Virus record (IMG/VR): IMGVR_UViG_3300004806_000026
Span: 1 to 63,555 of that record
Origin: a virus
Length of the DNA stretch: 63,555 bases
Direction: 5' to 3' (one strand)
The notes beneath the pieces are model-generated. The model saw only the letters and a program-made list of their open reading frames with translations. It had not been told where the DNA came from and searched no databases. The translations under genes and the position numbers were made by a program. This document shows positions 1 to 63,555 of the stretch, piece by piece (within the stretch, counting starts at the first letter, position 1; the number at the start of each line of letters is the position of its first letter).

Positions 1-46
1 TTTATACCAAGCGTTTGAAGCCAAGTTGAAGGAGCGCAACACATGA
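1..46 (+). CDS. 3' end of a truncated unknown gene
   Basis: The frame starting at base 2 is open to a TGA at 44-46 and ends in YQAFEAKLKERNT. The stop overlaps the ATG of the next gene as ATGA, the pattern used through this arm, so it is probably the tail of a real gene cut by the window edge. Too little remains to assign a function. Confidence 0.5.
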   Translation, partial: LYQAFEAKLKERNT

Positions 47-183
47 GACTTAGCATAAAACTTTTTGAAACTCGATATGTATTGAAAATTTTTTTACAAG
101 ACGGTAGAAAGATTAAATGGTTGCCATCAATTTGTTGGGCAAAAATTGGTCGTGCCGTAGCCCTAAAGGAGAAGAACACATGA
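43..183 (+). CDS. Small basic protein, 46 aa
   Basis: A 46-codon ORF starts at an ATG preceded by GGAG (about 8 nt spacing). It overlaps the preceding stop and, by four bases, the next start. The product is basic with a central KIKWLPSICWAKIGR stretch; I do not recognise a domain. Strong ribosome-binding site and translational coupling to both neighbours support it as a genuine phage micro-gene. Confidence 0.5.
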   Translation: MRLSIKLFETRYVLKIFLQDGRKIKWLPSICWAKIGRAVALKEKNT

Positions 184-293
184 ATGAAATATTAGATCTT
201 ATTTTATTAGTAGGTGTATTGAGCATAGGCGCAATATGGATTACTGCGGTGTTTTGTTTTATCGTGATGGTGATAGGAGGGTTTGATGACTGA
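180..293 (+). CDS. Single-span small membrane protein, 37 aa
   Basis: The ATG at 180 follows AAGGAGAAG and overlaps the upstream TGA as ATGA. The product is a short acidic N-terminus (MNEILD), one hydrophobic segment of about 26 residues, and a GGFDD tail, so it should be a single-pass inner-membrane peptide. No family is recognised. Its stop overlaps the start of the next gene. A role in host takeover or membrane modulation would be guesswork. Confidence 0.5.
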   Translation: MNEILDLILLVGVLSIGAIWITAVFCFIVMVIGGFDD

Positions 294-594
294 CGGCGGA
301 AAAGGGTCTAAACAAAGACCAACAGATCATAATAAGTTTGCAAGTAATTTTGATTTAATTTTTAGGAGTAAACCAATGGACGAAGAAACAAGAGAGTTAG
401 ATTTACAACTTGGTGATGCACTAGCAGAACTAAACTTATACAAAGATGCAATTAACGAAGCTAATGTTATATGCCAAGATGTAGATCATGGGCGATACGG
501 CGATGCGCTTGTGCACGTACAAAAATTTTATGCGAAGGTTGAAGCAATACGTCAATACAAAGCTAAGTACATTGACATGGATGGTAGATGCTAA
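286..594 (+). CDS. Small phage protein with GGKGSKQRP N-terminus, 102 aa
   Basis: Start chosen at the ATG 286 behind GGAGGG; an upstream TTG in the same frame is less likely. The first ~25 residues (GGKGSKQRPT...NFDLIF) resemble a short conserved phage ORF I know as a free-standing peptide. Here it is joined to a charged, probably helical segment (residues 30-100). This looks like a fusion of two small phage modules. Function unknown. Confidence 0.7.
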   Translation: MTDGGKGSKQRPTDHNKFASNFDLIFRSKPMDEETRELDLQLGDALAELNLYKDAINEANVICQDVDHGRYGDALVHVQKFYAKVEAIRQYKAKYIDMDGRC

Positions 595-767
595 TGATAG
601 AAAAGATTAACACGTTTGAGAGTAGGCGTGGCGAAGAGCGAGGTAAGATCCGAACAATACATAGAATAATCTATCGGTGTTCGGATTGTGGAAAGATGTT
701 TAGCTCTAAAGAAGAAACGGAGACGCACGACCATAAGGACAAAGAAGATGCCAAGACCCAAAAGTGA
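594..767 (+). CDS. C2H2 zinc-finger-like small protein, 57 aa
   Basis: This ORF starts at an ATG overlapping the TAA of the previous gene by one base (TAATG) and ends inside the next gene. Residues 27-47 read YRCSDCGKMFSSKEETETHDH, giving CxxC, F, then HxH, the layout of a classical C2H2 finger. The rest is highly charged. It could bind DNA, RNA or a protein; sequence alone does not say which. The finger pattern and tight coupling make it more convincing than its length suggests. Confidence 0.6.
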   Translation: MIEKINTFESRRGEERGKIRTIHRIIYRCSDCGKMFSSKEETETHDHKDKEDAKTQK

Positions 768-942
768 CATAACAGATGGTGTATATGTAGGTGTACGAAT
801 GACTAAAGAACAACGAGAAATGTTTCAAGACATAGGAGGTGCAGAATGGTTAAGAAATTACCTAAACAGACAGATAAGGTCAGAGGAGATTCAACTTGGC
901 CTTTCCCCACAAAACTCCTTACTCAAGAACCAAAAAAAGTAA
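748..942 (+). CDS. Ribbon-helix-helix-like small protein, 64 aa
   Basis: Start placed at the ATG giving MPRPKSDITDG. The N-terminus (residues 10-45: GVYVGVRMTKEQREMFQDIGG) has the strand then two-helix look of MetJ/Arc-type (ribbon-helix-helix) proteins, which bind palindromic DNA as dimers. That makes it one of three candidate ligands for the 18-bp palindromes on this genome, but this is inference. It overlaps the zinc-finger gene upstream and a second ORF downstream. Confidence 0.6.
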   Translation: MPRPKSDITDGVYVGVRMTKEQREMFQDIGGAEWLRNYLNRQIRSEEIQLGLSPQNSLLKNQKK

Positions 943-989
943 AACGTAAGAAAGTAGATACAACACAATATGAAGGGGCGTTATTTTGA
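846..989 (+). CDS. Small basic protein overlapping the upstream gene, 47 aa
   Basis: An ATG at 846 lies five bases behind a perfect AGGAGGT Shine-Dalgarno, one of the strongest in the window. Its first 97 bases overlap the preceding gene in another frame. The product is Lys/Pro-rich (MVKKLPKQTDK...VKRKKVDTT) with no recognised domain. It ends at a TGA overlapping the TTG start of the DUF3310 gene, so it sits in a translationally coupled string. Confidence 0.5.
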   Translation: MVKKLPKQTDKVRGDSTWPFPTKLLTQEPKKVKRKKVDTTQYEGALF

Positions 990-1216
990 ATGCGGATGAT
1001 AAACAAGTTGGTGGCAACCACTATAAAGAAATGCCAGTGCAACCTTGGACAGTAATGGAAGCAGTGCTTACCCCCGAAGAATTTAGAGGGTTTTTGAAAG
1101 GCAACATCATCAAGTACTCTATGCGTGCAGGGCGCAAAGGTGCAACAGACGAAGATATAAACAAAGCATTTCACTACATTGAGAAACTTAATGAACTTAA
1201 TAACACTAGACTTTGA
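986..1216 (+). CDS. DUF3310-type phage protein, 76 aa
   Basis: The sequence DKQVGGNHYKEMPVQPW followed by NIIKYSMRAGRKGA and a C-terminal helix ending in KAFHYIEKL matches the DUF3310 (nucleotide kinase-like) family, common in tailed phages near replication genes. Its biochemical role is not established. The only start leaving the conserved VGGNHY motif intact is TTG at 986. Its 3' end overlaps the DNA polymerase start by 26 bases. Confidence 0.85.
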   Translation: MNADDKQVGGNHYKEMPVQPWTVMEAVLTPEEFRGFLKGNIIKYSMRAGRKGATDEDINKAFHYIEKLNELNNTRL

Positions 1217-3023
1217 AACATATTATGAGAAGGCTACGTTTAGCTTAACCAAGCTGACGACCGAGGAGTATGTGCGTGACTCACGTTTTGAAGTAATTGG
1301 CGTAGCAGTCAAAGTAAACAACGAAGAAACTGAATGGGCATCTGGCCCGCGTGAGGAAATACAACAATGGTTAACATCTTTTCCATGGGATGATTCAATC
1401 TTACTGGCCCATAACACAGCGTTTGATGGTTTTATACTAAGTGAGCGTTTTGGTATTGTGCCTAAAGTCTATGCTGATACGTTATCTATGGGTAGGGCAT
1501 TGCATGGCGTTGAAGTAGGTGGCAGTCTAGGTGCGATGGCTGAACGCTATAAACTACAAGCCAAGGGTACAGAGGTTAATGAAGCCAACGGCAAGTACAG
1601 GCAAGACTTTACACCTGAACAACTTAGTAGGTACGGCGACTACTGTATCAATGACGTTGAGATTACCCATGCGCTATTTAGTCGTATGATGCACAACGGC
1701 TTTCCAAAGAAAGAACTTAAACTTATTGATCTTACTCTACGGATGTTTATTACGCCGAAATTAGAGTTAGACTTGACTCTACTTGAACAGCACTACGATG
1801 AGGTGAGAGACAAGAAGGCTAAGTTGTTACTGGATGCTGACATAACAGACTCGACACAACTTGCGTCTAATCAACAGTTTGCGGATTTACTTAGACTCTA
1901 CGGCGTTAGTCCTCCGACTAAGATAAGCGTAACCACAGGTAAAGAAACTTTAGCATTAGCTAAGAACGATGAGGCGTTTAAAGCTTTAGCGGAGCATCCC
2001 GATATACGAGTGCAGACTTTAGTTGCGGCGAGGCTAGGTACAAAGAGTACACTAGAAGAAACTAGGACAGAACGCTTTATTGGAATTGCCAAGCGTGGTT
2101 TGATGCCAGTGCCCCTGAAATATTATGCGGCGCATACTGGACGTTGGGGTGGCGGTGACAACTTAAACCTACAAAACTTACCAAGCCGAGGCGAGAACGC
2201 AGGGAAGTTAAAGAAGGCTATAAAAGCACCCGAGGGCTATGTCATCATAGACTCTGACTCCTCACAAATTGAGGCGAGAACACTTGCGTGGCTTGCCGGA
2301 CAGAACGATTTAGTTGAAGCATTTAGAAAGGGCGAAGATGTATACAAACTTATGGCATCGGCAATCTACGGTAAGAAAGCTGAAGAGATTACAAAAGAGG
2401 AGCGGTTCGTGGGTAAGACGACTATCCTTGGAGCGGGCTACGGCATGGGGTCGGAGAAATTTAAGAACCAGCTTAAAACTTTTGGTGTTGAAGTTGAGGC
2501 TGAAGAAGCAAAGCGAATTGTGCATACGTACAGAAGTACTTACCCACAAATTGTTTCTATATGGAAACAAGCTCAAGTCGCCTTACAAGCGTTAGCTAAT
2601 GGCTCTGTAATACGTTTAGGTAAAGAAGGCGTACTACAACTTGTACCGCTTGAAAAAGCTATACGACTACCAAGCGGACTCTTGATGCGCTATGACGACT
2701 TAAGAGCAACTAGGGATGAAAAAGGTGTTCAATATATGTACAAGACTCGTCGTGGATGGAATAAAATCTATGGCGGTAAAGTAATTGAGAATGTCTGCCA
2801 AGCTATTGCACGGTGTATCATTGGCGAACAAATGATTCGTATCGCTAAGAAGTATGATGTTGTGCTAACAGTCCATGATGCGATTGCTTGTCTTGCGAAA
2901 GTTGAAGAAGCTGAAGAAGCTAGGAATTATGTCGAGGAGTGTATGCGTTGGACACCCGACTGGGCTGAAGGCTTACCAGTAAATTGTGAATCCGGTTTCG
3001 GAGAATCTTATGGAGATTGTTAA
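1191..3023 (+). CDS. Family A DNA polymerase with 3'-5' exonuclease domain, 610 aa
   Basis: Replicative polymerase of the Pol I/T7 type. The N-terminus carries exonuclease motif I (LDFETYY, residues 4-10) and further acidic motifs. The C-terminal half has polymerase motif A (DSDSSQIEAR), the O-helix region (RFVGKTTILGAGYGMG) and motif C (LTVHDAI), where the usual glutamate after HD is alanine. There is no 5'-3' exonuclease domain, as in T7. Start set at the ATG 1191 rather than the in-frame TTG 12 bases earlier. Its TAA overlaps the ATG of the nuclease gene, linking them in one replication operon. Confidence 0.95.
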   Translation: MNLITLDFETYYEKATFSLTKLTTEEYVRDSRFEVIGVAVKVNNEETEWASGPREEIQQWLTSFPWDDSILLAHNTAFDGFILSERFGIVPKVYADTLSMGRALHGVEVGGSLGAMAERYKLQAKGTEVNEANGKYRQDFTPEQLSRYGDYCINDVEITHALFSRMMHNGFPKKELKLIDLTLRMFITPKLELDLTLLEQHYDEVRDKKAKLLLDADITDSTQLASNQQFADLLRLYGVSPPTKISVTTGKETLALAKNDEAFKALAEHPDIRVQTLVAARLGTKSTLEETRTERFIGIAKRGLMPVPLKYYAAHTGRWGGGDNLNLQNLPSRGENAGKLKKAIKAPEGYVIIDSDSSQIEARTLAWLAGQNDLVEAFRKGEDVYKLMASAIYGKKAEEITKEERFVGKTTILGAGYGMGSEKFKNQLKTFGVEVEAEEAKRIVHTYRSTYPQIVSIWKQAQVALQALANGSVIRLGKEGVLQLVPLEKAIRLPSGLLMRYDDLRATRDEKGVQYMYKTRRGWNKIYGGKVIENVCQAIARCIIGEQMIRIAKKYDVVLTVHDAIACLAKVEEAEEARNYVEECMRWTPDWAEGLPVNCESGFGESYGDC

Positions 3024-3682
3024 TGATTACATGGTCGTACTCTAGCATCAAACTATTTGGGCAGTGCCCAAAGAAATATTATCACCTAAAGGTATTAAAG
3101 GATGTTGTTGAACCCCCTACACAGGCTACGGATTATGGACAGCAATTCCATGAAGCGGCTGAGTTCTATATCAAAAATGGTACTCCATTACCGGAACCAT
3201 TCAAATTCGCAAAGAATGCCTTGGATGGACTCAAATCCATGCCGGGTGAGAAGTTGTGCGAATTCGAGATGGCATTGACCGAAGGGCTAGAACCGTGCGA
3301 TTTTAACGATCCCAAACGGTGGTGGCGTGGGATAGCTGATTTGGTTATCCTAAATGGCGAAGAAGCGAGGATTTTAGACTACAAAACAGGTCGATCTGCT
3401 AAGTATGCGGACACAGGTCAGTTAGAATTGATGGCACTAGCCGTGTTTAAGCACTTCCCCCAAATCAAAAGGGTTAGGGCTGGGTTGTTGTTTGTGATTG
3501 CTAACGCTTTCATAAAAGATAGCTACGACTCTAGCAATCAGGACAAGATGTGGCTCAAGTGGATGAAGGAGATTAGCCGTCTCAAATTTGCCCATGAGAG
3601 TAATGTATGGAATCCTAGACCGAGTGGCTTGTGCAAGAAACATTGTCTTGTGTTAGATTGTTCACATAATGGAAGGAACTGA
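3023..3682 (+). CDS. Cas4/PD-(D/E)XK-type nuclease, 219 aa
   Basis: Resembles the PD-(D/E)XK superfamily in its Cas4/RecB-like form: an early cysteine (QCPKKYY, Cys15), a histidine near residue 44, then GIADLVI (Asp106) and ILDYKTG (Asp119, Lys121), the metal and catalytic residues. A C-terminal cysteine cluster (LCKKHCLVLDC) together with Cys15 could hold an Fe-S cluster as in Cas4. There is no CRISPR locus, so it is most likely a phage recombination or end-processing exonuclease. The ATG overlaps the polymerase stop by one base. Confidence 0.85.
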   Translation: MITWSYSSIKLFGQCPKKYYHLKVLKDVVEPPTQATDYGQQFHEAAEFYIKNGTPLPEPFKFAKNALDGLKSMPGEKLCEFEMALTEGLEPCDFNDPKRWWRGIADLVILNGEEARILDYKTGRSAKYADTGQLELMALAVFKHFPQIKRVRAGLLFVIANAFIKDSYDSSNQDKMWLKWMKEISRLKFAHESNVWNPRPSGLCKKHCLVLDCSHNGRN

Positions 3683-3683
3683 T

Positions 3684-4025
3684 ATGCCATACGTTAATAC
3701 ACCACGCCCTTATAAGAAGGAATACCAAGAGCAAAAAGCAAGAGGTGAAGAAGAAAGACGCATGGAGCGTCAACGTGCAAGACGTGCGATAGATAAAAAG
3801 TACCCCGACAAAAATAAGAATGGCGAGGCAGACATCAGAGAAGGTAAAGATGTAGCTCACGTCAAAGCCTTAGACAAAGGCGGTTCTAATAAGAACGGTG
3901 TATTCATCGAATCCGCAAGTGGTAACAGATCATTTAAGCGAGATTCAAAAAGTAACTTAGTTTCAGAGACCACAAAAAAAGAAAAAGGCGAAAAGAAACT
4001 AAGCAAAGTAATCAAGCTCAAATAA
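3684..4025 (+). CDS. Small HNH-like nuclease, 113 aa
   Basis: Start at ATG 3684 behind GGAAGG, two bases after the previous stop. The N-terminal half is extremely rich in Lys, Arg and Glu. The C-terminal half contains DVAHVKALDKGGSNKNG followed by SASGNRSF, matching the beta-beta-alpha metal HNH layout (DxxH, N, N). Phages of this kind often carry such a short HNH protein beside the polymerase. Substrate unknown; a role in replication intermediates or packaging is plausible. Confidence 0.65.
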   Translation: MPYVNTPRPYKKEYQEQKARGEEERRMERQRARRAIDKKYPDKNKNGEADIREGKDVAHVKALDKGGSNKNGVFIESASGNRSFKRDSKSNLVSETTKKEKGEKKLSKVIKLK

Positions 4026-4048
4026 GAAAAGAGCAACAGGAGAAATAA

Positions 4049-5599
4049 TTGCAAGTTATAGACAATAAGCTATTGCTTTTGAATTTAAAGAACCCGGGTA
4101 AAGTAACGACAGTAATTCCAAAGAGTAAAGTAATTCGTACACACGACACACATTCAGAGGTTGCCGTTAACTGGGGCTTAGATGAAGCACAGGTTTTAAA
4201 GAACCTACAAATAAAAAACATCCCATCACCTATCATGGGGCAGTACAACTGGCCTGGGTTGTATAAACCGTTTGATCACCAAAAAACAACGGCATCATTC
4301 CTTACCCTAAATCCAAGAGCATTTTGTTTGAACGAACAAGGCACAGGCAAAACCGGATCGGTTATATGGGCTGCCGACTACTTGATGAAGGTAGGACGTA
4401 TTAAGAGAGTATTGGTTATCTGCCCTTTGTCTATCATGGACTCGGCATGGAGGGCTGACTTATTTAAGTTTGCTATGCACAGGACGGTTGACATTGCTTA
4501 CGGTAACCGAGCCAAGAGAAAAGAAATTATCAATGGCGGTTCTGAATTTGTCATCATTAACTATGACGGTGTTGAGATCGTTGCAGAAGATATTATTAAC
4601 GGAGGCTTTGACCTAATCGTGATTGATGAGGCTAATGCCTATAAGAACGCCATGACGACTCGGTGGAAAACACTTAATCGACTTTTGAAACCAGACACTT
4701 GGCTTTGGATGATGACTGGAACACCTGCCGCCCAAAGTCCGGTCGATGCGTATGGTTTGGCTAAACTTGTTAACCCAAAGAATGTTCCCAAATTCTATAC
4801 CGCTTTTAAAGACATGGTAATGCACAAGGTAACGCAGTTTAAATGGGTTCCAAAAGCTAACGCCGACAAGGTTGTGTTTGAGGCGTTGCAACCGGCTATC
4901 CGGTTTACCAAGGCAGAATGTTTAGATTTACCTGAGATGACTTACGTCACAAGGGAGATTGAACTTAGCACGCAACAAAAGAAATACTACGAAATGCTCC
5001 GTAAACAACTTGTGGTGCAAGCATCAGGCGAACAAATTACGGCGGTCAACGCCGCTGTTGGGTTAAGTAAACTCCTGCAAATATCTTGTGGCGCAGTCTA
5101 TTCCGATACAGGAGAAACCCTAACCTTTGATATCAAGAATCGGTATAAAGTACTGCAAGAGGTAATCGACGAGACCAAGCAAAAGGTTCTTATCTTTGTG
5201 CCGTTTAAGAATACGATCAAGGTACTATCCGAAAAGCTCCATGCGGACGGTTATACCACGGACATCATTAGTGGTGACGTATCAGCAGGTAAACGAGCAG
5301 AGATATTCCATAGTTTTCAGACTACCCCTAACCCAAGAATCCTAATCATCCAACCTCAAGCGGCGGCTCATGGTGTAACCCTAACTGCGGCTGATACCGT
5401 TGTGTGGTGGGGGCCAACTCCGTCCCTTGAGATATATGCACAGGCTAACGCTCGGGTGCATAGAGCCGGACAACGCCATCCGGTTACGATTGTGAGGCTT
5501 CAAGGGTCTAATGCTGAAAGACATCTTTACAAACTATTAGATAATAGAATAGACGAAAACACAAAATTAGTTGAACTTTACAAAAATCTACTTGAATAA
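4049..5599 (+). CDS. SNF2/DEAD-type superfamily 2 helicase, 516 aa
   Basis: ATP-dependent DNA translocase or helicase. Motif I is NEQGTGKT, motif II is VIDEAN, motif III is MMTGTPA, and the C-terminal RecA-like lobe ends in motif VI QANARVHRAGQ, the SNF2 signature. It likely remodels or unwinds DNA during phage replication. Translation probably starts at TTG 4049, which sits at the normal distance behind ACAGGAGAA, the same leader used by many genes here; no in-frame ATG lies nearby. Confidence 0.92.
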   Translation: MQVIDNKLLLLNLKNPGKVTTVIPKSKVIRTHDTHSEVAVNWGLDEAQVLKNLQIKNIPSPIMGQYNWPGLYKPFDHQKTTASFLTLNPRAFCLNEQGTGKTGSVIWAADYLMKVGRIKRVLVICPLSIMDSAWRADLFKFAMHRTVDIAYGNRAKRKEIINGGSEFVIINYDGVEIVAEDIINGGFDLIVIDEANAYKNAMTTRWKTLNRLLKPDTWLWMMTGTPAAQSPVDAYGLAKLVNPKNVPKFYTAFKDMVMHKVTQFKWVPKANADKVVFEALQPAIRFTKAECLDLPEMTYVTREIELSTQQKKYYEMLRKQLVVQASGEQITAVNAAVGLSKLLQISCGAVYSDTGETLTFDIKNRYKVLQEVIDETKQKVLIFVPFKNTIKVLSEKLHADGYTTDIISGDVSAGKRAEIFHSFQTTPNPRILIIQPQAAAHGVTLTAADTVVWWGPTPSLEIYAQANARVHRAGQRHPVTIVRLQGSNAERHLYKLLDNRIDENTKLVELYKNLLE

Positions 5600-5619
5600 T
5601 GTAAAATTTGCTATATAAT
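5592..5619 (+). promoter_or_regulatory. Sigma70-type promoter
   Basis: TTGAAT (5592-5597) and a perfect TATAAT (5614-5619) are separated by 16 bp. The next gene starts about 60 bp downstream. It would give a separate transcript for the HTH/SSB-like/primase genes. Confidence 0.65.
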
Positions 5620-5678
5620 ACTAGTACGGTAGTGAGAACAAAACAAGACCATTACCTTTTTTTCAACAGGAGAACATA

Positions 5679-6074
5679 ATGACAGAAAGCGTTTCATTGG
5701 AGAAGCTGACTCAAGTTTATATTAAGATGCGAGATAAGAAAGCTGAACTTGCAAAAGAACTTGAGGAACAAATAGGTAGCATTGATGAGAAGATGAAGAC
5801 CGTTAAGACGGCTATCTTAGATCAAATGAAAGACCTAGGCGTTGAGAGTATACGAACAGATTCCGGCACGGTGTACAGGACTACCAAGACTTTATACACC
5901 ACATCGGATTGGGAATCTATGCACAAGTTTGTTCTTGAGCATGGTGTACCTGAACTATTGGAGAAACGTTTGCAACAAACCAATACTAAGGTATTTTTAG
6001 AAGAGCATCCGGACTTACTACCGCCCGGACTTAATGCTACAACAGAGTATTCCGTAACCATAAGGAGAAAATAA
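5679..6074 (+). CDS. Coiled-coil phage protein in replication operon, 131 aa
   Basis: First gene after the 5,592 promoter, with a CAACAGGAGAA leader. Residues 10-50 form a charged heptad-like helix (KKAELAKELEEQIGSIDEKMK). The C-terminal half includes SIRTDSGTVYRTTKTLY and a PELLEKRLQQTNTKVFLEEHP segment. I know similar uncharacterised proteins from phage replication modules. The shape is loosely like Gam or other DNA-end-binding coils, but I cannot claim that relationship. The stop overlaps the next start (TAATG). Confidence 0.7.
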   Translation: MTESVSLEKLTQVYIKMRDKKAELAKELEEQIGSIDEKMKTVKTAILDQMKDLGVESIRTDSGTVYRTTKTLYTTSDWESMHKFVLEHGVPELLEKRLQQTNTKVFLEEHPDLLPPGLNATTEYSVTIRRK

Positions 6075-6337
6075 TGGACGAAAAATTTGTCCCGATAGAA
6101 GATATTGCGGAGCATTTCGCTGTATCTGTATCGACCGTCCGTGCATGGATTCGGCAAGACTTAATTCCGGCTTTGAAGATTGGCGGTGTATACCGTTTTA
6201 AGATTTCAGATGTGGAGAGGACTTTGCGTGAACTCAATGGCGGTGATTTGCCAGTAGAAGAAAAGGATGGGAGCATTAGAGTGAAGGTTGATCCTCACCA
6301 ACTTGCCCTAGATTTTAGCCCCGAAGATGATGTTTAA
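6074..6337 (+). CDS. MerR/excisionase-type HTH protein, 87 aa
   Basis: Residues 7-50 (IEDIAEHFAVSVSTVRAWIR, then LIPALKIGGVYRFKISDVE) form a helix-turn-helix with a wing typical of excisionase/MerR-like DNA-binding proteins. The C-terminal third is acidic. No integrase is present, so an excision role is unlikely; a transcription regulator or replication-initiation accessory fits better. It precedes the SSB-like and primase genes and is a candidate ligand for the 18-bp palindromes or the heptamer array. Confidence 0.8.
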   Translation: MDEKFVPIEDIAEHFAVSVSTVRAWIRQDLIPALKIGGVYRFKISDVERTLRELNGGDLPVEEKDGSIRVKVDPHQLALDFSPEDDV

Positions 6338-6349
6338 CAGGAGAAAACA

Positions 6350-7228
6350 ATGAGCGAACTATCAATATTTAAAGGTGGACTGCCAGCCTATTTAAAAAAT
6401 GCAGTTGACGATACCACTAATGCGTTAGCCGGTGGTGAACTTGGAGCACGTCGTATCTCTATCAAGGGTGGTGTATTCCGTGAGTTTATCGGTGGTAAAG
6501 AGTACCGTGTGTCTGAAGAACGTGCCATGAATGTGGTCGTCATCAAAGCCGCACCGAAAGTTTCTCGTAAGTTTTATGCAGGATCTTATGTGGAAGGTGA
6601 AGTTGTTGCGCCCGCTTGCTGGTCAACCGATGGTATGCGCCCCGATGAAGGTGTGAAAGAAAAGCAGGCTTCTACCTGCATGAGCTGTCCACAAAACATT
6701 AAGGGTTCAGGACAAGGCGATAGCCGTGCTTGCCGTTACGAGCAACGCCTTGCCGTTATTATTGATGGTGAGATTGACAAAGAAGAAGTTTATCAGTTGG
6801 TATTACCGCCTACTTCTGTGTTTGGTGATGGTGAGAAAAAGAAACTCCCACTACAAGCATACGCACGTCACTTAAAAAGCAATGGCTTGCCCATTACCGG
6901 TGTAGTTACTGAGATGCGTTTTGATACTGCAAGTCCTACACCTAAGTTAGTGTTTAGTCCTATCCGTGGTGTGACCGAGGAGGAGTACGAAGTTATTCAA
7001 CGCCTAGGCAATTCCCAAGAAGCAACCTCTGCTATTACTATGACAGTAGCGCAGACCGATGGTGTGAAGAACAAACCCAAAGTATTTACATCTCTTGACA
7101 AGCCTAAAGCTGTTGAAAAAGTAGAAGCCGAAGAAGTAGAAGAACCTAAGAAAGCAGTAACGAAAAAAGCTACTGCAACTGCTGAACCAAACCTAGCCGA
7201 TTTAGTTGGTGAGTGGGACGACGTTTAA
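6350..7228 (+). CDS. Putative ssDNA-binding protein with zinc site and acidic tail, 292 aa
   Basis: Sits between the HTH protein and the primase. It has four cysteines placed like a zinc site (Cys90, Cys110, Cys113, Cys128) within a beta-rich core. A low-complexity Lys/Glu/Ala linker (about 240-280) follows, then a tail ending GEWDDV. A disordered linker plus acidic aromatic tail is the hallmark of SSB proteins that recruit replication partners, and T7 gp2.5 and T4 gp32 share the plan. The assignment rests on architecture and position, not on a recognised OB-fold motif. Confidence 0.55.
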   Translation: MSELSIFKGGLPAYLKNAVDDTTNALAGGELGARRISIKGGVFREFIGGKEYRVSEERAMNVVVIKAAPKVSRKFYAGSYVEGEVVAPACWSTDGMRPDEGVKEKQASTCMSCPQNIKGSGQGDSRACRYEQRLAVIIDGEIDKEEVYQLVLPPTSVFGDGEKKKLPLQAYARHLKSNGLPITGVVTEMRFDTASPTPKLVFSPIRGVTEEEYEVIQRLGNSQEATSAITMTVAQTDGVKNKPKVFTSLDKPKAVEKVEAEEVEEPKKAVTKKATATAEPNLADLVGEWDDV

Positions 7229-7236
7229 GTTAGTTC

Positions 7237-7254
7237 AGGGGGGTAACTCCCCCT
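7237..7254 (+). other. GC-rich hairpin between SSB-like and primase genes
   Basis: AGGGGG and CCCCCT arms pair around a six-base loop. No clear U-run follows immediately, so it is more likely an mRNA-stability or partial attenuation element than a full terminator. Confidence 0.4.
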
Positions 7255-7269
7255 ATTCTTAGGGTTTTT

Positions 7270-10101
7270 ATGAATACGGATTTCCTACAACAAGTCCTCG
7301 GGGACGGGGGATACTATTGTATTGTTGGTCTGAAAAAAGATTCGGACAAGCCTGTACAAAAGTTCTTCGAAAAGTTAGAAGATGCGGTAGCCGTAGCACA
7401 CAACCTTAAAGACAATGGCTATGATGCGTATTACGCATTGGCTACGTTTAATGATGGCAAGTCTAGAAAAACAGCAAATGTCAAACAACTTAAGTCGTTG
7501 TTCATTGACCTTGATTGCGGCCCTGGCAAACCATACGAAACACAAGCCGAAGCTATACAGTCTTTAAAACAGTTTTGTAAAGCTACAAGATTACCCAAGC
7601 CATCCCTTGTTAATTCGGGTGGTGGCATACACGCATACTGGGCGTTGACCGAAGCTATATCAAAAGATGAGTGGCTACCCTTGGCTGAGAAGCTAAAGAG
7701 CCTATGTGACGACAATGACCTCCATGCCGATCCAGTTGTAACCGCAGATTCGGTGCGGATTCTCCGCGTGCCGGATACGCTGAATTACAAGAATGATACG
7801 CCAAGACCTGTAACTTTACTGGGTTCGGCAGCGCCGCCCATTGAGTTAACCACAGTAAAAGATCTTATAGGAGAAGTAGTCCTATCTCGCAAGCCATATA
7901 TCCCACGAGGAGAAATGGATGAGGTAACTAAAGCTATCCTAGGTAATTACACCAATAGATTTAAGACCATACTGATCAAAACTGTTAAGGGCGAAGGTTG
8001 TCAACAGTTAGCGCACATCATTAAGAATCAAGCCACAATGTCTGAGCCGATGTGGAGAGCCGGACTGTCTGTAGCTAAGTTCTGTATTGATGCAGATAAA
8101 GCCATTGAGAAAATATCTAGTGGGCATCCTGATTATTCGCCTGAGATGGCGGATAGAAAAGTTAGAGGTATCAAGGGTGGGCCTTATACCTGTGCAAAGT
8201 TTGAAGAATTTAACCCCGGTGGTTGCGAAGGTTGTCATAACAGAGGGATCATCAAGTCCCCAATCGTGTTAGGTCGAGAAGTACAAGAAGCAAACGAAGA
8301 AGATAACATTGTCGAAGATATCCCTGCCGATGCGCCCCAAGGTCATACGCAGACTTACATAATTCCTAAGTACCCTGAACCGTACTTTAGAGGTAAGAAT
8401 GGCGGTATCTTTAAACGAGTGATAAAAGAAGATGATGAGATAGATGTATTGATTTACCATAATGATTTATACGTTACAAGGAGATTAGTTGATTCGGACG
8501 TTGGAGAAGCGGTAGTCGTTCGACTACATTTGCCCCGAGATGGGGTTAGAGAATTTACAGTGCCTCTGTCAGCCGTGACATCAAAAGAGGAGATTAGAAA
8601 ACATATGGCAATGCACGGAGTTGCCGTAATGAAGATGGACGAAATAATGTCATATATAACTACATGGGTTAATCATATGCAACACGATGCGGCGGCAGAT
8701 GTTGCAAGAAGACAGTTCGGATGGACGGACAAGAAGCATGAGGCGTTTGTTGTTGGAGACAAAGAGATCAGGGCAGATAGAGTAGACCATAACCCACCAT
8801 CAAGTGCTACGGCACAACTGTTTGGTGCGTTTACAACTCAGGGTACGTTAGACGCTTGGAAAGAAGCGATGGAGTTTTACAACCGACCCGGCATGGAACT
8901 GCATCAGTTTGTAATAGGACTTAGCTTTGGTTCTATCTTTACCGATTTTACTTCAATCAACGGAGCGTTACTGCACATCTTTAGTCCGGACTCAGGTATT
9001 GGTAAGACTACGGCTATGCTTGCAGGAGCTAGTATTTGGGGCAACCCAACCAAGTTAGTTCTCAAGGAAGCTGATACTGCGGCATCTAAGATGAACCGAG
9101 CCGAGCGTTACAAAAATATTTGTTTATGGATGGACGAGGTAACTAACTCACCCGCTAAAGACTTAAGTGATTTCGTCTATCAATATACATCAGGGTCACA
9201 ACGTAACCGTATGTCAGGTAGCGCAAACGAAGAGCGCACAAGAGGTGAGATGTGGCAACAATGCGGTATCAGTACCGGCAACACAAGCATCATGGAAAAG
9301 ATCAGCGTCCTCAAGGCTATGCCTAAAGGTGAAGCTATGCGTATCTTAGAAATCCGTGCGTATCCTATGCTTGGTTTAGTAAAAACAGATACGGACGAAC
9401 TTAGTGAAAAAATCTTAAGTAATTACGGTCACGCTTATCTGCCGTTCCTGCAATATGTAATGAACGATATTAAAGGCACGGAAGAAACATACAAGCAGAC
9501 ACAACTTAAGTTAGATAAGGCTTGTGGGTTTGGCCCGGCAGATCGGTTTCATTCTGTTATTGGCGCAGGGGGTATTAGTGGTTTACTCATGGCTAAGAAG
9601 GCAGGACTTATAAACTATAACGTATCGGCAGTGGTGCAGTGGTTACTAAATGCTGTATCTAGTATCAAGGAGCAGGTAAGCGCAATGGATGTCGATGCCG
9701 AGACCACACTTACAAACTTCTTAGCTGAAAACTACAACAACATTCTTCGTATTAAAAGCACGGATGATTCTAGGATTAACAACAACTCTGGCTTAGAGCA
9801 TTTAATTATTCCCGATGCAACGCCGAGAGTAGCCATGATCGCAAGGTATGAATACGACGTTAAGATGTTATTCATTTATCCTAAGCCACTTAAAGAATGG
9901 TGTACCAAACAACAGATAAATTATCAAGGGTTTGTTGACGCACTTAAGCGGGGCCGCACTAAGGCTAAGATTGGTAAGAAGCGTATGTCCAAAGGCACAC
10001 ATATGAATCTACCTTCGGCGGATGTATTGCATATTAACTGTGAGGAGTTTTTAGATGACGTACCCGAAACAGTGGACAAAGGGGTGGCAACTGAATCCTG
10101 A
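7270..10101 (+). CDS. AEP primase-helicase fusion, 943 aa
   Basis: The N-terminal domain is an archaeo-eukaryotic-type (RepB-like) primase: the metal-binding pair is in LFIDLD (Asp80, Asp82) and the nucleotide-binding histidine in SGGGIHAYW (residues 116-124). The C-terminal part is a DUF927-like helicase ATPase with Walker A SGIGKTT (576-580) and Walker B LWMDEV (Asp622, Glu623). A single protein would prime and unwind at the fork, working with the Pol A enzyme. It lies in the operon led by the HTH and SSB-like genes. The start follows AGGG after a short hairpin. Confidence 0.9.
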   Translation: MNTDFLQQVLGDGGYYCIVGLKKDSDKPVQKFFEKLEDAVAVAHNLKDNGYDAYYALATFNDGKSRKTANVKQLKSLFIDLDCGPGKPYETQAEAIQSLKQFCKATRLPKPSLVNSGGGIHAYWALTEAISKDEWLPLAEKLKSLCDDNDLHADPVVTADSVRILRVPDTLNYKNDTPRPVTLLGSAAPPIELTTVKDLIGEVVLSRKPYIPRGEMDEVTKAILGNYTNRFKTILIKTVKGEGCQQLAHIIKNQATMSEPMWRAGLSVAKFCIDADKAIEKISSGHPDYSPEMADRKVRGIKGGPYTCAKFEEFNPGGCEGCHNRGIIKSPIVLGREVQEANEEDNIVEDIPADAPQGHTQTYIIPKYPEPYFRGKNGGIFKRVIKEDDEIDVLIYHNDLYVTRRLVDSDVGEAVVVRLHLPRDGVREFTVPLSAVTSKEEIRKHMAMHGVAVMKMDEIMSYITTWVNHMQHDAAADVARRQFGWTDKKHEAFVVGDKEIRADRVDHNPPSSATAQLFGAFTTQGTLDAWKEAMEFYNRPGMELHQFVIGLSFGSIFTDFTSINGALLHIFSPDSGIGKTTAMLAGASIWGNPTKLVLKEADTAASKMNRAERYKNICLWMDEVTNSPAKDLSDFVYQYTSGSQRNRMSGSANEERTRGEMWQQCGISTGNTSIMEKISVLKAMPKGEAMRILEIRAYPMLGLVKTDTDELSEKILSNYGHAYLPFLQYVMNDIKGTEETYKQTQLKLDKACGFGPADRFHSVIGAGGISGLLMAKKAGLINYNVSAVVQWLLNAVSSIKEQVSAMDVDAETTLTNFLAENYNNILRIKSTDDSRINNNSGLEHLIIPDATPRVAMIARYEYDVKMLFIYPKPLKEWCTKQQINYQGFVDALKRGRTKAKIGKKRMSKGTHMNLPSADVLHINCEEFLDDVPETVDKGVATES
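8511..8528. repeat. Degenerate copy of the 18-bp palindrome inside the primase gene
   Basis: GGTAGTCGTTCGACTACA keeps both GTAGTCG/CGACTAC arms of the right-arm palindrome. It is read as VVVRLH in the primase. It is the only copy I found outside the 52-62 kb arm. Confidence 0.5.
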
Positions 10102-10288
10102 TGGGGTTCCAATAAACGTAAACTGGGATGCCTTTGTTGTAGGGGCATCACTATTTATACCGGCAATTAATTTGTCAGCTTTGAATAAACAAATGCAAAT
10201 CGTTGCAAAAGATAACAACCTAAATCTTAAAGGGGCGCAACGAATTGAAGCTGGAAAACTAGGGATGCGCTTTTGGAGAATTTTGTGA
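10055..10288 (+). CDS. Small protein overlapping the primase 3' end, 77 aa
   Basis: ATG at 10055 follows GAGGAG and overlaps the last 47 bases of the primase gene in another frame. The sequence is Trp-rich at the start (KQWTKGWQLNPDGVPINVNWDAF) with a C-terminal ...RIEAGKLGMRFWRIL. It resembles short phage proteins that carry a DNA-binding-like segment, but I do not recognise a family. It is the last gene of the rightward replication block. Confidence 0.7.
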   Translation: MTYPKQWTKGWQLNPDGVPINVNWDAFVVGASLFIPAINLSALNKQMQIVAKDNNLNLKGAQRIEAGKLGMRFWRIL

Positions 10289-10345
10289 TATTATTCACTT
10301 GCAACTCTCCTGTTGTCATTTCGTTGCCTCACTAATAGGCTTTAC

Positions 10346-10372
10346 CCCCCGACTATGTTCGGGGGTTTTTTT
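10346..10372 (+). terminator. Intrinsic terminator ending the replication block
   Basis: A 7-bp CCCCCGA/TCGGGGG stem with a six-base loop is followed by seven T residues. It lies exactly where rightward replication genes meet the end of the leftward structural block. Confidence 0.85.
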
Positions 10373-13300
10373 ATTCGCCGTCCATCTCTCTTTCGCTTTC
10401 TAAGATTTCTTTGCGCATTCTAGGACTAAACCTAACCCCATGCACCATCTCTTTAGTCGCACGATCTTGAGCCTTCTTAGACTTAGCCAATATATCGCTG
10501 ATAGTACCGCCGTTAATACCAAGTCCAGGGTGTTTCTCACCCAACTTAAGTAGCGCATCTCTATCTGCGTTTGCGCCTTCAGTATCACCTTTTCGCATAG
10601 CAAGATAATAACGAGCCTTAAGTTTTGAAGCCTTGGTAGATATAGCTTTATCTATACCTTTTTCTTTGGCATTGATTTCTAACTGTCTTGTGTAATCGGC
10701 AGGGGCAAAACCAAATGATTGAGCCAGTGCATTCCATGCGCTAATCTCTCCGGTAATTGGATCACCACGAAGTGTATTTGCACCTTCAAAGAAATACCGA
10801 CCGCCTTTGAGTATGTTGCTTGGTAAAGAAGGTACTAAATCTTCTAAGCCACGTTCAACATTACCTTCCGATATTTTGCTCATACCTCGACCGATACGCT
10901 CACCAATACTAAGCACAGGGCCGCCTATAGCTTCAAGAATTTGATCTTTAAATGTTGTGCCGGATCCCCCTGCTTTGTTATCTCTAACAATAAGATCGCT
11001 TAAGCCAATACGACCGGCAATAGATAGGTTAGTAAAGTACTCTAGTGGACCTTTATATAAGAACTCACCCAAGTGCTTACGAGTAACTGTATCCAAGTCA
11101 TCGTCGTCATCATCACAGAATAATGAATAGACCATAGCCGCCGCACCAAACATTGGCAAGCCTTGAGCACCAGCCATTAAAGCAGTCATACCCACAATAC
11201 CGCCTAGCTGTCTCCATGCGGCTTTTTTCATTTCGGGGGTTTCGCCGTTGGTAGCTTCTCTAAAGGCTTTCATCAACATATAGTACTGAGTAACGCCGTA
11301 ACTCTTGTACATAAACATTAATTTACCAAGACCACTTTGTGCAATCCTTGGCGCCGCAGCTGCAGACGTACTACCGTTAAGTAATTGTGCTGTGTATACG
11401 GCATGGTTAGCTGCCTGTTCTTCAGCGGCTTCACCTGTAATACCTTGTTTATTAAGTTTAGCTAACTCCAAGTTATATGTCGCAAGCATAGTTACTTCAC
11501 GGTTCATACGTTCTGTCTGTGCAAACATCCAACCAGATGCGGCATTGAGTTTAGCAAGGAACCCTGTACGAGTATCCCCAGTCAACATTTCATGCAGTTG
11601 AGAACGACCGATCTGTCCACGCTCACCTAGTACTCTAATAAAGGTAGCATACTTTTTACCGATTTTAGAGTCAGGCGCATAGTTGGCGATTGACCTTTGT
11701 ACATCTAACTTAGTAGTCTTGCCTTCACCACCAAGCAGTTTAGTAGTTGCTTCTGAGCCGCTACCCATAAATAGTTTAGACGCTTCTCCAATAGCCGCCG
11801 CAATATTAGCATCTTTGTAATGTGCTTTTAGGTACGGAGCTACTATCATCGGAACTTGAGCTAAGTTAACTAAAGCTGAAGATACGTTAAAACCTAATGT
11901 GTAGTTATACACTGCTGAAGACAGTATGTTTCCTACGGAACTTTTCTTGGGGTTAAGAATATAATCCAAACGCTTATGGAATTCGTCGTAATATGCTTTC
12001 TCAAGTTGGTTATTTGTTGAACGTCCTTCAACTTTACCTCTACCTATGTCGTCCACAAAATCACGCATATTATCAACCACACCACTTATTTGTGGGTTGA
12101 ACTTCATACTAGCTACCTGATGGATAGTACTGCGTATCTTATTCTCAAATACGCCAATAGAATCTTCTAAGAAACCAGCACGGTTGTTACGTTTTTGAAA
12201 TGACTTAGCAAATGCAGTTTCGGGTAGCGTACTAATAAATAGACGCATAATTTCGTCAGTGTTCTTGTCGTACAGCGCACTGTCTTCTGTACTTAAATTC
12301 TTTGGTTTATTAGCTTCAAGACTTTGCAATACTTCATTAACAAACGAACCAGACGGCGCACGGCGGTAATCAACTTCCGCTAACTGCGAGTAAGGTCTTA
12401 TATCTGTACCACCTAGTTTTTGCAGTTCCTCTATTCGAGCAGAGCGTTCGAGTTCAGTTTTAAACGCTTCATAGCCAGGTTGCGGTCTGTCATACTTATC
12501 TTTATATTGATATGCCAACCAGTAATCACCTTCACGACCAAGCGCAAAGTAAGGATCAATCACACCCTGCTTACGAAGTTTATCCATGATCTCTGTTTTA
12601 AAAGAGAACTTATTTTCTTTGGATAGATTCATACTATCAATGCGTTCTTGGATGACATTGCCAATCTCTTCGTACATACCCTTGTACGCATCACGCATTG
12701 TTTTATAAAGATTTTGCCAAACGGGATTTAGTTTTTTATATTCGGCATTGAGCTTATCCCAATCTTCTTCTAACCTGTTACCACTACTGTCTAATTTATC
12801 TGCGTATTCAGAACGAGGTTTTGTAGGATCAACCCCTGCAATAGTAGACTCATGTACAACAGTATTAAAACTATCTCTTTGCTCGGGTTTAGCTTTGATT
12901 GCTTTCTTAGCTTCCGCAACAACTGCATCAGCTTCGTTGTTTAATTTTTTCTTGTACCCATCTTTTTTATCTATCGTAGTGTTTAGCTTACTACCAAGAC
13001 CGTTTAAAAGAGGGTCGGCAATTTCGCCCATAGCGTGCATGGGTAAGAAAGCAAACGTGTTCGATCTAACTGTTGAGTTGCCATTTTTAATTAATTGACT
13101 TAACGCAGCTTTTTGTTTCAAGTCTATATTAGGAACGCTAGTAATTACTTTATCTATACGGCTAATAAATTGGTTTGTTTGTTCCGGTGTTTTAATAGCG
13201 TATAAAGACCCGGCATCTCTGTATGTAGGCGCAGGAGAAATAATAGTATCAATCAGTCTATCAGCCTGGTCAAATGCAGATTCAAGTTTCTTAGGCTCCA

Positions 13301-16300
13301 TACCAACCATACGGCGCAGGAAGTTACCAATGATACGCACGAACCGATCCCATGCAGAATGTTTTTGACCGTCTGGGTTAATAGACTTGAGCATTCCTCG
13401 GAATTCAGGATTTGCTTTAGCTTCGGCTACGAACTCTTGTAAGTTTGTAGATCCATATGCAGTTGGAATACTATCCTTTACTTTGTCGAATAGTTGTTGT
13501 AGCTGACGTGTTACTGGATGATTTGGGTCATCCAATACATGAGATGTTGCAGCGTGTCCTGATTCATGTAAAAGTACATGAGAGTTTAAGCCGGTTACAG
13601 AGTCAAGCTTAATCGTATTCGTTTTAGGATCAAACAGTCCTGCAACGGGTTTACCAGATTCATCTTTTAAGTTATCAACAACTTGTAGTTTAGTATCCGC
13701 GTTTACTTGGGCAAGTTGTGTTGCTAACTTAGATGTAAAACCATCTGACTGCGAGGCTAACAAGTTAAGGGCTGTCGTAAGATCACCATTCTCTAACGCA
13801 CTAATGATTACTGGATGCAGCATGTTGCTAAGCTTAGAAATAGCGTCTTGTCTTAAATTAAGACCTTCACGTTCGTCTTCCTGCCTTTGCAAGTAGTCAT
13901 CTACGGTTTCATCAGCACCCATGCCAAAGTAAACTCGGCCTAGCGTATCTACAATGTCTTGACTGTTTTTATTTACTTTCTCAAAGTATTTAAGCATATG
14001 GTCAAACTCTTTTACAGAGTCTTCGCTTAAATTAGAACGAATCCAGTCAGATGCAAGTTTAGCGTTTGCACCATTCATACCCTTAAAGAACTCGGCTTCA
14101 ACAAGCGATTCGCCAGTAGATCTAAATTGCGGAGTATCATTAACTAGATCAAAAGAAATATTAAATAGTCCATCAATGATGCGTGGCATTTTCTTAAAGT
14201 AAGTTTGCGCCGCACGTTCTGCAGGGGACTGTTCTTTTTTATTAAGTATTACACCTGCAACAGCAATATGATCATCGTCGTTTTTAACATCGTTTCTAAA
14301 GAAGTTTGTATACCCACGTTTAATAGTTTCGACTAAACCTTTGGGTGGTTTAGCATTTGGGTTAACGCTTTCTTTTTCTTCAATAGACTTTTCAATCTCA
14401 TCAAACGCACTAGACTTTATATCTTTAACAGCTCCACGAGCAGCTTGTTTTTCAGTCTTTGGGGCAGGGGTAGTCGTAGCAGTAGGCTTACTAGCTTTCT
14501 TTGCTGGTTTGGTTTTAGCTTCACCTTTAGGTTCCTCATCTAAATAAGCGTGTTCAGGAATCTCTGGTTCTTTAATTTCTGCAGGAGCTTCAGCTTTAAC
14601 TTCTTTTTTCTCTAATGTACTTGACTCATTAGCTTTTCGCTTTGCAGGTTTATTAGCAGGTGGCTCACTAGATACCACTGTTCCTGGTTTAGATTTTTCA
14701 ACTCCTCCGGCGGGTTTAGGTTCTGGCTTACTAGGTGTTGAAACGCTTGTTCCAGTTGCGGGAGTGACAGGTCTAGACCCAGTTCGTTTGGATGGTTCGG
14801 CACGTTCTGCTCCTTTTGCGATACCACCTTTAGGTCCAAAGAGTGGCTGTTGGGTTGCCAAGTTCCTAAACGCTTTCATTGCCACACCTTCAATTGCTTG
14901 CTTGGTGGACGCAGATAGGTTGGGGTTACTACGCACACTAACTAATACGTTTGCGACCTGTTGTTGGTGTTCAGGATTAGCTAAGTCTTTGTTAAGAAGT
15001 TGTTTGTAAAAACCAGATTGTTTAGTCAGGCCCGTACTATTTAAAGTATTGGCATCAAGCACAGTGCTTTCAGGTTGTGGTTCCGGCTCGGCTTCGGGTT
15101 CAACTTGTGCCGCACGCCGTTCTTGTTTGGTTGGATAGGGTACACCAGGCAGTTGTAGTTGTTTATATTCTCTCTGCCCTAATTTACCTGCCGGACCTTT
15201 TTCACCTTTTTCTTTGATGCCAGTGATTTCTGGTGTTAATTCGTTTTCAGGTGATGGAACTGTTTCAGGTGCTTCGTTCTTAGTTCTTTCTTCTTCCGCA
15301 AAAGCAGCTTTAACATCATTAGCGTGACCTATTAAACGTTTTTCAGTTTCAGTCAACTCTACATTAGCATAACCTGCATCACGCAACTTATCTTGGAATA
15401 GTTCGGCGGTATTAAGTAAATTTACATTCTCAAGCAATGGGTGCAATAAATCAAGGCGAGCCGCTTGTCTACGATCAATTTCACCTTTGGCTACTCGTGC
15501 ATCGGTTTCAGCAATAGCATCATTTAATTTAATTTGCGCTTCATCTTTTTTCTGTTGAATTGCATCTAATTGTGCTTGGTTTTCTGCAGCTACTTTTTGT
15601 TCTATAGCCACCTGCGGCCCAGTACGTGCGCCAGTTAAATCTAATTCTTGTTGTATAGGTTCAGCTTTGGGTTCTTCAAACGGCAACTCCATTTGTTGAG
15701 GTTGCGGTTCTTGTGTTTGTTCTTCTTGTATTGGCGCAAGTTGTTGTTCGCCAAGTTTAAAGTCGGGACGATATGCGTCCATAGCCGCTTGTTTTTTGGC
15801 TTCGCTTGCGGCTTGTTCTTGTTCGGCTTGATATTTTTCAACCGGAAATAGATCGGGTTGATACCCTCCAGGTGGTGGGGTGTATCCTAATTGGGGTGCA
15901 CCGGGAGGTTGTAATGCTTGTCTAGCTTGTTGTTTTGCTAATGCTTCTTGATCTTTACGATCTTGGATTTTTTGTTTGGTATCTGCAATCTTACGACTAG
16001 CTTCTACTGCAGCACCGGGAGCACCAAAGAACGTACCACCTACTGCACCTTTAACGGCAGAGGTAATAATGCTATCAATATTTTTAGTAGAGAAAAAGTC
16101 TTGTTTATCTCCCGCAATTTGAGATGCAAGAATTTGTAAAGCCTGTTGCCCGCTTTCAGTAAGAGATTCGCCACCCATTGTTTTAAGTAGCTCAACACCA
16201 AAAGCTTTCTTAAATGTGGGGGGTACGACAGTAGACTTCTCAAGCATACCTGCAGCAATACGTTTCTTACCCGCTTCACCTAATTGACTTAACATCTTTT

Positions 16301-17078
16301 CGGGTAAATATGTATCTAGTGCTGCAACCAGCGGACCAATTGTTAAAGCAATACCGGGGTGAAGTTCGCCTGTATCTTCATAGATACTTTGAAATACGTC
16401 AGGAACGTTAGTAGCTAAAGATGCGCCCCAAAGTCCAGTCTTAGAACCAATCTCTGCACCTTTTTTAGTTGCTGCCTGTCCAGCAGCATCAGCTGTAGTT
16501 CGTGCTAATAACCTATCAGCATATTCTTTACCGGCTTCTTCAGTCAAACCTTTTTTAGCTATAGTTTTAGCGGCTTGTTCTTTAACCGCTTTTTCTACGC
16601 CTTTTCTAGCGAGATATTTACCACCAATCTCACCAACCCCTGCGCCGCCAATAAAAGCTCCAATATCGGGAGCAAGTTCGCCAAGTGTTTCTGCGCCATA
16701 ACCTAATATGCTACCTGTTGGACCTGCTATATCTTTAACTGATTTATATGCAGTTGGGTTTTCTTCCTCTGCGGTTTGCATCCGTTGTTGGTATTCACCA
16801 AGCTTTTGCTTAGCGTATTCGTCTTTACCTAAGACAGATGCACCTAATGCCGGAAGCAATTCTGAAAATGTTCCTTTAGTACCTTCCCATCCACGTTTAG
16901 CGCCACCGGCAATAAGTTGCCCTATACCAAGTTCACGAGGGTCAGGTTGCCAATCCGCTTCTTGTTGCTTAGTCATAGCCGCTTGTTGCATAGCGGTAGC
17001 ACGAGCCATAATTTCATCTCTTGGCATAGAGTCAGGCATCATTACATCGCCGACCCCCGGTATAGTTACCCGTGGCAT
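10371..17078 (-). CDS. Giant polyvalent ejection-type virion protein with metallopeptidase domain, 2,235 aa
   Basis: Last gene of the leftward virion block and by far the largest. The N-terminal ~350 residues contain Gly/Ala-rich hydrophobic helices. Residues ~360-930 are low-complexity (Glu/Pro/Lys/Gln) linker. A zinc-metallopeptidase motif HESGH sits at 1171-1175, with EFVAE near 1215-1219 as possible third ligand. The C-terminal part holds long helical regions, a membrane-like stretch before CDDDDDDLD, and a terminal domain resembling the large-polyvalent-protein (LPD38-type) modules. Such proteins are packaged in podovirus heads and injected with DNA. The peptidase could cut cell-wall or host targets. 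Domain names beyond the zinc motif are inference. Confidence 0.8.
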   Translation of the reverse strand: MPRVTIPGVGDVMMPDSMPRDEIMARATAMQQAAMTKQQEADWQPDPRELGIGQLIAGGAKRGWEGTKGTFSELLPALGASVLGKDEYAKQKLGEYQQRMQTAEEENPTAYKSVKDIAGPTGSILGYGAETLGELAPDIGAFIGGAGVGEIGGKYLARKGVEKAVKEQAAKTIAKKGLTEEAGKEYADRLLARTTADAAGQAATKKGAEIGSKTGLWGASLATNVPDVFQSIYEDTGELHPGIALTIGPLVAALDTYLPEKMLSQLGEAGKKRIAAGMLEKSTVVPPTFKKAFGVELLKTMGGESLTESGQQALQILASQIAGDKQDFFSTKNIDSIITSAVKGAVGGTFFGAPGAAVEASRKIADTKQKIQDRKDQEALAKQQARQALQPPGAPQLGYTPPPGGYQPDLFPVEKYQAEQEQAASEAKKQAAMDAYRPDFKLGEQQLAPIQEEQTQEPQPQQMELPFEEPKAEPIQQELDLTGARTGPQVAIEQKVAAENQAQLDAIQQKKDEAQIKLNDAIAETDARVAKGEIDRRQAARLDLLHPLLENVNLLNTAELFQDKLRDAGYANVELTETEKRLIGHANDVKAAFAEEERTKNEAPETVPSPENELTPEITGIKEKGEKGPAGKLGQREYKQLQLPGVPYPTKQERRAAQVEPEAEPEPQPESTVLDANTLNSTGLTKQSGFYKQLLNKDLANPEHQQQVANVLVSVRSNPNLSASTKQAIEGVAMKAFRNLATQQPLFGPKGGIAKGAERAEPSKRTGSRPVTPATGTSVSTPSKPEPKPAGGVEKSKPGTVVSSEPPANKPAKRKANESSTLEKKEVKAEAPAEIKEPEIPEHAYLDEEPKGEAKTKPAKKASKPTATTTPAPKTEKQAARGAVKDIKSSAFDEIEKSIEEKESVNPNAKPPKGLVETIKRGYTNFFRNDVKNDDDHIAVAGVILNKKEQSPAERAAQTYFKKMPRIIDGLFNISFDLVNDTPQFRSTGESLVEAEFFKGMNGANAKLASDWIRSNLSEDSVKEFDHMLKYFEKVNKNSQDIVDTLGRVYFGMGADETVDDYLQRQEDEREGLNLRQDAISKLSNMLHPVIISALENGDLTTALNLLASQSDGFTSKLATQLAQVNADTKLQVVDNLKDESGKPVAGLFDPKTNTIKLDSVTGLNSHVLLHESGHAATSHVLDDPNHPVTRQLQQLFDKVKDSIPTAYGSTNLQEFVAEAKANPEFRGMLKSINPDGQKHSAWDRFVRIIGNFLRRMVGMEPKKLESAFDQADRLIDTIISPAPTYRDAGSLYAIKTPEQTNQFISRIDKVITSVPNIDLKQKAALSQLIKNGNSTVRSNTFAFLPMHAMGEIADPLLNGLGSKLNTTIDKKDGYKKKLNNEADAVVAEAKKAIKAKPEQRDSFNTVVHESTIAGVDPTKPRSEYADKLDSSGNRLEEDWDKLNAEYKKLNPVWQNLYKTMRDAYKGMYEEIGNVIQERIDSMNLSKENKFSFKTEIMDKLRKQGVIDPYFALGREGDYWLAYQYKDKYDRPQPGYEAFKTELERSARIEELQKLGGTDIRPYSQLAEVDYRRAPSGSFVNEVLQSLEANKPKNLSTEDSALYDKNTDEIMRLFISTLPETAFAKSFQKRNNRAGFLEDSIGVFENKIRSTIHQVASMKFNPQISGVVDNMRDFVDDIGRGKVEGRSTNNQLEKAYYDEFHKRLDYILNPKKSSVGNILSSAVYNYTLGFNVSSALVNLAQVPMIVAPYLKAHYKDANIAAAIGEASKLFMGSGSEATTKLLGGEGKTTKLDVQRSIANYAPDSKIGKKYATFIRVLGERGQIGRSQLHEMLTGDTRTGFLAKLNAASGWMFAQTERMNREVTMLATYNLELAKLNKQGITGEAAEEQAANHAVYTAQLLNGSTSAAAAPRIAQSGLGKLMFMYKSYGVTQYYMLMKAFREATNGETPEMKKAAWRQLGGIVGMTALMAGAQGLPMFGAAAMVYSLFCDDDDDDLDTVTRKHLGEFLYKGPLEYFTNLSIAGRIGLSDLIVRDNKAGGSGTTFKDQILEAIGGPVLSIGERIGRGMSKISEGNVERGLEDLVPSLPSNILKGGRYFFEGANTLRGDPITGEISAWNALAQSFGFAPADYTRQLEINAKEKGIDKAISTKASKLKARYYLAMRKGDTEGANADRDALLKLGEKHPGLGINGGTISDILAKSKKAQDRATKEMVHGVRFSPRMRKEILESEREMDGE

Positions 17079-17087
17079 AGTGCTTCC

Positions 17088-20000
17088 TTATTCAAATGGG
17101 TTGGCTAATTCTGATGTTGGCGCAGCAGATTTTCTATTAACTGCTGACATTCTAACCATTTCATTTTCCATATATTTATCCGCAAAAGCATCAAAATCTT
17201 CCCTAGCTTTTTTATATGTAGATGTTTTAGGTCCATAGTTAGTAAGACCATCTTGAATTTTTGCGGGTAACTTTGAAAAGAACGGCGCAGATGATGGCAT
17301 AGCTTTATATCCATCATATTTATCCTCAAGTTTCATATACGCTATGTTACCAATACCACCACCAAGTCCAGCCGCACTAGTACGAGGACGTTCTTTCATG
17401 TAGTTGCCAGTTTGCGTTGCTTGGTATGCCTGTGCCGCACGGAGATCATTAATGCCCGGCGTTTCAGAAATCTTATTGTTAACATCAGCAATTTGTGCAT
17501 TAGCTTGGGCAATACGAACTGGAAGTTCTGCTTTGGATATACCAAGTTTTTCAGCTTCCATTTTAAGTTGTTCACCAGTAAGACCAAGAGCCAATAGCTG
17601 TTTGACCTTATCATTTTTTGCCGTATTAATTTTGTCAATGTCAGACATATATCCCTGGAACGCAGGTTCTGCGCCTTCAGCCCAACTACTAAAAGCAGTT
17701 TGAACTTTACCAGGTTCGACTTTACCCGCTTTACCTGCTGCGCCCATAGCACCTTGAATAAGACGCATTAACATAGCGTTAGACCTTGCTTTCTCTGGAT
17801 CTTCAGCATTGTCGTTAATCATCTTTTCGTACTTAGTTAATAATGAAGTAACGCCAGATGTATCCCCCCTAGGCGCATCTGCACTTAAATAACTAAGGGG
17901 GCTGGCAGTAGTCGTGCTTGGCGTTGCGGGTGCTCCCTCTCTGGCTTTTACTGGGGTATCATGGATAACAATACCAGTATCTGTTGGTGTAGGGGTAGTA
18001 GTTGTATTTGTGGATGGTGTGTAACTTTTTTCACTAGGTGGGGCTGTTCTTTGTGCTTGTTCCGCAGCAATAATTGCTTTTGGATCAATTTTTGTACCTG
18101 CACCTAAATTAAATAACCTAGCCAAAATACCAGGGCTTGTATCTTGTTTTTCATTTTCATACATCCCAGTTTCTGGGTCTAAGTATGGGTTAGTACCACC
18201 AGCCAAACGCATAACCCCACCCTCTGCCGCCATTTGTGTTGGCAAGTTAGACGGTGCTTGGTCAATACCTTGAGGAGGTTGTTGTGGAGCAGGTTGTGGT
18301 GGCGCAGCTTGAGATATACCTTGTGGTTGCGCAGGGGATGCTGGATTCATACCGCCTGTAGGTGCAGGCGCACCGCCTTGTTGGGCAGAAAGTATTTGAT
18401 CAAGTTTAGCCAAATCAGCCGCATACTTATGCGCTTCGTCATTGTGCCCTTCTTCAACCGCTTTTTCTAATTTAGCTTCGATAGTAGATTTTAACAATTC
18501 AATTTGTTTAGCTGAGTTAACTTGCGCAACTTTAGCTTTTAGGTCGTCTATTACAGTAGATTTAGGTGGTGGAGTTTTAGGAGCCGAATCCGCTTGTTCG
18601 CTAAGTTGAATCGCCTCGGCAATGCCCCCGGCAGGTTTAGATATTGTTCCGTCCTGCATACCCTTATCAATAGTTTGTTTAGAGTATTTATCAGGAGCTA
18701 ACATAACTTTGCGGTTAATAGCAGCAATACCGCCACTATCAAAACGCTTGGCTTTTAAAATACCACCTTCAGCTTTATTAGCTAAAGCCACACCAGCCGC
18801 CGTTGCACCAGCAAGGGGAGCTATTTGACCAAACACGGTTGGAGCCGCAGCTTGTTGGGTAGTTGTTACATCTGTAATTGGTGTACCAGAAATTAAATTC
18901 TTAAGCTGACCAAGTTGCGTCATCGGATACTGCTGTGCAGTATTGTAATTTTGCATTCCTTGGTTAATGATATTTTGCTGTTGCTGTTGCTGTTGTCCGC
19001 CAACAGTACCTTGCATATTAAGAATGTTTTGCTGAGCACCCAACTGCTGTGTGCCAATATTTGCAAGGTTTTGTCCCTGTGTGCCCGCAAGACCATATCC
19101 AGATTGTTGAGCCCCAACTCCTGCAAGACCCGCATTGGCTCCTGCAATACCTAAATTACCAGCTTGTTGCGCACCAGACAAGCCCAATCCATACCCTTGC
19201 AGTGCTTGAGACCCTGCTTGATTGGCACCTTGTAAACCTTGTGCATTACCTGTTAAAGCGTTTTGCAAACCCTGCATTTGGAACGTACCGGCTTGGTTGT
19301 ATTGGTTTTGGGCTGCAGTGAAAGCATTGTTATATGCATTACCTACCAGTTGATTTTGCGCCAACATTTGATTTTGTTGGTTTAATCCTTGCATCAAAGC
19401 TTCTCTACTTCCGCCAAAAGCTCCAGCAGATGTGGCAGCACCTTGTTCAGCAGCTCCCTGCATTCCATATTGTTGGTTAAGCAATTGCATTGATGGTGCA
19501 AGAGCTTGATTTATATATGGATTCATATATCCACCAACTTGATTTTGGAAATCTTGTGGTGTAGCACTAGCACCTAAAGCAGCCGCCTGTTGACCAATTT
19601 GGGAACCTTGTTGTCCATAGCCTAAAGATTGTCCCGCATATTGCTGTCCAGTATTAGCTCCCAATCCGCCATATATATTAGATAGTCCAGCATTTTGCTG
19701 AGCGGCCCTAGATCCTTGTTGACCATATTGGGCAGCGGTTTGTGTTGTGCCCAAAGCTCCCGCTCCGGCTTGATTAGTTAGATCCGTAGCTGTTCCGTAT
19801 TGACCTGGTGTTTGTAAATTAGCTACAGACTGTTGTTGCTGTTGTTGTAGCGGAGTAAACCCAGCTACAGATGCATTGGCTGCGCTTTGATCAGAAGCGC
19901 TCATCCCGTATTGACCGCCGGCAGGATTTATACTTCCATAGGCTTGGTAAGGGTTTACACCAGTAATCTGACCGGTATTGGGATCTGTATTAAATACTTG

Positions 20001-20111
20001 TTGCTGAGCCGCACCAAGATATGACGAGACATATGGTTGCGCCCAAGGCGATAAACTTGTATATTGATTTTGTTGTTGCGTTTGTCCGCCGCCGCTTGAT
20101 CCACCGCCCAT
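17088..20111 (-). CDS. Internal/ejection-type virion protein, Gln/Gly/Ala-rich, 1,007 aa
   Basis: Directly upstream (in transcription) of the giant ejection protein. The first ~420 residues are dominated by Gln, Gly, Ala and Asn with short YGQQG- and AGQQ-type repeats. The middle has the AEGG(I/V) motifs shared by several virion proteins here, then Pro/Thr-rich linkers. The C-terminal 250 residues are helical. Composition, size and place suggest an internal head or ejection protein. No enzymatic motif is visible. Confidence 0.7.
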   Translation of the reverse strand: MGGGSSGGGQTQQQNQYTSLSPWAQPYVSSYLGAAQQQVFNTDPNTGQITGVNPYQAYGSINPAGGQYGMSASDQSAANASVAGFTPLQQQQQQSVANLQTPGQYGTATDLTNQAGAGALGTTQTAAQYGQQGSRAAQQNAGLSNIYGGLGANTGQQYAGQSLGYGQQGSQIGQQAAALGASATPQDFQNQVGGYMNPYINQALAPSMQLLNQQYGMQGAAEQGAATSAGAFGGSREALMQGLNQQNQMLAQNQLVGNAYNNAFTAAQNQYNQAGTFQMQGLQNALTGNAQGLQGANQAGSQALQGYGLGLSGAQQAGNLGIAGANAGLAGVGAQQSGYGLAGTQGQNLANIGTQQLGAQQNILNMQGTVGGQQQQQQQNIINQGMQNYNTAQQYPMTQLGQLKNLISGTPITDVTTTQQAAAPTVFGQIAPLAGATAAGVALANKAEGGILKAKRFDSGGIAAINRKVMLAPDKYSKQTIDKGMQDGTISKPAGGIAEAIQLSEQADSAPKTPPPKSTVIDDLKAKVAQVNSAKQIELLKSTIEAKLEKAVEEGHNDEAHKYAADLAKLDQILSAQQGGAPAPTGGMNPASPAQPQGISQAAPPQPAPQQPPQGIDQAPSNLPTQMAAEGGVMRLAGGTNPYLDPETGMYENEKQDTSPGILARLFNLGAGTKIDPKAIIAAEQAQRTAPPSEKSYTPSTNTTTTPTPTDTGIVIHDTPVKAREGAPATPSTTTASPLSYLSADAPRGDTSGVTSLLTKYEKMINDNAEDPEKARSNAMLMRLIQGAMGAAGKAGKVEPGKVQTAFSSWAEGAEPAFQGYMSDIDKINTAKNDKVKQLLALGLTGEQLKMEAEKLGISKAELPVRIAQANAQIADVNNKISETPGINDLRAAQAYQATQTGNYMKERPRTSAAGLGGGIGNIAYMKLEDKYDGYKAMPSSAPFFSKLPAKIQDGLTNYGPKTSTYKKAREDFDAFADKYMENEMVRMSAVNRKSAAPTSELANPFE

Positions 20112-20120
20112 AATAGACTC

Positions 20121-20534
20121 CTAAATATCTGATTGCACTACTGTGTAGCGCTTTGCAAAACTATACCGTCTCAGTAATCTAGCCACAGAATCTCTTACCG
20201 CACCCTGTATTCTAGTTGCTCCCATGTTTTTTACTATTTCTTTCATTTGATTAAAAGTATCGTGGTTCATAATTAACTTACCACCTATCGTTGTAAAAAA
20301 CGCCACCCTGTGAGTCGGATAGTTTATAAATGAAACTGTTCCTGCCCCATGAATCACATTGTTTTCATCAACCGCAACCAATAAAACCCAAGTTCCAAGA
20401 TTTACAAACATTTGGATTTGGTCCATACTATAATCACCGCCCCCATGCTTATGTGCTTCAGCAATAAAACTTTCAACTAAAGGCCAAGTTTGGGCGCAAT
20501 AGTTTGTAGCGACGTGCTTTATAGTTAATGTCAT
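20121..20534 (-). CDS. GNAT-like acetyltransferase-fold protein, 137 aa
   Basis: Length and layout fit a small GNAT-fold protein: a beta-strand with GTWVLLVAVDENNVIHGAGTV, then a helix region, MGATRIQGAVRD, and a terminal LLRRYSFAKRYTVVQ. Podoviruses (for example T7 gp13) often place such a protein next to internal virion proteins, where it helps assembly rather than acetylating. The acetyl-CoA pyrophosphate-binding motif (RxxGxG/A) is not obvious, which favours a structural role. It overlaps the next gene by four bases. Confidence 0.6.
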   Translation of the reverse strand: MTLTIKHVATNYCAQTWPLVESFIAEAHKHGGGDYSMDQIQMFVNLGTWVLLVAVDENNVIHGAGTVSFINYPTHRVAFFTTIGGKLIMNHDTFNQMKEIVKNMGATRIQGAVRDSVARLLRRYSFAKRYTVVQSDI

Positions 20535-21802
20535 GCAGGTATATATTTTTCGGGTTGAATTTGTTTACCTTGTTTTGTATTCCCTGTTCGGGCTTTACGA
20601 ACTTTGTCCATCATACTGTAAAGATGCCTAGCACCAGCATCAGTAGACCCATTACCAAGATGAGACACAACATCAGCAGGAACAACAAACTCTCCATCAG
20701 CCAATCTTGCGGGTTGTTTATCGGCAATACTAGCGGGTATATGATCTGACATACCGTCGCCCGGGCCTTTAAGTAGTCGTCCACCATCTGAATAGCCCCC
20801 TAGATTATAAGTTCCATCAGTATGTCCACCACTTGATAAAGCCATAATTCCACCTTCAGCCGCCATGGTAGTAGGTAAACTAACTCCATATTGAGATGCC
20901 AAAGCAGCTAGTTGTGCGCCTGTACTATTATTAGAAGTATTTGGCGTGTAAATATTTAAACCGTTACCAGTAGATTCTCCCGCTGCAGTTATACCCGTTG
21001 AACCACCACTTGCCATATTTTGTTCTAACGCACCAGATAATGGCGTGTTGCTAGGTTGATATCCTGCCATTTGCATAGCAGAAGTAGGCATTTGAGTTGG
21101 TGTGTTATATCCGTTGTAATTGATTTGACTCATTGGATACTGCTGTCCAGGCATACCGCCAACTGCTAATGAAGTTATACCACCTTCTGCCATTGGACGG
21201 ACGGGCTGATATTGTGGAGATAAAGTCCTACCTAAACCCACCTGTTGCGCAGTTTGAGGTTGGTATGGGGACATAAAGTTAGCTTTAAATGCATTTGCTT
21301 TCATTAAAGCCGCCAAGCCAGCAATACCACCAACAGCAACTTTTTGTGCTGTGCTCATGCTGTTCCAGGTACTCATTAATTTACTGCCTATACCTGATAA
21401 TGGGTTTGCATCTGTACCAGCTTGACCAAGTTCCCCCGCTATAGTTCCAGCAGATATAGTAGAAGGAGGACCCATAAATTCAGAACCAGGCAGTCCAGCA
21501 GTGCTAGGGTTAAATTGACTTGCTTGGTTAGCAGCAGTAACTGCTTGTTCCGCCACTTTTGGCGCAATACCCTGCGGCGTTCCCGGCCCTTGCGGTATGT
21601 TAGATAAGTTTTGTGGTAAATTAGCAGACTCGGGAGACGCTAAATCCATAGGACTTACTCCGTAGCTAGATAGTGCTCCACCACCAATAGCATTTGCTCC
21701 GCCCATGCCGGCATCAGCGGCTAAGTCCATGCCACTAACAGCCCCTGCATCAGCGCCGGCTTCGCTTAATAAAGCTGCTTCTCCAATTCCACCATCTGCC
21801 AT
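20531..21802 (-). CDS. Gly/Ala-rich virion protein with conserved C-terminal domain, 423 aa
   Basis: Most of the chain is low-complexity Gly, Ala, Ser and Pro. It has AEGG(I/V) motifs (AEGGITSLAVGG, AEGGIMALSSGG). The C-terminal ~90 residues are well ordered: GPGDGMSDHIPASI, ARLADGEFVVPADVVSHLGN, then a basic helix. I know this C-terminal module from podovirus structural proteins of uncertain role. It likely belongs to the internal or tail-vertex assembly with the neighbouring ejection proteins. Confidence 0.7.
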   Translation of the reverse strand: MADGGIGEAALLSEAGADAGAVSGMDLAADAGMGGANAIGGGALSSYGVSPMDLASPESANLPQNLSNIPQGPGTPQGIAPKVAEQAVTAANQASQFNPSTAGLPGSEFMGPPSTISAGTIAGELGQAGTDANPLSGIGSKLMSTWNSMSTAQKVAVGGIAGLAALMKANAFKANFMSPYQPQTAQQVGLGRTLSPQYQPVRPMAEGGITSLAVGGMPGQQYPMSQINYNGYNTPTQMPTSAMQMAGYQPSNTPLSGALEQNMASGGSTGITAAGESTGNGLNIYTPNTSNNSTGAQLAALASQYGVSLPTTMAAEGGIMALSSGGHTDGTYNLGGYSDGGRLLKGPGDGMSDHIPASIADKQPARLADGEFVVPADVVSHLGNGSTDAGARHLYSMMDKVRKARTGNTKQGKQIQPEKYIPA

Positions 21803-21811
21803 AATTTTCCC

Positions 21812-22150
21812 CTAAGATGTTCTTACTTTTAGCACATTACCTGCGCTTGTGTCTACATAAATATCACCCACTCTAAGCAGTCCAGCTGAATAATCAGCCT
21901 GTGTAGGTAAACTTAAAACTTGTCCAGTTCCACTTGTCCCGGGTTGACTGAAATTAACTGCTGAAATAACCTGAGATGTCGTTGTTGAATTAGGAGCCGT
22001 TACCCTTTGGGTTGACATTGCACTTGGGCCTGGATTGTCTAATTGAGCAAAGTACAAACGCAAAACGTTTGCAAACTTATTCATATAGTCCTGGTCATAC
22101 TCAACAGGAGCAATGGGTAAGTTAGGTGCTTTTGTAGTCCCAGTACTCAT
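21812..22150 (-). CDS. Small conserved virion-associated protein, 112 aa
   Basis: Contains a helix ([24 protein letters not shown]) then a Thr/Ser-rich segment and a beta-like end [18 protein letters not shown]. This layout recurs in podovirus structural clusters beside the nozzle-like protein; function is not known. It overlaps the stop of that gene's neighbour by four bases, so expression is coupled. Confidence 0.65.
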
Positions 22151-24606
22151 CGTCTACCGTCCGGTCTAATGTCAATCCTAGGAACACCAAGCTGCCAAGA
22201 TGTTCCAATCGTATTGGACTCTATTCTAAAGCTCATCTGACGACCACGCAATCTGGTATAAACCTGACCTGTAAACTGCTGAATATCGTATTCGCTTTGT
22301 GCAGCATAATTATTAGCGCTTATTACTTGTGGGTTGTCCGCCACACCATATGCTGATCCTGAGTTTTGTCTAGGCTTGACCGTCATTGTAACCAATGGTT
22401 GGCTAATGTTAGATCCGTTGAAATTAACGTCAGGCAGTATTCTCCACACAAACCCAAAGTTATGCCCTTCACTAATTTCAAAGTCTGATGATTGCACAAA
22501 CGCATCAATAGGTAATGTTGCTGCAGTAGAGTTGTCGTCTGTTCCGTTTTCATGGTTTACAAGAACCCCATTGCCGCTAGTTGCAATAATTGGCGTGGAT
22601 GCAACAGTTTGATTAGGTGTAATTGTATAAGTGCCGATACCACCAGATCCGGTAATAATAGCTGTAATTGTAGTATTAGGAGCAATACCGGTTCCAGTAA
22701 TAGTTTGACCCACCGCCAAAGCACCAACAGTAGGGACCGCACTAACCGTTAATGTTGACCCAGAAATAGAACCTGTGCAGACACAATTGGTATAGTAACA
22801 AGCCGCAATAGGGTATTGGTTAATACCAGTTTGGAACCAAGCCGTGCGGCTCATCTGCCCTATGCTCCAAGTTCTTTCTAAGTAGTTATAGATGACATAA
22901 GAATCAACTATTGTGTTTGGATTAGTTGTTGTACCAGTTCCGTTTGGTCCGGTAATAGAACAATAGAACCACCATACTTCATTAAACTGCTCATTAGCTC
23001 CGGCAAAGATTTGGTAGTTTTGATATTGATTTATATTTTGGAACACATATTGACGCACTGAGCAAGGTAGTGTTTGCACCGTACCTGTATAAATATAAAA
23101 TTTATTTTCACCCATCCAATACGTTACGTTATTAACTGTCACCATGCAGTTAGGCGATACGGTAGAGATGTTATCCATCAATAACTGGAAGCCCCAAACA
23201 TAAGGAGCACCTACATACTGCATAGAGTAAAGCGCAGAATCAGTCCAGATTAATATCTCTTGACGGGTAGACCTTGCTCCAACAATGTAAGATCCATTGG
23301 TTAAGGTATAGTCACCAGACTGATTGGTAACGCTAGGAACCCACTGATAAGGGTTAGCCTGATCCGACCAACGCACACACATAGGATTAAAGTTTGACGC
23401 GCCGGTTAGCGGATAAGGTTGTGAGCCAAATGCAATAATAAATTGCTGTACGGCAGAAGTAATAACTTGAAATGTTGTTGTTGGAATAGCTGACCCGGTA
23501 AACCCAGCAGTATTAGCTAGATTAACCAAGGATTGCGCTCTAGTTCCTACGCCGTTTTGATCTTGCCAATAATAAATGCCCCCGCCTCTAGGAGCAATAA
23601 CCAAATCCTGACCAAAGTTATCATTTGACCAAAGCCTGAGCTGGGTTCCGGTTGTAACTGTTCCAGTATAAGCAGTGCTCCATCCGCGAGATCCTGACTG
23701 CACCAAAGCTAAAACGCTAATTCCACCACCAGAAGTTGTAGATGAAGCTAAAAGAATTGTCCCTGCATTACTATTGCTTGTGTTATTGCCAGGCGTTAGG
23801 ATTGTATAAGTGTTTGTGCCAGTGACTGTAATCGGAAACGTATCATTAAGCACAGAGGCTGGAATGTTCCCGACTGCTGTAGCGCCTGTAAAAGATACGA
23901 AATTACCTGTAGAAAGTCCATGCGCTGTCTGTGTTACCGTTATTGTTCCACTACCACTTGTGATAGCAAAAGGATTTGTTCCAAGAGTTACTGTTACCGG
24001 AGTAGCTACCCCACCGTAAGGACCGGTTCCATATCCGTTTCCAAATGTGTAAATATCTAAGCCTACCGGGTACTCATACTGAGCAGTAACCGTGCCACCC
24101 CCTGTTGCACCAGAAGAAGCATTAGATGCTGCTGTAATCTGATATTGCGTAGCAGAAATAACATTGGTGATCTTATATTCACCGTTTAAAGTCAAACCAC
24201 CTACCGCTGTTGCACCAGAAAAGATAACATAATCCCCAATATTGGGAGAGTAGTTTCCATCCGTTACCGTAACAACTGGGCTTGCATTTGTGGTTGTAAA
24301 TGGGTTAGTTAATGTATCTGTTTGATATATCGGAGTAATATCGTAATACGTACCACCCTGGTATATATAATACTTAAGTTGAGTGCCTAGACCAATAAAA
24401 ATATTACCGGATATATCTGCCCAAGTCCATAAAGACCGGGCATGACCTAAGAATTGATTTGGACTAACCTGCGTCCATCCACCTATCTTTTCTGGAAATC
24501 CTGAACGAAATCTTATGTTGTTACAGTCGTACCACCCGCCCGTGTTTGCATAATCAGTGCCTTCACGATTAATACCTGCGCGAAATTGTAGTTTCTGTAA
24601 AGGCAT
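22147..24606 (-). CDS. Tail nozzle-like structural protein, 819 aa
   Basis: The N-terminus ([33 protein letters not shown]) matches the start of podovirus tail proteins that play the part of T7 gp12 (tubular protein B/nozzle). The chain is beta-rich, with two inserted Gly/Thr repeat segments (about residues 100-170 and 200-290, plus a later one near 610-690). These resemble the small beta-sandwich domains common in tail proteins. It should form the distal tube of the short tail. Confidence 0.7.
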
Positions 24607-24613
24607 AGGTTCC

Positions 24614-25219
24614 TCAAGCTAAAACAGACATGGCGTGTTCATACCGAGCCATACGATCTTCTAACCCAATTGTCCCACCATTTATGACTTTTGTCAGCCC
24701 TACAAAGTCATTATTATCTACATGGCGGTTAAGCTGATGTTTTTCCCAAAATATGGCTGCGGATAGGGCTGCTCCGTCCGGCGTAGCTACGACATCTGGA
24801 TTGCTCAGGAAATCAATCTGGGTAGCATCTGATAGCTCCTCATATCCTGCACGACCGGTAGTCTGTAACCATCCTCTGCCTCGGTAGTTCCATCCGTCCC
24901 CAGATTCCTCATCACCATTTTTCATACGATGAGCATAGGCGCGGTTAGCTATTTTCTCTGGGTTATGGGCGTATTCGGAGGCGTTTTCAGCGTTAAAGTG
25001 AGAGGGCCATGTCCTGCAAAGACTCTCAGCCTTGTAGTTTAGGTTTTCTTCCATGTACTTGAAGTTACCAGATTCATGTCCGCATTGGGCGATAAAAGCA
25101 GCTAACCTTGCTGGGGTGGATAAATCAGCCTTTTCAATAGCTACATTCATTGGCTCAATAAGAGCTTCTGCATGGATTAAATCTATTTTTGCTGCTTCAG
25201 CGAGTTGTTGGGCTTCCAT
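24614..25219 (-). CDS. GH19-type endolysin, 201 aa
   Basis: Peptidoglycan hydrolase of the GH19 chitinase/lysozyme fold. Visible signatures are [13 protein letters not shown] with catalytic Glu49, the loop around [19 protein letters not shown] (about 112-130) and a C-terminal LTKVINGG. No signal peptide is present, so it needs a holin for release. It follows the spanin genes, forming the lysis cassette. Confidence 0.9.
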
Positions 25220-25670
25220 TTATAAGTTCCTTTACTTGGTTGTAGGTTGCGATACAGGCGTTGAGCTTTCTGATGGCGAGGTCGCCATCGTCTGTGACGG
25301 CGACAAGAGATTTAGCAAACGTTGGGTCAAGTTGGGCGTTTGTGGAGTCAGATCCGCTGGGAGTGGTGGCATCTTTGGAGGGGCATACGGGGGACTTAGT
25401 TTTGACGTAGAGCTGCAACTTACCAGTAGCAATGTCAGCATCACGTTGAGCAATCTGTTTCTTAGCATCATTTTGCACCTTTGAGAGTTGGGTTGATAGG
25501 TCTGATATCTTTCCGTTGAGTTCTTGCTCCGTCATCCGAGCCGCCGCGTTTGCCTCATCTATTGCGCCTTGAACATTTTGCCGCTCTTCTTCATAACCAG
25601 CGTGATGGCCATAAGTATAAGATCCAACAATAATCCCAATAGCAGCCAAGACTGCGTATAAATACATCAT
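25197..25670 (-). CDS. Rz: Inner-membrane spanin (Rz-like), 157 aa
   Basis: One N-terminal membrane segment (YLYAVLAAIGIIVGSYTYG) is followed by a long periplasmic, mostly helical region with heptad-like repeats (residues 30-95) and two cysteines. This is the i-spanin plan, which bridges inner and outer membranes and fuses them in the last lysis step. It encloses a lipoprotein ORF in another frame (Rz1) and overlaps the endolysin start. The first codon may be either of two adjacent ATGs. Confidence 0.85.
   Translation of the reverse strand: MMYLYAVLAAIGIIVGSYTYGHHAGYEEERQNVQGAIDEANAAARMTEQELNGKISDLSTQLSKVQNDAKKQIAQRDADIATGKLQLYVKTKSPVCPSKDATTPSGSDSTNAQLDPTFAKSLVAVTDDGDLAIRKLNACIATYNQVKELINGSPTTR
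25232..25471 (-). CDS. Rz1: Outer-membrane spanin lipoprotein nested in Rz (Rz1-like), 79 aa
   Basis: Lies wholly inside the Rz gene in another frame. It begins MMLRNRLLNVMLTLLLVSCSS, a signal peptide with a lipobox ending in LLVSC, then a Pro-rich mature part (PPYAPPKMPPLPADLTPQTP). Signal, lipobox and Pro-rich body are the signature of o-spanins, and nested Rz/Rz1 pairs are classic in Gram-negative phages. The lipoprotein would anchor in the outer membrane and pair with Rz. Confidence 0.85.
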   Translation of the reverse strand: MMLRNRLLNVMLTLLLVSCSSTSKLSPPYAPPKMPPLPADLTPQTPNLTQRLLNLLSPSQTMATSPSESSTPVSQPTTK

Positions 25671-26056
25671 AGTGGAGGCCTTTCGTTTGGGTTACCAAAA
25701 CTGGATTTTGGCGTAAAAGTCTGCACAGATCCTACAGAACTTTGTACGGGAGCCGGGGGCGCAGGTAATAATGTGGTTGATTTAGAAATATAGTTAGCCA
25801 AGATAGTTAATAACTGTCCGCCTATCAAAGTCAATACACCAAATATTTGCTTATCCGCCGGAGCTTCATTGAACAAAGGCTGCTCAGTAAATACTATGCT
25901 ATAGCCAAAAAGTACTACGATAAATACCAAAGCTATGCTGAACGACTTGATTACAAATCGTTTGGTGTCGGCATCTTTTTCTTCAGGGCTTTGCATTGGG
26001 TCTAAAGTATTCGGGGCAAGTTTGCGTAGCCACGCAAAGAGGCGGTTTGCAATCAT
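25667..26056 (-). CDS. Two-TM protein, holin candidate, 129 aa
   Basis: Two hydrophobic segments (about FSIALVFIVVLFGYSIVF and IFGVLTLIGGQLLTILANYI) are joined by a short acidic loop. A charged N-terminus and a Pro/Ser-rich tail flank them. It sits just upstream of the spanins and endolysin, the usual holin place. Start chosen at the second ATG, five bases after GGAG. Competing holin candidate: the 64 aa two-TM protein at 30,433. Which one controls lysis timing cannot be told from sequence. Confidence 0.6.
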   Translation of the reverse strand: MIANRLFAWLRKLAPNTLDPMQSPEEKDADTKRFVIKSFSIALVFIVVLFGYSIVFTEQPLFNEAPADKQIFGVLTLIGGQLLTILANYISKSTTLLPAPPAPVQSSVGSVQTFTPKSSFGNPNERPPL

Positions 26057-26147
26057 CATCACTCCAGTGTTTTGGGTTTTGGCAGTGATAGCGGTAGCGG
26101 TCTTCGCACCCTGCTAATAACATAATCAATAAAACGCATATTCTCAT
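25983..26147 (-). CDS. Small Cys-rich lipoprotein, 54 aa
   Basis: Found by reading the gap. The ATG overlaps the stop of the gene before it (ATGA), and the 3' part overlaps the holin-candidate gene by about 74 bases in another frame. It starts MRICVLLIMLLAGCEDRYRY, a signal peptide with lipobox LLAGC, then a mature part with several cysteines (YHCQN, DDDCKPPLC, TQTCPE). I recall similar GCEDRYRY lipoproteins in other phages. A role in lysis or superinfection exclusion is possible but unproven. Confidence 0.75.
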   Translation of the reverse strand: MRICVLLIMLLAGCEDRYRYHCQNPKHWSDDDCKPPLCVATQTCPEYFRPNAKP

Positions 26148-26335
26148 TTCTCTTTCTGAGCCTCAAGTTCTTTTTTAAGTTTCTCAATTCTCTTTAAATC
26201 GTGTGCAATCAATATCCGCTCTTGCTGAATATCCATGTACAAAAATCCCAAGACGGGAAGAATCAAAACAAATAACAACGCTAATATGATTATCGTTATT
26301 ACATACCCCCATGTGCCATCCGATTTATTGCCCAC
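26144..26335 (-). CDS. Single-TM protein with charged C-terminal helix, about 63 aa
   Basis: The clear part is a membrane segment (YVITIIILALLFVLILPVLGFLY) followed by a charged helix (DIQQERILIAHDLKRIEKLKKELEAQKEK). No ATG lies in frame before the membrane segment; the start given is a GTG and is uncertain. It overlaps the 3' end of the upstream gene and ends in ATGA with the lipoprotein gene. Its helix-on-membrane shape fits a lysis accessory or small inner-membrane anchor. Confidence 0.5.
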   Translation of the reverse strand: MGNKSDGTWGYVITIIILALLFVLILPVLGFLYMDIQQERILIAHDLKRIEKLKKELEAQKEK

Positions 26336-27003
26336 ATCAGTCCTGCCATATAAATTGCCACTATGATCACCGCCACTGTGCAAGCACTCATAAACCAAGC
26401 CCTGTCAGCCATCTCCCTAGCATCTGCTTCTTTCTGTCTTTTCTTTCTAAGCTCGGCTTGTCTAGCCATTTCTTGTTTTGTCTTTACAGTCCCGATCATC
26501 TCATTGACCCGGCTATATAAATTCTTTAACTCCGGCGGAACATGGTAAATCATATACTCCGTCAGGTTAACACGCATTTCTTCTAATTGAGTTTTAGCCA
26601 TTACCAATCGAATCGCTATCTCATACGTCTCACCGTCCGGGTCATAGATCTTCTCTATCCGCTCCTCCTCAGTTCTTATAGCATCTGCACAAGCTTTGTA
26701 ATTTCTAAAAAAAGCTACCAGCTTATCCCCAATCTCAGTGTAAATGGCTTGCTCATCAAACTTAACCTTCTCAGCCTTCTTCGGTCTTATGTCTTGCAGA
26801 GTTTTCTGTTCTTTCTTTGGCTCTGCAAATAAGGATGTGATCCATCCCCATAAACCCGTTACCTCTTTACCTATCTGCTTGACTTCACCAATTGTCTTTT
26901 GTACATCTTTTACAAGCGCCTTGCCTTCGTTGTACATACTGCACAACTCTTTGACCCCTGCAAAAGCAGCATTGGCAGCCTGGAAAAGAAGTAAGAATTC
27001 AAT
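26299..27003 (-). CDS. Helical protein with C-terminal membrane anchor, about 234 aa
   Basis: Mostly charged helix (residues about 60-190) with a C-terminal transmembrane segment (ACTVAVIIVAIYMAGLMWAI) and a GLWGWITSLF amphipathic stretch near the front. In-frame reading before the first TTG/ATG gives a convincing N-terminus, KIEFLLLFQAANAAFAGVKEL. It is reached only by an ATT codon at 27,003, two bases past the upstream stop. If the ATT is not used, translation begins at 26,946 (TTG) or 26,937 (ATG). I recall similar proteins in marine phages; function unknown. Confidence 0.6.
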   Translation of the reverse strand: MEFLLLFQAANAAFAGVKELCSMYNEGKALVKDVQKTIGEVKQIGKEVTGLWGWITSLFAEPKKEQKTLQDIRPKKAEKVKFDEQAIYTEIGDKLVAFFRNYKACADAIRTEEERIEKIYDPDGETYEIAIRLVMAKTQLEEMRVNLTEYMIYHVPPELKNLYSRVNEMIGTVKTKQEMARQAELRKKRQKEADAREMADRAWFMSACTVAVIIVAIYMAGLMWAINRMAHGGM

Positions 27004-27004
27004 T

Positions 27005-27550
27005 TTATCTAAACCTCGGTCCTGATAACCACATAGTTGAAGAATACCTTACACCTTTTGTGACTGGCGTAACTCTGTGTTCTAGCACAGAAGGAAATGC
27101 AATAAGCGAACCTTTTTTAAGTTCTGGTGTAAATTCACCATAAAGACGAATTTGTAATTCGCCCCCTTCAAACTCGCTAGGGTCATTCATTAAACAAATA
27201 ACCGTAATTTTTCGATCTGTAGGCGCACCCGACAAAGGGAAATTATCAACGTGCCAATTGTATTTTTGATTGATACCGTACTCTGCAAATTGCACAGCTT
27301 CATGGTCATTAACTTCCCAACCCCAACTACAATCCACGTTTGCCAAAAGCGCATATTTATACATCATATGCCCAAACCAATTTTCTTTATCAGAAAATCT
27401 AATAGTTGTATTGCGTTGAGAGTGGTCTACGTTATCTGACTTGATACCCATAGTAGCGTTTCTTGTTGGTAAAAGCATGTACTCTGCAAATGCCTTATCG
27501 CAATCCTCAATAGATGCTTGACCTAAATACCAAATGGGTAAATGCGACAT
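27005..27550 (-). CDS. 2OG-Fe(II) dioxygenase (PKHD-like), 181 aa
   Basis: Iron- and 2-oxoglutarate-dependent oxygenase. The double-stranded beta-helix motif is intact: YNWHVD gives His100 and Asp102, LEHRVTPVTKGVRYS gives His158 and the 2OG-binding Arg168. GGELQIRLYGE and KKGSLIAFPS are the usual flanking strands. Such enzymes hydroxylate protein prolines, lysines or nucleobases. Between tail fibre and lysis genes, the likely target is a phage virion protein (possibly the collagen-like fibre at 28,096), but that is inference. Confidence 0.88.
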   Translation of the reverse strand: MSHLPIWYLGQASIEDCDKAFAEYMLLPTRNATMGIKSDNVDHSQRNTTIRFSDKENWFGHMMYKYALLANVDCSWGWEVNDHEAVQFAEYGINQKYNWHVDNFPLSGAPTDRKITVICLMNDPSEFEGGELQIRLYGEFTPELKKGSLIAFPSVLEHRVTPVTKGVRYSSTMWLSGPRFR

Positions 27551-27553
27551 AAT

Positions 27554-27772
27554 TTATTCTGGTAATTTAATGGCTTGTAAATCGCTAGTGCTTGTGGCAT
27601 TAGAAATAGCAGTTCGGTCAGAATTCAATTGCGCTAAAAAAGTTGCATCATCTGGGGTGTTAGTAATACCTACCAAAGTATTCGCAGCTCTTTCTTTGGC
27701 AACTGAAACTGCAGCGGCGTTATAACGTTCCAAATGAATAGCTTTGGCTTTATTTAAATTAACGGTGATCAT
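27554..27772 (-). CDS. Small helical protein after fibre genes, 72 aa
   Basis: Short, Ala/Asn-rich and probably helical (HLERYNAAAVSVAKERAANTL, ATFLAQLNSDRTAISNA). Its position after a fibre gene and a small partner gene suggests a fibre assembly or chaperone peptide. No domain recognised. The start overlaps the stop of the gene before it by four bases. Confidence 0.6.
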   Translation of the reverse strand: MITVNLNKAKAIHLERYNAAAVSVAKERAANTLVGITNTPDDATFLAQLNSDRTAISNATSTSDLQAIKLPE

Positions 27773-28080
27773 TGTATTTGCTCCTCTTTTCTAAGAATTG
27801 GCGTATTGTCAGAAGTCCAACCACTTATAGCGTAATATGAACCGTAGCCATAATTAGCACCTGCTCCGTGTGGTTGAGAAAAATCTGCCTCCCATGCCGC
27901 AAGATACATTGCATCTGCCCCCGTTGGTACATCTGCTTTATTCATAATAATATAAGGCACTGATGGCGGTACATCTTTTAAAGCAATTTGCTCTACGGTT
28001 AGTCCGCAATTCATATTTGGGTATATAACGACTATTTCACCTTCTAGCGTTTGATGTGGGTAAACAATTACTTGGTCCAT
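27769..28080 (-). CDS. Small protein following the collagen-like fibre, 103 aa
   Basis: Begins MDQVIVYPHQTLEGEIVVIYP, then PPSVPYIIMNKADVP and a Gly/Tyr-rich end. This plan occurs in small phage proteins placed after tail fibres and often called assembly proteins. I infer a fibre-folding or attachment role from position only. It is coupled to the following gene. Confidence 0.6.
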   Translation of the reverse strand: MDQVIVYPHQTLEGEIVVIYPNMNCGLTVEQIALKDVPPSVPYIIMNKADVPTGADAMYLAAWEADFSQPHGAGANYGYGSYYAISGWTSDNTPILRKEEQIQ

Positions 28081-28095
28081 TTTGTATCCTTTTAA

Positions 28096-29250
28096 TTAAG
28101 CAAATGCTGCCATACTATACGCTGCTGGAACTTGTACGTATGCTCCAGTAACTCCCGCATTTCCAACTTGTACAGAACTTGTACTTGGGTTTTGAAACAA
28201 ACCAATTGCAGGGGTATTATTAATACCATAACCTGATGCCACTACAGCAGGGGTACCAGATAAACTTGTTAAAAAAGTAACTGTATATGTAGCGCTAGAA
28301 ACTGAAACGCTAGCCACATTAAGTGTATTTATGATAGTCCCTGAAGAATCAAAGTATGCCCATGCTCTTAGCGTATTATTTCCAGAAGGTCCAGTTGGCC
28401 CAGTTGGTCCAGTCGGCCCGGTAGGACCTGTTCCACCAGGAGAACCTGTAGGTCCAGTAGGTCCAGGAGAACCTGTTGGTCCAGTAGGTCCAGTAGGTCC
28501 AGTAGGTCCAGTAGGTCCAGTAGGGCCTGATATACCCACAGACCAAGTTCCATCACCTCTTAAGAAATTTCCACTAGACGGCGTACCCGTTACAACTGGA
28601 ATAGCTGTTGAGCTGCTAACCAATGTTCCAGATATTGGTAATGTTACGTTTGTAGCCGCTGTTGCTGTTAATGTTGTGTTGTATGCACCAGAAGTGGTTA
28701 AGTTACCACCTAAAGTAATTGTTTTAGATCCATTGTTTACCCCTGTTCCGCCGTAAGTAGGGCCAATAATTCCAGCATTCCAAGTGCCTGTCGTGACCGT
28801 TCCAAGCGTTATGGTACCAGGTAAATAATTACTTAGAGTATAAAAACCTGCGCCATTTCCTGTAACGTTTGACGCGTCGCAAAAACATTGCGTTGTTGTA
28901 TTAGCAACTACGTTAAAAGATTGTGAACCACCCGTTGCGGACATGGTTACTGTTTGTCCAGTTAAATTAACAACCGTATAAAGCTTATTTACTAAAGGCG
29001 CAACGATTGTTACTGTAGAGCTAGGCGTACCTGTAAACACCAAAACAGCATTACGCTGATCGTCTAATGTGCCGTTAAAGTTAGTAAGTGTGTATGTGGT
29101 TAAACCAGTTAAACTAACCGCCCCCACGCCGGTAATAGCTTGCTCCAGTAAAGTACCTATGTTGGTATTTGTAGTTTGACCCCATGTACCGGACTGATCT
29201 CCCGTGCCCATTAAAGCTAGTTTTAGAGATGTTGAGTATGTAGTTGACAT
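28096..29250 (-). CDS. Collagen-like tail fibre, 384 aa
   Basis: Tail fibre with an N-terminal attachment region ([20 protein letters not shown], which recurs in phage fibres), a beta-rich shaft, and about 18 Gly-Pro-Thr/Ser-type collagen triplets at residues ~240-295. A C-terminal globular tip ends in [11 protein letters not shown]. Collagen triplets form a trimeric rod. The DNA under the triplets is a tandem repeat and so prone to length change, which could vary fibre reach. Confidence 0.85.
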
Positions 29251-29259
29251 GATAAGTCC

Positions 29260-30261
29260 TTACTGGGTATTATTTATTAAAGTCCAAGGGGTTGTTTCAG
29301 AGTCGTTTATATTGTTCCAAATAACAATAGGCGTTAATCCAAGTGGCGTGTTTATGGTTGTTGTAATGCTGATTGACCCAGCAAATGGAGCCATACCAAA
29401 CATAAAGTCCCCAGGCATTGCGTAGCCTGTAACCGTAACAATTTTACCACCCCATATTGGGTCTTGTACATCTGAAATTGTTGACCATCCCCTGGTTTGG
29501 GTTGATTCCAGAATAGATAAAGCCTCAATAATGCTTGCCTGAAACGCAGAATTGACTGTATTGCTATCGGCTGAGCTTATAGATTCAGATACATTGAATG
29601 GGAATACAAACGGAGCGACATAAGAATCACCAGATGTAACCGCCTCTATTGTTGCAAAGAAATAAGCTGACCCAATTGTCTCTTGATCTGCACTTGTTAC
29701 CGCCTCTACGATACCGAAATAGAAAACATCCTGCTCTGAGTCTGTATTGTTAGCTGTTAGTGCTTCTGTGATCGCCTCTTTAAACTGGGCAGCAAATAAC
29801 TGTGTATCGGCGGGTGAGAGGTTTTCACTGATGGATTCTAAGAACGCACTGATCTGAGTGCTGGAGTCGGCGATTGTTGTGGCTTCGGTCCTAGTCAGGT
29901 TGAACTGGGCGGCTATAGACTCTGTCTCGGCACTTGTTAGGGCTTCGGTGAGCGATGTTAAGAACTGCGCTGTAATGGTCGGTGTGTCTGCAGAAGTCCA
30001 GGCTTCAGTGATTGAGTCTAGATATGCAGATGTTTGAGTGCTTGAGTCCGCCTGAGAGATACCCTCGACTATGCCCTCGTAGAAGACATCGACTTCGGAA
30101 TCGGTATTGTTAGACGTTAAAACCTCCGTGATGGAGGTCAGGAAAGCTGCAGTATCGACGTAGTTGTCGCCTAGTCCCGAGTCTTCAGTAATGGATAGGG
30201 GATAGTAATTCCCGCCAAGCGCAGCGAAGGGTGACTGAGCAAAAGCGGAAATTCCATACAT
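29260..30261 (-). CDS. Repetitive tail protein with TEALTSAD-type repeats, 333 aa
   Basis: Starts MYGISAFAQSPFAALGG, an N-terminus I know from phage tail proteins. It then carries roughly nine degenerate repeats of about 20 residues (pattern SITEALTSADTxxxxAxF) from about 25 to 235. The end is a beta-like domain with MPGDFMFGMAPFAG echoing the N-terminus. The repeats probably build an extended, trimeric or beta-solenoid-like shaft. The DNA repeats make this gene a recombination hot spot. Confidence 0.7.
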   Translation of the reverse strand: MYGISAFAQSPFAALGGNYYPLSITEDSGLGDNYVDTAAFLTSITEVLTSNNTDSEVDVFYEGIVEGISQADSSTQTSAYLDSITEAWTSADTPTITAQFLTSLTEALTSAETESIAAQFNLTRTEATTIADSSTQISAFLESISENLSPADTQLFAAQFKEAITEALTANNTDSEQDVFYFGIVEAVTSADQETIGSAYFFATIEAVTSGDSYVAPFVFPFNVSESISSADSNTVNSAFQASIIEALSILESTQTRGWSTISDVQDPIWGGKIVTVTGYAMPGDFMFGMAPFAGSISITTTINTPLGLTPIVIWNNINDSETTPWTLINNTQ

Positions 30262-30263
30262 GA

Positions 30264-30431
30264 TTAGCTTGCTGTGGTTTCAGCAGGTGGTGTGTTATTG
30301 GCGGCGGGCTGTTGTGCCTGCACTTCCTTATTGACCAACTCGACGATTTGGAATACCTCTTGGAACGGCTTTGTCCCAATGTAAGACATGATTGCGTTAA
30401 GGGTTTGTACGGATAGTTTTATTTCTTGCAT
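30264..30431 (-). CDS. Small acidic helical protein, 55 aa
   Basis: Start set at the ATG 30,431 behind CAGGGA, because the longer reading frame extends into the preceding gene. The sequence MQEIKLSVQTLNAIMSYIG, then QEVFQIVELVNKEVQ and a Pro/Thr tail resembles short conserved phage peptides of unknown role. It overlaps the following repetitive tail gene region closely. Confidence 0.65.
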   Translation of the reverse strand: MQEIKLSVQTLNAIMSYIGTKPFQEVFQIVELVNKEVQAQQPAANNTPPAETTAS

Positions 30432-30432
30432 A

Positions 30433-30627
30433 TTAATTCCCTGTAGGTTGGTTAAGTTCAATGTATCGCAGTAATACCACGACCACGGAAATTATAATGC
30501 CCACTAACATCTGGTGAACAGGAGTCAGCGGAAAGACAAATAAGAAACCCTGCATCACGGACAGCACCGCAATAAACAACGCCCAAAGAACGTGCTTGTC
30601 TTTTAATAGTGTGGTGAGTTGGTTCAT
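30433..30627 (-). CDS. Small two-TM protein (holin-like), 64 aa
   Basis: Two hydrophobic helices (VLWALFIAVLSVMQGFLFVF and MLVGIIISVVVVLLRYI) with a short loop and charged ends, the plan of class II holins. It lies among tail fibre genes, away from the endolysin, so it may instead be an antiholin or an unrelated membrane peptide. The other holin candidate is next to the spanins. Confidence 0.6.
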   Translation of the reverse strand: MNQLTTLLKDKHVLWALFIAVLSVMQGFLFVFPLTPVHQMLVGIIISVVVVLLRYIELNQPTGN

Positions 30628-30869
30628 GGTTTAGCTTGTTGAGCTTGGTAAGCTGATATTACTTCTTGTGTCCATACTGCCGCACTGATTGCGGGTACGG
30701 GTGCTGGATCTGTTGCCGCCGCAGTATCCCCTGGGTGTCTAACCCAACGGCTAAAGTTTCTTGCAATCTCAACACCGTCTTTGGTGATGATCTCTGCTTG
30801 ACGTACCTGGATAGATCCGTCTTCTAAAACTTCTGTTTTGTCGATTGTTGTGCGTGATGATAATGTCAT
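30624..30869 (-). CDS. Fibre-partner small protein, copy 2, 81 aa
   Basis: Paralogue of the 31,435 gene: both share TIDKTEVLEDG/IIDKTEVLEDG, IQVRQAEIITKDGVEIARNF and RWVRHPGDTAA, with diverged C-termini. The unit follows a tail fibre both times, so it likely assists fibre folding or attachment. The family is common in phage tail regions but has no proven function. Confidence 0.75.
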   Translation of the reverse strand: MTLSSRTTIDKTEVLEDGSIQVRQAEIITKDGVEIARNFSRWVRHPGDTAAATDPAPVPAISAAVWTQEVISAYQAQQAKP

Positions 30870-30878
30870 TTTGACTCC

Positions 30879-31433
30879 TTAGAATGTTGCTTGGTATGTA
30901 AATTGAAATGGGTATGTATAGTTGTTACTCCAAGCAATAGCTACCCCACTATTCCCTGAAATATTGCCTGTTGTAGCACCACCTGCAAACCATCCAATAT
31001 ATGTAGTTCCAGTATACGCAGATTCTCTAACGGTAAAAGTAATTTGCCCTTTAGACGCATTTGAGTTTCCGCCAATAGTGAACGGCAATCCTGATAAGTT
31101 TAGTATTCCAGAAGCGGTTCCTGCATTTGTAATTGTTATTTGACCATTAATATATATCATTTGCCCAACTTTTACATAGTATCCAGTACTTGTATAGCTT
31201 GTTAGAGAACCACCTGCTGGACCTGCAATTGGAGTCCAAGTCCCTGTCTCATAATCATTGAGCGTACTGTTTATAGCGGCACTACTATTGTTAAATACTA
31301 TTCCATTAGTACCAGTAGCAAAGGTTAAATTGCCACTTAGCTGACCGCCCGTCAAAGGCAAAGCCGCAGTAGACTGTGTTGTTGAGTCACTAAACGTAAT
31401 TGATGGGGATGATCCCCCAATAACTGTTGTCAT
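30879..31433 (-). CDS. Tail fibre, duplicated cassette copy 2, 184 aa
   Basis: Shares the stretch NSTLNDYETGTWTP and its flanks with the 31,705 fibre, while the last ~100 residues differ. The N-terminus (SITFSDSTTQSTAALPLTGG) looks like a coupling motif and the C-terminus is beta-rich and Gly/Thr/Asn-rich. It is probably a receptor-binding fibre or tip. The common middle and variable end suggest divergence for host recognition. Confidence 0.7.
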   Translation of the reverse strand: MTTVIGGSSPSITFSDSTTQSTAALPLTGGQLSGNLTFATGTNGIVFNNSSAAINSTLNDYETGTWTPIAGPAGGSLTSYTSTGYYVKVGQMIYINGQITITNAGTASGILNLSGLPFTIGGNSNASKGQITFTVRESAYTGTTYIGWFAGGATTGNISGNSGVAIAWSNNYTYPFQFTYQATF

Positions 31434-31434
31434 A

Positions 31435-31695
31435 TTAAACTCCTATAGGTCTTTGTGCCGCTTGTGCCGCCTGATAAGCTGAGACTACTTCGGATGTCCA
31501 TACTGCACTAGCTATTGCAGGTACTGGAGCAGGATCAGATTGAGCAGCAGTGTCACCGGGGTGACGTACCCAACGATGAAAGTTTCTTGCAATCTCAACA
31601 CCATCTTTGGTAATGATTTCTGCTTGGCGTACTTGAATAGTGCCGTCTTCTAGCACTTCTGTTTTGTCGATAATTGTGTTTGATGCGAGTGTCAT
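31435..31695 (-). CDS. Fibre-partner small protein, copy 1, 86 aa
   Basis: Close paralogue of the 81 aa protein at 30,624, with long identical blocks (DKTEVLEDG, QVRQAEIITKDGVEIARNF, RWVRHPGDTAA). It sits straight after the 31,705 fibre, in the same order as copy 2. A fibre assembly helper is the best guess from position. Confidence 0.75.
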   Translation of the reverse strand: MTLASNTIIDKTEVLEDGTIQVRQAEIITKDGVEIARNFHRWVRHPGDTAAQSDPAPVPAIASAVWTSEVVSAYQAAQAAQRPIGV

Positions 31696-31704
31696 TGTGA
31701 CTCC

Positions 31705-32298
31705 TTAGAATTGAGCTTTGTATACCATTGTTATGATAAATCTTTTACCGCTTACTGTTGCATTTGATAATTGTGCAAAATTTGAATTTGCAATTGTCAT
31801 GGTAGATGAGTTAGTTGTATTTTCAAAATAAAGTGCAGTTGCGGTATAACTTGAATAACCAACATAACCATTTGCATAATTTGTACTGACAAATGGCATA
31901 CTAAATTGAGCATTTGAACCATTGGAATTTGATGGATATGTAATATCGCAAGAAGCAAAAACCATATTGCCAATTTTTGTATAAAAAGCAAATTGATTTG
32001 TAATTGTCAATCCTGCTCCACTTACATCCGTTGGTGTCCAAGTCCCTGTCTCATAGTCATTAAGCGTACTATTTGTAAGAGCAGAAGAGTTGTTAAAGGT
32101 TATACCCGCATTAGAACCAAACCCTATCGTATTTGCAAACGTAACCTTCTGACTATTATCTATCGTTATTGCAGTAGTTGCCGTACCACCTGAAGTGGTC
32201 GTAGCTAGTTGTAAAGTTCCATCGTTACCAGCGGTATAGACTAGACCCGTTGTGCCACTTGACACGCCATTGTCCGCCTTGAGAATATTGGATGACAT
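31705..32298 (-). CDS. Tail fibre, duplicated cassette copy 1, 197 aa
   Basis: Begins SSNILKADNGVSSGTTGLVYT, related to the start of the S74 fibre at 32,719. The central NSTLNDYETGTWTP is shared with the 30,879 fibre. The C-terminal part is beta-rich with NSSTMTIANSNFAQL. It is likely an alternative or additional receptor-binding fibre. Confidence 0.7.
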   Translation of the reverse strand: MSSNILKADNGVSSGTTGLVYTAGNDGTLQLATTTSGGTATTAITIDNSQKVTFANTIGFGSNAGITFNNSSALTNSTLNDYETGTWTPTDVSGAGLTITNQFAFYTKIGNMVFASCDITYPSNSNGSNAQFSMPFVSTNYANGYVGYSSYTATALYFENTTNSSTMTIANSNFAQLSNATVSGKRFIITMVYKAQF

Positions 32299-32299
32299 A

Positions 32300-32722
32300 T
32301 TATGCTACCTTTGCTTCTAGAGCTGTTACTTTTGCTGATAGTTCTTTTCTTCTTGTTGGAACTTTTAATACTCTGTAAGCATGAAGTCCATTTTCAGACC
32401 TTGTGACCCATTCAAGATTATCTACATTGTTATTATGTTTGTTGCCATCTTTATGATTAACTTGTGGTTTGTTTGATTCATTTTCAATAAACGCTCTTGC
32501 AACCAATCTATGCACACTTTGATTGCTTTTTACACCATCAATACAAAAAGAAACAGTTAAATAACCACTTTTACTTTTGCCTGCTTTCAAAATAGTTGAT
32601 GGGTTAACTTTTGAACCCCCACAATAATGATTAACCATTCTTTCAATAGAACGAACATTTCCTAAATTACTAACTTCGTAATGCGTTTCAAATCCTGCAC
32701 ATGGATGCCATATTTCGTTCAT
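32300..32722 (-). CDS. NUMOD4/HNH endonuclease with captured fibre C-terminus, 140 aa
   Basis: Free-standing homing-type endonuclease. It has an N-terminal NUMOD4-like region (WHPCAGFETHYEVSNLGNVRS) and the HNH motif HRLVARAFI, NHKDGNKHNNNVDNLEWVT. The last ~14 residues (KELSAKVTALEAKVA) are almost the same as the end of the S74 fibre beside it (QELSAQVTALQAKVGI), and the DNA is similar too. That points to insertion at the 3' end of a fibre gene. It overlaps the fibre stop by four bases. Confidence 0.88.
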   Translation of the reverse strand: MNEIWHPCAGFETHYEVSNLGNVRSIERMVNHYCGGSKVNPSTILKAGKSKSGYLTVSFCIDGVKSNQSVHRLVARAFIENESNKPQVNHKDGNKHNNNVDNLEWVTRSENGLHAYRVLKVPTRRKELSAKVTALEAKVA

Positions 32723-33687
32723 ATACCCACCTTTGCTTGTAATGCGGTAACTTGTGCTGACAACTCCTGAATGGACTTTAACATTGCGTACTTCAAATCT
32801 GTTTCGTAAATAGCAAGTTTGACATTAGGAGCTTCTTTTGTTCCTATGTCCATTATTCCAACTAACTCAGGAGCTACTGACTGTACAGATTGAGCAGTTA
32901 CACCAATATTTAAATCTGTATCAGTTTGGTCGTTAAATAAAAATGTAACAACTGGTATTTGATTAAGAATAGACAAATAACTCTTTGCGGGAGTTATATC
33001 TTTTTTCATGGTTGCATCAGAGAGATTAGTATTATTTGCTTGATAGTTAGCAACACCACCATTTGAATTGACTACAAATCTATTTGTTGGTCCATTATCT
33101 TGACATTGAATAAAATTTGCTCCAGCAGAATTTGGAGATGCACCTGTATATTTTATAAATAATCCTTGGGGATTACTTGACGCACTATTTGTAAATTGAG
33201 AAGTGTAATTTCCTGAGCTTTGTGTAATTCCAAATATTTCACTATTGTTTTGCGATGTTTGACCAACTAATAATGCACCACTATTAAGTAGTGTCATTGC
33301 TTGGGTAAATGTAATAGCATTACCAGCAGTTCCTGATGGCGCTACATACCAAGCGTGTTGACCAGTACCCGCACCTTGAGAATAATAAGTTGCATACCCG
33401 TTATTTTGATATAAATTATTGGATGTTCCGTTTATAGTATTGAAATACAAAGATATTTGATTTCCTGCGGTATTTCCAAATAAAGAACCAGCTCCAGAAA
33501 ACTGAACACCTTTCCAATTTGTAGCCCAACTTGCACTAGGAGTAACTCCCACACCCACGTTTTGAGCTGTATCTATTGTTACCGCAGTAGTCGTACCATT
33601 AGTCTGTAGCTGAAGTACGCCAGATGTATCCGCTGAGTAAACCAGTGCGGTGGTGGTAGTGAGGCCGGCGGAGATCGTTGAAGCCAT
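32719..33687 (-). CDS. Tail fibre with S74-type intramolecular chaperone, 322 aa
   Basis: Beta-rich fibre followed by an S74 (endosialidase-type) C-terminal domain. The self-cleavage pair is at Ser223-Asp224 in NLSDATMKKDITP, with Lys228/229 and downstream NIGVTAQSVQSVAPELVG. The chaperone folds the trimer and then cuts itself off. The terminal coiled stretch (LKSIQELSAQVTALQAKV) is typical of the domain. N-terminus: TISAGLTTTTALVYSADTSG. Confidence 0.85.
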   Translation of the reverse strand: MASTISAGLTTTTALVYSADTSGVLQLQTNGTTTAVTIDTAQNVGVGVTPSASWATNWKGVQFSGAGSLFGNTAGNQISLYFNTINGTSNNLYQNNGYATYYSQGAGTGQHAWYVAPSGTAGNAITFTQAMTLLNSGALLVGQTSQNNSEIFGITQSSGNYTSQFTNSASSNPQGLFIKYTGASPNSAGANFIQCQDNGPTNRFVVNSNGGVANYQANNTNLSDATMKKDITPAKSYLSILNQIPVVTFLFNDQTDTDLNIGVTAQSVQSVAPELVGIMDIGTKEAPNVKLAIYETDLKYAMLKSIQELSAQVTALQAKVGI

Positions 33688-33696
33688 GTTATTTCC

Positions 33697-34371
33697 TTAA
33701 ATGATTACCCATCTCTGGCTTGAGCTCACCGTGACGCTAACTCCAGATGCTGTTGTGATTGGACCAACTGAGAAACCGTTTGTGCCCGTTGCGATGGTAT
33801 AGCTAACGCTTGCTGTCGTGTTGTTAACTTGAATAGCGCCGCCCGCTTGAGCACCACCAATACCGCCCCAGATCGTTCCGTTGTAACCTTCAAACTGAGC
33901 AAGCGTTGTGTTATACCTGAACATGCCCGTTGCAGGAGAGCCTGATCTTTGTGCCGTCGTACCCGCAGCTACTTGGATTTCTCCAGTGCCAGACATCGTA
34001 ATATCGCCCGTAGTAGAAAGCGTTGCAAGCGATACGTTACTTGTTGTTGGGTCTATATAGACAGCTTTTTCAGACGGGTATGTTAAAAATACGTTCTGTG
34101 TACCAGACGCAAAATTAGTTAAAGACCCTGCATTGCTAGAAGACAGTACTGTGGTACGGCTTAACGTATTGCCTGTGTTCCAAGTGCCAAGACCCACTTC
34201 CCAATTAGCGCCGCCTTGGTCTGCAATACAGTAATATGTAGTTGTGCCGTTAACAGAACCAAACGCCGCGCTAAAGGCTTGATACCCCGTAACAGCACCA
34301 AGGAGCGTAACTACGCCCGTGCCCGGCGCACTACATGTCTCTAAAACCCTGTCTTTGACTAGAAAGGCCAT
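33697..34371 (-). CDS. Tail fibre base/adaptor protein, 224 aa
   Basis: N-terminus MAFLVKDRVLETCSAPGTG, YQAFSAA, TYYCIADQGGANWEVGLG is a conserved virion-attachment module in phage fibre proteins. The middle has FRYNTTLAQFEGYNGTIWG, seen in fibre shafts. The product is likely the proximal part of a tail fibre or spike that anchors later fibres. Confidence 0.75.
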   Translation of the reverse strand: MAFLVKDRVLETCSAPGTGVVTLLGAVTGYQAFSAAFGSVNGTTTYYCIADQGGANWEVGLGTWNTGNTLSRTTVLSSSNAGSLTNFASGTQNVFLTYPSEKAVYIDPTTSNVSLATLSTTGDITMSGTGEIQVAAGTTAQRSGSPATGMFRYNTTLAQFEGYNGTIWGGIGGAQAGGAIQVNNTTASVSYTIATGTNGFSVGPITTASGVSVTVSSSQRWVII

Positions 34372-34384
34372 ACATACCCCTTAA

Positions 34385-34987
34385 TTAAGACGTAGCGGTG
34401 GTCGAAAAAGTAACGCTGACAGTATCTCCAGATGTCGTTGTTTTCGCTGTACCAAAGTTTCCTTCAGAATACAAAGTACCGCTTGTATTGCTTTGAGCAC
34501 TAGAAGCGCCTGTACCAAGTACCAAGAAACATCCGTATACCGTACCACCACTACCTGTGATTGTATAGGTAATAGCCGTTGCTGTGGAAGATGTTACGTT
34601 AGAAGGAGTTGATCCTGTACTGGTAGATGATGCAAAAACTGCTGTACCGCGAACGGCTGATCCGCCCACTGTATAAGCTATAAACTCTTTAGACGGAACG
34701 ATTGTGCTCATAACGTCTGTTGCAGCGGGTGTAATGCTTGCATTGAGCAAACCAAGGTAAGGTCCGGTCACAGAGTAGCTTGAGCCTCTAAGTAAAGTAT
34801 CAAGCATTAACTGCTTTCCTACTGCTACCACTAGGTTGGGAAACTCTTCTTCCCATTTAATGTTTCCGTCTTTGTCGCGGCAAACAACGTGATACCAACC
34901 TTCAACGCCCATTCCTTCTGGGATCTTAGCATTAGCTTGTAATGTAGCAACTGCATGGTCGCCAAATTTTGAAAGTTCGTTAGTCAT
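34385..34987 (-). CDS. Tail structural protein, 200 aa
   Basis: Contains GVEGWYHVVCRDKDGNIKWEEEFPNLVV followed by a Ser/Thr-rich beta segment. This conserved opening is seen in phage tail or base proteins near fibre genes. The remainder has no recognisable enzyme motif. Expected to be a virion component of the tail vertex. Confidence 0.65.
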   Translation of the reverse strand: MTNELSKFGDHAVATLQANAKIPEGMGVEGWYHVVCRDKDGNIKWEEEFPNLVVAVGKQLMLDTLLRGSSYSVTGPYLGLLNASITPAATDVMSTIVPSKEFIAYTVGGSAVRGTAVFASSTSTGSTPSNVTSSTATAITYTITGSGGTVYGCFLVLGTGASSAQSNTSGTLYSEGNFGTAKTTTSGDTVSVTFSTTATS

Positions 34988-34996
34988 CTTGACTCC

Positions 34997-35425
34997 TTAA
35001 GAAATGGTAATAACCGCAGTAGTTGATGTTGCGGCAGGCCAGGTTATGGTGAAATTGTTCATGGTAATGTCGTTACCAAAGTTTAAAACGAAAACAGAAT
35101 TACCCGTAGTTGCATTGTAAATTAAAGCTCCTCTTGCGGTAATAGTTGCGCCTGTCCAGGTCACATTATTAAAGTAAGGAAAAGCTACGTTGTTAGCCAA
35201 ATCCTGTCCCGGATTAGCAGATATCGTAATGACATTACCACCTGCCGTATACCCATTAGCCACAACCTCTGCCGTTGTACCAGAATAAGTCGCTGTCGTA
35301 TTGTTAAGATTGCTCAAAGCAGTATACAAAGCCACCTTATAGGTATACGGAGAAGTCGTTGTGAAGTTAACCAGACCGTTCAAGCAGTCTGATTTAAACT
35401 GGGTAGTCTGGGTTTGGATGATCAT
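34997..35425 (-). CDS. Tail structural protein, 142 aa
   Basis: Beta-rich with Thr/Asn abundance; starts TTQFKSDCLNGLVNFTTTSPYTYKVALYTALSNL and ends FTITWPAATSTTAVITIS. This family is common in podovirus tail regions. It overlaps the upstream adaptor gene by four bases and likely works in the same tail-vertex assembly. Confidence 0.65.
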   Translation of the reverse strand: MIIQTQTTQFKSDCLNGLVNFTTTSPYTYKVALYTALSNLNNTTATYSGTTAEVVANGYTAGGNVITISANPGQDLANNVAFPYFNNVTWTGATITARGALIYNATTGNSVFVLNFGNDITMNNFTITWPAATSTTAVITIS

Positions 35426-36372
35426 ACTGCTGCATTACCTCTAATATTAGTATTCAGCTTAGTTTGACCATCCCTATACGCATCACCTCTTTCAAGTCCA
35501 TCTCCGAGGCGTTTAGCAAGCATAAGCGCTTCTGAGTACTTATCTTCATAGTACTTAACTAAATCTTGCTCACCCTTCATAAACAACATGGCTTCGCGCA
35601 TAGATCCATAAAGAAGTACTGGATCAAAGTTATCGCCCAACCAGCTTGTTCCATTTGAGTTGTTAATCGTATTGACATTGATAGCAAAGCCCGATCCTGA
35701 TCCGCCAAGGCTAGATGCAGATACACCTAAAGAATCTCCAACAGCATAAAAATTGCCACCGTTTTGAAGTGTAAAGGAAGTTACTGTTCCGCTAGATCCC
35801 ACTAAAAAGTCGGCATAAGCACTCTGCCCAGACCCACCGGTCAAAGGAATATTTTGATACAAACCAGGAGCATAACCAAATCCTGAATTGGTAACGTTGG
35901 TTACAGAAGTAATAATACCTTGAACTATTGAAGGGGGGTAAAAGAAATAATGTAACTCTACGTTATAAGATTGATCCGGCGTAGGCCCAAGAATACAAGA
36001 CAATTCATTTTGATTATTGTATTGAGGTCCAAAGACTGCATAGTATTTAGGCGTTCCTTGCGCCGTTGGATTTGGATATGCCTCTCGAATAAAGTTTACA
36101 TCCTTATTAAGAAGGTAGGTAAACGGCACAGTCGTATAGTCTGATGTGTATATAGCTATGGAATATGTTGATAGCCAATCTATCGGTAAAGATAAATAAG
36201 AATTACTTGCGGTCAAAGTACCGGTAACATTCTTACGAAGTGACGGGAAATTAATTGTGTTGTATATACGTTCTTCGGCTTGCTGTACAAATACTGGAAT
36301 GTTTGCAAGAAACAAAGACTCCGTATTCTCAGCATACGCTTGGATTGTGTTGTACAACGTTTCGTAATTCAC
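35422..36372 (-). CDS. Head-tail adaptor-like protein with inserted domain, 316 aa
   Basis: The ends match a conserved podovirus family: AEERIYNTINFPSLRKNVTG, YLLNKDVNFIREAYPNP, ILGPTPDQSYNVELHYFFYPP, and LGDNFDPVLLYGSMREAMLFMKGE. This family often fills the head-tail adaptor or stopper position. An insert of ~90 residues (about 155-240, GFGYAPGLYQNIPLTGGSGQ and following) breaks the usual spacing; similar Gly-rich sandwiches occur in tail fibres. Translation starts at GTG, overlapping the upstream stop by four bases. Confidence 0.75.
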   Translation of the reverse strand: MNYETLYNTIQAYAENTESLFLANIPVFVQQAEERIYNTINFPSLRKNVTGTLTASNSYLSLPIDWLSTYSIAIYTSDYTTVPFTYLLNKDVNFIREAYPNPTAQGTPKYYAVFGPQYNNQNELSCILGPTPDQSYNVELHYFFYPPSIVQGIITSVTNVTNSGFGYAPGLYQNIPLTGGSGQSAYADFLVGSSGTVTSFTLQNGGNFYAVGDSLGVSASSLGGSGSGFAINVNTINNSNGTSWLGDNFDPVLLYGSMREAMLFMKGEQDLVKYYEDKYSEALMLAKRLGDGLERGDAYRDGQTKLNTNIRGNAAV

Positions 36373-36650
36373 GCCATTGGTCCTCTTGCAATTCTACCTT
36401 TTGTAGCCGCGCCGTTACCACGAGTTTCTATCCCAGTGGATTTAGGACCATTTGTAATGTTGCCTAAACTTACGCGTCTTGCGGGCATGCCCCCAGGAGT
36501 AGACTCGTCTGCACGCATTGTATTTGGGTCAGTAGCATAATGAACAGCCTCTTGTCCATTAATAACATTACCTTTCATGTTATGTGCTTGCGCATATAAC
36601 GAAGCTGGACCTACTTCTTTGCCGCCTTTTTTCATGCTGAATTTAGCCAT
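36369..36650 (-). CDS. Small Gly/Lys-rich KKGG protein, 93 aa
   Basis: Begins AKFSMKKGGKEVGPASLYAQAHNMKG and is basic and Gly-rich with PGGMPARRVSLGN. The KKGGxxxGPxxLYA patch recurs in the 38,574 product. No known fold. It belongs to a cluster of small basic virion-block proteins with the KKGG/AEGG motif. I infer a structural or DNA-condensing role from charge and place. Confidence 0.65.
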   Translation of the reverse strand: MAKFSMKKGGKEVGPASLYAQAHNMKGNVINGQEAVHYATDPNTMRADESTPGGMPARRVSLGNITNGPKSTGIETRGNGAATKGRIARGPMA

Positions 36651-36886
36651 TATTTGCCCCTTGAAGAAGACTTCTGGTTAGTAACACGAGCCATATTACG
36701 ACCCATGCTTCTAAGATTAGACTGAGTTACACCACCTTTAGCCATTTTCTTTGTAGGCATACCGCCTTTTTTAAGGACGATTTTAGTGTGCTTACCAGGA
36801 TGTTCTTGAGCATCGTGCTCTTTAAAAGCTTTTTTGATCATTGCTTTATCTTGAGCAATGTCGTTATCCATTTCTTTTTTAGCCAT
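36650..36886 (-). CDS. Small very basic KKGG protein, 78 aa
   Basis: Lys/Arg-rich with KIVLKKGGMPTKKMAKGGVTQSNL and SMGRNMARVTNQKSSSRGK. It shares the KKGG/KGG motif with its neighbours. The net positive charge suggests DNA contact or packing near the head, but this is inference. It overlaps the next gene by one base. Confidence 0.65.
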   Translation of the reverse strand: MAKKEMDNDIAQDKAMIKKAFKEHDAQEHPGKHTKIVLKKGGMPTKKMAKGGVTQSNLRSMGRNMARVTNQKSSSRGK

Positions 36887-36895
36887 AATTTACTC

Positions 36896-37318
36896 CTACG
36901 TTATTGTGACTGAATTTACCGTGCCTTTTGCAACCAAGGCATTTGGCGTTAGGCTTCTATCAAAACCACTGGAACCACCAACCGGCATCCAGCCCCATTG
37001 AAACACTCGACTTCCAGTTTCAGGATATCCGTTCTCATCAAGTGAATTGTCAACCCCGTTTTGAATCTGCAGTCCACTACTTCCAGAACCATAATAGCTG
37101 ATATCAGGTCTTGGCTCACGCACTGCTTGCGGATCATTTACAGGATACAAACCTAATTGTAATTGCGGATGATCTGGATCCCAACACTCAGGGCATACTT
37201 TGATGCTAACTTGTTTAGTCTTAATCGTCAACTTACGAAGTTCGACAAGTTTGTACCGCTGACCGCACCGGTCGCATTCGGCAATCGCATACTTACCGGA
37301 AGAATACTTACTAGGCAT
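36896..37318 (-). CDS. Zn-ribbon virion-cluster protein, 140 aa
   Basis: CDRCGQRYKLVELRKL and VCPECWDPDHPQ give two CxxC pairs, a zinc ribbon. It continues LGLYPVNDPQAVREPRPD and a Gly/Ser-rich, beta-like end. A well-conserved family in podovirus structural blocks; role unknown. It lies between tail-tube-like and adaptor proteins. Confidence 0.75.
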   Translation of the reverse strand: MPSKYSSGKYAIAECDRCGQRYKLVELRKLTIKTKQVSIKVCPECWDPDHPQLQLGLYPVNDPQAVREPRPDISYYGSGSSGLQIQNGVDNSLDENGYPETGSRVFQWGWMPVGGSSGFDRSLTPNALVAKGTVNSVTIT

Positions 37319-37321
37319 CCT

Positions 37322-38254
37322 TTACCTCGAATAGAAAATGTTCCTTGGAACCCACCGGATCGGAGCAGTCTCACGGTCTTCCTGGGCAGCCAAGTTAAAC
37401 TGATCCTCGTAGTCCTGTTTCAAAAACAAAACGCGCTCTGGCATGACTTCTGGCTTCTTAACACTAAGAAAATAAGAAAGTCCAGCCACAAAGCAGTTAA
37501 TAAATCTGAACGGAATATCTTGAACGTTGACGCCGCCCCCTGCGTCTTGTATGCGCCTCATGCGCCAGTAAACGAGTGTATAGGGGCCTCCACCTGAGTC
37601 CGGACAAGGCCAAACGGTCAGGTTAGGGAGGTATTGCTCAATTATCGCGGCCCCTGCGGTGTGCGCTACAGCAGTTGTGCCGTTTTGTCCACGATAACAG
37701 TTTACGATCTGATTACCGCTGATATTAGCGTAACCAATAATTTCATTATCAATCTGGATATACCCAGAACTACGCAGGTTCTGCGTTGTACTTAAAGTCA
37801 GCGTCGTATCTGTGGCTAAACAAGTAGACGCAAGAGTAATCGTCGTTGGGTTGGCGTTACCTGTTTGGCGGTTAAACCAGACTTGAATAGGGCGCCCCGT
37901 CGTTAACTTGTTAGGTATTGTGGAATAGGTACTTTCACTAATACGGCTTAAATTAATATCCGCCTGATTAGAGGTGCTGGTATTGCTTGTACGGGTAACT
38001 AAATCAAGGATATCAATGGTGTCATTAGGCACGTTGTAAAACGCTTGCCCAGTAACCAAAGGGATCACACACTCCTCAACAGTCCAAAGATTAATACCTC
38101 GATTAGCCCATTCAATTGTCATCAAATTGATAGACCGACGTGCAGTACGCAAGTCATATCCAGAACGCATCTGGAGTCCACAGCGCTCAAAAGCATCCTC
38201 GACCAGTTCGGTTAGGTCTAAGTTAAATGATGCGGTTCCAGATGTTTGAGCCAT
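37322..38254 (-). CDS. Head-tail connector/tail tubular-like protein, 310 aa
   Basis: Starts with ELVEDAFERCGLQMRSGYDLRTARRSINL, a module typical of podovirus tail tubular (T7 gp11-like) or gp4-like connectors. It ends in FRFINCFVAGLSYFLSVKKPE and YEDQFNLAAQEDRE. Between them lies a beta module (IQIDNEIIGYANISGN, CYRGQNGTTAVAHTAGA) common in tail proteins. It likely closes the head-tail interface. Confidence 0.75.
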   Translation of the reverse strand: MAQTSGTASFNLDLTELVEDAFERCGLQMRSGYDLRTARRSINLMTIEWANRGINLWTVEECVIPLVTGQAFYNVPNDTIDILDLVTRTSNTSTSNQADINLSRISESTYSTIPNKLTTGRPIQVWFNRQTGNANPTTITLASTCLATDTTLTLSTTQNLRSSGYIQIDNEIIGYANISGNQIVNCYRGQNGTTAVAHTAGAAIIEQYLPNLTVWPCPDSGGGPYTLVYWRMRRIQDAGGGVNVQDIPFRFINCFVAGLSYFLSVKKPEVMPERVLFLKQDYEDQFNLAAQEDRETAPIRWVPRNIFYSR

Positions 38255-38256
38255 TA

Positions 38257-38577
38257 TTAATTAGCTTTGTTAGCTGCAAATTGTTTTTGTGCGTCTGTCT
38301 GTGGGGCTTCAATAGGTACGGTCGCAGGAGTCACAGACATAGTAATTACGTTCGTATCAGCAGGGGCGGCTATAACAACAGGGGCGGCTATAACAACAGG
38401 AGCTTCAATAACAGGCGCAGCAGGTTGTGCAATCTTTAGATGCTCTTCAATCTTATCAATAAATGCTTGAGTTTCTTTAGTAACTGCACCGTGCGCAGAT
38501 TCTTGAACCTGAGCCATATGCTTAACAAGAGCATATAAGTGCTCAACATTCTCTTCAATATGCTTTAGTAAACTCAT
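38257..38577 (-). CDS. Helical protein with APVVIA repeat, 106 aa
   Basis: N-terminal helix (LLKHIEENVEHLYALVKHMAQVQE) followed by an Ala/Pro/Val tail with a perfect duplicated six-residue unit (APVVIA), encoded by a tandem 18-bp DNA repeat. No family recognised. The helix may dimerise; the tail is probably flexible. Confidence 0.6.
   Translation of the reverse strand: MSLLKHIEENVEHLYALVKHMAQVQESAHGAVTKETQAFIDKIEEHLKIAQPAAPVIEAPVVIAAPVVIAAPADTNVITMSVTPATVPIEAPQTDAQKQFAANKAN
38363..38398. repeat. Tandem 18-bp coding repeat
   Basis: GGGGCGGCTATAACAACA occurs twice head to tail within the 38,257 gene and adds one six-residue unit. Slippage could change copy number without breaking the frame. 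Confidence 0.75.
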
Positions 38578-38813
38578 TTATTTCTCCTAGTTTTAGCTGA
38601 TTCAATAAAATCTTGATCTGTAGGTGCGCCCTTTTGACCAGGCTTCCTCATCTTTGCTCCGCGCTTTTGCTTAGCATGAATATTGGCATAAAGTCCAACA
38701 GGTCCACCTTTTTTGTAGACCTCAACGTCATTTGGATTGTCCTTACGAACAACCGTTTTAGCTTCAGGCATTTTGGAAGGGCGGATTGCGCCCATTCCCC
38801 GACTCGCCATCAT
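38574..38813 (-). CDS. Small basic KKGG protein, 79 aa
   Basis: Contains VEVYKKGGPVGLYANIHAKQKRG and MRKPGQKGAPTDQDF. The KKGG..GLYA patch resembles the 36,369 product, so the two may be distant duplicates. I recall GLYANIHAK-type small proteins from other podovirus structural blocks. Role not known. Its start overlaps the stop of the His-rich gene. Confidence 0.7.
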   Translation of the reverse strand: MMASRGMGAIRPSKMPEAKTVVRKDNPNDVEVYKKGGPVGLYANIHAKQKRGAKMRKPGQKGAPTDQDFIESAKTRRNK

Positions 38814-39004
38814 TTTCTTTTAGCCATTCCACCGCCGCACATGGCTTTAACATGCTCGTGGTGCTTCATGTGACCAGCAGAGTGTTCACCATACATTTTG
38901 TGGTGATGAACGTGACCGCCTTCTTCCATCTTCTCCATCATATGCACGTTGTGTGTATGAGCTGGAGCTGCTTCTTTCATTAATGGGGGATGATCATTTT
39001 TCAT
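38810..39004 (-). CDS. His/Met-rich small protein, 64 aa
   Basis: Thirteen of 64 residues are His and about ten Met, with clusters THNVHMM, HVHHH, HSAGHMKHHEH, plus one Cys before GGGM. The composition points to soft or transition metal binding (Cu, Ni, Zn). The EEGGH patch loosely fits the GG motif of the neighbours. It lies in the structural block, so it could be a minor virion or assembly protein. Unknown family. Confidence 0.65.
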   Translation of the reverse strand: MKNDHPPLMKEAAPAHTHNVHMMEKMEEGGHVHHHKMYGEHSAGHMKHHEHVKAMCGGGMAKRK

Positions 39005-39013
39005 AACTAGTCC

Positions 39014-39418
39014 TTAACAAAATTTACCACGGGTCTTGCCTTTTTGAGCAATACCATCTGCACGAGCTGAGGCTGTACCGCCAGAAGCCATCTTCTTAAC
39101 AGTCTTACCACCTTTTTTCATACCAGTAGTACTACCCGCCATTTTCTCTTCGATATCTCTAGTGTGCCCACGCTTTTGAAGTTTAGACTCACCAAATTTA
39201 CCATGCTTGTTAGATCCCTTTTCTACATCTTCCGACATACTGCGGGTACCCATTGTTTCTTTTGCTGCCATATTTCCACCTTTAGAAAATTTCTTGCCTT
39301 TGTCGGCTTGACTAAAATCTTCCCCAACATTTTTGGGGACTCCTACTTTCTTGGCGAACGCTGGGTTATGGGCCACCGCCTCCATGAAATTGTGCTGTTT
39401 TTTACTGCTACTTGGCAT
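39014..39418 (-). CDS. Basic KKGG protein, 134 aa
   Basis: Start placed at the ATG giving MPSSSKKQHNFMEAVAHNPA; a longer frame would extend into the upstream gene. KKVGVPKNVGEDFSQADKGKKFSKGG is a patch I know from other phage structural blocks. The C-terminus has MKKGGKTVKKMASGGTAS. Very rich in Lys and Gly. Likely a small virion or DNA-contact protein. Confidence 0.65.
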   Translation of the reverse strand: MPSSSKKQHNFMEAVAHNPAFAKKVGVPKNVGEDFSQADKGKKFSKGGNMAAKETMGTRSMSEDVEKGSNKHGKFGESKLQKRGHTRDIEEKMAGSTTGMKKGGKTVKKMASGGTASARADGIAQKGKTRGKFC

Positions 39419-39653
39419 TCTTAATCTCCATAAGCCTATCCAGTTTTTCGTCCAACCTATCAAGACGGTCCAAAACCCTAGTGATGTCTGCATGGACTTC
39501 TTGCTTTGTAACGTACTCTTTAGCAATCTCTTCTCTGGTTCTGTTAAGAAGGATGGTAACTCTTTGCAGTTCATTAAATTTCTCCTTAAGGAAAAACCCT
39601 ATGATCGCGACAAAAAGCGATAGTGCGGAGTTCCAAAGTATCATAACGTCCAT
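39408..39653 (-). CDS. Membrane-anchored coiled coil, 81 aa
   Basis: One N-terminal hydrophobic helix (ILWNSALSLFVAIIGFFL) is followed by a charged region (residues 25-80) with clear heptads, RVLDRLDRLDEKLDRLME. Similar short proteins occur in podovirus structural blocks. The shape suits an inner-membrane anchor for assembly or ejection. The 3' end overlaps the next gene by 11 bases. Confidence 0.7.
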   Translation of the reverse strand: MDVMILWNSALSLFVAIIGFFLKEKFNELQRVTILLNRTREEIAKEYVTKQEVHADITRVLDRLDRLDEKLDRLMEIKNAK

Positions 39654-40073
39654 TTAGATCTTTTCCCTAATTTCTTTATATTTATCCCACTTAGGTGAAT
39701 CCACAGAAGCGTATAAATATTGTGCAGCGAATTCAAGTAGTGTAGGGTCGTCTCTAAAATGTCCTAAACCGCGGTTGCAATGATTACATAACATTCCACG
39801 AATTTTACCGGTTATGTGGTCATGGTCAACGACTAGTTTAGTTTCGTCTCCACATATAACACACTCTTTTGTTGTTGCTTTAAGTTCTTTTAGGGCTTCG
39901 TCTGAAATAACAGATCTATGTTTACCTCGGCAATTTTCATTTCGATAAGAAGCACGGCAAGTACGGCACCAACTATCAAAACCTAATTTAGTTTTATTGT
40001 GTAATGGAAAATTAACCGCATCTAACGGTTTTTCTACTTTACACTTGGTGCAGCACTTACTTAACAATTCCAT
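39654..40073 (-). CDS. Recombination endonuclease VII-like protein, 139 aa
   Basis: The T4 endonuclease VII signature is clear: ECVICGDETKLVVDHDHITGKIRGMLCNHCNRGLGHFRDD, with zinc cysteines and the catalytic DHDH. An N-terminal zinc-like part (CCTKCKVEKP, SWCRTCRASY) completes it. It may resolve branched DNA before packaging or act as a mobile homing enzyme. Its place inside the head operon, overlapping DUF6321 by 13 bases, favours the mobile view. Confidence 0.88.
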   Translation of the reverse strand: MELLSKCCTKCKVEKPLDAVNFPLHNKTKLGFDSWCRTCRASYRNENCRGKHRSVISDEALKELKATTKECVICGDETKLVVDHDHITGKIRGMLCNHCNRGLGHFRDDPTLLEFAAQYLYASVDSPKWDKYKEIREKI

Positions 40074-40312
40074 GCTTTTAAAGACAGCGCTTTACGCGTT
40101 GGCTTTCCTTTTTCATCTTTCATTGGACCAGGCATACCGCTCATTCTGGCGCAAAAAGATTTACGACGGCCTTCATCCTTTTTTGTCTTTGGATGTGGAG
40201 CTGGAGGTTTAAGGTTCATACCTTCTTTCTTAGCAGAAGCTCGTCCCTTAGCATTTAAACCGCCATTTGGGTTTTTACCCTCTTTACGTTGCCATGCTGG
40301 GGACTTAGCCAT
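40061..40312 (-). CDS. DUF6321-like basic protein, 83 aa
   Basis: Nearly the full chain fits a conserved phage family I recall as DUF6321: SPAWQRKEGKNPNGGLNAKGR, then LKPPAPHPK and RRKSFCARMSGMPGPMK, ending LSLKAWNC. Extremely basic. Present in many podovirus structural blocks, with no known activity. Confidence 0.8.
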   Translation of the reverse strand: MAKSPAWQRKEGKNPNGGLNAKGRASAKKEGMNLKPPAPHPKTKKDEGRRKSFCARMSGMPGPMKDEKGKPTRKALSLKAWNC

Positions 40313-41088
40313 TATGTATTCCCTACGTCTGCTGCATTTTTAATCAGATAACCTTCTTGCGAAACTGTCAAAGCCGCAGTACCGGTACTAACTTTTGCTT
40401 GCAACTGAATGTCTGTTTTTTCAGGAACAGCCCTAGGCATTACTCGCTGTGTATGATAGTTGTTTGTAAACGGAGCCACAATAGTAACGGTGGGCACACC
40501 TGCGCTACTTGTTTGGTAGTTCTGGTATGTTGCAAAACCTGCGGGATTAGCGTTTAAGCTGGTATTGATGTCAATACGGCTCAAGTAGAACGTGTATCCT
40601 GCGGGCACGGTGTAAATACCCATCAAAGTGCGACCGTTGCCTGCTGCAATCTCTGCGTACAGCGTTGTATCTGATGTGTCTTTTAGCGTAATGTTGCCAG
40701 TAGGGGCGCCACTAGCGACCGACATACTGTTGACACGGAAATAAGACTTTACTGTAGTTACAGCCGTTGTACCATTAAGCTTTATATTTTCAGAAATTTG
40801 ATTGTAGTTTGCGTCTAAGCCGCTGATAGTTATCAACGAAGTTGCATCTGCGCCCGTGTTAACAGAACTGACAAGGTGCATTTGAATAGCAGATGACGGG
40901 AAAGTATAGGAGCTATTGCCTTCCCATACAGGCACAAATGATGTACCTACTGATGTTTGATAACCATAAATGTTTAAAACACTATGCCCATAAACTTGCC
41001 CGCGAGCCACTTGCAAATCAAATGGTTCTGTTTTGTTTTGACGAGTTGTTGACGGAAGTATGCCGCCACTAGATAACGATGTTGCCAT
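40312..41088 (-). CDS. Virion structural protein, 258 aa
   Basis: Beta-rich, with FDLQVARGQVYGHSVLNIYGYQ near the front and YTVPAGYTFYLSRIDIN in the second half. This plan is seen in head- or tail-decorating phage proteins. No enzyme motif. Its neighbour at 41,136 has the same composition, so both may be surface or tail-vertex components. Confidence 0.6.
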   Translation of the reverse strand: MATSLSSGGILPSTTRQNKTEPFDLQVARGQVYGHSVLNIYGYQTSVGTSFVPVWEGNSSYTFPSSAIQMHLVSSVNTGADATSLITISGLDANYNQISENIKLNGTTAVTTVKSYFRVNSMSVASGAPTGNITLKDTSDTTLYAEIAAGNGRTLMGIYTVPAGYTFYLSRIDINTSLNANPAGFATYQNYQTSSAGVPTVTIVAPFTNNYHTQRVMPRAVPEKTDIQLQAKVSTGTAALTVSQEGYLIKNAADVGNT

Positions 41089-41114
41089 GAATAATCTCCT
41101 TAAAGGTTAAAGAT

Positions 41115-41130
41115 AGGGGCCGAAGCCCCT
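41115..41130 (-). terminator. Hairpin, possible weak leftward terminator
   Basis: AGGGGC/GCCCCT pair around a four-base CGAA-type loop just after the 41,136 gene stop. The leftward sequence after it is only moderately T-rich, so termination is likely partial. Confidence 0.5.
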
Positions 41131-41135
41131 AGAGA

Positions 41136-41846
41136 TTAGTCAAAGTTACCGTATGGGTAAGTTGTGGCGTTACCAATGTTCATGTCGTTTTGGTTGTAAC
41201 GAATTGTTACTTCGACCTGACCAGAAGTAAGACCAGCCGCTGTAGTAGTCATCGCTAAAGTTACAACAATCTGACCAAACCATGCTGGGTCTTGACCAAC
41301 GTTGGGGTTTTGGAAGTCTTGCAATGTAGCATTGCTGTTTGTTAGTTGTGAGCCAACAAATGTACCTGTGTATCTCTGAGCAGCAGGGCTAGAGATATTG
41401 CTAAATGTAGCGTAAACACCAGTAGATGTTGCAAAGTTGTTTGAAACGTAAGGCTGAATTGCACTTACTGCAACGGGTGTACCTGCACTGTCTTTAGGGA
41501 CTGTACCAATATCAAGGATAACATCTGTGATATTGCAGCTATAAGGAACATAAAACACAACACCACGGTATACGAGGTTGGTTGCATCTGCTGTAGGAGC
41601 AGAAGCTTTAGTAGGTCCACTATTGCTAAATACACCAGACTGAGGAGTCCAGATCGTAGCAGCGCTATTGGGGATATTGTTAGAAGCAACAAATACACCT
41701 GAAGCGCCACCGTAGTTAGCACCGGGGGCCGTTACTGAAAAATCTAGAAGAGTCGTTTGAACGAGGTCTGTGTAACCTACATCTCTATTGGGGCCAAAAC
41801 GATTTTGCCCAGAAAGAATTGGGCCGGAAAATGTGGAACGTGCCAT
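41136..41846 (-). CDS. Virion structural protein, 236 aa
   Basis: Begins ARSTFSGPILSGQNRFGPNRDVGYTDL and ends DMNIGNATTYPYGNFD. Beta-rich and Ala/Ser/Thr-rich. The opening RSxFSGPxxSxNGF-like pattern is known in phage structural proteins next to the capsid. It is probably a head decoration or outer vertex protein. It lies after an endonuclease gene and a short gene remnant. Confidence 0.65.
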   Translation of the reverse strand: MARSTFSGPILSGQNRFGPNRDVGYTDLVQTTLLDFSVTAPGANYGGASGVFVASNNIPNSAATIWTPQSGVFSNSGPTKASAPTADATNLVYRGVVFYVPYSCNITDVILDIGTVPKDSAGTPVAVSAIQPYVSNNFATSTGVYATFSNISSPAAQRYTGTFVGSQLTNSNATLQDFQNPNVGQDPAWFGQIVVTLAMTTTAAGLTSGQVEVTIRYNQNDMNIGNATTYPYGNFD

Positions 41847-41858
41847 GACAATGAGTCC

Positions 41859-41945
41859 TTATGCAAAAGTTACCTTGTTAATCGTTGCATCGTCTGCTGG
41901 GCCAGTGGCAACAAGGTGGAATTCCCAGATAGCCAAATAATACAC
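41859..41945 (-). pseudogene. C-terminal remnant of a structural gene after the HNH gene
   Basis: A 28-codon stretch reads YYLAIWEFHLVATGPADDATINKVTFA to a TAA (shown here in part). It begins at a GTG overlapping the HNH stop and has no Shine-Dalgarno. The last residues look like the end of a beta-structured virion protein. No matching N-terminal half lies before the HNH gene. I read it as the leftover 3' end of a gene displaced by HNH insertion; a tiny coupled peptide is the alternative. Confidence 0.45.
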
Positions 41946-42535
41946 TATTTTTGGACGGAGTCAACAAGTTTATTGGACTTTTTAAGATTTTCTGCGCGTG
42001 ACATTATTTGTAAATTCCAAGGTACATGTAAACCGCAAACCGTTTCCCCCCTCAATGGTACTATATGGTCTACGACATAAGGCGTTCCTGTAATGCGCGT
42101 AGCAGTCATAGCGTCTATGTACAGCTGTTTTATTTGTTGTTTTTGCTCAGAAGAAAGCCATGTGGGCGTAGCTTGTTTGTGTTTATCCCTACGATGTTTA
42201 GTGCTTGCTTTTACTTCGTCGGGGTGCTTTTCTTTCCATGCTTTTTTATATTGTTGCCGTTGTTCGTTAGGACGCGCCATAGCCTTTAATTTGACTATTT
42301 CTTTATTGCGCTCATAGTATTCTTTTTTAGCTTGTTGTCCTGCATCGGACTGGTTGTACTGCTTAAAATACTCTGCACGGGTTTCATTTCCTTTAGTCCA
42401 TTCAACCTTTAAACATTCCGTGCATGAGCCTTTAGTTTTGCGTAAAGCTATATGCCCATGTTTGCAGGGTTGCCCAGTGAAATAGTACTTACTGCCGGTT
42501 TTCTTTGCTTCTTCTCTTGTGGTTGGGTAGTCCAT
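41945..42535 (-). CDS. HNH homing-type endonuclease, 196 aa
   Basis: N-terminal zinc-like region (YFTGQPCKHGHIALRKTKGSCTECLK), a long charged linker, and C-terminal HNH motif (YVVDHIVPLRGETVCGLHVPWNLQIMSRAENLKKSN). It is free-standing between the major capsid and a structural gene. This is the usual layout of selfish homing enzymes that cut cognate genomes in late genes. The 28-codon remnant after it supports insertion. Confidence 0.9.
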   Translation of the reverse strand: MDYPTTREEAKKTGSKYYFTGQPCKHGHIALRKTKGSCTECLKVEWTKGNETRAEYFKQYNQSDAGQQAKKEYYERNKEIVKLKAMARPNEQRQQYKKAWKEKHPDEVKASTKHRRDKHKQATPTWLSSEQKQQIKQLYIDAMTATRITGTPYVVDHIVPLRGETVCGLHVPWNLQIMSRAENLKKSNKLVDSVQK

Positions 42536-42577
42536 ATTAACTCCTGTGACTTTGATACAGGTAAGTATACCACAAAA

Positions 42578-42599
42578 TAAAGGGGCCTAAGCCCCTTTA
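42578..42599 (-). terminator. Leftward terminator after the major capsid gene
   Basis: TAAAGGGGC and GCCCCTTTA form a nine-base-pair perfect stem around CTAA, followed leftward by TTTATTTT-like sequence. It lies 19 bases beyond the capsid stop, which would cap the abundant capsid transcript. Confidence 0.75.
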
Positions 42600-42617
42600 T
42601 AAATTAATCATTTAAGA

Positions 42618-43520
42618 TTAATATGAGCCATAAATACCAAGTGGATCAGAATAGCCAAAGCTATAACGCTCACGGGATTTATAACGAACGTTTCCAGTGT
42701 CAAAGTCACCATCCATGGAGTTTTGCAGCGGTGTACGAACGAAGTGCTTGAGACCGTTAGGTACATCAGTTGTCAAGAACCAAGCGTTAGGTGCTGTCAA
42801 GAAGTGGTTAATTGTGTAACCTTCTGGGACAGAACCGTTGTTCTTGATTGCGTTGATGTCGTTGTTGTTTGTACCAACACGGAGTTCTGTCTCGAGTAAA
42901 CGAGTTGCAACGAACTGGAGTGCTGGAGGAACAATCAACTTCTTAGGTTTAGCAGCGATCAAAAGTCCGCGCTCGTCTGTCCAAGCAGCGATTTGAATAA
43001 CAGCATTTTCAAGGGCTGTTTCGTTCAAGTCAGCAGCAGTAGAAGGAGTGTTGGAATTTGTACCACCGTTAATTAGCGGGTGAGCTGAGTTCAATAAAGA
43101 AACGCCATCACCGCCGGTATAAGCGCCGTTAAATGCGTTGTTCAATATAGCAGCAGCTTTCACTTGCTTGGTATATGCCATAGCGCGAGCCAAGCCCTTT
43201 GTATAACGTGCAGACAAAGAGTCATACAAGTTATCCTCAATCGCCTCTTCTGTTAAGGAGAAGCCAAGAGCAATAGTCTCGTGGTTATAGCGAGCTGTCC
43301 ATGCTTCTTGCGCATTGTCATAAGCGATGGCATTGCCCTCGGCCTTAACAGGTGCTGCTGAGAATCCAGACAGTTTTGTTTCTTCTTCGAATGAACGCTC
43401 AGAGGTCTCTGTTTCATAGATCTCTTTGTGCTCTTCGCCGTATCTTGCATACTCTAATCCGAACAATGCGTTCAGTCCAGGGAGCAACTCTTTCAATAGT
43501 TGTGCGCGTGAAATAGCCAT
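42618..43520 (-). CDS. Major capsid protein, 300 aa
   Basis: Position after scaffold, presence of a strong terminator, and sequence fit the HK97-fold major capsid of podoviruses. It has NALFGLEYARYGEEHKEIYETETSERSFEEE at the front, TARYNHETIALGFSLTEEAIEDN, NNAFNGAYTGGDGVSLLN, and the end RYSFGYSDPLGIYGSY. Several hundred copies should form the shell. The C-terminal motif recurs in the 60,812 gene of the right arm. Confidence 0.85.
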   Translation of the reverse strand: MAISRAQLLKELLPGLNALFGLEYARYGEEHKEIYETETSERSFEEETKLSGFSAAPVKAEGNAIAYDNAQEAWTARYNHETIALGFSLTEEAIEDNLYDSLSARYTKGLARAMAYTKQVKAAAILNNAFNGAYTGGDGVSLLNSAHPLINGGTNSNTPSTAADLNETALENAVIQIAAWTDERGLLIAAKPKKLIVPPALQFVATRLLETELRVGTNNNDINAIKNNGSVPEGYTINHFLTAPNAWFLTTDVPNGLKHFVRTPLQNSMDGDFDTGNVRYKSRERYSFGYSDPLGIYGSY

Positions 43521-43533
43521 TTTATGTTACTCC

Positions 43534-44370
43534 TTAAACAGCGGTTGCAGTGTAGTACTCATGTATACCGAAGTTAAGCTTAACAAGCACTTCAGGATAA
43601 TTTGTAAACACAATAGTTGATGCGGAAGGAATAGCGGTTATGCTACCCGGTACTGCTGGAGCCACGTTCAAAGTTCCAGATGTTGCGCCAGAAGCAATCG
43701 CTGCTGTAACAAAAGAACCTGTCTCGATAAGCTGTCCGTTGGATGCAACATAAGCTACGTCAGCACCTTGCAACACGTTACCGTTAGGTCCGGTTGTCAT
43801 GGTAATAGTAGTAGAACTTGAAGATCCAGTTGCTGAATAACTGTAAGCTGTATCACGAACGATATCAACAACGCGCACAGGGAATGTGCTTGTAGTCAAA
43901 GTTGCAGAGTACAGTAATGCGTTAGCAGAGTCACCAGTATTGACGTTACCAGTATTGTTAATCATCTGGTAGTTTTGACCAATCATGGGGATGCTTGCTG
44001 ATGCAACAGTAGTTCCAGATGAGCAAACAACAGCTTTGAAAACTGTGTCAGGATCATCACAAACAACCGCTAATGCGTCACCAGCTAAAGTGCTTGCGGG
44101 CCAGTATTGGCTAAAACGCTTTTGCTTAGTAACTGGGTCTGTATAGTTACAGCCAAGGAAAATACCAACCATTCCGGATGCTCCGCCGCCAGTAGAAACT
44201 GATTGACGGTTTACAAAACCTTGGGTCAAGTTAACGAAATCGCCGTAGAAAATATTAGTAGCGTAGCCGTACTGGATAGGCAACTGACGTGTGCTTCCAG
44301 AAAAGACTTGTCCACCAATAAGATTTACAGGCTTTAGGCCATATGGGGCCGATACTGTAGGATATGCCAT
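43534..44370 (-). CDS. Head decoration-like structural protein, 278 aa
   Basis: Begins AYPTVSAPYGLKPVNLIGGQVFSGSTRQLPI and carries FLGCNYTDPVTKQKRFSQYWP, then a long Ser/Thr-rich beta segment. I know this type as a virion protein just before the capsid in podoviruses. It likely coats or stabilises the shell. No catalytic motif. Confidence 0.7.
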   Translation of the reverse strand: MAYPTVSAPYGLKPVNLIGGQVFSGSTRQLPIQYGYATNIFYGDFVNLTQGFVNRQSVSTGGGASGMVGIFLGCNYTDPVTKQKRFSQYWPASTLAGDALAVVCDDPDTVFKAVVCSSGTTVASASIPMIGQNYQMINNTGNVNTGDSANALLYSATLTTSTFPVRVVDIVRDTAYSYSATGSSSSTTITMTTGPNGNVLQGADVAYVASNGQLIETGSFVTAAIASGATSGTLNVAPAVPGSITAIPSASTIVFTNYPEVLVKLNFGIHEYYTATAV

Positions 44371-44386
44371 TTAAATCTCCAAAAGT

Positions 44387-44836
44387 TTAAGAACCTTTAC
44401 CAAAGCTTACTGCAGACTGACCTTCCTTAAAGATGGGCATCCTGCGATCACTTTGACGCATTAAATTATTGTCAACTGCTTCGGCATTCAATTTAGTTTG
44501 TTCTGCATAGTATGCAAACTGCTGCGTATCAAACTCAACTGGGCGCTTACATAGTAACAATCCGCCAATCTCAATTTCGTCTTTAAAACGGCTATTGGGA
44601 TCGACTAGCAGTCTAAATTTGGGTTGCTCTTCTAGCTTCACAGGCTCATAACCTTCACGGAATCTCGTACTGATATTTCGTGGGTCAGCTTGGTTGAGCA
44701 TTGATACCCTAATCCATTTGTAACCGTATCCAGGCTCTTTGTCTGGCTCTGGAAGAAGCTCCGGTGGCATCCACTGCTTGGGACGCTCAGTTAGAGCACG
44801 AGTTGTTAAATCACGGTTAAGTTTGTTTTCAGCCAT
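44387..44836 (-). CDS. Conserved head-cluster protein, 149 aa
   Basis: Starts LNRDLTTRALTERPKQWMPPELLPEPDKEPGY, and YKWIRVSMLNQADPRNISTRFREGYEPV follows. A conserved phage family between scaffold and capsid genes; function unknown, perhaps head assembly. It follows the scaffold gene with one base between. Confidence 0.65.
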   Translation of the reverse strand: MAENKLNRDLTTRALTERPKQWMPPELLPEPDKEPGYGYKWIRVSMLNQADPRNISTRFREGYEPVKLEEQPKFRLLVDPNSRFKDEIEIGGLLLCKRPVEFDTQQFAYYAEQTKLNAEAVDNNLMRQSDRRMPIFKEGQSAVSFGKGS

Positions 44837-44837
44837 G

Positions 44838-45800
44838 TTAGGCCTCCAGTTTTAAAAGTTCACGGACATATTGCTCATTAGTTAAACTCAGCTTTTTGGC
44901 TATCGCTTGCTGCGATTTTGTCAGTCTAACTTTTTGTTTAGATGCGGTCGATCTATTAACGGGCGCTACGACCGTTGAGGGTTTCTTAGAAACGTCTTTT
45001 CTAGGAGGTTCCTCTACTTCTACTTCATCCGAATCCTCAAAGTTTTCGGGGAATCTTCTTCGCATTGTTGCGTCTAACTCTGCGTAATACTTTTCAGAAC
45101 CAACAACTACACCTGTGCGCTTGAGCTTTTCATGTAACCCAAGAGCTGAAGCAGTCATTTCCTCGTCTTGTCCGAACCAAGGATTTTCTGCTTGCCATTG
45201 TGCAACTCTGTCGTCTACAGGTGCACGTTGTGGTTGCTGTTGTTGCGTTTGTACCTCAAATCTATCCTCTTGTAAAGAAGGTAACTTGAAATTGTTTGCT
45301 TTTTCTAATTCAAGTGTTGCTTTTGTGAGTGCTTGTTGGGCTTCTAGAACTTTTTCAGATTCGCCAGAATCATAGGCTTCTCTGTAAGCTTTTTTAGCCA
45401 TTTCAAGCTGCATTTCAGACGAAGATTTAACCGCTTGAACGTACTCTTTTTCACCCGTTGTAAGCATGTGTCTAATACGCTTATTCTCCTCATGGAGTTT
45501 TTGGGCGGCTTCTATAGCGGCTTGGCGTTCCCTTTCGGCGGCATCTGCACGTCTGCGTTCGTCATTCCAAACCCGCTTCATGCGGATTAGTTTGTCTTTA
45601 GCTTCTTTGCTGTATTTGTCAAGATCGTCTACTTCTACTTCTAGTTGTTTGACTTTCTCGGGATCTGCTGGTTTTCTATTACGGTCTTCCTCTGGGACAT
45701 CGTCTTCAATTTCTATTTCTAACTCTGTCTCTAGGGGTTTACCCGTAGCTTCTTCTTGATCTGGATCAGGAAATGCGTTCGGTGCTTCAAATGTTGCCAT
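44838..45800 (-). CDS. Scaffolding protein, 320 aa
   Basis: Highly charged, mostly helical, with long heptad regions (residues 50-170), an acidic front (LEIEIEDDVPEEDRNRKPAD) and a basic C-terminus (RLTKSQQAIAKKLSLTNEQYVRELLKLEA). This is the make-up of phage scaffolds, which direct capsid assembly through a basic helix-loop-helix end. Position just upstream of the capsid genes supports it. Confidence 0.8.
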   Translation of the reverse strand: MATFEAPNAFPDPDQEEATGKPLETELEIEIEDDVPEEDRNRKPADPEKVKQLEVEVDDLDKYSKEAKDKLIRMKRVWNDERRRADAAERERQAAIEAAQKLHEENKRIRHMLTTGEKEYVQAVKSSSEMQLEMAKKAYREAYDSGESEKVLEAQQALTKATLELEKANNFKLPSLQEDRFEVQTQQQQPQRAPVDDRVAQWQAENPWFGQDEEMTASALGLHEKLKRTGVVVGSEKYYAELDATMRRRFPENFEDSDEVEVEEPPRKDVSKKPSTVVAPVNRSTASKQKVRLTKSQQAIAKKLSLTNEQYVRELLKLEA

Positions 45801-45811
45801 GTCCGGCTCCT

Positions 45812-46213
45812 TTATTTACGTCTAATACCACGAGGATCATCCACAATCCCTTCGACACTGTCGTCGTTGATCATGCGAAATTCCTTACCATGAATAATTA
45901 ATCTGCTACCAGAATTAGGTCTAACAAGGACAAAGTCGCCTTGTTTACACCATGGACCAGATGGGAATCTAGTCTTATCTTGATAACAATCAGGCCCCAA
46001 AGAAACTACGAAGAGAACTGTTGTAAGCAACTCCTCATAATGTATTGTGGTATCTGCTTTAATTATCCCGCTATCAAACTCTTCTTCAACGTCTGGAATT
46101 GCACAAAGAATGTGATATCCAGAGGGCTGTGGGAGTTGTTTGGCTTTTTCTTCGGCTGGTTTATTCAAGATTGCGCTTAAATCTACTGCCGCGTTTAGGT
46201 TAATATCATTCAC
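45812..46213 (-). CDS. GroES-like co-chaperonin, 133 aa
   Basis: The layout follows chaperonin-10: SGYHILCAIPDVEEEFDSGIIKAD, VLFVVSLGPDCY, SGPWCKQGDFVLVRPNSGSRL, and FRMINDDSVEGIV. The mobile-loop region (about 55-70) differs from host GroES. T4 gp31 and similar proteins replace GroES so GroEL can fold the capsid protein. Its place between portal and scaffold fits that role. Fold match is by pattern, so moderate certainty. Confidence 0.75.
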   Translation of the reverse strand: MNDINLNAAVDLSAILNKPAEEKAKQLPQPSGYHILCAIPDVEEEFDSGIIKADTTIHYEELLTTVLFVVSLGPDCYQDKTRFPSGPWCKQGDFVLVRPNSGSRLIIHGKEFRMINDDSVEGIVDDPRGIRRK

Positions 46214-46397
46214 TGTCCGAATGCTCCATTTTTTGTTTGAGGTCTATGATGATTGAACATGCGGCTTCAAGACCTCGTAACTGACCGCATATATACTTGT
46301 ACTCCTCAAAAGAAGTAGCGTTCCCCCTACCGAGAGCCTCAGAAAGCATAGTCATGCGGTCTTTGTACTCTGTTAGTAAGTATTCCAAGTCATTCAT
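46206..46397 (-). CDS. Small helical protein next to portal, 63 aa
   Basis: MNDLEYLLTEYKDRMTMLSEALG with GQLRGLEAACSIIIDLKQKME predicts two helices. Short conserved proteins of this type accompany portal genes in podoviruses. It overlaps both neighbours by a few bases, so it is coupled to portal and GroES-like expression. Function unknown. Confidence 0.65.
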   Translation of the reverse strand: MNDLEYLLTEYKDRMTMLSEALGRGNATSFEEYKYICGQLRGLEAACSIIIDLKQKMEHSDSE

Positions 46398-48874
46398 TTA
46401 GTTTCCTTATTTGATTTTTGTTTTGCCTGAATTGTCTGCAACCGTGTCTGGTGCTCGTGTTCTGCAAGGGTTTTAATCGCATCGTGCCTAATGTCCACGG
46501 CCTTATCTCTGCGATCTGATTTAATCTGCGCCGCTGACTTGAGAGCCTCTACGTCGATCTGCTTTCTCTGGGTAGCGTTCTGCATCATAGCTTTCTGCGC
46601 ATCTAACTTGAGCTGCTGAGCCTTGAGCATGTTGTCCGCCTGGTCTTTAGCTGCCTTGCGCTGCTGCTCCTGCATCTTGAGCTGCATCTCTTGCTGTTGT
46701 AGCTGGACCAACGGATCTTGTGCTTGTTGCTGAGCTTGTTGCTGCTGCACTTGACTCTGGTTCTGTGCCAGTAATTTTTGTGCGGCTTGGGCAAGTAGCG
46801 GAGCAAGTTTAGCCTCCATCTCTGGATCAATCGGCAAGTCCTCACCTGACGCGTCTGTCTGTGGGGGCAACGATACACCAAGGTGGTTCTCAATCTCGAC
46901 TCGGTACTGAAAGCCTAAGTGCTCATTAATATGAGCCATCATCGCGGCCTGCAACTGCTGAGCCATCGGATTATTCTGCAATAGAGACTGGATCTTGGGA
47001 TCCTGCATAGCTGACATGTGTACAGCAATATGTGCCTGATGATCCTGGTATGCAAACGCCTTGACCGGCTTCATCATCAACACGTTCTGGTTCTCCGTCA
47101 CAGGGTCCATTGGTTTTTGATCTTCCGGTAGTGGTATGAGCTTAGCCCCATTCTTAATACCCAAAACATCTAACATCTGCCTATATAAGAACGGCATATT
47201 AAATAACTGAGGCTGCTGCTGAGCAAGCTGCATAACTGCCTGATACTGGACAATCTTCTGCGCCATAGTAGACGCGTTCGGATCACTAACAGGTATTACA
47301 TCGACATTCTCATAATCAGACTGCTTAGCTTTTCTGCTTCCGGCATCAGGCTCATAGTCATACTCTGTCGGTGCGTTGTCAGCAATAATTTTCTTAAGTA
47401 ACTTTAACTCTTGCTTGAGTGAATAGTGAATCCGCGCCTGTACAGCAGACATCACTTTTAAAGTTCTTTCTAATATAGCTAGTGTCGTACCAACCGGTGC
47501 AGCTGCAGACATATCACTAACTTGCAAGTCGGCGGTATTTGCAAAGCGTCTACCTTCTTCAACGATCTGGTTAAGTAACGCCATGAGAACCTGGCTTGGC
47601 TCTTTATATGGCAGTGGCATGATGTTGTCTTTCATCGAACCACTCGGCACGTCCACATCTCTAAACTCACCTGGAGCTAGAGGTGTATCGTCACCCTTAA
47701 CACGAAGACCACGAGTTTTAAATCCTGCGGGTAGGTTAGCAAGTGAACCTGCATCTACTAATTGACGGATGATTGATGTGCCTGACTTCGCATACGCGCC
47801 GATCAAGTGGATTAAACCAAAACAATAAAAGCCAAATCCTGGGATGTACCCATAGTGCACGAAGTGTTGACGCTTCTTATATAACTCATCGCCTTCTACC
47901 CAGTTTCTACGGATAGACAGGATATTCTGTGTGCCCTTGTCAATAGCCACAACGTAAGGCAGTGCTAAACCGTCCTCGTGCTCGTAACCTTTTAAGTCCA
48001 AATTAACGTGCATCTCAAGGATCTTATAGCGGTCATCTGCGTCAGCTCTAAAGCCAAGCTTCTCGGCGATCTTCTTCTCAACCTCGTCAAGAACGTTAAC
48101 CGGACTGCCTAACTCCACATCTTTATAAAACCCACTGACCTGGAGTCTCTTTATCTCATTCTCAGTCTTACGCATCACATGGGTAATACGCTCAGAACTC
48201 TCTAAATCAGACGCGCCGTAAGGCACGACCATATCCTCGGCTGGGACATATAGAGCTACCTGTCTACCAAGACTTGGGTCATCATAAATCTTTTTAAATG
48301 CGTTACCGGCAAGTCCCAAACCCCAAAGCATACGCTCTGTCTCGGGTCTATATTCAGGCATTTTCTCAGTCAACTCGTAGTTCATATCGTCTTGAACTCG
48401 CTCAGCAGACTCTTTTTTCTCGGGTGTTTCTTTACCAATTACATGTGTCTTGACTGGCCCACTTGCTGGGAAAATAGACATCATGGTCTCAGACTGGAAC
48501 TTCACCAATGCTTCAGCAAGGAGTGGGTGATACACACCACAAGCGCCTTCCCAAGGTTCCGATCTTTCTTCTATTTTTAAACCTAAGAGTTCTAGTCCAT
48601 CTACATAAGTCTGTAGCCAATCTTTGCGACCATCTAAATCAGACTGAAAATCTTCTAAAAGTTCTTGAGCCAAAGACTGCAAGTCACCCTCGTCCATCTC
48701 GTTGGCAAGGTTATCCTCAAATTTCTTGTCTTCACCTTCTGGCGTACCAAACTCTTCGTACTCGTGGTCGCCTTCTTCGGTATCTAGTTCAATCTCGATT
48801 TCGATATCTGGACCTTCTGGCATGAGATCTTCGATACCTGATGGTGCTTGCGATAGTGATTTATCTATTGACAT
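46394..48874 (-). CDS. Portal protein (P22-type size), 826 aa
   Basis: Dodecameric head vertex through which DNA passes. Visible family patches are WLQTYVDGLELLGLKIEERSEPWEGACGVYHPLLAEA, GNAFKKIYDDPSLGRQVALYVPAEDMVVPYGA, and FHPxPY-type HFVHYGYIPGFGFYCFGLIHL. The N-terminus is very acidic and the last ~120 residues are Gln-rich helix (QVQQQQAQQQAQDPLVQLQQ), like the barrel helix of P22 portal. Length is close to P22 gp1 (725 aa) and far from T7 (about 535). Confidence 0.85.
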   Translation of the reverse strand: MSIDKSLSQAPSGIEDLMPEGPDIEIEIELDTEEGDHEYEEFGTPEGEDKKFEDNLANEMDEGDLQSLAQELLEDFQSDLDGRKDWLQTYVDGLELLGLKIEERSEPWEGACGVYHPLLAEALVKFQSETMMSIFPASGPVKTHVIGKETPEKKESAERVQDDMNYELTEKMPEYRPETERMLWGLGLAGNAFKKIYDDPSLGRQVALYVPAEDMVVPYGASDLESSERITHVMRKTENEIKRLQVSGFYKDVELGSPVNVLDEVEKKIAEKLGFRADADDRYKILEMHVNLDLKGYEHEDGLALPYVVAIDKGTQNILSIRRNWVEGDELYKKRQHFVHYGYIPGFGFYCFGLIHLIGAYAKSGTSIIRQLVDAGSLANLPAGFKTRGLRVKGDDTPLAPGEFRDVDVPSGSMKDNIMPLPYKEPSQVLMALLNQIVEEGRRFANTADLQVSDMSAAAPVGTTLAILERTLKVMSAVQARIHYSLKQELKLLKKIIADNAPTEYDYEPDAGSRKAKQSDYENVDVIPVSDPNASTMAQKIVQYQAVMQLAQQQPQLFNMPFLYRQMLDVLGIKNGAKLIPLPEDQKPMDPVTENQNVLMMKPVKAFAYQDHQAHIAVHMSAMQDPKIQSLLQNNPMAQQLQAAMMAHINEHLGFQYRVEIENHLGVSLPPQTDASGEDLPIDPEMEAKLAPLLAQAAQKLLAQNQSQVQQQQAQQQAQDPLVQLQQQEMQLKMQEQQRKAAKDQADNMLKAQQLKLDAQKAMMQNATQRKQIDVEALKSAAQIKSDRRDKAVDIRHDAIKTLAEHEHQTRLQTIQAKQKSNKETK

Positions 48875-48882
48875 ATGTTTCC

Positions 48883-49686
48883 TTAAATTAATTTTTGGTT
48901 GCCCTGCAACGGTTTATCTATCATGCCACCCCTTTTATTTTGTACTACCGTATCCATAGGCGATGCTTGTGCAAGCTGAATATCTGGTTCTATATCTAGG
49001 TCTGGGCTTACTTGTGATATTGGTTTTGCTTGTGGCGCTGGTTTTGCTGGTGGTACATATCCTAGTTTATCTTGAATAAATTGTTTAAGTTCTTGATTTT
49101 TTGGGTGGTCTACTACATCCAATGCTTTGTTGACTCTTTGGTTATAGTTCCTTGCTGCTTCCCCTTTACCATTCCAAACTTCAAAATAAGGTTTATTTAA
49201 ACGAGTTGCAGTTTGTTGTTTATCTAAAATTGCCGCAGGAAAACCCGCTGCATATGGATCAAATCCTTGTTTGACCAACGCTTTATAAACATTCACTGCA
49301 TGTTTATTATTTTCATCAAAGTCATTAAAACCAAAATTAGAACGACCTTCTTCTAGCGCCATAGCCGTTATTTTATTAGGGTGCATCATAGGCACACCAA
49401 ATTGTTTGTGGGCTACTTTATAAGCATCCAATAGTTTGCCCATTGTTTCTTTGTCATACCCCGTATCTAACGTCTCTACACCATCTTTGGTTTTATGTGA
49501 TACACGACGCGCTGGTATGTAATTGTCTTTAGTTATTTCTTTAGTATCAGGTAAATAGTATTCAGGAGATTTAAGATTTAATCCCCTTTTAGCTGCATAT
49601 TTATAAGCCGCTGCATGTAGCTCAGGCGCAGTTCCAGGTGGGTAATATCCACCATGAATCGAATAGACTCTTTCATTTTCATCCAT
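48883..49686 (-). CDS. Lysozyme-like protein between terminase and portal, 267 aa
   Basis: Central region NKITAMALEEGRSNFGFNDFDEN, AAGFPAAILDKQQTATRLNKPYFEVWNGKGEAARNYNQRV resembles the lysozyme/transglycosylase fold with a catalytic Glu in EEGR. The C-terminus is Pro/Ala-rich with LAQASPMDTVVQNKRGGM. A virion-borne wall hydrolase helping DNA entry is the best guess. The stop and start of neighbours overlap it by one base. Confidence 0.55.
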   Translation of the reverse strand: MDENERVYSIHGGYYPPGTAPELHAAAYKYAAKRGLNLKSPEYYLPDTKEITKDNYIPARRVSHKTKDGVETLDTGYDKETMGKLLDAYKVAHKQFGVPMMHPNKITAMALEEGRSNFGFNDFDENNKHAVNVYKALVKQGFDPYAAGFPAAILDKQQTATRLNKPYFEVWNGKGEAARNYNQRVNKALDVVDHPKNQELKQFIQDKLGYVPPAKPAPQAKPISQVSPDLDIEPDIQLAQASPMDTVVQNKRGGMIDKPLQGNQKLI

Positions 49687-51236
49687 TAATAGTACCCCCT
49701 GTTACGCTTAGATTTAAACCATGTGACATCTTCAGGCTCATCGCTGGGGAGTCGAATAAACCCGCCCTGTCTGAACCGGGCTAACGCCATAGATGTGGTA
49801 TCAACCAAGTCATCATGTGACATAAAGGGAAATCCTGCAACTTCTTCAACAACCTCTTCAGCCCAACGTGTTTCAGGAACCCACACGAGTCCTGACTTAA
49901 TAATGTCCGATACCGCATTGAGCCTGACTAACTTGTCTCCGGTCCCACGGTGCGGCGTGAATTCTTGTACTGACATCCCAGTACGTCTTAGTTCTTGATA
50001 GAGCTGCGTTCCGGCGGATTTCTTCTCAACAATAAACGCATCAGGGGTCCATTCCCTGTACTCTTTATATGCTAATTCTTTTAACTCATGGAATTCTATC
50101 CGCTTTTTAATCGCGTTGAGTAAGATAATGTTGTATAAATTTGTTTCCTCGTTCATAAACACACCCCACGTTGTGATGGCTGTGTAGTCTGCACGGTTAT
50201 GAGTTTCTGCTGCAGCGTCAAGGGACATAATAATATATTCACAAGGCGGTGGACGCTCGGGCTTCCATATCTGCCACCACTCCCGCTTGACAACTGCGGC
50301 TTCCTCACCCGTTGGGTTTTGTTGGTACTGGGCGTTCCACTGAAAGAGCGGCATAGACGCTTTGGTCCTATGCAGTGCAGTGAGGTTATAAAACTCAGGC
50401 CAAAGTGCCTTTTCTTCCTTAGACCCCTGGTTTAATATAGCGGGAAACTCAACTACCTCGTATTGATCTGACTCTTCATTTTGAGTCATATCCTTAACTA
50501 CTCTACCCGTCAAATCATCCTGATGCCACCTAGTTTGAATGATAGCCACACAACCGCCAGGCATAAGACGAGTCCTAGCACCATATGTAAACCACTCATA
50601 GGCTTTTTCAAATACGTCAAAATTCCCATTAATGATGTCTTGCTCATTATGAGGATCATCCACAAGAAGTAAATCTGCGCCACGACCAGCCAAAGCAGAG
50701 CCAACACCGCAAGCGTAATACTCCCCACCCACATTTGTATTCCATCTACCGGCACTTTTATTGTCAGGCGCGAGGGAGACCGTTGGAAAAATTGTTTTAT
50801 AGTCTGGGTTATCAATTAAATTCCTCACTTTTCTACCAAAATCGACCGCTAAATCGGTCGTATGTGACACCATTAGCACCTTTTTGTCCGGGTTTCTACC
50901 CAAAAACCATGCTGGAAAATAGATAGAAACAAGCTGACTTTTACCGTGTCTAGGCGGAATATTGACGCAAATACGGTCTTTTTTACCCGTTGCAATCGCC
51001 ATTAAGTGGTCTGCAAGTATGCGGTGGTGCTTACCAACCTTGTAATCTGGCTGCATTTTCTTGCAAAACTCGATCAAATCATCGTAACAAGCCTTAGATT
51101 CACGTCGTTTTGTGATCTCATTGATGATTTCTTCGGCTTCAGCCTGCTCTTCTGGGGTAAATTGGTCTAAATTATCCAGTAAAAACTGTAATTCTTGGTC
51201 GTCTAACTGATCAAAAACGTTAATCTGTGCTTGCAT
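49686..51236 (-). CDS. terL: Terminase large subunit, 516 aa
   Basis: ATP-driven packaging motor and nuclease. Walker A is PPRHGKSQ (94-101) and Walker B LLLVDDP (around 189-195). TRWHQDD follows as the coupling motif. The RNase H-like nuclease begins at IIMSLDAAAETHNRADYTAI (Asp340, Asp350), with HDDLVDTTSMAL toward the end. Overlaps the small subunit gene by 17 bases. Confidence 0.95.
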   Translation of the reverse strand: MQAQINVFDQLDDQELQFLLDNLDQFTPEEQAEAEEIINEITKRRESKACYDDLIEFCKKMQPDYKVGKHHRILADHLMAIATGKKDRICVNIPPRHGKSQLVSIYFPAWFLGRNPDKKVLMVSHTTDLAVDFGRKVRNLIDNPDYKTIFPTVSLAPDNKSAGRWNTNVGGEYYACGVGSALAGRGADLLLVDDPHNEQDIINGNFDVFEKAYEWFTYGARTRLMPGGCVAIIQTRWHQDDLTGRVVKDMTQNEESDQYEVVEFPAILNQGSKEEKALWPEFYNLTALHRTKASMPLFQWNAQYQQNPTGEEAAVVKREWWQIWKPERPPPCEYIIMSLDAAAETHNRADYTAITTWGVFMNEETNLYNIILLNAIKKRIEFHELKELAYKEYREWTPDAFIVEKKSAGTQLYQELRRTGMSVQEFTPHRGTGDKLVRLNAVSDIIKSGLVWVPETRWAEEVVEEVAGFPFMSHDDLVDTTSMALARFRQGGFIRLPSDEPEDVTWFKSKRNRGYY

Positions 51237-51801
51237 CAGTCGTTTCCTGGGGCAAACCTAGCTCTTTATCAAGATCTATTGTCGTAATTTCTTGTGGTAT
51301 ACGCAGTCTATTGATCTTTTCTTTAAGTGATATCACTAATTCTTCTGTAGACCTATGATTTATAGTGATTTCTGTCCTATCTGTGAACAGTCCAACGTCT
51401 GAGATCTTACCAAGCAGTTCAAGCGCTCGAATCCGCACGCGGGGATCTGGGTTTTCTGTCTCAAGAATTAGTTTATTAGTTACAACCTGGCGAATCTGAG
51501 CTGCGTTATCAACTACTTTAATAGCAAACTCTTTTAATATGCTATCTACTGCGTAATATGTTGCAGGTCTGAGCTTAGATGCTTTGGCATTGGTTAATTT
51601 TTTGTTTGCTGCAACTGGATCTTCTGCCATCGAATACGCAATTGTTTCAGCAACGGCAAGATCATCCTGCGTCGGATCCGTGTCCAAACCAAGATGTTTA
51701 GCTGTCTCACAGGCAGCTTCTGCACGACTAATAAAATCTTCAATATCCAAATCGTCGTTCGGTAATGGGACTCCAACGTCGGGTTCAATATGTATTTGCA
51801 T
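51220..51801 (-). CDS. terS: Terminase small subunit, 193 aa
   Basis: Lies immediately before the large subunit. It has an N-terminal helix set (FISRAEAACETAKHLGLDTD), a central RVRIRALELLGKISDVGLFTDR and a coil-like C-terminus. DNA-recognition subunits are poorly conserved; assignment relies on position and the conserved central patch. First gene of the leftward block; a long leader precedes it. Confidence 0.8.
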   Translation of the reverse strand: MQIHIEPDVGVPLPNDDLDIEDFISRAEAACETAKHLGLDTDPTQDDLAVAETIAYSMAEDPVAANKKLTNAKASKLRPATYYAVDSILKEFAIKVVDNAAQIRQVVTNKLILETENPDPRVRIRALELLGKISDVGLFTDRTEITINHRSTEELVISLKEKINRLRIPQEITTIDLDKELGLPQETTDASTD

Positions 51802-52011
51802 GTCTAATGTCCAGACAAATTAGGGTGGCTCACATAAAGCAGTGTGTGTTCAACAACTTACAAGGAGACTTTCAGTGCGGCGCTAACCCGCAAAACCACC
51901 CTAACAAGTATGAGGACTGTCTTTGTATCTTTATCCTGTGGCTGGCCTTGTCACAGCCCTTTGGACTCAGGTTAAAGCTGGGCGTCCCCCAACAATCCTC
52001 ATGCTTCTTAG
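51802..52011 (-). promoter_or_regulatory. Possible structured 5' leader of the structural operon
   Basis: Non-coding. Read leftward, two long-range stems occur in a row. ATGAGGA with TCCTCAT encloses about 70 nt including a GGCTG/CAGCC hairpin. TTAGGGTGG with CCACCCTAA encloses about 65 nt including GCGG/CCGC. A small TGTCT/AGACA hairpin touches the terminase start. This could control translation or termination of the late transcript. Confidence 0.35.
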
Positions 52012-52019
52012 TGATGCTA

Positions 52020-52048
52020 ATTATATATACAAAAAAATTTTTTGCTAG
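52020..52048 (-). promoter_or_regulatory. Candidate leftward late promoter
   Basis: The minus strand shows a perfect TATAAT (52,020-52,025) next to an A6/T7 tract. The -35 match is weak (about three of six). A start near 52,012 would give a leader of about 210 nt to the small terminase gene. Confidence 0.35.
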
Positions 52049-52244
52049 GGGGTACTATAAAAGACAAGGGGGGTGTTTCTATAAACATGTTATGACAAGG
52101 TACAGCTAAAAGTACTTAGGCCGGACCGAGTAAATTAAACTCAAAAAAATGAGCGTTGAGGGTGCGGAATAGCAATCCTACGCGGCGTATGTAACTAAAG
52201 CTAAAAAAGGGGTGTGTGGGGTGCTCGATTCAGTCTAGCTAAAA
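52049..52244. other. Non-coding control region, no gene seen
   Basis: AT-rich with scattered G-runs (GGGGGTACTATAA, AAGGGGGG, GGGGTGTGTGGGG). I see no credible ORF or terminator here; it lies between the divergent blocks. Confidence 0.5.
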
Positions 52245-52262
52245 TGTAGGCGATCGACTACA
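52245..52262. repeat. 18-bp palindrome, copy 1
   Basis: TGTAGGCGATCGACTACA, with one mismatch between arms. It lies about 40 bp upstream of the 52,303 promoter, a place suited to an operator. Confidence 0.8.
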
Positions 52263-52302
52263 TTATTAAAGTTTATTAAATACTATTTAATTTTATTATC
52301 TA

Positions 52303-52331
52303 TTGACAAACTATGACAATCCTAGCACAAT
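52303..52331 (+). promoter_or_regulatory. Sigma70-type promoter
   Basis: Perfect TTGACA (52,303-52,308), 17 bp spacer, then CACAAT (52,326-52,331). It drives the 183 aa gene at 52,395, which starts behind TAAGGAGAT. Confidence 0.6.
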
Positions 52332-52394
52332 AGAGTCATCGGTTAGGAAATGTAGGGCAAACGATCATTACGCCTAATTGATAAGGAGATTATT

Positions 52395-52946
52395 ATGACA
52401 AACGTAACGACTGTGCTTTCTTCTAGTTCTTCTAAGGCTTTACTTGATGCGCTCAATGCAGATAATACGGCTAAAGCTAAATGGAAAAAAGCGAGTGATG
52501 CCTGTATCGCAGATGGTATTACTAGTGCGATGCTAGATAAGTCTAACAAGGCTTCTAATGTGGAAACAGTAATTGGGCAAGTTGAATCAATTGTTTTACA
52601 GTCATTTACTAAGACTGAAGTAGCTATATTCCAAAAGGATAAAGCTAAATGCTCAGAGGCAGAATTGGTTACTCGTAGATTTGTGCAAACCGAAAAAGCA
52701 TCAAGGTATTCTAAGATTGTCACCCATATTAAAAAGATGGAAGACAGCGAACTACTTGATGATAAGACCAAAGGCGCACAAACACCAAAAACAGGTAAGA
52801 AACCAAAGGAGGCAAAGGCTCAAGTCGCATGGTATCTTGACCATGCAATAAGAACCTTACAGGCGATGACTAACCCTGAAATTGGCGTGAGTACAGATAT
52901 TAAGACATTGCAAGTAATTGAGGCAAAGTATAAAACTACTGTGTAA
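52395..52946 (+). CDS. Unknown protein isolated in the control region, 183 aa
   Basis: Single-gene unit with its own promoter and two terminators. Ser-rich start (TTVLSSSSSKALLDALNADN), helical middle (KWKKASDACIADGITSAMLDKSN), a Lys-rich linker (KGAQTPKTGKKPKEAKAQ) and a C-terminal helical part (VAWYLDHAIRTLQAM). No family recognised. Own promoter, palindrome upstream and location at the origin-like region suggest an early or regulatory protein, possibly binding nearby repeats; unproven. Confidence 0.75.
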   Translation: MTNVTTVLSSSSSKALLDALNADNTAKAKWKKASDACIADGITSAMLDKSNKASNVETVIGQVESIVLQSFTKTEVAIFQKDKAKCSEAELVTRRFVQTEKASRYSKIVTHIKKMEDSELLDDKTKGAQTPKTGKKPKEAKAQVAWYLDHAIRTLQAMTNPEIGVSTDIKTLQVIEAKYKTTV

Positions 52947-52958
52947 TTAGCAACCCCG

Positions 52959-52989
52959 AACCCTAGGATTAAACCCTAGGGTTTTTTTT
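52959..52989 (+). terminator. Intrinsic terminator 1 of a tandem pair
   Basis: AACCCTAGG pairs with CCTAGGGTT (nine base pairs), followed by eight T residues, just after the 183 aa gene. The sequence after it (CGTCTTRATTATTTATTAT) repeats after terminator 2. Confidence 0.9.
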
Positions 52990-53011
52990 CGTCTTGATTA
53001 TTTATTATTTA

Positions 53012-53042
53012 AACCCTGGGGCTTTGCCCTGGGGTTTTTTTT
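53012..53042 (+). terminator. Intrinsic terminator 2 of a tandem pair
   Basis: AACCCTGGGG pairs with CCCTGGGGTT with two G-U pairs around CTTTG, then eight T residues. It looks like a diverged duplicate of terminator 1, insulating the region beyond. Confidence 0.9.
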
Positions 53043-53060
53043 CGTCTTAATTATTTATTA

Positions 53061-53078
53061 TGTAGTCGTTAGACTACA
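53061..53078. repeat. 18-bp palindrome, copy 2
   Basis: TGTAGTCGTTAGACTACA, with seven-base perfect arms and a changed centre. It begins the first copy of the duplicated module. Confidence 0.8.
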
Positions 53079-53226
53079 TTGATACCAGTGTTTGTCGTTA
53101 GCGTAGAGCACAGGGTTAGGGTTTCGCAGTCGGCTCGGCTTAGTTATCAGCAACATATTACCGAACAATGTAGGCGATCGACTACAAATTGATACCAGTG
53201 TTTTTCGTTAGCGTGGAGCACAGGGT
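53079..53226. repeat. Direct repeat of a 38-nt sequence, two copies
   Basis: 53,079-53,116 and 53,189-53,226 differ at two of 38 positions. Each begins TTGATACCAG and ends AGCACAGGGT, and each follows an 18-bp palindrome (the second after two extra bases). The unit looks like a duplicated regulatory or origin module. Confidence 0.8.
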
Positions 53227-53604
53227 CGATTTGTTCTACCGAACAATATTAGGGTTAACGAGTATATTGTTCGTTTTCAATTTGTTCCGACACTTTAGTA
53301 TTACATTGTTCGGTTTCAATTTGTTCGGTTTTGATCTGTATTGTTCGGGCATATTGTTCGGTCGTAAGTCATTGATTTTAAAGGAATGTTCGATTTGTTC
53401 GTATTGTTCTTGCGTTTTGACACACCATGTCTATAAATTTCTGAAACCAGTTTTGGCAGAGCCTAAACGCAGATTACATTCTTTTTCGTTTTTAAAACCC
53501 ATATACTTTTTTTTAAAGAACAAATCGAACAATACGAACATATTCGCAAAATCAACAACTTACGAAAAGAACAATACCCCCCTAAAAACGAACAATAGAA
53601 CAAT
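53163..53604. repeat. Inverted array of ATTGTTC/GAACAAT heptamers
   Basis: About 16 copies of a seven-base motif. Between 53,266 and 53,409 all point one way (ATTGTTC or TTTGTTC, nine clear copies). Between 53,518 and 53,604 all point the other way (GAACAAT or GAACAAA, five). Three more mixed copies lie at 53,163-53,247. Two arms are exact inverse matches: 53,388-53,400 with 53,518-53,530, and 53,400-53,409 with 53,527-53,536. It resembles an iteron origin or a multi-site operator. No credible gene lies here. Confidence 0.75.
53169..53186. repeat. 18-bp palindrome, copy 3
   Basis: TGTAGGCGATCGACTACA, identical to copy 1, directly after a GAACAAT heptamer and two bases before the second 38-nt repeat. 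Confidence 0.8.
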
Positions 53605-53665
53605 ATACTATTTAATAATATAACTTAGTACAAATTAGAACTTACCACAAAACATCACTATTTAC

Positions 53666-53694
53666 TTGACTTTGATACTTGATTATGTTATAAT
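53666..53694 (+). promoter_or_regulatory. Sigma70-type promoter of the right arm
   Basis: TTGACT (53,666-53,671), 17 bp, TATAAT (53,689-53,694). The bases around and after the -10 (TGTTATAATATGTATTGT) match the 55,513 promoter closely. It should start the transcript for the genes from 53,796. Confidence 0.85.
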
Positions 53695-53718
53695 ATGTAT
53701 TGTAGGTGGGAATTGTTT

Positions 53719-53733
53719 AGAACATATTGTTCT
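53719..53733. promoter_or_regulatory. Heptamer dyad near the transcription start
   Basis: AGAACATATTGTTCT pairs two heptamer half-sites head to head about 17 bp after the expected start of transcription. It would suit repression by the protein that binds the array. Confidence 0.55.
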
Positions 53734-53746
53734 ACCCCCTGCAGGA

Positions 53747-53764
53747 TGTAGTCGGTCGACTACA
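53747..53764. repeat. 18-bp palindrome, copy 4
   Basis: TGTAGTCGGTCGACTACA, 31 bp before the ATG of the 53,796 gene and just ahead of its AACAGGAGAA leader. Confidence 0.85.
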
Positions 53765-53795
53765 TTGTGATAAACAACTTAACAGGAGAATCGTT

Positions 53796-53936
53796 ATGAC
53801 AGAAGGTGAATACTTAGAAGCACTGCGTTTACTGCAATTGTCCGAGCTTTGGCTCAAGCAAGGTTACACAGGCGATGCACACAATGCGCTCATCACAATC
53901 ATGCAACTACTTAACGTGGAGACTATCAATGGGTAA
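53796..53936 (+). CDS. Small helical protein, 46 aa
   Basis: Starts at an ATG behind AACAGGAGAA. It reads TEGEYLEALRLLQLSELWLKQGYTGDAHNALITIMQLL, probably two amphipathic helices. Unknown family. First gene of the right-arm transcript; its end overlaps the next start. Confidence 0.6.
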   Translation: MTEGEYLEALRLLQLSELWLKQGYTGDAHNALITIMQLLNVETING

Positions 53937-54144
53937 GACATACAAACATCTTTGCACAACTTGCGGTGATGACGTAGCACACAAGCGGTGGGACGCAGGG
54001 TATCACTTATGCTTACTGTGTGGTGAGTACCAAGCCAAGCAACGCAAGTTCACAGTCGTGCCTATGCACAAGTCCAACTACATAGCGTGTTTCAATCGTG
54101 AAGATCTTATAGGGATAAACACTAAAGGAGGGTTAGTCAAATGA
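53929..54144 (+). CDS. Zinc-ribbon small protein, 71 aa
   Basis: Start at the ATG giving MGKTYKHLCTTCGDD. Two CxxC pairs (CTTCG, CLLCG) about 22 residues apart form a zinc ribbon, followed by a basic KQRKF tail. It might bind nucleic acid or partner proteins. It overlaps the genes on both sides. Confidence 0.65.
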   Translation: MGKTYKHLCTTCGDDVAHKRWDAGYHLCLLCGEYQAKQRKFTVVPMHKSNYIACFNREDLIGINTKGGLVK

Positions 54145-54314
54145 TAAATAGACTAGACGATGACAATTCGTTAGAGGTATTGCAGTCGATTGCGGATAAG
54201 CACGACTTACTGCTATCAGACAACCTGATCGACTTCGCAAGTGAAGTGTGGCGTTACGCATACATCATGGGTATGCGAGATGAGAGCATGGCTAACCAAG
54301 GAGAAACCAAATGA
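54141..54314 (+). CDS. Small acidic protein, 57 aa
   Basis: The ATG overlaps the previous TGA (ATGA) and follows GGAGGG. MINRLDDDNSLEVLQSIADK, then a helix FASEVWRYAYIMGMRDESM. Unknown function; read as coupled to its neighbours. Confidence 0.55.
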   Translation: MINRLDDDNSLEVLQSIADKHDLLLSDNLIDFASEVWRYAYIMGMRDESMANQGETK

Positions 54315-54544
54315 AGCAAGACGTAGACAACAAAACAATAGATATGTGGGGCGAGGAATGTAGTCGACCGACTACAAAGAAAAACACTTACACATTCCAT
54401 GCCGAGTTCAAAGACAAACAACGTATTGAATTTAAACGGCTGACATACACACAAGCTAGAACACTAAACGAATTATTCGATGCCAAGTTCGACATGGCGG
54501 GACAGATGCAGTTATCAACTTATGGGTGGAAACTAAATGACTAA
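54311..54544 (+). CDS. Small protein carrying an in-frame palindrome, 77 aa
   Basis: Start at ATG behind CAAGGAGAA. An 18-bp palindrome at 54,359 encodes CSRPTT near residue 17. After that, KNTYTFHAEFKDKQRIEFKRLTYTQARTLNELFDAKF has a beta-beta-helix look. The palindrome seems inserted between a short variable front and the main domain. Function unknown. Confidence 0.6.
   Translation: MKQDVDNKTIDMWGEECSRPTTKKNTYTFHAEFKDKQRIEFKRLTYTQARTLNELFDAKFDMAGQMQLSTYGWKLND
54359..54376. repeat. 18-bp palindrome, copy 5, inside a gene
   Basis: TGTAGTCGACCGACTACA, read in frame as Cys-Ser-Arg-Pro-Thr-Thr. Confidence 0.85.
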
Positions 54545-54650
54545 CCAACAACTTAAAGATAAAGTAGTACACGCCGTTGTGAATGTGGTTCTTACCATAG
54601 TGTCGTGGGGTTTTATATTCTATATATTATTGGAGGCGATATGCAAATAG
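54537..54650 (+). CDS. Small membrane protein, 37 aa
   Basis: ATG overlaps the previous TGA as ATGA. A polar start (MTNQQLKDKV) leads into one hydrophobic helix (VVNVVLTIVSWGFIFYILLEAI). It is likely a single-pass inner-membrane peptide; next to a second membrane peptide. Confidence 0.5.
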   Translation: MTNQQLKDKVVHAVVNVVLTIVSWGFIFYILLEAICK

Positions 54651-54829
54651 ATATTAGTTTGAGTGAGTTGTTCTTGTGGGTGTGGTGCGTAGTAGCCACA
54701 GTCCTTGCGGTTTATTACCGATACCATGCACACATTAGACACCTAATGATCTTACACATACTACACAATGACGAGGCTCGAAACCAAATGGTCGATGCAA
54801 TTAAGAAACTACAGGAGGATTTCAAATGA
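54641..54829 (+). CDS. Small membrane protein, 62 aa
   Basis: Start at the ATG behind TTGGAGGCG. One hydrophobic helix (LFLWVWCVVATVLAVYYRY) is followed by a His-containing helix and a charged end. It resembles a type of short membrane peptide often found in accessory arms. Function unknown. Confidence 0.6.
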   Translation: MQIDISLSELFLWVWCVVATVLAVYYRYHAHIRHLMILHILHNDEARNQMVDAIKKLQEDFK

Positions 54830-54984
54830 CTAGCTTAACAGGACAAATCATACGTTACCAAAAAAGACGTTACTGTGTGATGTATTGGACAGACACAGAA
54901 GTACATCTTCAATCCATGGACGAGGATCGTCTATTCCTGACAATGCCGAGAACAAAGTTCGGAGGACTTGCCGATGGAGACTGA
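54826..54984 (+). CDS. Small beta-rich protein, 52 aa
   Basis: ATG overlaps the upstream stop (ATGA) and follows AGGAGG. SLTGQIIRYQKRRYCVMYWTD, then LQSMDEDRLFLTMPRTKFGG. Perhaps a small beta-barrel-like fold. Its end overlaps the next gene by 11 bases. Confidence 0.5.
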   Translation: MTSLTGQIIRYQKRRYCVMYWTDTEVHLQSMDEDRLFLTMPRTKFGGLADGD

Positions 54985-55495
54985 CGACAAAAACTGGCAT
55001 CAAATTGGCGAGGAGTACACGAAGGCATTAGCCGAGAGTATGAGACAAACAGTAAACATTTTAGGAGGACAAATCATGGGATATAGATCAGACGTAGCGT
55101 ATTCGATTCACTTCAAGACAAAGGACATACTCAATCAGTTCATTGCACTTGTCATGGTCAAGGGTGGTAACGAGGTCGAAGCACTTAAAGAGTGTGGGAT
55201 CGAGTGCAACGAGACAGATGGAGAGTTCAATGTTAACTTCACATGGGATGATGTTAAGTGGTATGAGTCTTACCCCGAGGTGCAAGCGCACACATGGCTC
55301 ATGGAGTTTGCCGTTGAGAGATTCCCCGAGGACTGTGGGTACGAGTATGTGCGGATAGGCGAGGAGTCTAACGACATAGAGGAACAACAAGGTGGTGCGA
55401 TGGATGCGTTTAACTATGGCATCCATATAAAAAGATCGTTTGATATTGATTTTAGCGATGATCCAATCGGGGATGATTTAGCTATCATACCTTAA
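54974..55495 (+). CDS. Unknown phage protein with a second internal start, 173 aa
   Basis: ATG at 54,974 sits eight bases after GGAGG. A second, stronger signal (AGGAGG, then ATG at 55,076) would make MGYRSDVAYSIHFKTKDIL..., the start I know from free-standing phage proteins of unknown role. So the first 34 residues may be a fused or separately made piece. Acidic body with WDDVKWYESYPEVQAHTWLMEF. Confidence 0.7.
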   Translation: METDDKNWHQIGEEYTKALAESMRQTVNILGGQIMGYRSDVAYSIHFKTKDILNQFIALVMVKGGNEVEALKECGIECNETDGEFNVNFTWDDVKWYESYPEVQAHTWLMEFAVERFPEDCGYEYVRIGEESNDIEEQQGGAMDAFNYGIHIKRSFDIDFSDDPIGDDLAIIP

Positions 55496-55512
55496 CAAAG
55501 TCTATTAAATAC

Positions 55513-55541
55513 TTGACTTATGTATCATCTTGTGTTAGAAT
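55513..55541 (+). promoter_or_regulatory. Sigma70-type promoter before the AAA+/VWA genes
   Basis: TTGACT, 17 bp, TAGAAT. It shares TGTTAKAATATGTATTGT with the 53,666 promoter, so the two look like copies. The 55,594 gene starts about 50 bp later. Confidence 0.8.
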
Positions 55542-55593
55542 ATGTATTGTGAGTTAGTAATTGTGTTAGTTAATTTTTATAAAGGAAAACGAA

Positions 55594-56481
55594 ATGGAAA
55601 CAACAAGTTCAATCTGTAGTCTGCCGACTACATCAGTGCCAAGCATCAGCAGTTCAGCAATGCTTGTGGAGTTAAACATCAGCGTGTGGACAGGTCGCAA
55701 GTTCGACAAGGGTGTATCCAAGGAGATCGACACAGCCAAACAAACTACCACAAGAGCGGGTAACTACTCTAAGAAACTATTCGCAGACGAGCCGAAGTTC
55801 GATGTGATTCAAAAGTTTGCGGGTAACGCTAGGACGTACCACTACCATGCGACCATGCCGTGGTCAGACTCAGGTCTAAGACTCATACCAACATCTTTAT
55901 ATTTTAACTATGTTAAAGAGATGTCAGGCATGGCGAACGAGTTCAACAACTTAGTCGATGACTTCTTAGGTGACTATCATGTGTTAGTTAACCGATCAAG
56001 GCAGAAACTGGGTAACCTATTCAGCGCAGACGACTATCCCGAGGTGGGCGTAGTGCGTGACAAATTCAGATTCAGATTCTGTGAGATTCCATTGCCCGAT
56101 GCAGGGGATTTCAGACTGGACATCAACAACGATGCACAACAAGTTATTAAGGAGAGATACGAGGAACACTACAAGAAGTGTTTAGAACAAGCGATGCGTG
56201 AACCATGGGAACGTATGCACGATGCGCTTAAGAACATGAGCACCAAGTTAGCAGGGAATGACAAGCAGATATTCCGTAATACATTGGTGACTAATGTAGT
56301 GGAGATGTGCGATCTACTGGACAAGTTCAACATCACGAACGACCCTGAGATGCGCCGAGCCAAGCAAAAAATTGAAGATGCAATGCTAGGAGTAACGCCC
56401 GATGCACTAAGAGAAGATGACGATCTACGTCACGATGTGAAGGGTAAGGTCGATGCCTTACTCAACGAGTTCAATTGGTAA
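55594..56481 (+). CDS. DUF3150-like partner of AAA+ and VWA genes, 295 aa
   Basis: First of a three-gene set. Residues 25-60 (LVELNISVWTGRKFDKGVSKEI) and the helical, acidic rest (LVDDFLGDYHVLVNRSRQKLG, CEIPLPDAGDFRLDIN) fit my memory of DUF3150-type proteins found beside MoxR ATPases in phages; not certain. The N-terminus contains the six-codon palindrome (CSLPTT) just after METTSSI. It probably acts with the ATPase downstream as client or adaptor. Confidence 0.65.
   Translation: METTSSICSLPTTSVPSISSSAMLVELNISVWTGRKFDKGVSKEIDTAKQTTTRAGNYSKKLFADEPKFDVIQKFAGNARTYHYHATMPWSDSGLRLIPTSLYFNYVKEMSGMANEFNNLVDDFLGDYHVLVNRSRQKLGNLFSADDYPEVGVVRDKFRFRFCEIPLPDAGDFRLDINNDAQQVIKERYEEHYKKCLEQAMREPWERMHDALKNMSTKLAGNDKQIFRNTLVTNVVEMCDLLDKFNITNDPEMRRAKQKIEDAMLGVTPDALREDDDLRHDVKGKVDALLNEFNW
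55615..55632. repeat. 18-bp palindrome, copy 6, inside a gene
   Basis: TGTAGTCTGCCGACTACA, seven-base arms, 21 bases after the start codon, read as Cys-Ser-Leu-Pro-Thr-Thr. Confidence 0.8.
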
Positions 56482-56483
56482 TC

Positions 56484-56501
56484 CGTAGTCGACCGACTAC
56501 A
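56484..56501. repeat. 18-bp palindrome, copy 7
   Basis: CGTAGTCGACCGACTACA in the spacer between the DUF3150-like and AAA+ genes, 36 bp before the ATG. Confidence 0.85.
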
Positions 56502-56537
56502 TCTTAATTTATTTTTTAATCAACAGGAGAAAATCAA

Positions 56538-57662
56538 ATGGCTAAAGCTATTCAAACCGCAGAGCGTTTATTTGCACAAACAATTCCCGAGGTTGTCGAT
56601 TCAATATCAGCAACAGGACATCTACTAACCACATTGGTGGTAGGTCACATGGGTACAGGTAAATCATCAATCCTTAAGATGTTGGCTGAGAGATTACCTA
56701 ACCACATCCCGTGTTACTTCGACTGTACAACTAAAGACCTTGGTGACTTGATGATGCCTAAGATACTGGACATGGGTGACGATGCACAGTATGTACGATT
56801 CGTACCTAACGAGGAGATGGGTATACACCATGACAAACCAATCATCTTAATGATTGACGAGTTCGGCAAAGCCAATCCAAGTGTTAAGAACGGCATGATG
56901 CGTATGATGTTAGAACGTACCATGGGTACAAAGAAGTTACACAAAGATTCAATCATCTTTGCAACGACTAACTTAGGCGCAGAGGGCGTGGGTGATTTGC
57001 TTATGCCACACCACAGGAATCGTATCACTACGATACGTCTTAAGAAACCAACGGCAACTGAGTGGATCGACAACTTTGCAATCAATGCAGGAATACATCC
57101 GTCTCTTATTCTGTGGGTCAAGGAACACGGCGAACAACTATTCCAATCATTCGAGGACGTAGACAATCCCGAGGACGAGACAGGTGGCAACCCATACATC
57201 TATCATCCCAAGGCGCAACGCCCCGCATTTGTTACTCCAAGATCATTGGAACTGGCATCTCATTGGTTGTGGGCTAAAGATCGTATCAGCGAGAATTCTC
57301 TCAAGTCTAATCTCATTGGTACTATCGGTGATCGTGGTGGTATGGACTTAGGCGCATACATTCGTTTAGTAGATGATCTACCAAAACAAGAGGAGATCAA
57401 GCAAGACCCCAAGAACGCAAAGATACCGCAATCAGCATCAGCAACTTGTATGGTTGTGTATCGTGCACTTGCAACAATGGATAGATCATGGGTTGATGCG
57501 TGGTTGGAATATCTACCAAGGCTCGACAAAGCGGCGCAAGGTTTGTTTGCAATGCAGGTTCGTAATCCTAACTATAAGAAACAATCAGTAATAATGACAA
57601 ACGCCAAGTTTACCAAGTGGGCTATGGATAACAACTATATGTTTACTGCGGACAAAGCGTAA
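56538..57662 (+). CDS. MoxR-type AAA+ ATPase, 374 aa
   Basis: Walker A is GHMGTGKS (36-43) and Walker B IILMIDE (Asp107, Glu108). Sensor 1 is FATTN (Asn145), and DEFGKANPSVKNGMM and HRNRITTIRLKKP complete a MoxR-like core. MoxR ATPases remodel or activate protein complexes together with VWA partners, and the next gene encodes exactly such a partner. The leader is CAACAGGAGAA after a palindrome. Confidence 0.9.
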   Translation: MAKAIQTAERLFAQTIPEVVDSISATGHLLTTLVVGHMGTGKSSILKMLAERLPNHIPCYFDCTTKDLGDLMMPKILDMGDDAQYVRFVPNEEMGIHHDKPIILMIDEFGKANPSVKNGMMRMMLERTMGTKKLHKDSIIFATTNLGAEGVGDLLMPHHRNRITTIRLKKPTATEWIDNFAINAGIHPSLILWVKEHGEQLFQSFEDVDNPEDETGGNPYIYHPKAQRPAFVTPRSLELASHWLWAKDRISENSLKSNLIGTIGDRGGMDLGAYIRLVDDLPKQEEIKQDPKNAKIPQSASATCMVVYRALATMDRSWVDAWLEYLPRLDKAAQGLFAMQVRNPNYKKQSVIMTNAKFTKWAMDNNYMFTADKA

Positions 57663-57677
57663 CAACAACGAGGCGGA

Positions 57678-57695
57678 TGTAGTCGGTCGACTACA
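57678..57695. repeat. 18-bp palindrome, copy 8
   Basis: TGTAGTCGGTCGACTACA, extended by GGA/TCC to a 24-bp perfect-arm dyad, 27 bp before the VWA-gene ATG. Confidence 0.85.
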
Positions 57696-57722
57696 TCCAA
57701 ACAATTTAACAGGAGAAATAAT

Positions 57723-58895
57723 ATGTTAGCAATAGGCAAACCACTAACCGCACAAGAGCGGTTGTTCAAAGCTACGACTGCAATCGTAGGTCAAGATGAG
57801 TTCATTGCACTAGCCGGTGTACTTATGATCGGTGAGAAGAAGATAGTTGATGGACTACCGACTGCGTGTACCAATGGTCGTGACGAAGCGTATGGTCGTG
57901 AGTTCGTGGAATCATTAACCGATCCCGAATTTAGATTCTTAATACTACATGAGTGCTATCACAAAATGTATCGTCACTTAACCACATGGAAACATCTTTA
58001 TGAGGAAGATGCCCAACGTGCCAATCGTGCGTGTGACTATGCGATCAACATCCGACTAGCCGATACCGATCTAGGTAAGAAGGGTTGGATCAAGATGCCC
58101 GAGAACGGACTCATTGACGAAGCGTATCGTGGTATGGACGTACACGAAATCTATAAGTTGTTACCGCCTGGCAATGGTGGCAAGAGTAAGGGTGATGGCG
58201 AGGGTGACAGTCCATTCGATGATCACGACTGGGAAGGTGCACAGGAGATGAGCGAGGAGGAAGCCGAGGAGTTGAAGAAACAAATTGACGAAGCAATCCG
58301 TCAAGGCTCAACACTTGCATCCAAGACAGGGGCGAGAAGTTATGGTGACTTACTTAAGACCGAGCAAGACTGGCGTGAACTACTGCGTGAGTTTGTGTCA
58401 ACAACTTGTGCAGGACATGACTATTCAACATGGCGCAAACCTAATCGTAGATATGTGGGTATGGACATCATCATGCCAAGCGCAATCAGCGAGACACTAG
58501 GTGAGATCGTGGTAGCTATTGACACATCAGGATCTATCGGTCAACGTGAACTAGAAAAGTTCTTAACAGAAATCGTGGGTATCTCTGAACAAGTAAAGCC
58601 GAGCAAGGTTCGCATAATCTATTGGGACACTAGCGTGTGTTCGACTGAGGTGTATCTACAAGACGAGCTATACAAGATACCCGCATCTACTAAGCCCGAG
58701 GGTGGTGGTGGCACAGACGTGGCGTGTGTACCGATATACATGAACGAGCAAGGCATCAAGCCCGAGTGTGTGGTTGTGTTAACCGATGGTTACTTAGGTG
58801 GGACATGGGGTGTGTGGAACGTGCCAGTATTGTGGTGCATCATTGACAACCCAAGGACAACTGCAAGTGTTGGAACAACGATACATCTGGACTAA
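57723..58895 (+). CDS. DUF2201-type protein with HExxH and VWA-like MIDAS, 390 aa
   Basis: N-terminal zinc-metallopeptidase-like domain with ILHECYHKMYRH (His76, Glu77, His80), an acidic linker (SEEEAEELKKQIDE), and a C-terminal VWA-like domain with MIDAS residues VVAIDTSGSIG (Asp267, Ser269, Ser271), GGGGTDVA (Thr331) and VVLTDGYL (Asp355). Both active centres look intact. The family pairs with MoxR-type ATPases; here it directly follows one. It may be a phage-made protein-remodelling or proteolytic machine. Confidence 0.9.
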   Translation: MLAIGKPLTAQERLFKATTAIVGQDEFIALAGVLMIGEKKIVDGLPTACTNGRDEAYGREFVESLTDPEFRFLILHECYHKMYRHLTTWKHLYEEDAQRANRACDYAINIRLADTDLGKKGWIKMPENGLIDEAYRGMDVHEIYKLLPPGNGGKSKGDGEGDSPFDDHDWEGAQEMSEEEAEELKKQIDEAIRQGSTLASKTGARSYGDLLKTEQDWRELLREFVSTTCAGHDYSTWRKPNRRYVGMDIIMPSAISETLGEIVVAIDTSGSIGQRELEKFLTEIVGISEQVKPSKVRIIYWDTSVCSTEVYLQDELYKIPASTKPEGGGGTDVACVPIYMNEQGIKPECVVVLTDGYLGGTWGVWNVPVLWCIIDNPRTTASVGTTIHLD

Positions 58896-58913
58896 TGTAG
58901 TCGACCGACTACA
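58896..58913. repeat. 18-bp palindrome, copy 9
   Basis: TGTAGTCGACCGACTACA begins one base after the VWA gene's stop codon and lies 27 bp before the next ATG. Confidence 0.85.
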
Positions 58914-58940
58914 CATCAATAATTTAACAGGAGAATAACA

Positions 58941-59837
58941 ATGGGATACTATGGACTAAATACATTTGACGAAGTGGCTAAACGCTACATGGATACTAAG
59001 CCCTTGCGTGGTAAACGTGCAAGTGAAGATATTAGACCTTTGGGCACTGGCTTCGAACGCCGTTACACTTGGAAACGTATTATTCGTATCAACGAAAACA
59101 AATATGTTCTGAATGATGGTAACAACATCTTTTGGGCGCACAACACATTGCAGTATGAAGATACCGCACCAATCGTATGGGAACGCAAAGATGGGCGTGA
59201 CTACATCACAATACGAAACAACTGGAACAATGGCAGTGCCGTATCTCGCTATAAGTTCTTACAGCAATGGTTACCAAAAGGTATGAATTTTACATTCAAC
59301 CAACAAGGCAAACATTATGTAGTTTACAAAGGCGAACTAAACTTCTTGCCAAAACCCATACTCAATGTAGACTGGGGGAAGAAGATATATACGGTAGAGC
59401 GTGATAGCAAGATCGTGTACGAGGAACGCTATGGTGAATTCATCAGAGCTAATGAGTTGCAACCCTTTGTCACAAGACGTAAAGACAAAGCATTGGTAGC
59501 CGAGTATGAACCCAAGATAGAAGAATTTTGGATATGGATGCAGATTATGTTGCCAATACTGGGGGACATGGACTACGACAAGAAAGCCACATATGCAAGT
59601 AAGCTTTGCACAAGCGGGATATGGTATTGGAAAAAATATACACCACAAGAAAAAGTGCGTGAAGCACTTAACAACCCCGAGTCTGAGTATCGGGTGGCGT
59701 TAGCAGTATGTTGTGCAGATGAGATAGGTGCGTATAAAAGTGGCACAACGGGGTTCACACCAAAACCAGATTCGCTTCAAAAGTTAAAGGAGTTGATGCG
59801 TAAGATAGCGGGTTTGTATGCAGTGGAATTGAAATAA
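58941..59837 (+). CDS. Unknown phage protein, 298 aa
   Basis: Starts MGYYGLNTFDEVAKRYMDTKP with AACAGGAGAA leader. Basic, aromatic-rich and beta-like in the middle (TWKRIIRINENKYVLNDGNNIFWAHN, WERKDGRDYITIRNN), helical at the end. I recall similar uncharacterised proteins in phages carrying the MoxR/VWA genes, but no function is known. Same leader style as the preceding genes. Confidence 0.75.
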   Translation: MGYYGLNTFDEVAKRYMDTKPLRGKRASEDIRPLGTGFERRYTWKRIIRINENKYVLNDGNNIFWAHNTLQYEDTAPIVWERKDGRDYITIRNNWNNGSAVSRYKFLQQWLPKGMNFTFNQQGKHYVVYKGELNFLPKPILNVDWGKKIYTVERDSKIVYEERYGEFIRANELQPFVTRRKDKALVAEYEPKIEEFWIWMQIMLPILGDMDYDKKATYASKLCTSGIWYWKKYTPQEKVREALNNPESEYRVALAVCCADEIGAYKSGTTGFTPKPDSLQKLKELMRKIAGLYAVELK

Positions 59838-59858
59838 CAACTTAACAGGAGAGTAAAC

Positions 59859-60815
59859 ATGAGTATCCGATACATAAAAATATCTGAATTATTAACAGAT
59901 GAAGCTAAGTTTCAAACAGATATATACAAGGTACACGAGAGCGTAACGCCAGTAATAGATAAACTCTTTAATGGTTGGCACGTCAGCGAGGAAATGTATA
60001 ACTATATGACTGCGGTAAGTAAAGCAATGCCGAAAGCAAAGTTTGCCCCACATAGCGTGGAGTGGGTATCTATGCCCGGGGAGTCATACAGACACGTTAA
60101 CAAGTTTGCTGTATACATGGATGAGTTTCCCTATGCTTTAGGATTCATAGGTTATGGTGACTTTAGTGTTAATGGTAATAGCCGAGCGTACATGGTAGAG
60201 AGTCGCAAGATTAAGAACACTAAGTACTCATCACGTCGTGATCAGTATTATATGCAGATAACTACCGACTTGAAGAAGGCAACCAAGAACGCATCCACAT
60301 ACCTTACGCCTTATTCTATTAAGGAGTTAGCACAAGTTACTTATCGGTCGTTTTCTCGCAATGTCGAGAGGGTCAAAGAGGAAGTAGACGGACTACCCCA
60401 TAAGATCACAAGACCTATTCGTGACAAGACAAGCGCAATCATTGCAGAGATGAGGAATCTTATGGCACAGAACGTGACGTTCGTAACCGAGGAGTTCAAG
60501 ACCCTTGCCGAAGTATTGGTAGATACCCTTACCGAGCAGGAAGAAGAACGTAAGCGCCATGTGTTCGGTATGTATGTACGCATTAAGAACATAGGCACAG
60601 ATACTTATGCAGAGGTATACAAAGTGCATGATGTTAAGAATAACGCATTCAGCATTAAAGATGATGGTAGTCCACCGACTACAGTATTACTTTCAGATTT
60701 TGACGGCGACTTGGCAGGTAACATAGCTGTCCTTAATATGTTAAAAGATGAACAGTATGTACCACGAGTAGGTTACAAAGTAGATAGCAACACTTATTGG
60801 TTGGAGCGTGTATGA
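59859..60815 (+). CDS. Unknown phage protein, 318 aa
   Basis: Helical with charged stretches (NVERVKEEVDGLPHKITRPIRDK, AEVLVDTLTEQEEERKRHV) and a C-terminal beta part (MYVRIKNIGTDTYAEVYKVHDV). It holds a degenerate palindrome at 60,666 coding GSPPTT. Function unknown. Its stop overlaps the next start. Confidence 0.75.
   Translation: MSIRYIKISELLTDEAKFQTDIYKVHESVTPVIDKLFNGWHVSEEMYNYMTAVSKAMPKAKFAPHSVEWVSMPGESYRHVNKFAVYMDEFPYALGFIGYGDFSVNGNSRAYMVESRKIKNTKYSSRRDQYYMQITTDLKKATKNASTYLTPYSIKELAQVTYRSFSRNVERVKEEVDGLPHKITRPIRDKTSAIIAEMRNLMAQNVTFVTEEFKTLAEVLVDTLTEQEEERKRHVFGMYVRIKNIGTDTYAEVYKVHDVKNNAFSIKDDGSPPTTVLLSDFDGDLAGNIAVLNMLKDEQYVPRVGYKVDSNTYWLERV
60666..60683. repeat. Degenerate 18-bp palindrome inside a gene
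   Basis: GGTAGTCCACCGACTACA, two changes from the consensus, read in the same frame as copies 5 and 6 (Gly-Ser-Pro-Pro-Thr-Thr). Confidence 0.55.
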
Positions 60816-61267
60816 GCATGATATATAAAGCAAAGGATAGGTACAGCATGGGTTGGACTGACCCATTGGGTACTTACGGCAGTCTCGACAATTTCACGGA
60901 AAGGAATTGGGAAAAACTTAGTTTGCTTGAGAAGATCACATACGATATAGAGCGATGTGCGCCGGCTACGATAGGCAATACGTTCCTTAACATACGAAAA
61001 CAAGTTGTTAGTATGATTGCGGAGAAACCTATTTACAGAATTTTAATTAGAGGAGATAATTCTATTGAAACAGATTGCTATGATATGATAGACTTATTCA
61101 AACCTGAATTAGAAAAGGCATATTCTAGTATTGACGATTTACCTGAATGGGTGAAGGAACGACTAGCAGTCTTATCTATATTAAACCCCGACCAACGCAA
61201 CGAAGAAGTAGAGGGTGTAGGTAGACGAATAGCGAAGAACATCTATTGGGTGTACAAAGGAGAATAA
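60812..61267 (+). CDS. Unknown protein with a major-capsid-like N-terminal motif, 151 aa
   Basis: Start at the ATG overlapping the previous stop (ATGA). Residues 6-24 read KAKDRYSMGWTDPLGTYGS, closely matching the end of the major capsid protein (KSRERYSFGYSDPLGIYGS; 12 of 19 identical). The rest is helical with LPEWVKERLAVLSILNPD and IAKNIYWVYKGE. No other family recognised. The shared motif suggests binding to a partner the capsid tail also meets. Confidence 0.7.
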   Translation: MSMIYKAKDRYSMGWTDPLGTYGSLDNFTERNWEKLSLLEKITYDIERCAPATIGNTFLNIRKQVVSMIAEKPIYRILIRGDNSIETDCYDMIDLFKPELEKAYSSIDDLPEWVKERLAVLSILNPDQRNEEVEGVGRRIAKNIYWVYKGE

Positions 61268-61270
61268 TAA

Positions 61271-61585
61271 GTGGCATCAACGCCCGAAGCAAAAGTTAAG
61301 AAGTCTGTGCGCCAAGTCTTAGATAGGCTTGGTGCGTATTATGTGATGCCAGTGACAGGCGGTTACGGTAATCAGGGTGCGCCCGACTTCCTTATTTGCT
61401 TGAACGGACTTTTTTACGGCGTGGAATGCAAAGCCGGAAAAGGAAAGCCAACTGAACTGCAACTTCTCAACATGAGAAAGATAATAAAAGCAGGGGGTGT
61501 GGCATTAGTGGTGTATGAGAATGACATCTCATACTTAGAGTCTTTATTAACAACAGGAGTTAACAATGAGAAAACAAACATCTAA
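61271..61585 (+). CDS. VRR-NUC domain nuclease, 104 aa
   Basis: Single-domain PD-(D/E)XK nuclease: GGYGNQGAPDFLICLNG (Asp39), GVECKAGKGKPTELQ (Glu52, Lys54, Gln64). Stand-alone VRR-NUC proteins in phages act on branched DNA, likely as junction resolvases. Starts with GTG behind AAAGGAGAATAATAA. Its 3' end overlaps the winged-helix gene. Confidence 0.88.
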   Translation: MASTPEAKVKKSVRQVLDRLGAYYVMPVTGGYGNQGAPDFLICLNGLFYGVECKAGKGKPTELQLLNMRKIIKAGGVALVVYENDISYLESLLTTGVNNEKTNI

Positions 61586-62003
61586 ACAAAAGATACTTAA
61601 CGCTTTAGAAACTAAAAGCATGAAGCCAAAAGATGTGGCTATTGCAACGAAGTTAAATATTAAAACGGTATACGCAATACTTTATAAATTGCATAGTGTA
61701 GGCGATATTATCAAAGGCGATGATGGTGCTTACGTCATTCAACGTGTACAACTTAAAGATAAGCATATAGAAAAATTAACTTCTGAAACTATCAAGAAGT
61801 TTAAAGATACGATTGAAGAGCAACGAGCAGAGATTGCTAAATACCACGAGTGGTGCTTGGAGTGGAAGAAGATGGTCAGAAATGCGGAAGATAAAGCAGA
61901 GCAACTCGATGCTGTGTTAAATCGTTCATTCGCAGTTATACATTACCTTGAAGAACGTGTAGAAAAACTTACTATACGAGTCCACAACCTACCACAAGAG
62001 TAA
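61566..62003 (+). CDS. Winged-helix protein with coiled coil, 145 aa
   Basis: Residues 5-58 (KQKILNALETKSMKPKDVAIATKLNIKTVYAILYKLHSVGDIIKGDDG) form a winged helix-turn-helix. Residues 65-140 are a charged coil, suitable for dimer formation. A dimeric wHTH next to palindrome copy 10 is a reasonable candidate ligand for the repeat family. Confidence 0.75.
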   Translation: MRKQTSKQKILNALETKSMKPKDVAIATKLNIKTVYAILYKLHSVGDIIKGDDGAYVIQRVQLKDKHIEKLTSETIKKFKDTIEEQRAEIAKYHEWCLEWKKMVRNAEDKAEQLDAVLNRSFAVIHYLEERVEKLTIRVHNLPQE

Positions 62004-62021
62004 TGTAGTCGACCGACTACA
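62004..62021. repeat. 18-bp palindrome, copy 10
   Basis: TGTAGTCGACCGACTACA begins right after the wHTH stop and ends only a few bases before the AAGGAG of the next gene, so bound protein or a hairpin would touch its ribosome-binding site. Confidence 0.85.
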
Positions 62022-62033
62022 TAAGGAGAAACT

Positions 62034-62231
62034 ATGTCAGAACAAGACAGGATATATCTACGACATCTTTATGCGATGTTTGCAATGATGAAGATGACTT
62101 GGAGTAAGGGTGAGGAGAAAGAAGATGCCGAAGATTGCTTTGTCATTGCAGATGCTATGTTAGAAGCGAGTGAATCTAAGCCAGTCGAGGAAGGCATAGT
62201 TTCTATTAAGAAACGAAGGAGTAAACAATGA
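62034..62231 (+). CDS. Small helical protein, 65 aa
   Basis: MSEQDRIYLRHLYAMFAMMKMTWSKGEEKEDAEDC, then an acidic helix and a basic end (KKRRSKQ). It follows palindrome 10 directly. Family unknown. Stop overlaps the next start. Confidence 0.6.
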   Translation: MSEQDRIYLRHLYAMFAMMKMTWSKGEEKEDAEDCFVIADAMLEASESKPVEEGIVSIKKRRSKQ

Positions 62232-62344
62232 TAACAACTAGCACAGGAATTAAGATAGGTTGTAGGTACGACCCTTGGTATGTTTATCATAGTGAAGATC
62301 AGGACTGGATTAAATACTTAATAAATTGGGGGTGGTATGACTAA
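62228..62344 (+). CDS. Tiny aromatic-rich protein, 38 aa
   Basis: ATG overlaps the previous TGA (ATGA). ITTSTGIKIGCRYDPWYVYHSEDQDWIKYLINWGWYD is rich in Trp and Tyr (shown in part as motif, residues 12-38 carry most aromatics). Its end overlaps the next start. Weak evidence beyond coupling. Confidence 0.4.
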   Translation: MITTSTGIKIGCRYDPWYVYHSEDQDWIKYLINWGWYD

Positions 62345-62540
62345 AGAAGAAATGATTGAATTGGCTAAACAAGCAGGATGGGAATATGCACATGGTGATA
62401 GTGGATTCGAACCTTTGTGGACATTTGCCAAACTGATAGCAGTTAAAGAACGTGAGGAATGTGCAAAGATGTGTGATGAATCTGAATATCCTGATGGATC
62501 TGATTTGGCTCATTTAATTCGTGCAAGGGGACAAGAATGA
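62337..62540 (+). CDS. Small conserved accessory protein, 67 aa
   Basis: MTKEEMIELAKQAGWEYAHG, then LWTFAKLIAVKEREECAKMCDE and SDLAHLIRARGQE. This plan is very common in phage accessory regions and prophages; function unknown. It ends in ATGA overlap with the next gene. Confidence 0.75.
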   Translation: MTKEEMIELAKQAGWEYAHGDSGFEPLWTFAKLIAVKEREECAKMCDESEYPDGSDLAHLIRARGQE

Positions 62541-62791
62541 AGTTTAGAAAAAAGCCTGTGGTGATTGATGCCACACAATGGTTCAAGATGGGCGACCATC
62601 CTGCTGTTGAAGAATCTTTGGCAAATGCTCAGTTTGGGTGGATTGATACCTTAGAAGGTGGTCATATCGTCAGTTCAGGCGACTGGATCATCACTGGCGT
62701 GAAGGGTGAGCACTACCCATGCAAACCTGACATCTTTGAGGCAACTTACGAACCAGTTGAAGTTGTATTTGAATATAAAAGCTACCCATAA
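62537..62791 (+). CDS. PGDYG/DUF-type phage protein, 84 aa
   Basis: The form MKFRKKPVVIDATQW, SGDWIITGVKGEHYPCKPDIFEATYEPV is a widespread phage family with a conserved GDWIITGVKGE core. Role unknown. Coupled to the previous gene. Confidence 0.85.
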   Translation: MKFRKKPVVIDATQWFKMGDHPAVEESLANAQFGWIDTLEGGHIVSSGDWIITGVKGEHYPCKPDIFEATYEPVEVVFEYKSYP

Positions 62792-62800
62792 GGAACAAGA

Positions 62801-62965
62801 ATGAACGAAGAATATACTTTTTATTCACCGCCCAAGCCAAATATTATTTTTAGACTTGGTAAAGATAGCAACATAATTTTTCACAGTCATATACCAAAAC
62901 CGCCCAATGCTTTTCAAAGATGGATGTTAAGAACATTGCTAGGAATTTATATGGAGTTGATATGA
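62801..62965 (+). CDS. Small Pro-rich protein, 54 aa
   Basis: ATG follows AAGGAACAAGA. MNEEYTFYSPPKPNIIFRLG and HSHIPKPPNAFQRWMLRTLLGIYMEL. Unknown. The stop overlaps the start of the next gene by ATGA. Confidence 0.5.
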   Translation: MNEEYTFYSPPKPNIIFRLGKDSNIIFHSHIPKPPNAFQRWMLRTLLGIYMELI

Positions 62966-63480
62966 CTAGACAGGAAGCTATAAATATACTTTTAGATCAC
63001 TTTAGTGCAGGATTTGTCCGCACAATAGAGGATGCGCTAAACAAAGAATGGGTAGGGTTGACTAATAACGAAGTTTTGTTGCAATACTCAAAAGAGGATG
63101 TTGAGTGGCAAAAGCAACAGATGGAACATGCACAACAATTAAACGCAGAAGCACTAAAGCAAGAGCAAGACGAGCCTGTTGCTTATTTTAGTCCGCAAAA
63201 AGGCGGTTTTTACTGGGCAAAGCCAACAACAGTTACCGCACCAGTAACAATTGACGTTGAGCCATTGCCTTTTTACACCACACCACAAGGATGTGCTGAA
63301 TGTGGAAATGGTGGTGGTTATGCGTTGTATTGCGTTGCCTGTGTTGAAAAGTTTTTTGGTAAAGGTAAAGAATGGGTAGGGTTGACTGATGAGGAAATAA
63401 AAGACATTGTTGATTGTGGTAGAACTGATTATGTAAATATTAAGAAAGCGGAACAAAAATTAAAGGATAAGAACACATGA
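62962..63480 (+). CDS. Mosaic Eaa-like accessory protein, 172 aa
   Basis: Start at ATG 62,962, giving MTRQEAINILLDHFSAGF. It joins modules often shuffled in phage genes: EWVGLTNNEV, EQDEPVAYFSP, PLPFYTTPQ, EWVGLTDEEIKDIV. A CxxC...CxxC patch (CAECGNGGGYALYCVAC) sits near the middle. The two EWVGLT copies suggest internal duplication. Function unknown. Confidence 0.7.
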   Translation: MTRQEAINILLDHFSAGFVRTIEDALNKEWVGLTNNEVLLQYSKEDVEWQKQQMEHAQQLNAEALKQEQDEPVAYFSPQKGGFYWAKPTTVTAPVTIDVEPLPFYTTPQGCAECGNGGGYALYCVACVEKFFGKGKEWVGLTDEEIKDIVDCGRTDYVNIKKAEQKLKDKNT

Positions 63481-63555
63481 TTGAATACGACTTTGAGGGA
63501 TATGCCAAGTCTAAAATTGATAAAGGATTAGGCTATTTGGAAGGTTTTAGTAAAG
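63477..63555 (+). CDS. 5' end of a gene cut by the window edge
   Basis: ATG overlaps the previous TGA as ATGA and the frame stays open to the last base: MIEYDFEGYAKSKIDKGLGY and on. Unknown; truncated. Confidence 0.5.
   Translation, partial: MIEYDFEGYAKSKIDKGLGYLEGFSK

Follow-up and report, generated by a model that had tools for sequence, protein, structure and literature searches.

The 63,555-bp viral contig analysed here (the window), in which the early/replication arm is read rightward and the structural arm leftward, contains a long non-coding gap in which short repeats of the ATTGTTC type occur in both orientations. This locus raises the question of whether the repeats constitute a replication origin and, if so, which protein would recognize them; a sequence-only reading had proposed an iteron origin, or else a multi-site centromere or operator. 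The iteron-origin reading is strongly supported by the conservation of the array, its architecture, its AT-rich centre and the presence of a protein resembling the SaPI Rep, and we consider it probable that the array is a phage replication origin of the PICI/SaPI type with a primase-helicase as initiator.

Architecture and genomic setting of the repeat array

Between positions 53,163 and 53,732 of the window there are 12 exact ATTGTTC/GAACAAT heptamers, 17 TTGTTC hexamers and 20 TGTTC sites; the array of "about 17 heptamers" described earlier is thus real, although its number is the hexamer count. When the 854-bp gap was shuffled 2,000 times with its dinucleotides preserved, ATTGTTC occurred on average 0.19 times (maximum 3) and TGTTC 2.0 times (maximum 8), and the most frequent 7-mer of any sequence, present in 12 copies in the gap, reached at most 7 copies in 1,000 shuffles. 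This confirms that the array lies far above chance. The opposite motif directions reported for the two arms also held, since 17 of the 20 TGTTC sites fit a left-forward/right-reverse split (P = 0.007). The features considered here are:

7270-10101, plus strand: gene of the proposed initiator, a 943-aa protein with an archaeo-eukaryotic primase fused to a DUF927 (SaPIbov1 Rep/Cch-like) helicase
52958-53037, plus strand: two intrinsic terminators of the 183-aa gene, closing the left side of the array
53078-53116 and 53188-53226, plus strand: two copies of a 39-bp element (ATTGATACCAGTGTTTGTCGTTAGCGTAGAGCACAGGGT) that are 95% alike, situated to the left of the array and with counterparts in relatives
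53163-53247, minus strand: outlying reverse sites left of the main array (53163 and 53241)
53232-53409, plus strand: left iteron cluster (TGTTC at 53232, 53268, 53283, 53307, 53322, 53342, 53355, 53387, 53396 and 53405)
53410-53517, no strand: centre between the inner triplets, the proposed melting region (108 bp, 69% AT)
53518-53604, minus strand: right iteron cluster (reverse sites at 53518, 53527, 53536, 53569, 53590 and 53598)
53584-53643, no strand: second candidate unwinding element, which overlaps the right cluster and ranks second in the window among the least stable 60-mers
53666-53694, plus strand: near-consensus sigma-70 promoter of the right-arm operon (TTGACT-17-TATAAT, 11 of 12 positions, with TG before the second hexamer)
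53720-53732, no strand: head-to-head site pair GAACATATTGTTC in the leader of the right-arm operon

The final three forward sites of the left cluster and the first three sites of the right cluster are each spaced 9 bp apart, and a single reverse site (53241) falls inside the left cluster. Of the two exact inverse matches between the arms, that of 13 bp (53,265-53,277 and 53,585-53,597) was found as described, whereas the one given as 10 bp extends over 14 bp (53,387-53,400 and 53,518-53,531). The head-to-head pair is indeed situated at the start of the right-arm transcript, just downstream of the promoter; it is kept in a close relative (L009) and may possibly serve autoregulation of the right-arm operon.

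The gap is not itself strictly flanked by divergent gene blocks: the 183-aa gene to its left (52,395-52,946) also points rightward, its terminators insulating the array from that side, and the divergence lies at about 51.8-52.4 kb. GC skew, suggested as a check for a replication start, does switch sign near the array, but because it follows gene direction, so that replication and transcription are not separable here, we do not count it as evidence. The array region matched no isolated phage in BLASTN and no Rfam family, and it contains no tRNA.

Conservation of the layout and of the AT-rich centre

Relatives of the window were retrieved via the MoxR-type ATPase, TerL and a 295-aa DUF3150-like protein, and near-complete ones were read over their whole length. 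Their gene order is largely kept (TerL, 193-aa protein, 183-aa protein, array gap, small genes, 295-aa protein, MoxR ATPase, VWA protein), and nearly every relative with a readable gap carries inward-facing sites in it. The layout recurs at this position in dozens of related phages. The geometry of the sites is better kept than their sequence, which drifts among relatives (ATTGTTCG, AATGTTC, AAAGTTCC, AATGTTAC, TTGAACC, TTGTAC), individual phages carrying ATTGTTC, AATGTTC, AAAGTTC, TTGAAC or TTGTAC repeats. About 25 further contigs have different inward-pointing iterons in the same gap and layout, often with an inner spacing of 9 bp. An inward layout that persists while the iterons change is what one would expect of sites recognized by a sequence-specific protein that is itself diverging. 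In the clade of the window the inner sites are typically 9 bp apart around a centre of about 95-113 bp, while the AATGTTC clade has a spacing of 10-11 bp and a longer centre (about 95-250 bp among the relatives overall). The array core hardly differs between the window and L009, and both iteron changes convert ATTGTTC into AATGTTC, which is the repeat found in other relatives.

When whole genomes were scanned blindly for inward-facing 6-mer arrays, the array locus was the sole match in 11 of 16 related genomes, and shuffled windows gave no arrays. The strict form of the scan missed the remaining five (G003, G004, G008, G014 and G017) even though sites are present, which weighs against the origin reading. 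Two long contigs (157 and 85 kb) with the 295-aa gene and without the primase-helicase show none of these arrays in the matching upstream stretch, a point in favour of the origin reading. No comparable array turned up when parts of HTVC023P, HTVC027P, DSL-LC04 and Pag-Yong1 were scanned; the matches in Pag-Yong1 were GC-rich only.

The centre of the array, almost invariant in L009, contains in its last 40 bp (53478-53517) its least stable 40-mer, which ranks in the top 0.6% of the genome; its single-strand hairpin is modest (z = -1.94). Among the related genomes the centre is 61-73% AT, compared to 40-63% genome-wide, and by nearest-neighbour stability the array gap holds the least stable 60-mer of the genome in 10 of 19 genomes and one of the three least stable in 15 of 19. 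This low stability supports but does not prove the presence of an unwinding element, because intergenic DNA is generally AT-rich. The stability minimum falls inside the centre in the AATGTTC clade and at the right cluster in the clade of the window, where the centre is still AT-rich; that the least stable DNA of this clade is partly displaced to the right of the centre is a point against the origin reading.

A primase-helicase as candidate initiator

The 943-aa protein contains DUF927 by Pfam, and its profile matches SaPIbov1 Rep (8tch; E = 2.9e-18) and SCCmec Cch (5dgk; E = 1.2e-15). The same two structures are the best folds for its predicted structure (pLDDT 81), followed by PrimPol domains, the predicted N terminus having an AEP fold (S-2L PrimPol 6zp9; E = 8.8e-8), and the elements predicted in its C-terminal region would fit a winged helix. 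It is a core protein of the phage family, present in 17 of 20 gene sets, the remaining three being partial contigs. The DUF927-containing Cch is related to SaPIbov1 Rep, and in SaPI Rep the C-terminal domain recognizes the iterons (PMC7581432). Since its family is known to bind iterons in this way, the primase-helicase appears to be a better candidate binder than the 183-aa and HTH proteins proposed earlier; the 183-aa family is too variable (13-31% identity) for an obvious binder and has no recognizable DNA-binding domain. Some C-terminal residues of the primase-helicase partly co-vary with iteron class (KQQ..GF versus K[HRK]Q..GL), a suggestive pattern that comes from only nine, non-independent phages, a small set, and is confounded by phylogeny.

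Distant homologues occur in other phages. In the cultured Pseudomonas phage Rollin (OR577172.1), whose primase-helicase is 28.7% identical, an inward TATGCAA heptamer array (forward sites at 260, 282 and 304, reverse sites at 528, 537 and 546) with 9-bp spacing is accompanied by the least stable DNA of the genome and is the only such array found in the record; it provides an independent case in favour of the origin reading. Rhizobium phage RHph_TM27A (MN988461.1) encodes a homologue of 23% identity; it has no convincing array, which counts against the origin reading. Both homologues, annotated as "hypothetical protein" (Rollin) and "putative integrase" (RHph_TM27A), look like PrimPol-DUF927 replication proteins.

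PICI origins always comprise two iteron sets flanking an AT-rich region (PMC6092414). The locus shares with the origins of SaPIbov1 and the E. coli PICIs its element-specific iterons and a cognate helicase of Rep type, from the DUF927/SaPIbov1 family, accompanied by a primase: profile and fold both place such a helicase in the window, and the primase, sometimes fused to rep in PICIs and SaPIs, is here the N-terminal AEP fold of the same protein. It differs in that the array heads the early operon and is separated from the initiator gene by 14-17 kb (G003, G008 and G012), whereas PICI origins follow immediately 3' of rep, a difference that speaks against the origin reading. Moreover, these phages are not helper-dependent satellites but have their own terminase, portal and capsid genes, the window encoding TerL, a portal and a major-head-like protein. 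As the array has no adjacent initiator gene and the element is not a satellite, we do not file the array as a PICI origin proper. The SCCmec elements have a homologous DUF927 helicase in Cch/Cch2, and the C-terminal domain of Cch2 binds the iterons of a putative origin (PMC7581432); however, that origin consists of three direct 5-nt iterons beside the gene, without an inverted array of this size.

A single initiator-helicase-primase protein of phage type together with short iterons in both orientations is also a likeness to phage P4, where the alpha protein combines all three activities and ori carries such iterons. P4 alpha is not known to share this helicase family, and the P4 ori/crr do not face inward around one centre.

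The array, its kept geometry, its drifting repeats and its AT-rich centre are directly observed, as are the family and predicted fold of the primase-helicase; from them we infer which protein binds, and that melting and the start of replication take place at the array. In the proposed mechanism, the AT-rich centre lies between the inward clusters of 7-8-bp iterons, both of which the primase-helicase would bind via its C-terminal domain. Two oppositely oriented helicase rings would be assembled on them and would melt the AT-rich DNA, the protein's own N-terminal primase priming synthesis, and the outcome would be bidirectional replication from the head of the early operon. Two opposed rings have been proposed for SV40 T-antigen (PMC9894130) and, by analogy, the inward symmetry would suit such an arrangement in a phage. 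It also seems likely that iteron specificity is particular to each phage lineage, so that satellites and phages share one replicon type. If correct, this would provide an origin, a mechanism and a candidate initiator for a widespread environmental phage family, and would place the satellite (PICI/SaPI) origin type in phages with full structural genes, which bears on the source of the replicons of satellites. The diverged iterons and their matching proteins, as a natural series, would form a ready set for decoding DNA recognition by this helicase family, with Rollin as a cultured test case.

Alternative functions and neighbouring elements

The position of the array about 60 bp upstream of the near-consensus promoter, and the head-to-head pair in the leader, would also suit an operator or enhancer for control of the right-arm operon by a cooperatively binding phage protein. 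We regard this as unlikely: the inward symmetry around an AT-rich centre and the roughly 10-20 sites exceed the needs of an operator, and most genomes have a separate dispersed palindrome that resembles an operator set. It is quite unlikely, too, that the array is a pac site like that of phage P1, with a TerS-like protein bound to both clusters and headful packaging initiated in the centre. In P1, hexamer clusters likewise lie on either side of the cut; the P1 pac is inside the terminase gene, whereas the array here, with its two short-repeat clusters around a centre of about 100 bp, is linked to TerS by neighbourhood alone. That neighbour, a conserved 193-aa protein (51220-51801) found in 20 of 20 relatives, sits immediately upstream of terL, which it overlaps, some 1.5 kb away from the array, and is by its TerS-like position probably the small terminase. 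Its predicted fold nevertheless matches no TerS, and its sequence stays well conserved (43-60% identity) even as the iterons drift. A number of contigs stop within or close to the array region, as packaging from it might suggest, but mostly in neighbouring tandem or palindromic repeats, which break assemblies anyway, and these ends are probably assembly breaks and not fixed termini. In Rollin, furthermore, the array accompanies the primase-helicase, and an AT-rich melting centre is not known to be needed at pac sites.

Short heptads in both orientations do occur in some centromeres, and the array could on that account be the partition centromere of a plasmid-like prophage. This is extremely improbable: no ParA/ParB family was recognized among the 40 window proteins searched in PHROGs, which leaves the centromere branch of the sequence-only reading without support, and the window carries a tailed-phage gene set. 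The origin reading, with the primase-helicase as initiator, remains preferred.

The 193-aa protein contains a strongly conserved RALELLGKISDVGLF stretch; its model had no meaningful match in the PDB. In the window and in relatives a 28-39-bp element (GATACCAGT...GTCGCGCYGAGC in the relatives) forms direct repeats beside the palindrome left of the array, with up to several tandem copies in L083 (1-260), and the contigs L034, L062, L072, L077, L083 and L087 end in or just left of the array region. A dispersed palindrome, (A)TGTAGTCGNNCGACTACA(T), occurs in the window at 8512, 53062, 53748, 54360, 55616, 56485, 57679, 58897, 60667 and 62005, with variants at 52246 and 53170, mostly in short gaps before right-arm genes. 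In 17 of 20 related genomes one dispersed palindrome of the genome's own sequence (e.g., GTTAGTGNNNCACTAAC, GATAAGTAATTACTTATC) is present in 3-11 copies in the same region. These palindromes resemble a lineage-specific operator or "stoperator" set; no repressor for them was identified. Further to the right (55594-58895), the DUF3150-like protein, the MoxR-type ATPase and a DUF2201 metallopeptidase/VWA protein are encoded consecutively; all three are core genes of the phage family, and the ATPase is distantly matched in N4-like and other phages.

Follow-up and report, generated by a model that had tools for sequence, protein, structure and literature searches.

The window considered here is a stretch of 63,555 nucleotides of viral DNA (positions 1 to 63,555 of IMG/VR record IMGVR_UViG_3300004806_000026), in which a small protein of the right arm, P0001, shares a terminal peptide with the major capsid protein (MCP). 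The head block comprises TerL, portal, GroES, putative scaffold and MCP genes, while P0001 is encoded on the plus strand, in a block with genes of AAA+, DUF2201/VWA and, below cut-off, DUF3150-like type. The features discussed are the following, with the evidence for each in brackets.

60812-61267 (+): P0001, tagged protein, 151 residues (ATG at 60812, stop codon ending at 61267)
60821-60883 (+): N-terminal tag of P0001, residues 4-24, candidate copy of the strand region at the MCP C-terminus (profile, shuffles, model)
60899-61264 (+): body of P0001 (Pfam, fold and within-record profile searches)
59859-60815 (+): upstream gene, C-terminus similar to that of P0001 (profile survey)
56538-58895 (+): AAA+ ATPase and DUF2201/VWA genes, in the same early block as P0001 (profiles)
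54974-55495 (+): second window gene with an MCP copy (profile searches; internal in-frame ATG at 55076)
54992-55075 (+): copy of the spine helix, within the N-terminal extension of the 54974 gene (spine profile, E 1.9e-6)
45812-46213 (-): phage GroES co-chaperonin, adjoining the putative scaffold (phrog_3188, E 3.7e-9)
44838-45800 (-): putative scaffold, phrog_28737, function unknown (position between portal and MCP)
44847-44939 (-): putative scaffold, tail segment; small proteins of relatives carry copies of it (profile)
42618-43520 (-): MCP, HK97-type fold, gpT-like, 300 residues (profiles, model, fold matches)
43410-43520 (-): MCP N-arm helix segment, copied in relatives; model helix 5-26 (profile, model)
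43125-43235 (-): MCP spine helix segment, copied; model helix 99-127 (profile, model)
42624-42689 (-): MCP C-terminal segment, copied; model strands 278-290 and 296-299 (profile, model)

The start codon of P0001 overlaps the stop codon of the upstream gene in the sequence ATGA and is preceded by GGAG. The protein begins with MSMIYKAKDRYSMGWTDPLGTYGS, residues 6-24 being KAKDRYSMGWTDPLGTYGS. In the structure model, residues 1-29 have a pLDDT below 50 and secondary structure begins only at residue 25; the tag is thus predicted to be disordered and separate from the folded body. A Pfam search with the body gives no family above the cut-off and a fold search no significant match; since the best PDB match reaches only E 0.15, no family is assigned. 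Similarity to mycobacteriophage proteins is at E 0.4 or worse, and no record of a named phage matches P0001 along most of the protein. P0001 is not itself an MCP, as neither profiles, BLAST nor the model reveal a capsid fold beyond approximately residues 4-24. Over its last ∼45 residues it is similar to the C-terminal end of the upstream gene product (profile family 35, iE 1.5e-5), from which it follows that the tag is mounted on a partial paralogue of the end of that protein.

The donor is recognized by profile matches to Phage_capsid_4 (E 6e-14) and Mu-like gpT (E 2e-7). Its model (21 sequences, mean pLDDT 78) includes helices at residues 5-26 and 99-127, the second of them long, together with terminal strands at 278-290 and 296-299, and resembles HK97-type shells, with encapsulins among the best matches, one of them solved with a targeting peptide. 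The stretch of the C-terminus that aligns with the tag is KSRERYSFGYSDPLGIYGSY and the end sequence RYKSRERYSFGYSDPLGIYGSY. Residues E284, R285, Y286, G289, D292 and P293 are invariant in 21 MCP tails, and all are kept in the tag of the window except the glutamate, which is replaced by an aspartate. All copied MCP parts fall on secondary-structure elements of the model; in particular, the tail is predicted to form the closing strand region of the fold and not a loose end.

The resemblance between tag and capsid end, 12 identities over 19 positions, had been noticed in a preliminary description and withstands statistical scrutiny. When the MCP tail is compared with the 85 further ORFs called in the window, 20,157 residues in all, P0001 provides the best 19-mer with 12 identities, while 200 shuffled tails reach at most 9. 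BLAST among the ORFs of the window gives the match an E-value of 2.7e-5, and a 22-column profile built from MCP tails, including that of the window but leaving out the P0001 tag, finds the tag at E 6.7e-11 in this record. As also claimed initially, the two genes lie in different blocks, on opposite strands and ∼17 kb apart, and BLAST and profile searches detect no MCP similarity in P0001 outside the tag. Codons for Arg, Tyr, Gly, Asp and Leu are unlike between tag and MCP tail, and across the collected sequences the same codon is used at 568 of 1271 identical residues between classes. Given these differences the likeness resides in the protein, and a duplication of the MCP gene at the DNA level is ruled out as the origin of the tag. 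The search for the motif proposed in the preliminary description indicates that it is not a generic fold element; the unrelated proteins that carry it are phage proteins. In one genome per species of bacteria and archaea (84,980 in all), the N-terminal pattern matches eight stretches, comprising four SufB-like proteins, two short frames and two stretches without an in-frame motif, none of them in a capsid context, so that no convincing host-encoded tag copy is found among them. The SufB-like proteins (L370, L374, L376 and L377), which we take to be actinobacterial SufB, carry GRY(D/E)YGWSDPD, which resembles the core motif and occurs in an unrelated setting. No PDB sequence matched the tag profile.

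In other phage contigs, small early-block proteins of at least three unrelated families bear the MCP-tail tag, as do single cases. Carrier A consists of P0001-like proteins (9 distinct sequences), carrier B of a domain marked by the motif LW..RFG (15 sequences) and carrier C of phrog_15166 (7 sequences, assigned through the match of one member at E 6e-24); L309, L329 and L316 are single carriers. Three search patterns were used. The first was too loose, yielding among at least 120 matches listed 4 ORFs with an in-frame motif, one of them an MCP. The second gave, among the matches listed, at least 113 C-terminal and at least 10 other motif ORFs, the ten others listed including two copies of P0001 and a chance match (L215). 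The third retrieved 39 stretches, namely 36 N-terminal tags, one internal tag (L316, in record G069), one MCP (L328) and one unclear short ORF (L304), an N-terminal excess that is partly built in by the demand for a nearby ATG. Relatives of P0001 are present at 11 loci, two of them identical to it; the tag is kept in L004-L007, reduced in L008 and L011 and missing in L009, L010 and L012. Mean pairwise identity is 0.71-0.74 in the tag region versus 0.35 in the linker behind it for carrier A, 0.62-0.65 versus 0.19 for carrier B (the three single cases counted in) and 0.94-0.88 versus 0.59 for carrier C. A short terminal tag is therefore common to proteins with unrelated bodies, a trait of T4-type tags. 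The stretch behaves as the copied terminal capsid peptide that had been postulated, being portable, kept while the linker varies and predicted to be disordered. Tags follow the MCP of their own record only weakly (a mean of 11.0 identities versus 10.5; permutation p 0.05; 8 records).

The initial idea that a terminal capsid tag is copied holds for the MCP tail but proves too narrow, since this tail is one of four head-protein elements that are copied. At the level of sequence, these are shown here to be the N-arm helix, the spine helix and the C-terminal strand region of the MCP, together with the tail of the putative scaffold. Their carriers, on the same grounds, are unrelated small non-structural proteins of phages with this type of MCP. 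For example, three neighbouring small genes of record G017 match MCP residues 88-132, 1-32 and 278-298, respectively. A profile survey of 58 families over 766 ORFs of 12 records gives 18 short matches to the MCP family in non-MCP ORFs (iE up to 0.02) and three to the putative scaffold family, whose tail appears on three N-termini, while approximately one false match in total is expected at iE 0.02 over the 58 families. The MCP is the dominant donor of short segments. Short matches of other families, sorted by eye, look like divergent or partial homologues, and no copies of portal, terminase or tail proteins are recognizable in the 12 records. These records are the window and 11 others found through the MCP-tail tag; MCP-tail matches in this set are therefore expected, and only N-arm, spine and scaffold matches are independent.

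As controls, 18 records were used that have the motif in the MCP and no tag according to the MCP-tail profile; they contain no N-arm helix, spine or scaffold-tail copies outside head genes. Spine copies outside the MCP occur in 11 of 24 tag records versus 0 of 18 controls (Fisher 8e-4), or 8 of 15 versus 0 of 18 after dereplication by eye, N-arm copies in 11 of 45 tag-set records versus 0 of 18 controls, and scaffold-tail copies in 4 of 24 versus 0 of 18 (Fisher 0.12); in these comparisons the effects of tag and lineage cannot be separated, since many controls belong to another MCP lineage, and the records include many fragments and some near-duplicates. Copies are mostly N-terminal, with C-terminal examples in the 10224 gene of G071 (N-arm) and the 6854 gene of G078 (spine), the latter on an end in which this protein differs from its orthologues in G004 and G074. 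In G071, G014, G017, G018 and G055, B proteins stand in tandem and carry different copies. In G079 the carrier differs from the B domain: a row of tiny proteins (L353, 13430-13998, minus strand) displays N-arm and spine copies followed by similar, HEVEVEFD-like acidic tails. Two candidates were dropped, a spine match in G004 (E 0.03, wrong frame) and an N-arm match of 18 residues in G031.

The window itself contains a second copy. The spine copy at 54992-55075 has an iE of 0.011 in the 58-family survey and 9 identities over 30 positions, which places it among the weakest by identity, the call being made from the spine profile. CGGAGG precedes the start of the 54974 gene and AGGAGG the in-frame ATG at 55076, so that long and short forms, with and without the spine copy, may be produced. 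This gene has no convincing family, its weak NCBIfam match being far below the cut-off. The gene at 44838-45800 is designated a putative scaffold by its position; the tail of the gene between portal and MCP is conserved. A link of the tags with a MoxR/VWA chaperone was considered and is not claimed: 10 of 15 tag records have the MoxR family of the window, against none of the 18 tag-less records, but AAA_5 is also found in controls G022, G035 and G042 and weakly in G043, and the two sets differ in lineage.

Several other features of these genomes deserve mention in their own right. The minus-strand gene at 10371-17078 encodes a 2235-residue DarB-like antirestriction protein (phrog_10089, E 1.7e-69), a type of large ejected protein. 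Small structural-block proteins (36650-36886 and 39014-39574, minus strand, and 44305-45265 in G004) have in relatives a C-terminal end of RADGIAQ.GKTKG type, another terminal peptide common to proteins of these phages. The genes at 30624-30869 and 31435-31695 (minus strand) are near-tandem duplicates with 85% identity. Finally, the plus-strand stretches 57598-57729 and 58798-58938 both read RLH.NNLTGE, ahead of the VWA gene and of the 58941 gene, which suggests a repeated upstream element.

From the sequence comparisons, the match from which this analysis started is confirmed as one case of a recurrent module in related phages, and its recurrence on unrelated proteins suggests a portable tag that either plugs into head assembly or fools a recognizer of capsids. 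The explanation we favour, tentatively, is that the N-terminal peptide of P0001, copied from a head-assembly protein, serves as a short, portable tag for docking. The copied elements would take part in the contacts between coat and scaffold that build the procapsid, and a protein wearing one of them would be pulled into the head as it grows. Most probably, early-block proteins would then co-assemble into procapsids and perhaps reach the next host in the manner of T4 internal proteins; in a close alternative, tag-bearing proteins would play a titrating role during infection. In P22, the scaffold tail is reported to bind coat N-arm residues 14, 15 and 18 together with R101, coat residues 79-127 being part of the P-domain (PMC9965877); R101 probably sits in the long P-domain helix. 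Cargo has been loaded into P22 by scaffold fusions (PMC9962691), and in T4 ten N-terminal residues are reported as sufficient to direct a protein into the head (PMC9026906). By analogy, three of the four copied elements would represent both sides of the coat-scaffold contact, which favours docking to head assembly. Against docking, the C-terminal strand of the MCP is modelled as a strand of the fold and not as a loose tail; sequence comparisons add that tags track their own MCP only weakly, that three relatives of P0001 lack the tag and that the tagged end of the G078 protein is unshared.

The main rival, rather unlikely in our view, is that small early proteins act as decoys, showing capsid peptides that occupy or mis-set a host sensor before the real capsid protein appears. 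Its rank stems from CapRel-SJ46, reported to contact the P-domain β-sheet and the spine helix of an HK97-type MCP (PMC9712102), which are two of the copied elements; staphylococcal Thoeris is also reported to sense capsid (PMC11312562), and Lit to be triggered by a 29-residue region of T4 gp23 (PMC3014915). The location of carrier genes among early genes, and tandem small proteins that share a carrier and each display a different element, would suit decoys as well. The scaffold tail is copied too, however, and this weighs against decoys. We know of no scaffold-sensing defence. Portal, terminase and tail proteins are also sensed by known defences, yet gave no recognizable copies, and capsid peptides usually activate such sensors. 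Four tagged or copy-bearing proteins tested belong to no PADLOC family (the one weak match among 8 proteins is on the AAA ATPase), and decoys matched to their own capsid would be expected to track it more than weakly (p 0.05). Regulation coupled to assembly, in which tagged proteins with a regulator-like domain would work on DNA or some other target until accumulating MCP and scaffold draw them off by the tags and thereby time the late phase, is unlikely. Tandem B paralogues with different tags and a weak winged-helix likeness of carrier B (APAF-1 WHD 0.011, PadR 0.058, Cdc6_C 0.16, TrmB 0.17; one member each of 14) point in this direction, but these matches are weak and single, one member matches LysM better (1e-4), PDB sequence matches are all at E 0.8 or above, nothing regulator-like is seen in carriers A and C, and G079 has tiny acidic-tailed proteins instead.

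It is improbable that the peptides recruit the folding factor of the MCP, either GroEL with the phage GroES or an EF-Tu-like factor as with the Gol peptide: the GroES gene of the window does adjoin the putative scaffold, but small soluble carriers would not need such help and a scaffold tail would be unexpected among the copies. Still less probable are functionless vestiges, fragments of head genes fused by recombination, or chance. One carrier family can indeed be tag-less, but the low proportion of shared codons means that these are not recent DNA copies, the peptide is kept while linkers diverge, and approximately one false match overall is expected versus 18 for the MCP alone. Seen more broadly, it is possible, though less than probable, that the array of head-protein peptides on small early proteins, often tandem paralogues on one common carrier, forms a dedicated system that reads or disguises the state of capsid assembly, either as decoys for capsid-sensing immunity or as a checkpoint of head assembly. 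A similarly guarded view may be taken of the displayed peptides as the conserved part, given that lineages use different carriers, the B domain or, in G079, the HEVEVEFD-type tail.

No description of capsid-protein copies on non-structural phage proteins was found in the titles and abstract beginnings listed by topical searches of an open library, and a literature search with the scaffold motif gave no match. Docking tags would amount to a natural code, made of capsid pieces, for loading an HK97-type capsid, and would show which early proteins travel with these phages to the next host; decoys would mark capsid surfaces read by host immunity. Either way, MCP and scaffold segments on non-head genes offer a sequence handle on the functions of many uncharacterized phage genes.

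Comparison with known systems brings out both likenesses and differences. The Gol region of T4 gp23 and the Gp57 trigger of CapRel are likewise short MCP segments recognized by host defence, but there the trigger is the capsid protein itself, no separate segment-bearing phage protein being described in the portions of these reports drawn on here. The capsid targeting sequences of T4 IPI-III are similar in being short N-terminal tags on small, otherwise different proteins, and have been proposed as a route for varied proteins into heads (PMC9026906). T4 tags are, however, processed after entry and their packaging is proven, whereas the tagged proteins described here are known from their genes, and as no prohead protease is recognized among the part of the head-block genes scanned, a T4-like tag removal is not seen. 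The tags described here are copied from the MCP and putative scaffold, whereas to our knowledge T4 targeting sequences are not copies of the coat protein. Encapsulin cargo-loading peptides are short and terminal and bind an HK97-type shell; compared by description, they bind the shell while the present tags copy it. The C-terminal helix-turn-helix of the P22 scaffold is alike in being both a coat-binding part and a loading tag (PMC9965877, PMC9962691), and whereas the P22 scaffold fusions are engineered, natural genes of relatives of this phage carry the scaffold-tail copy at their N-terminus.
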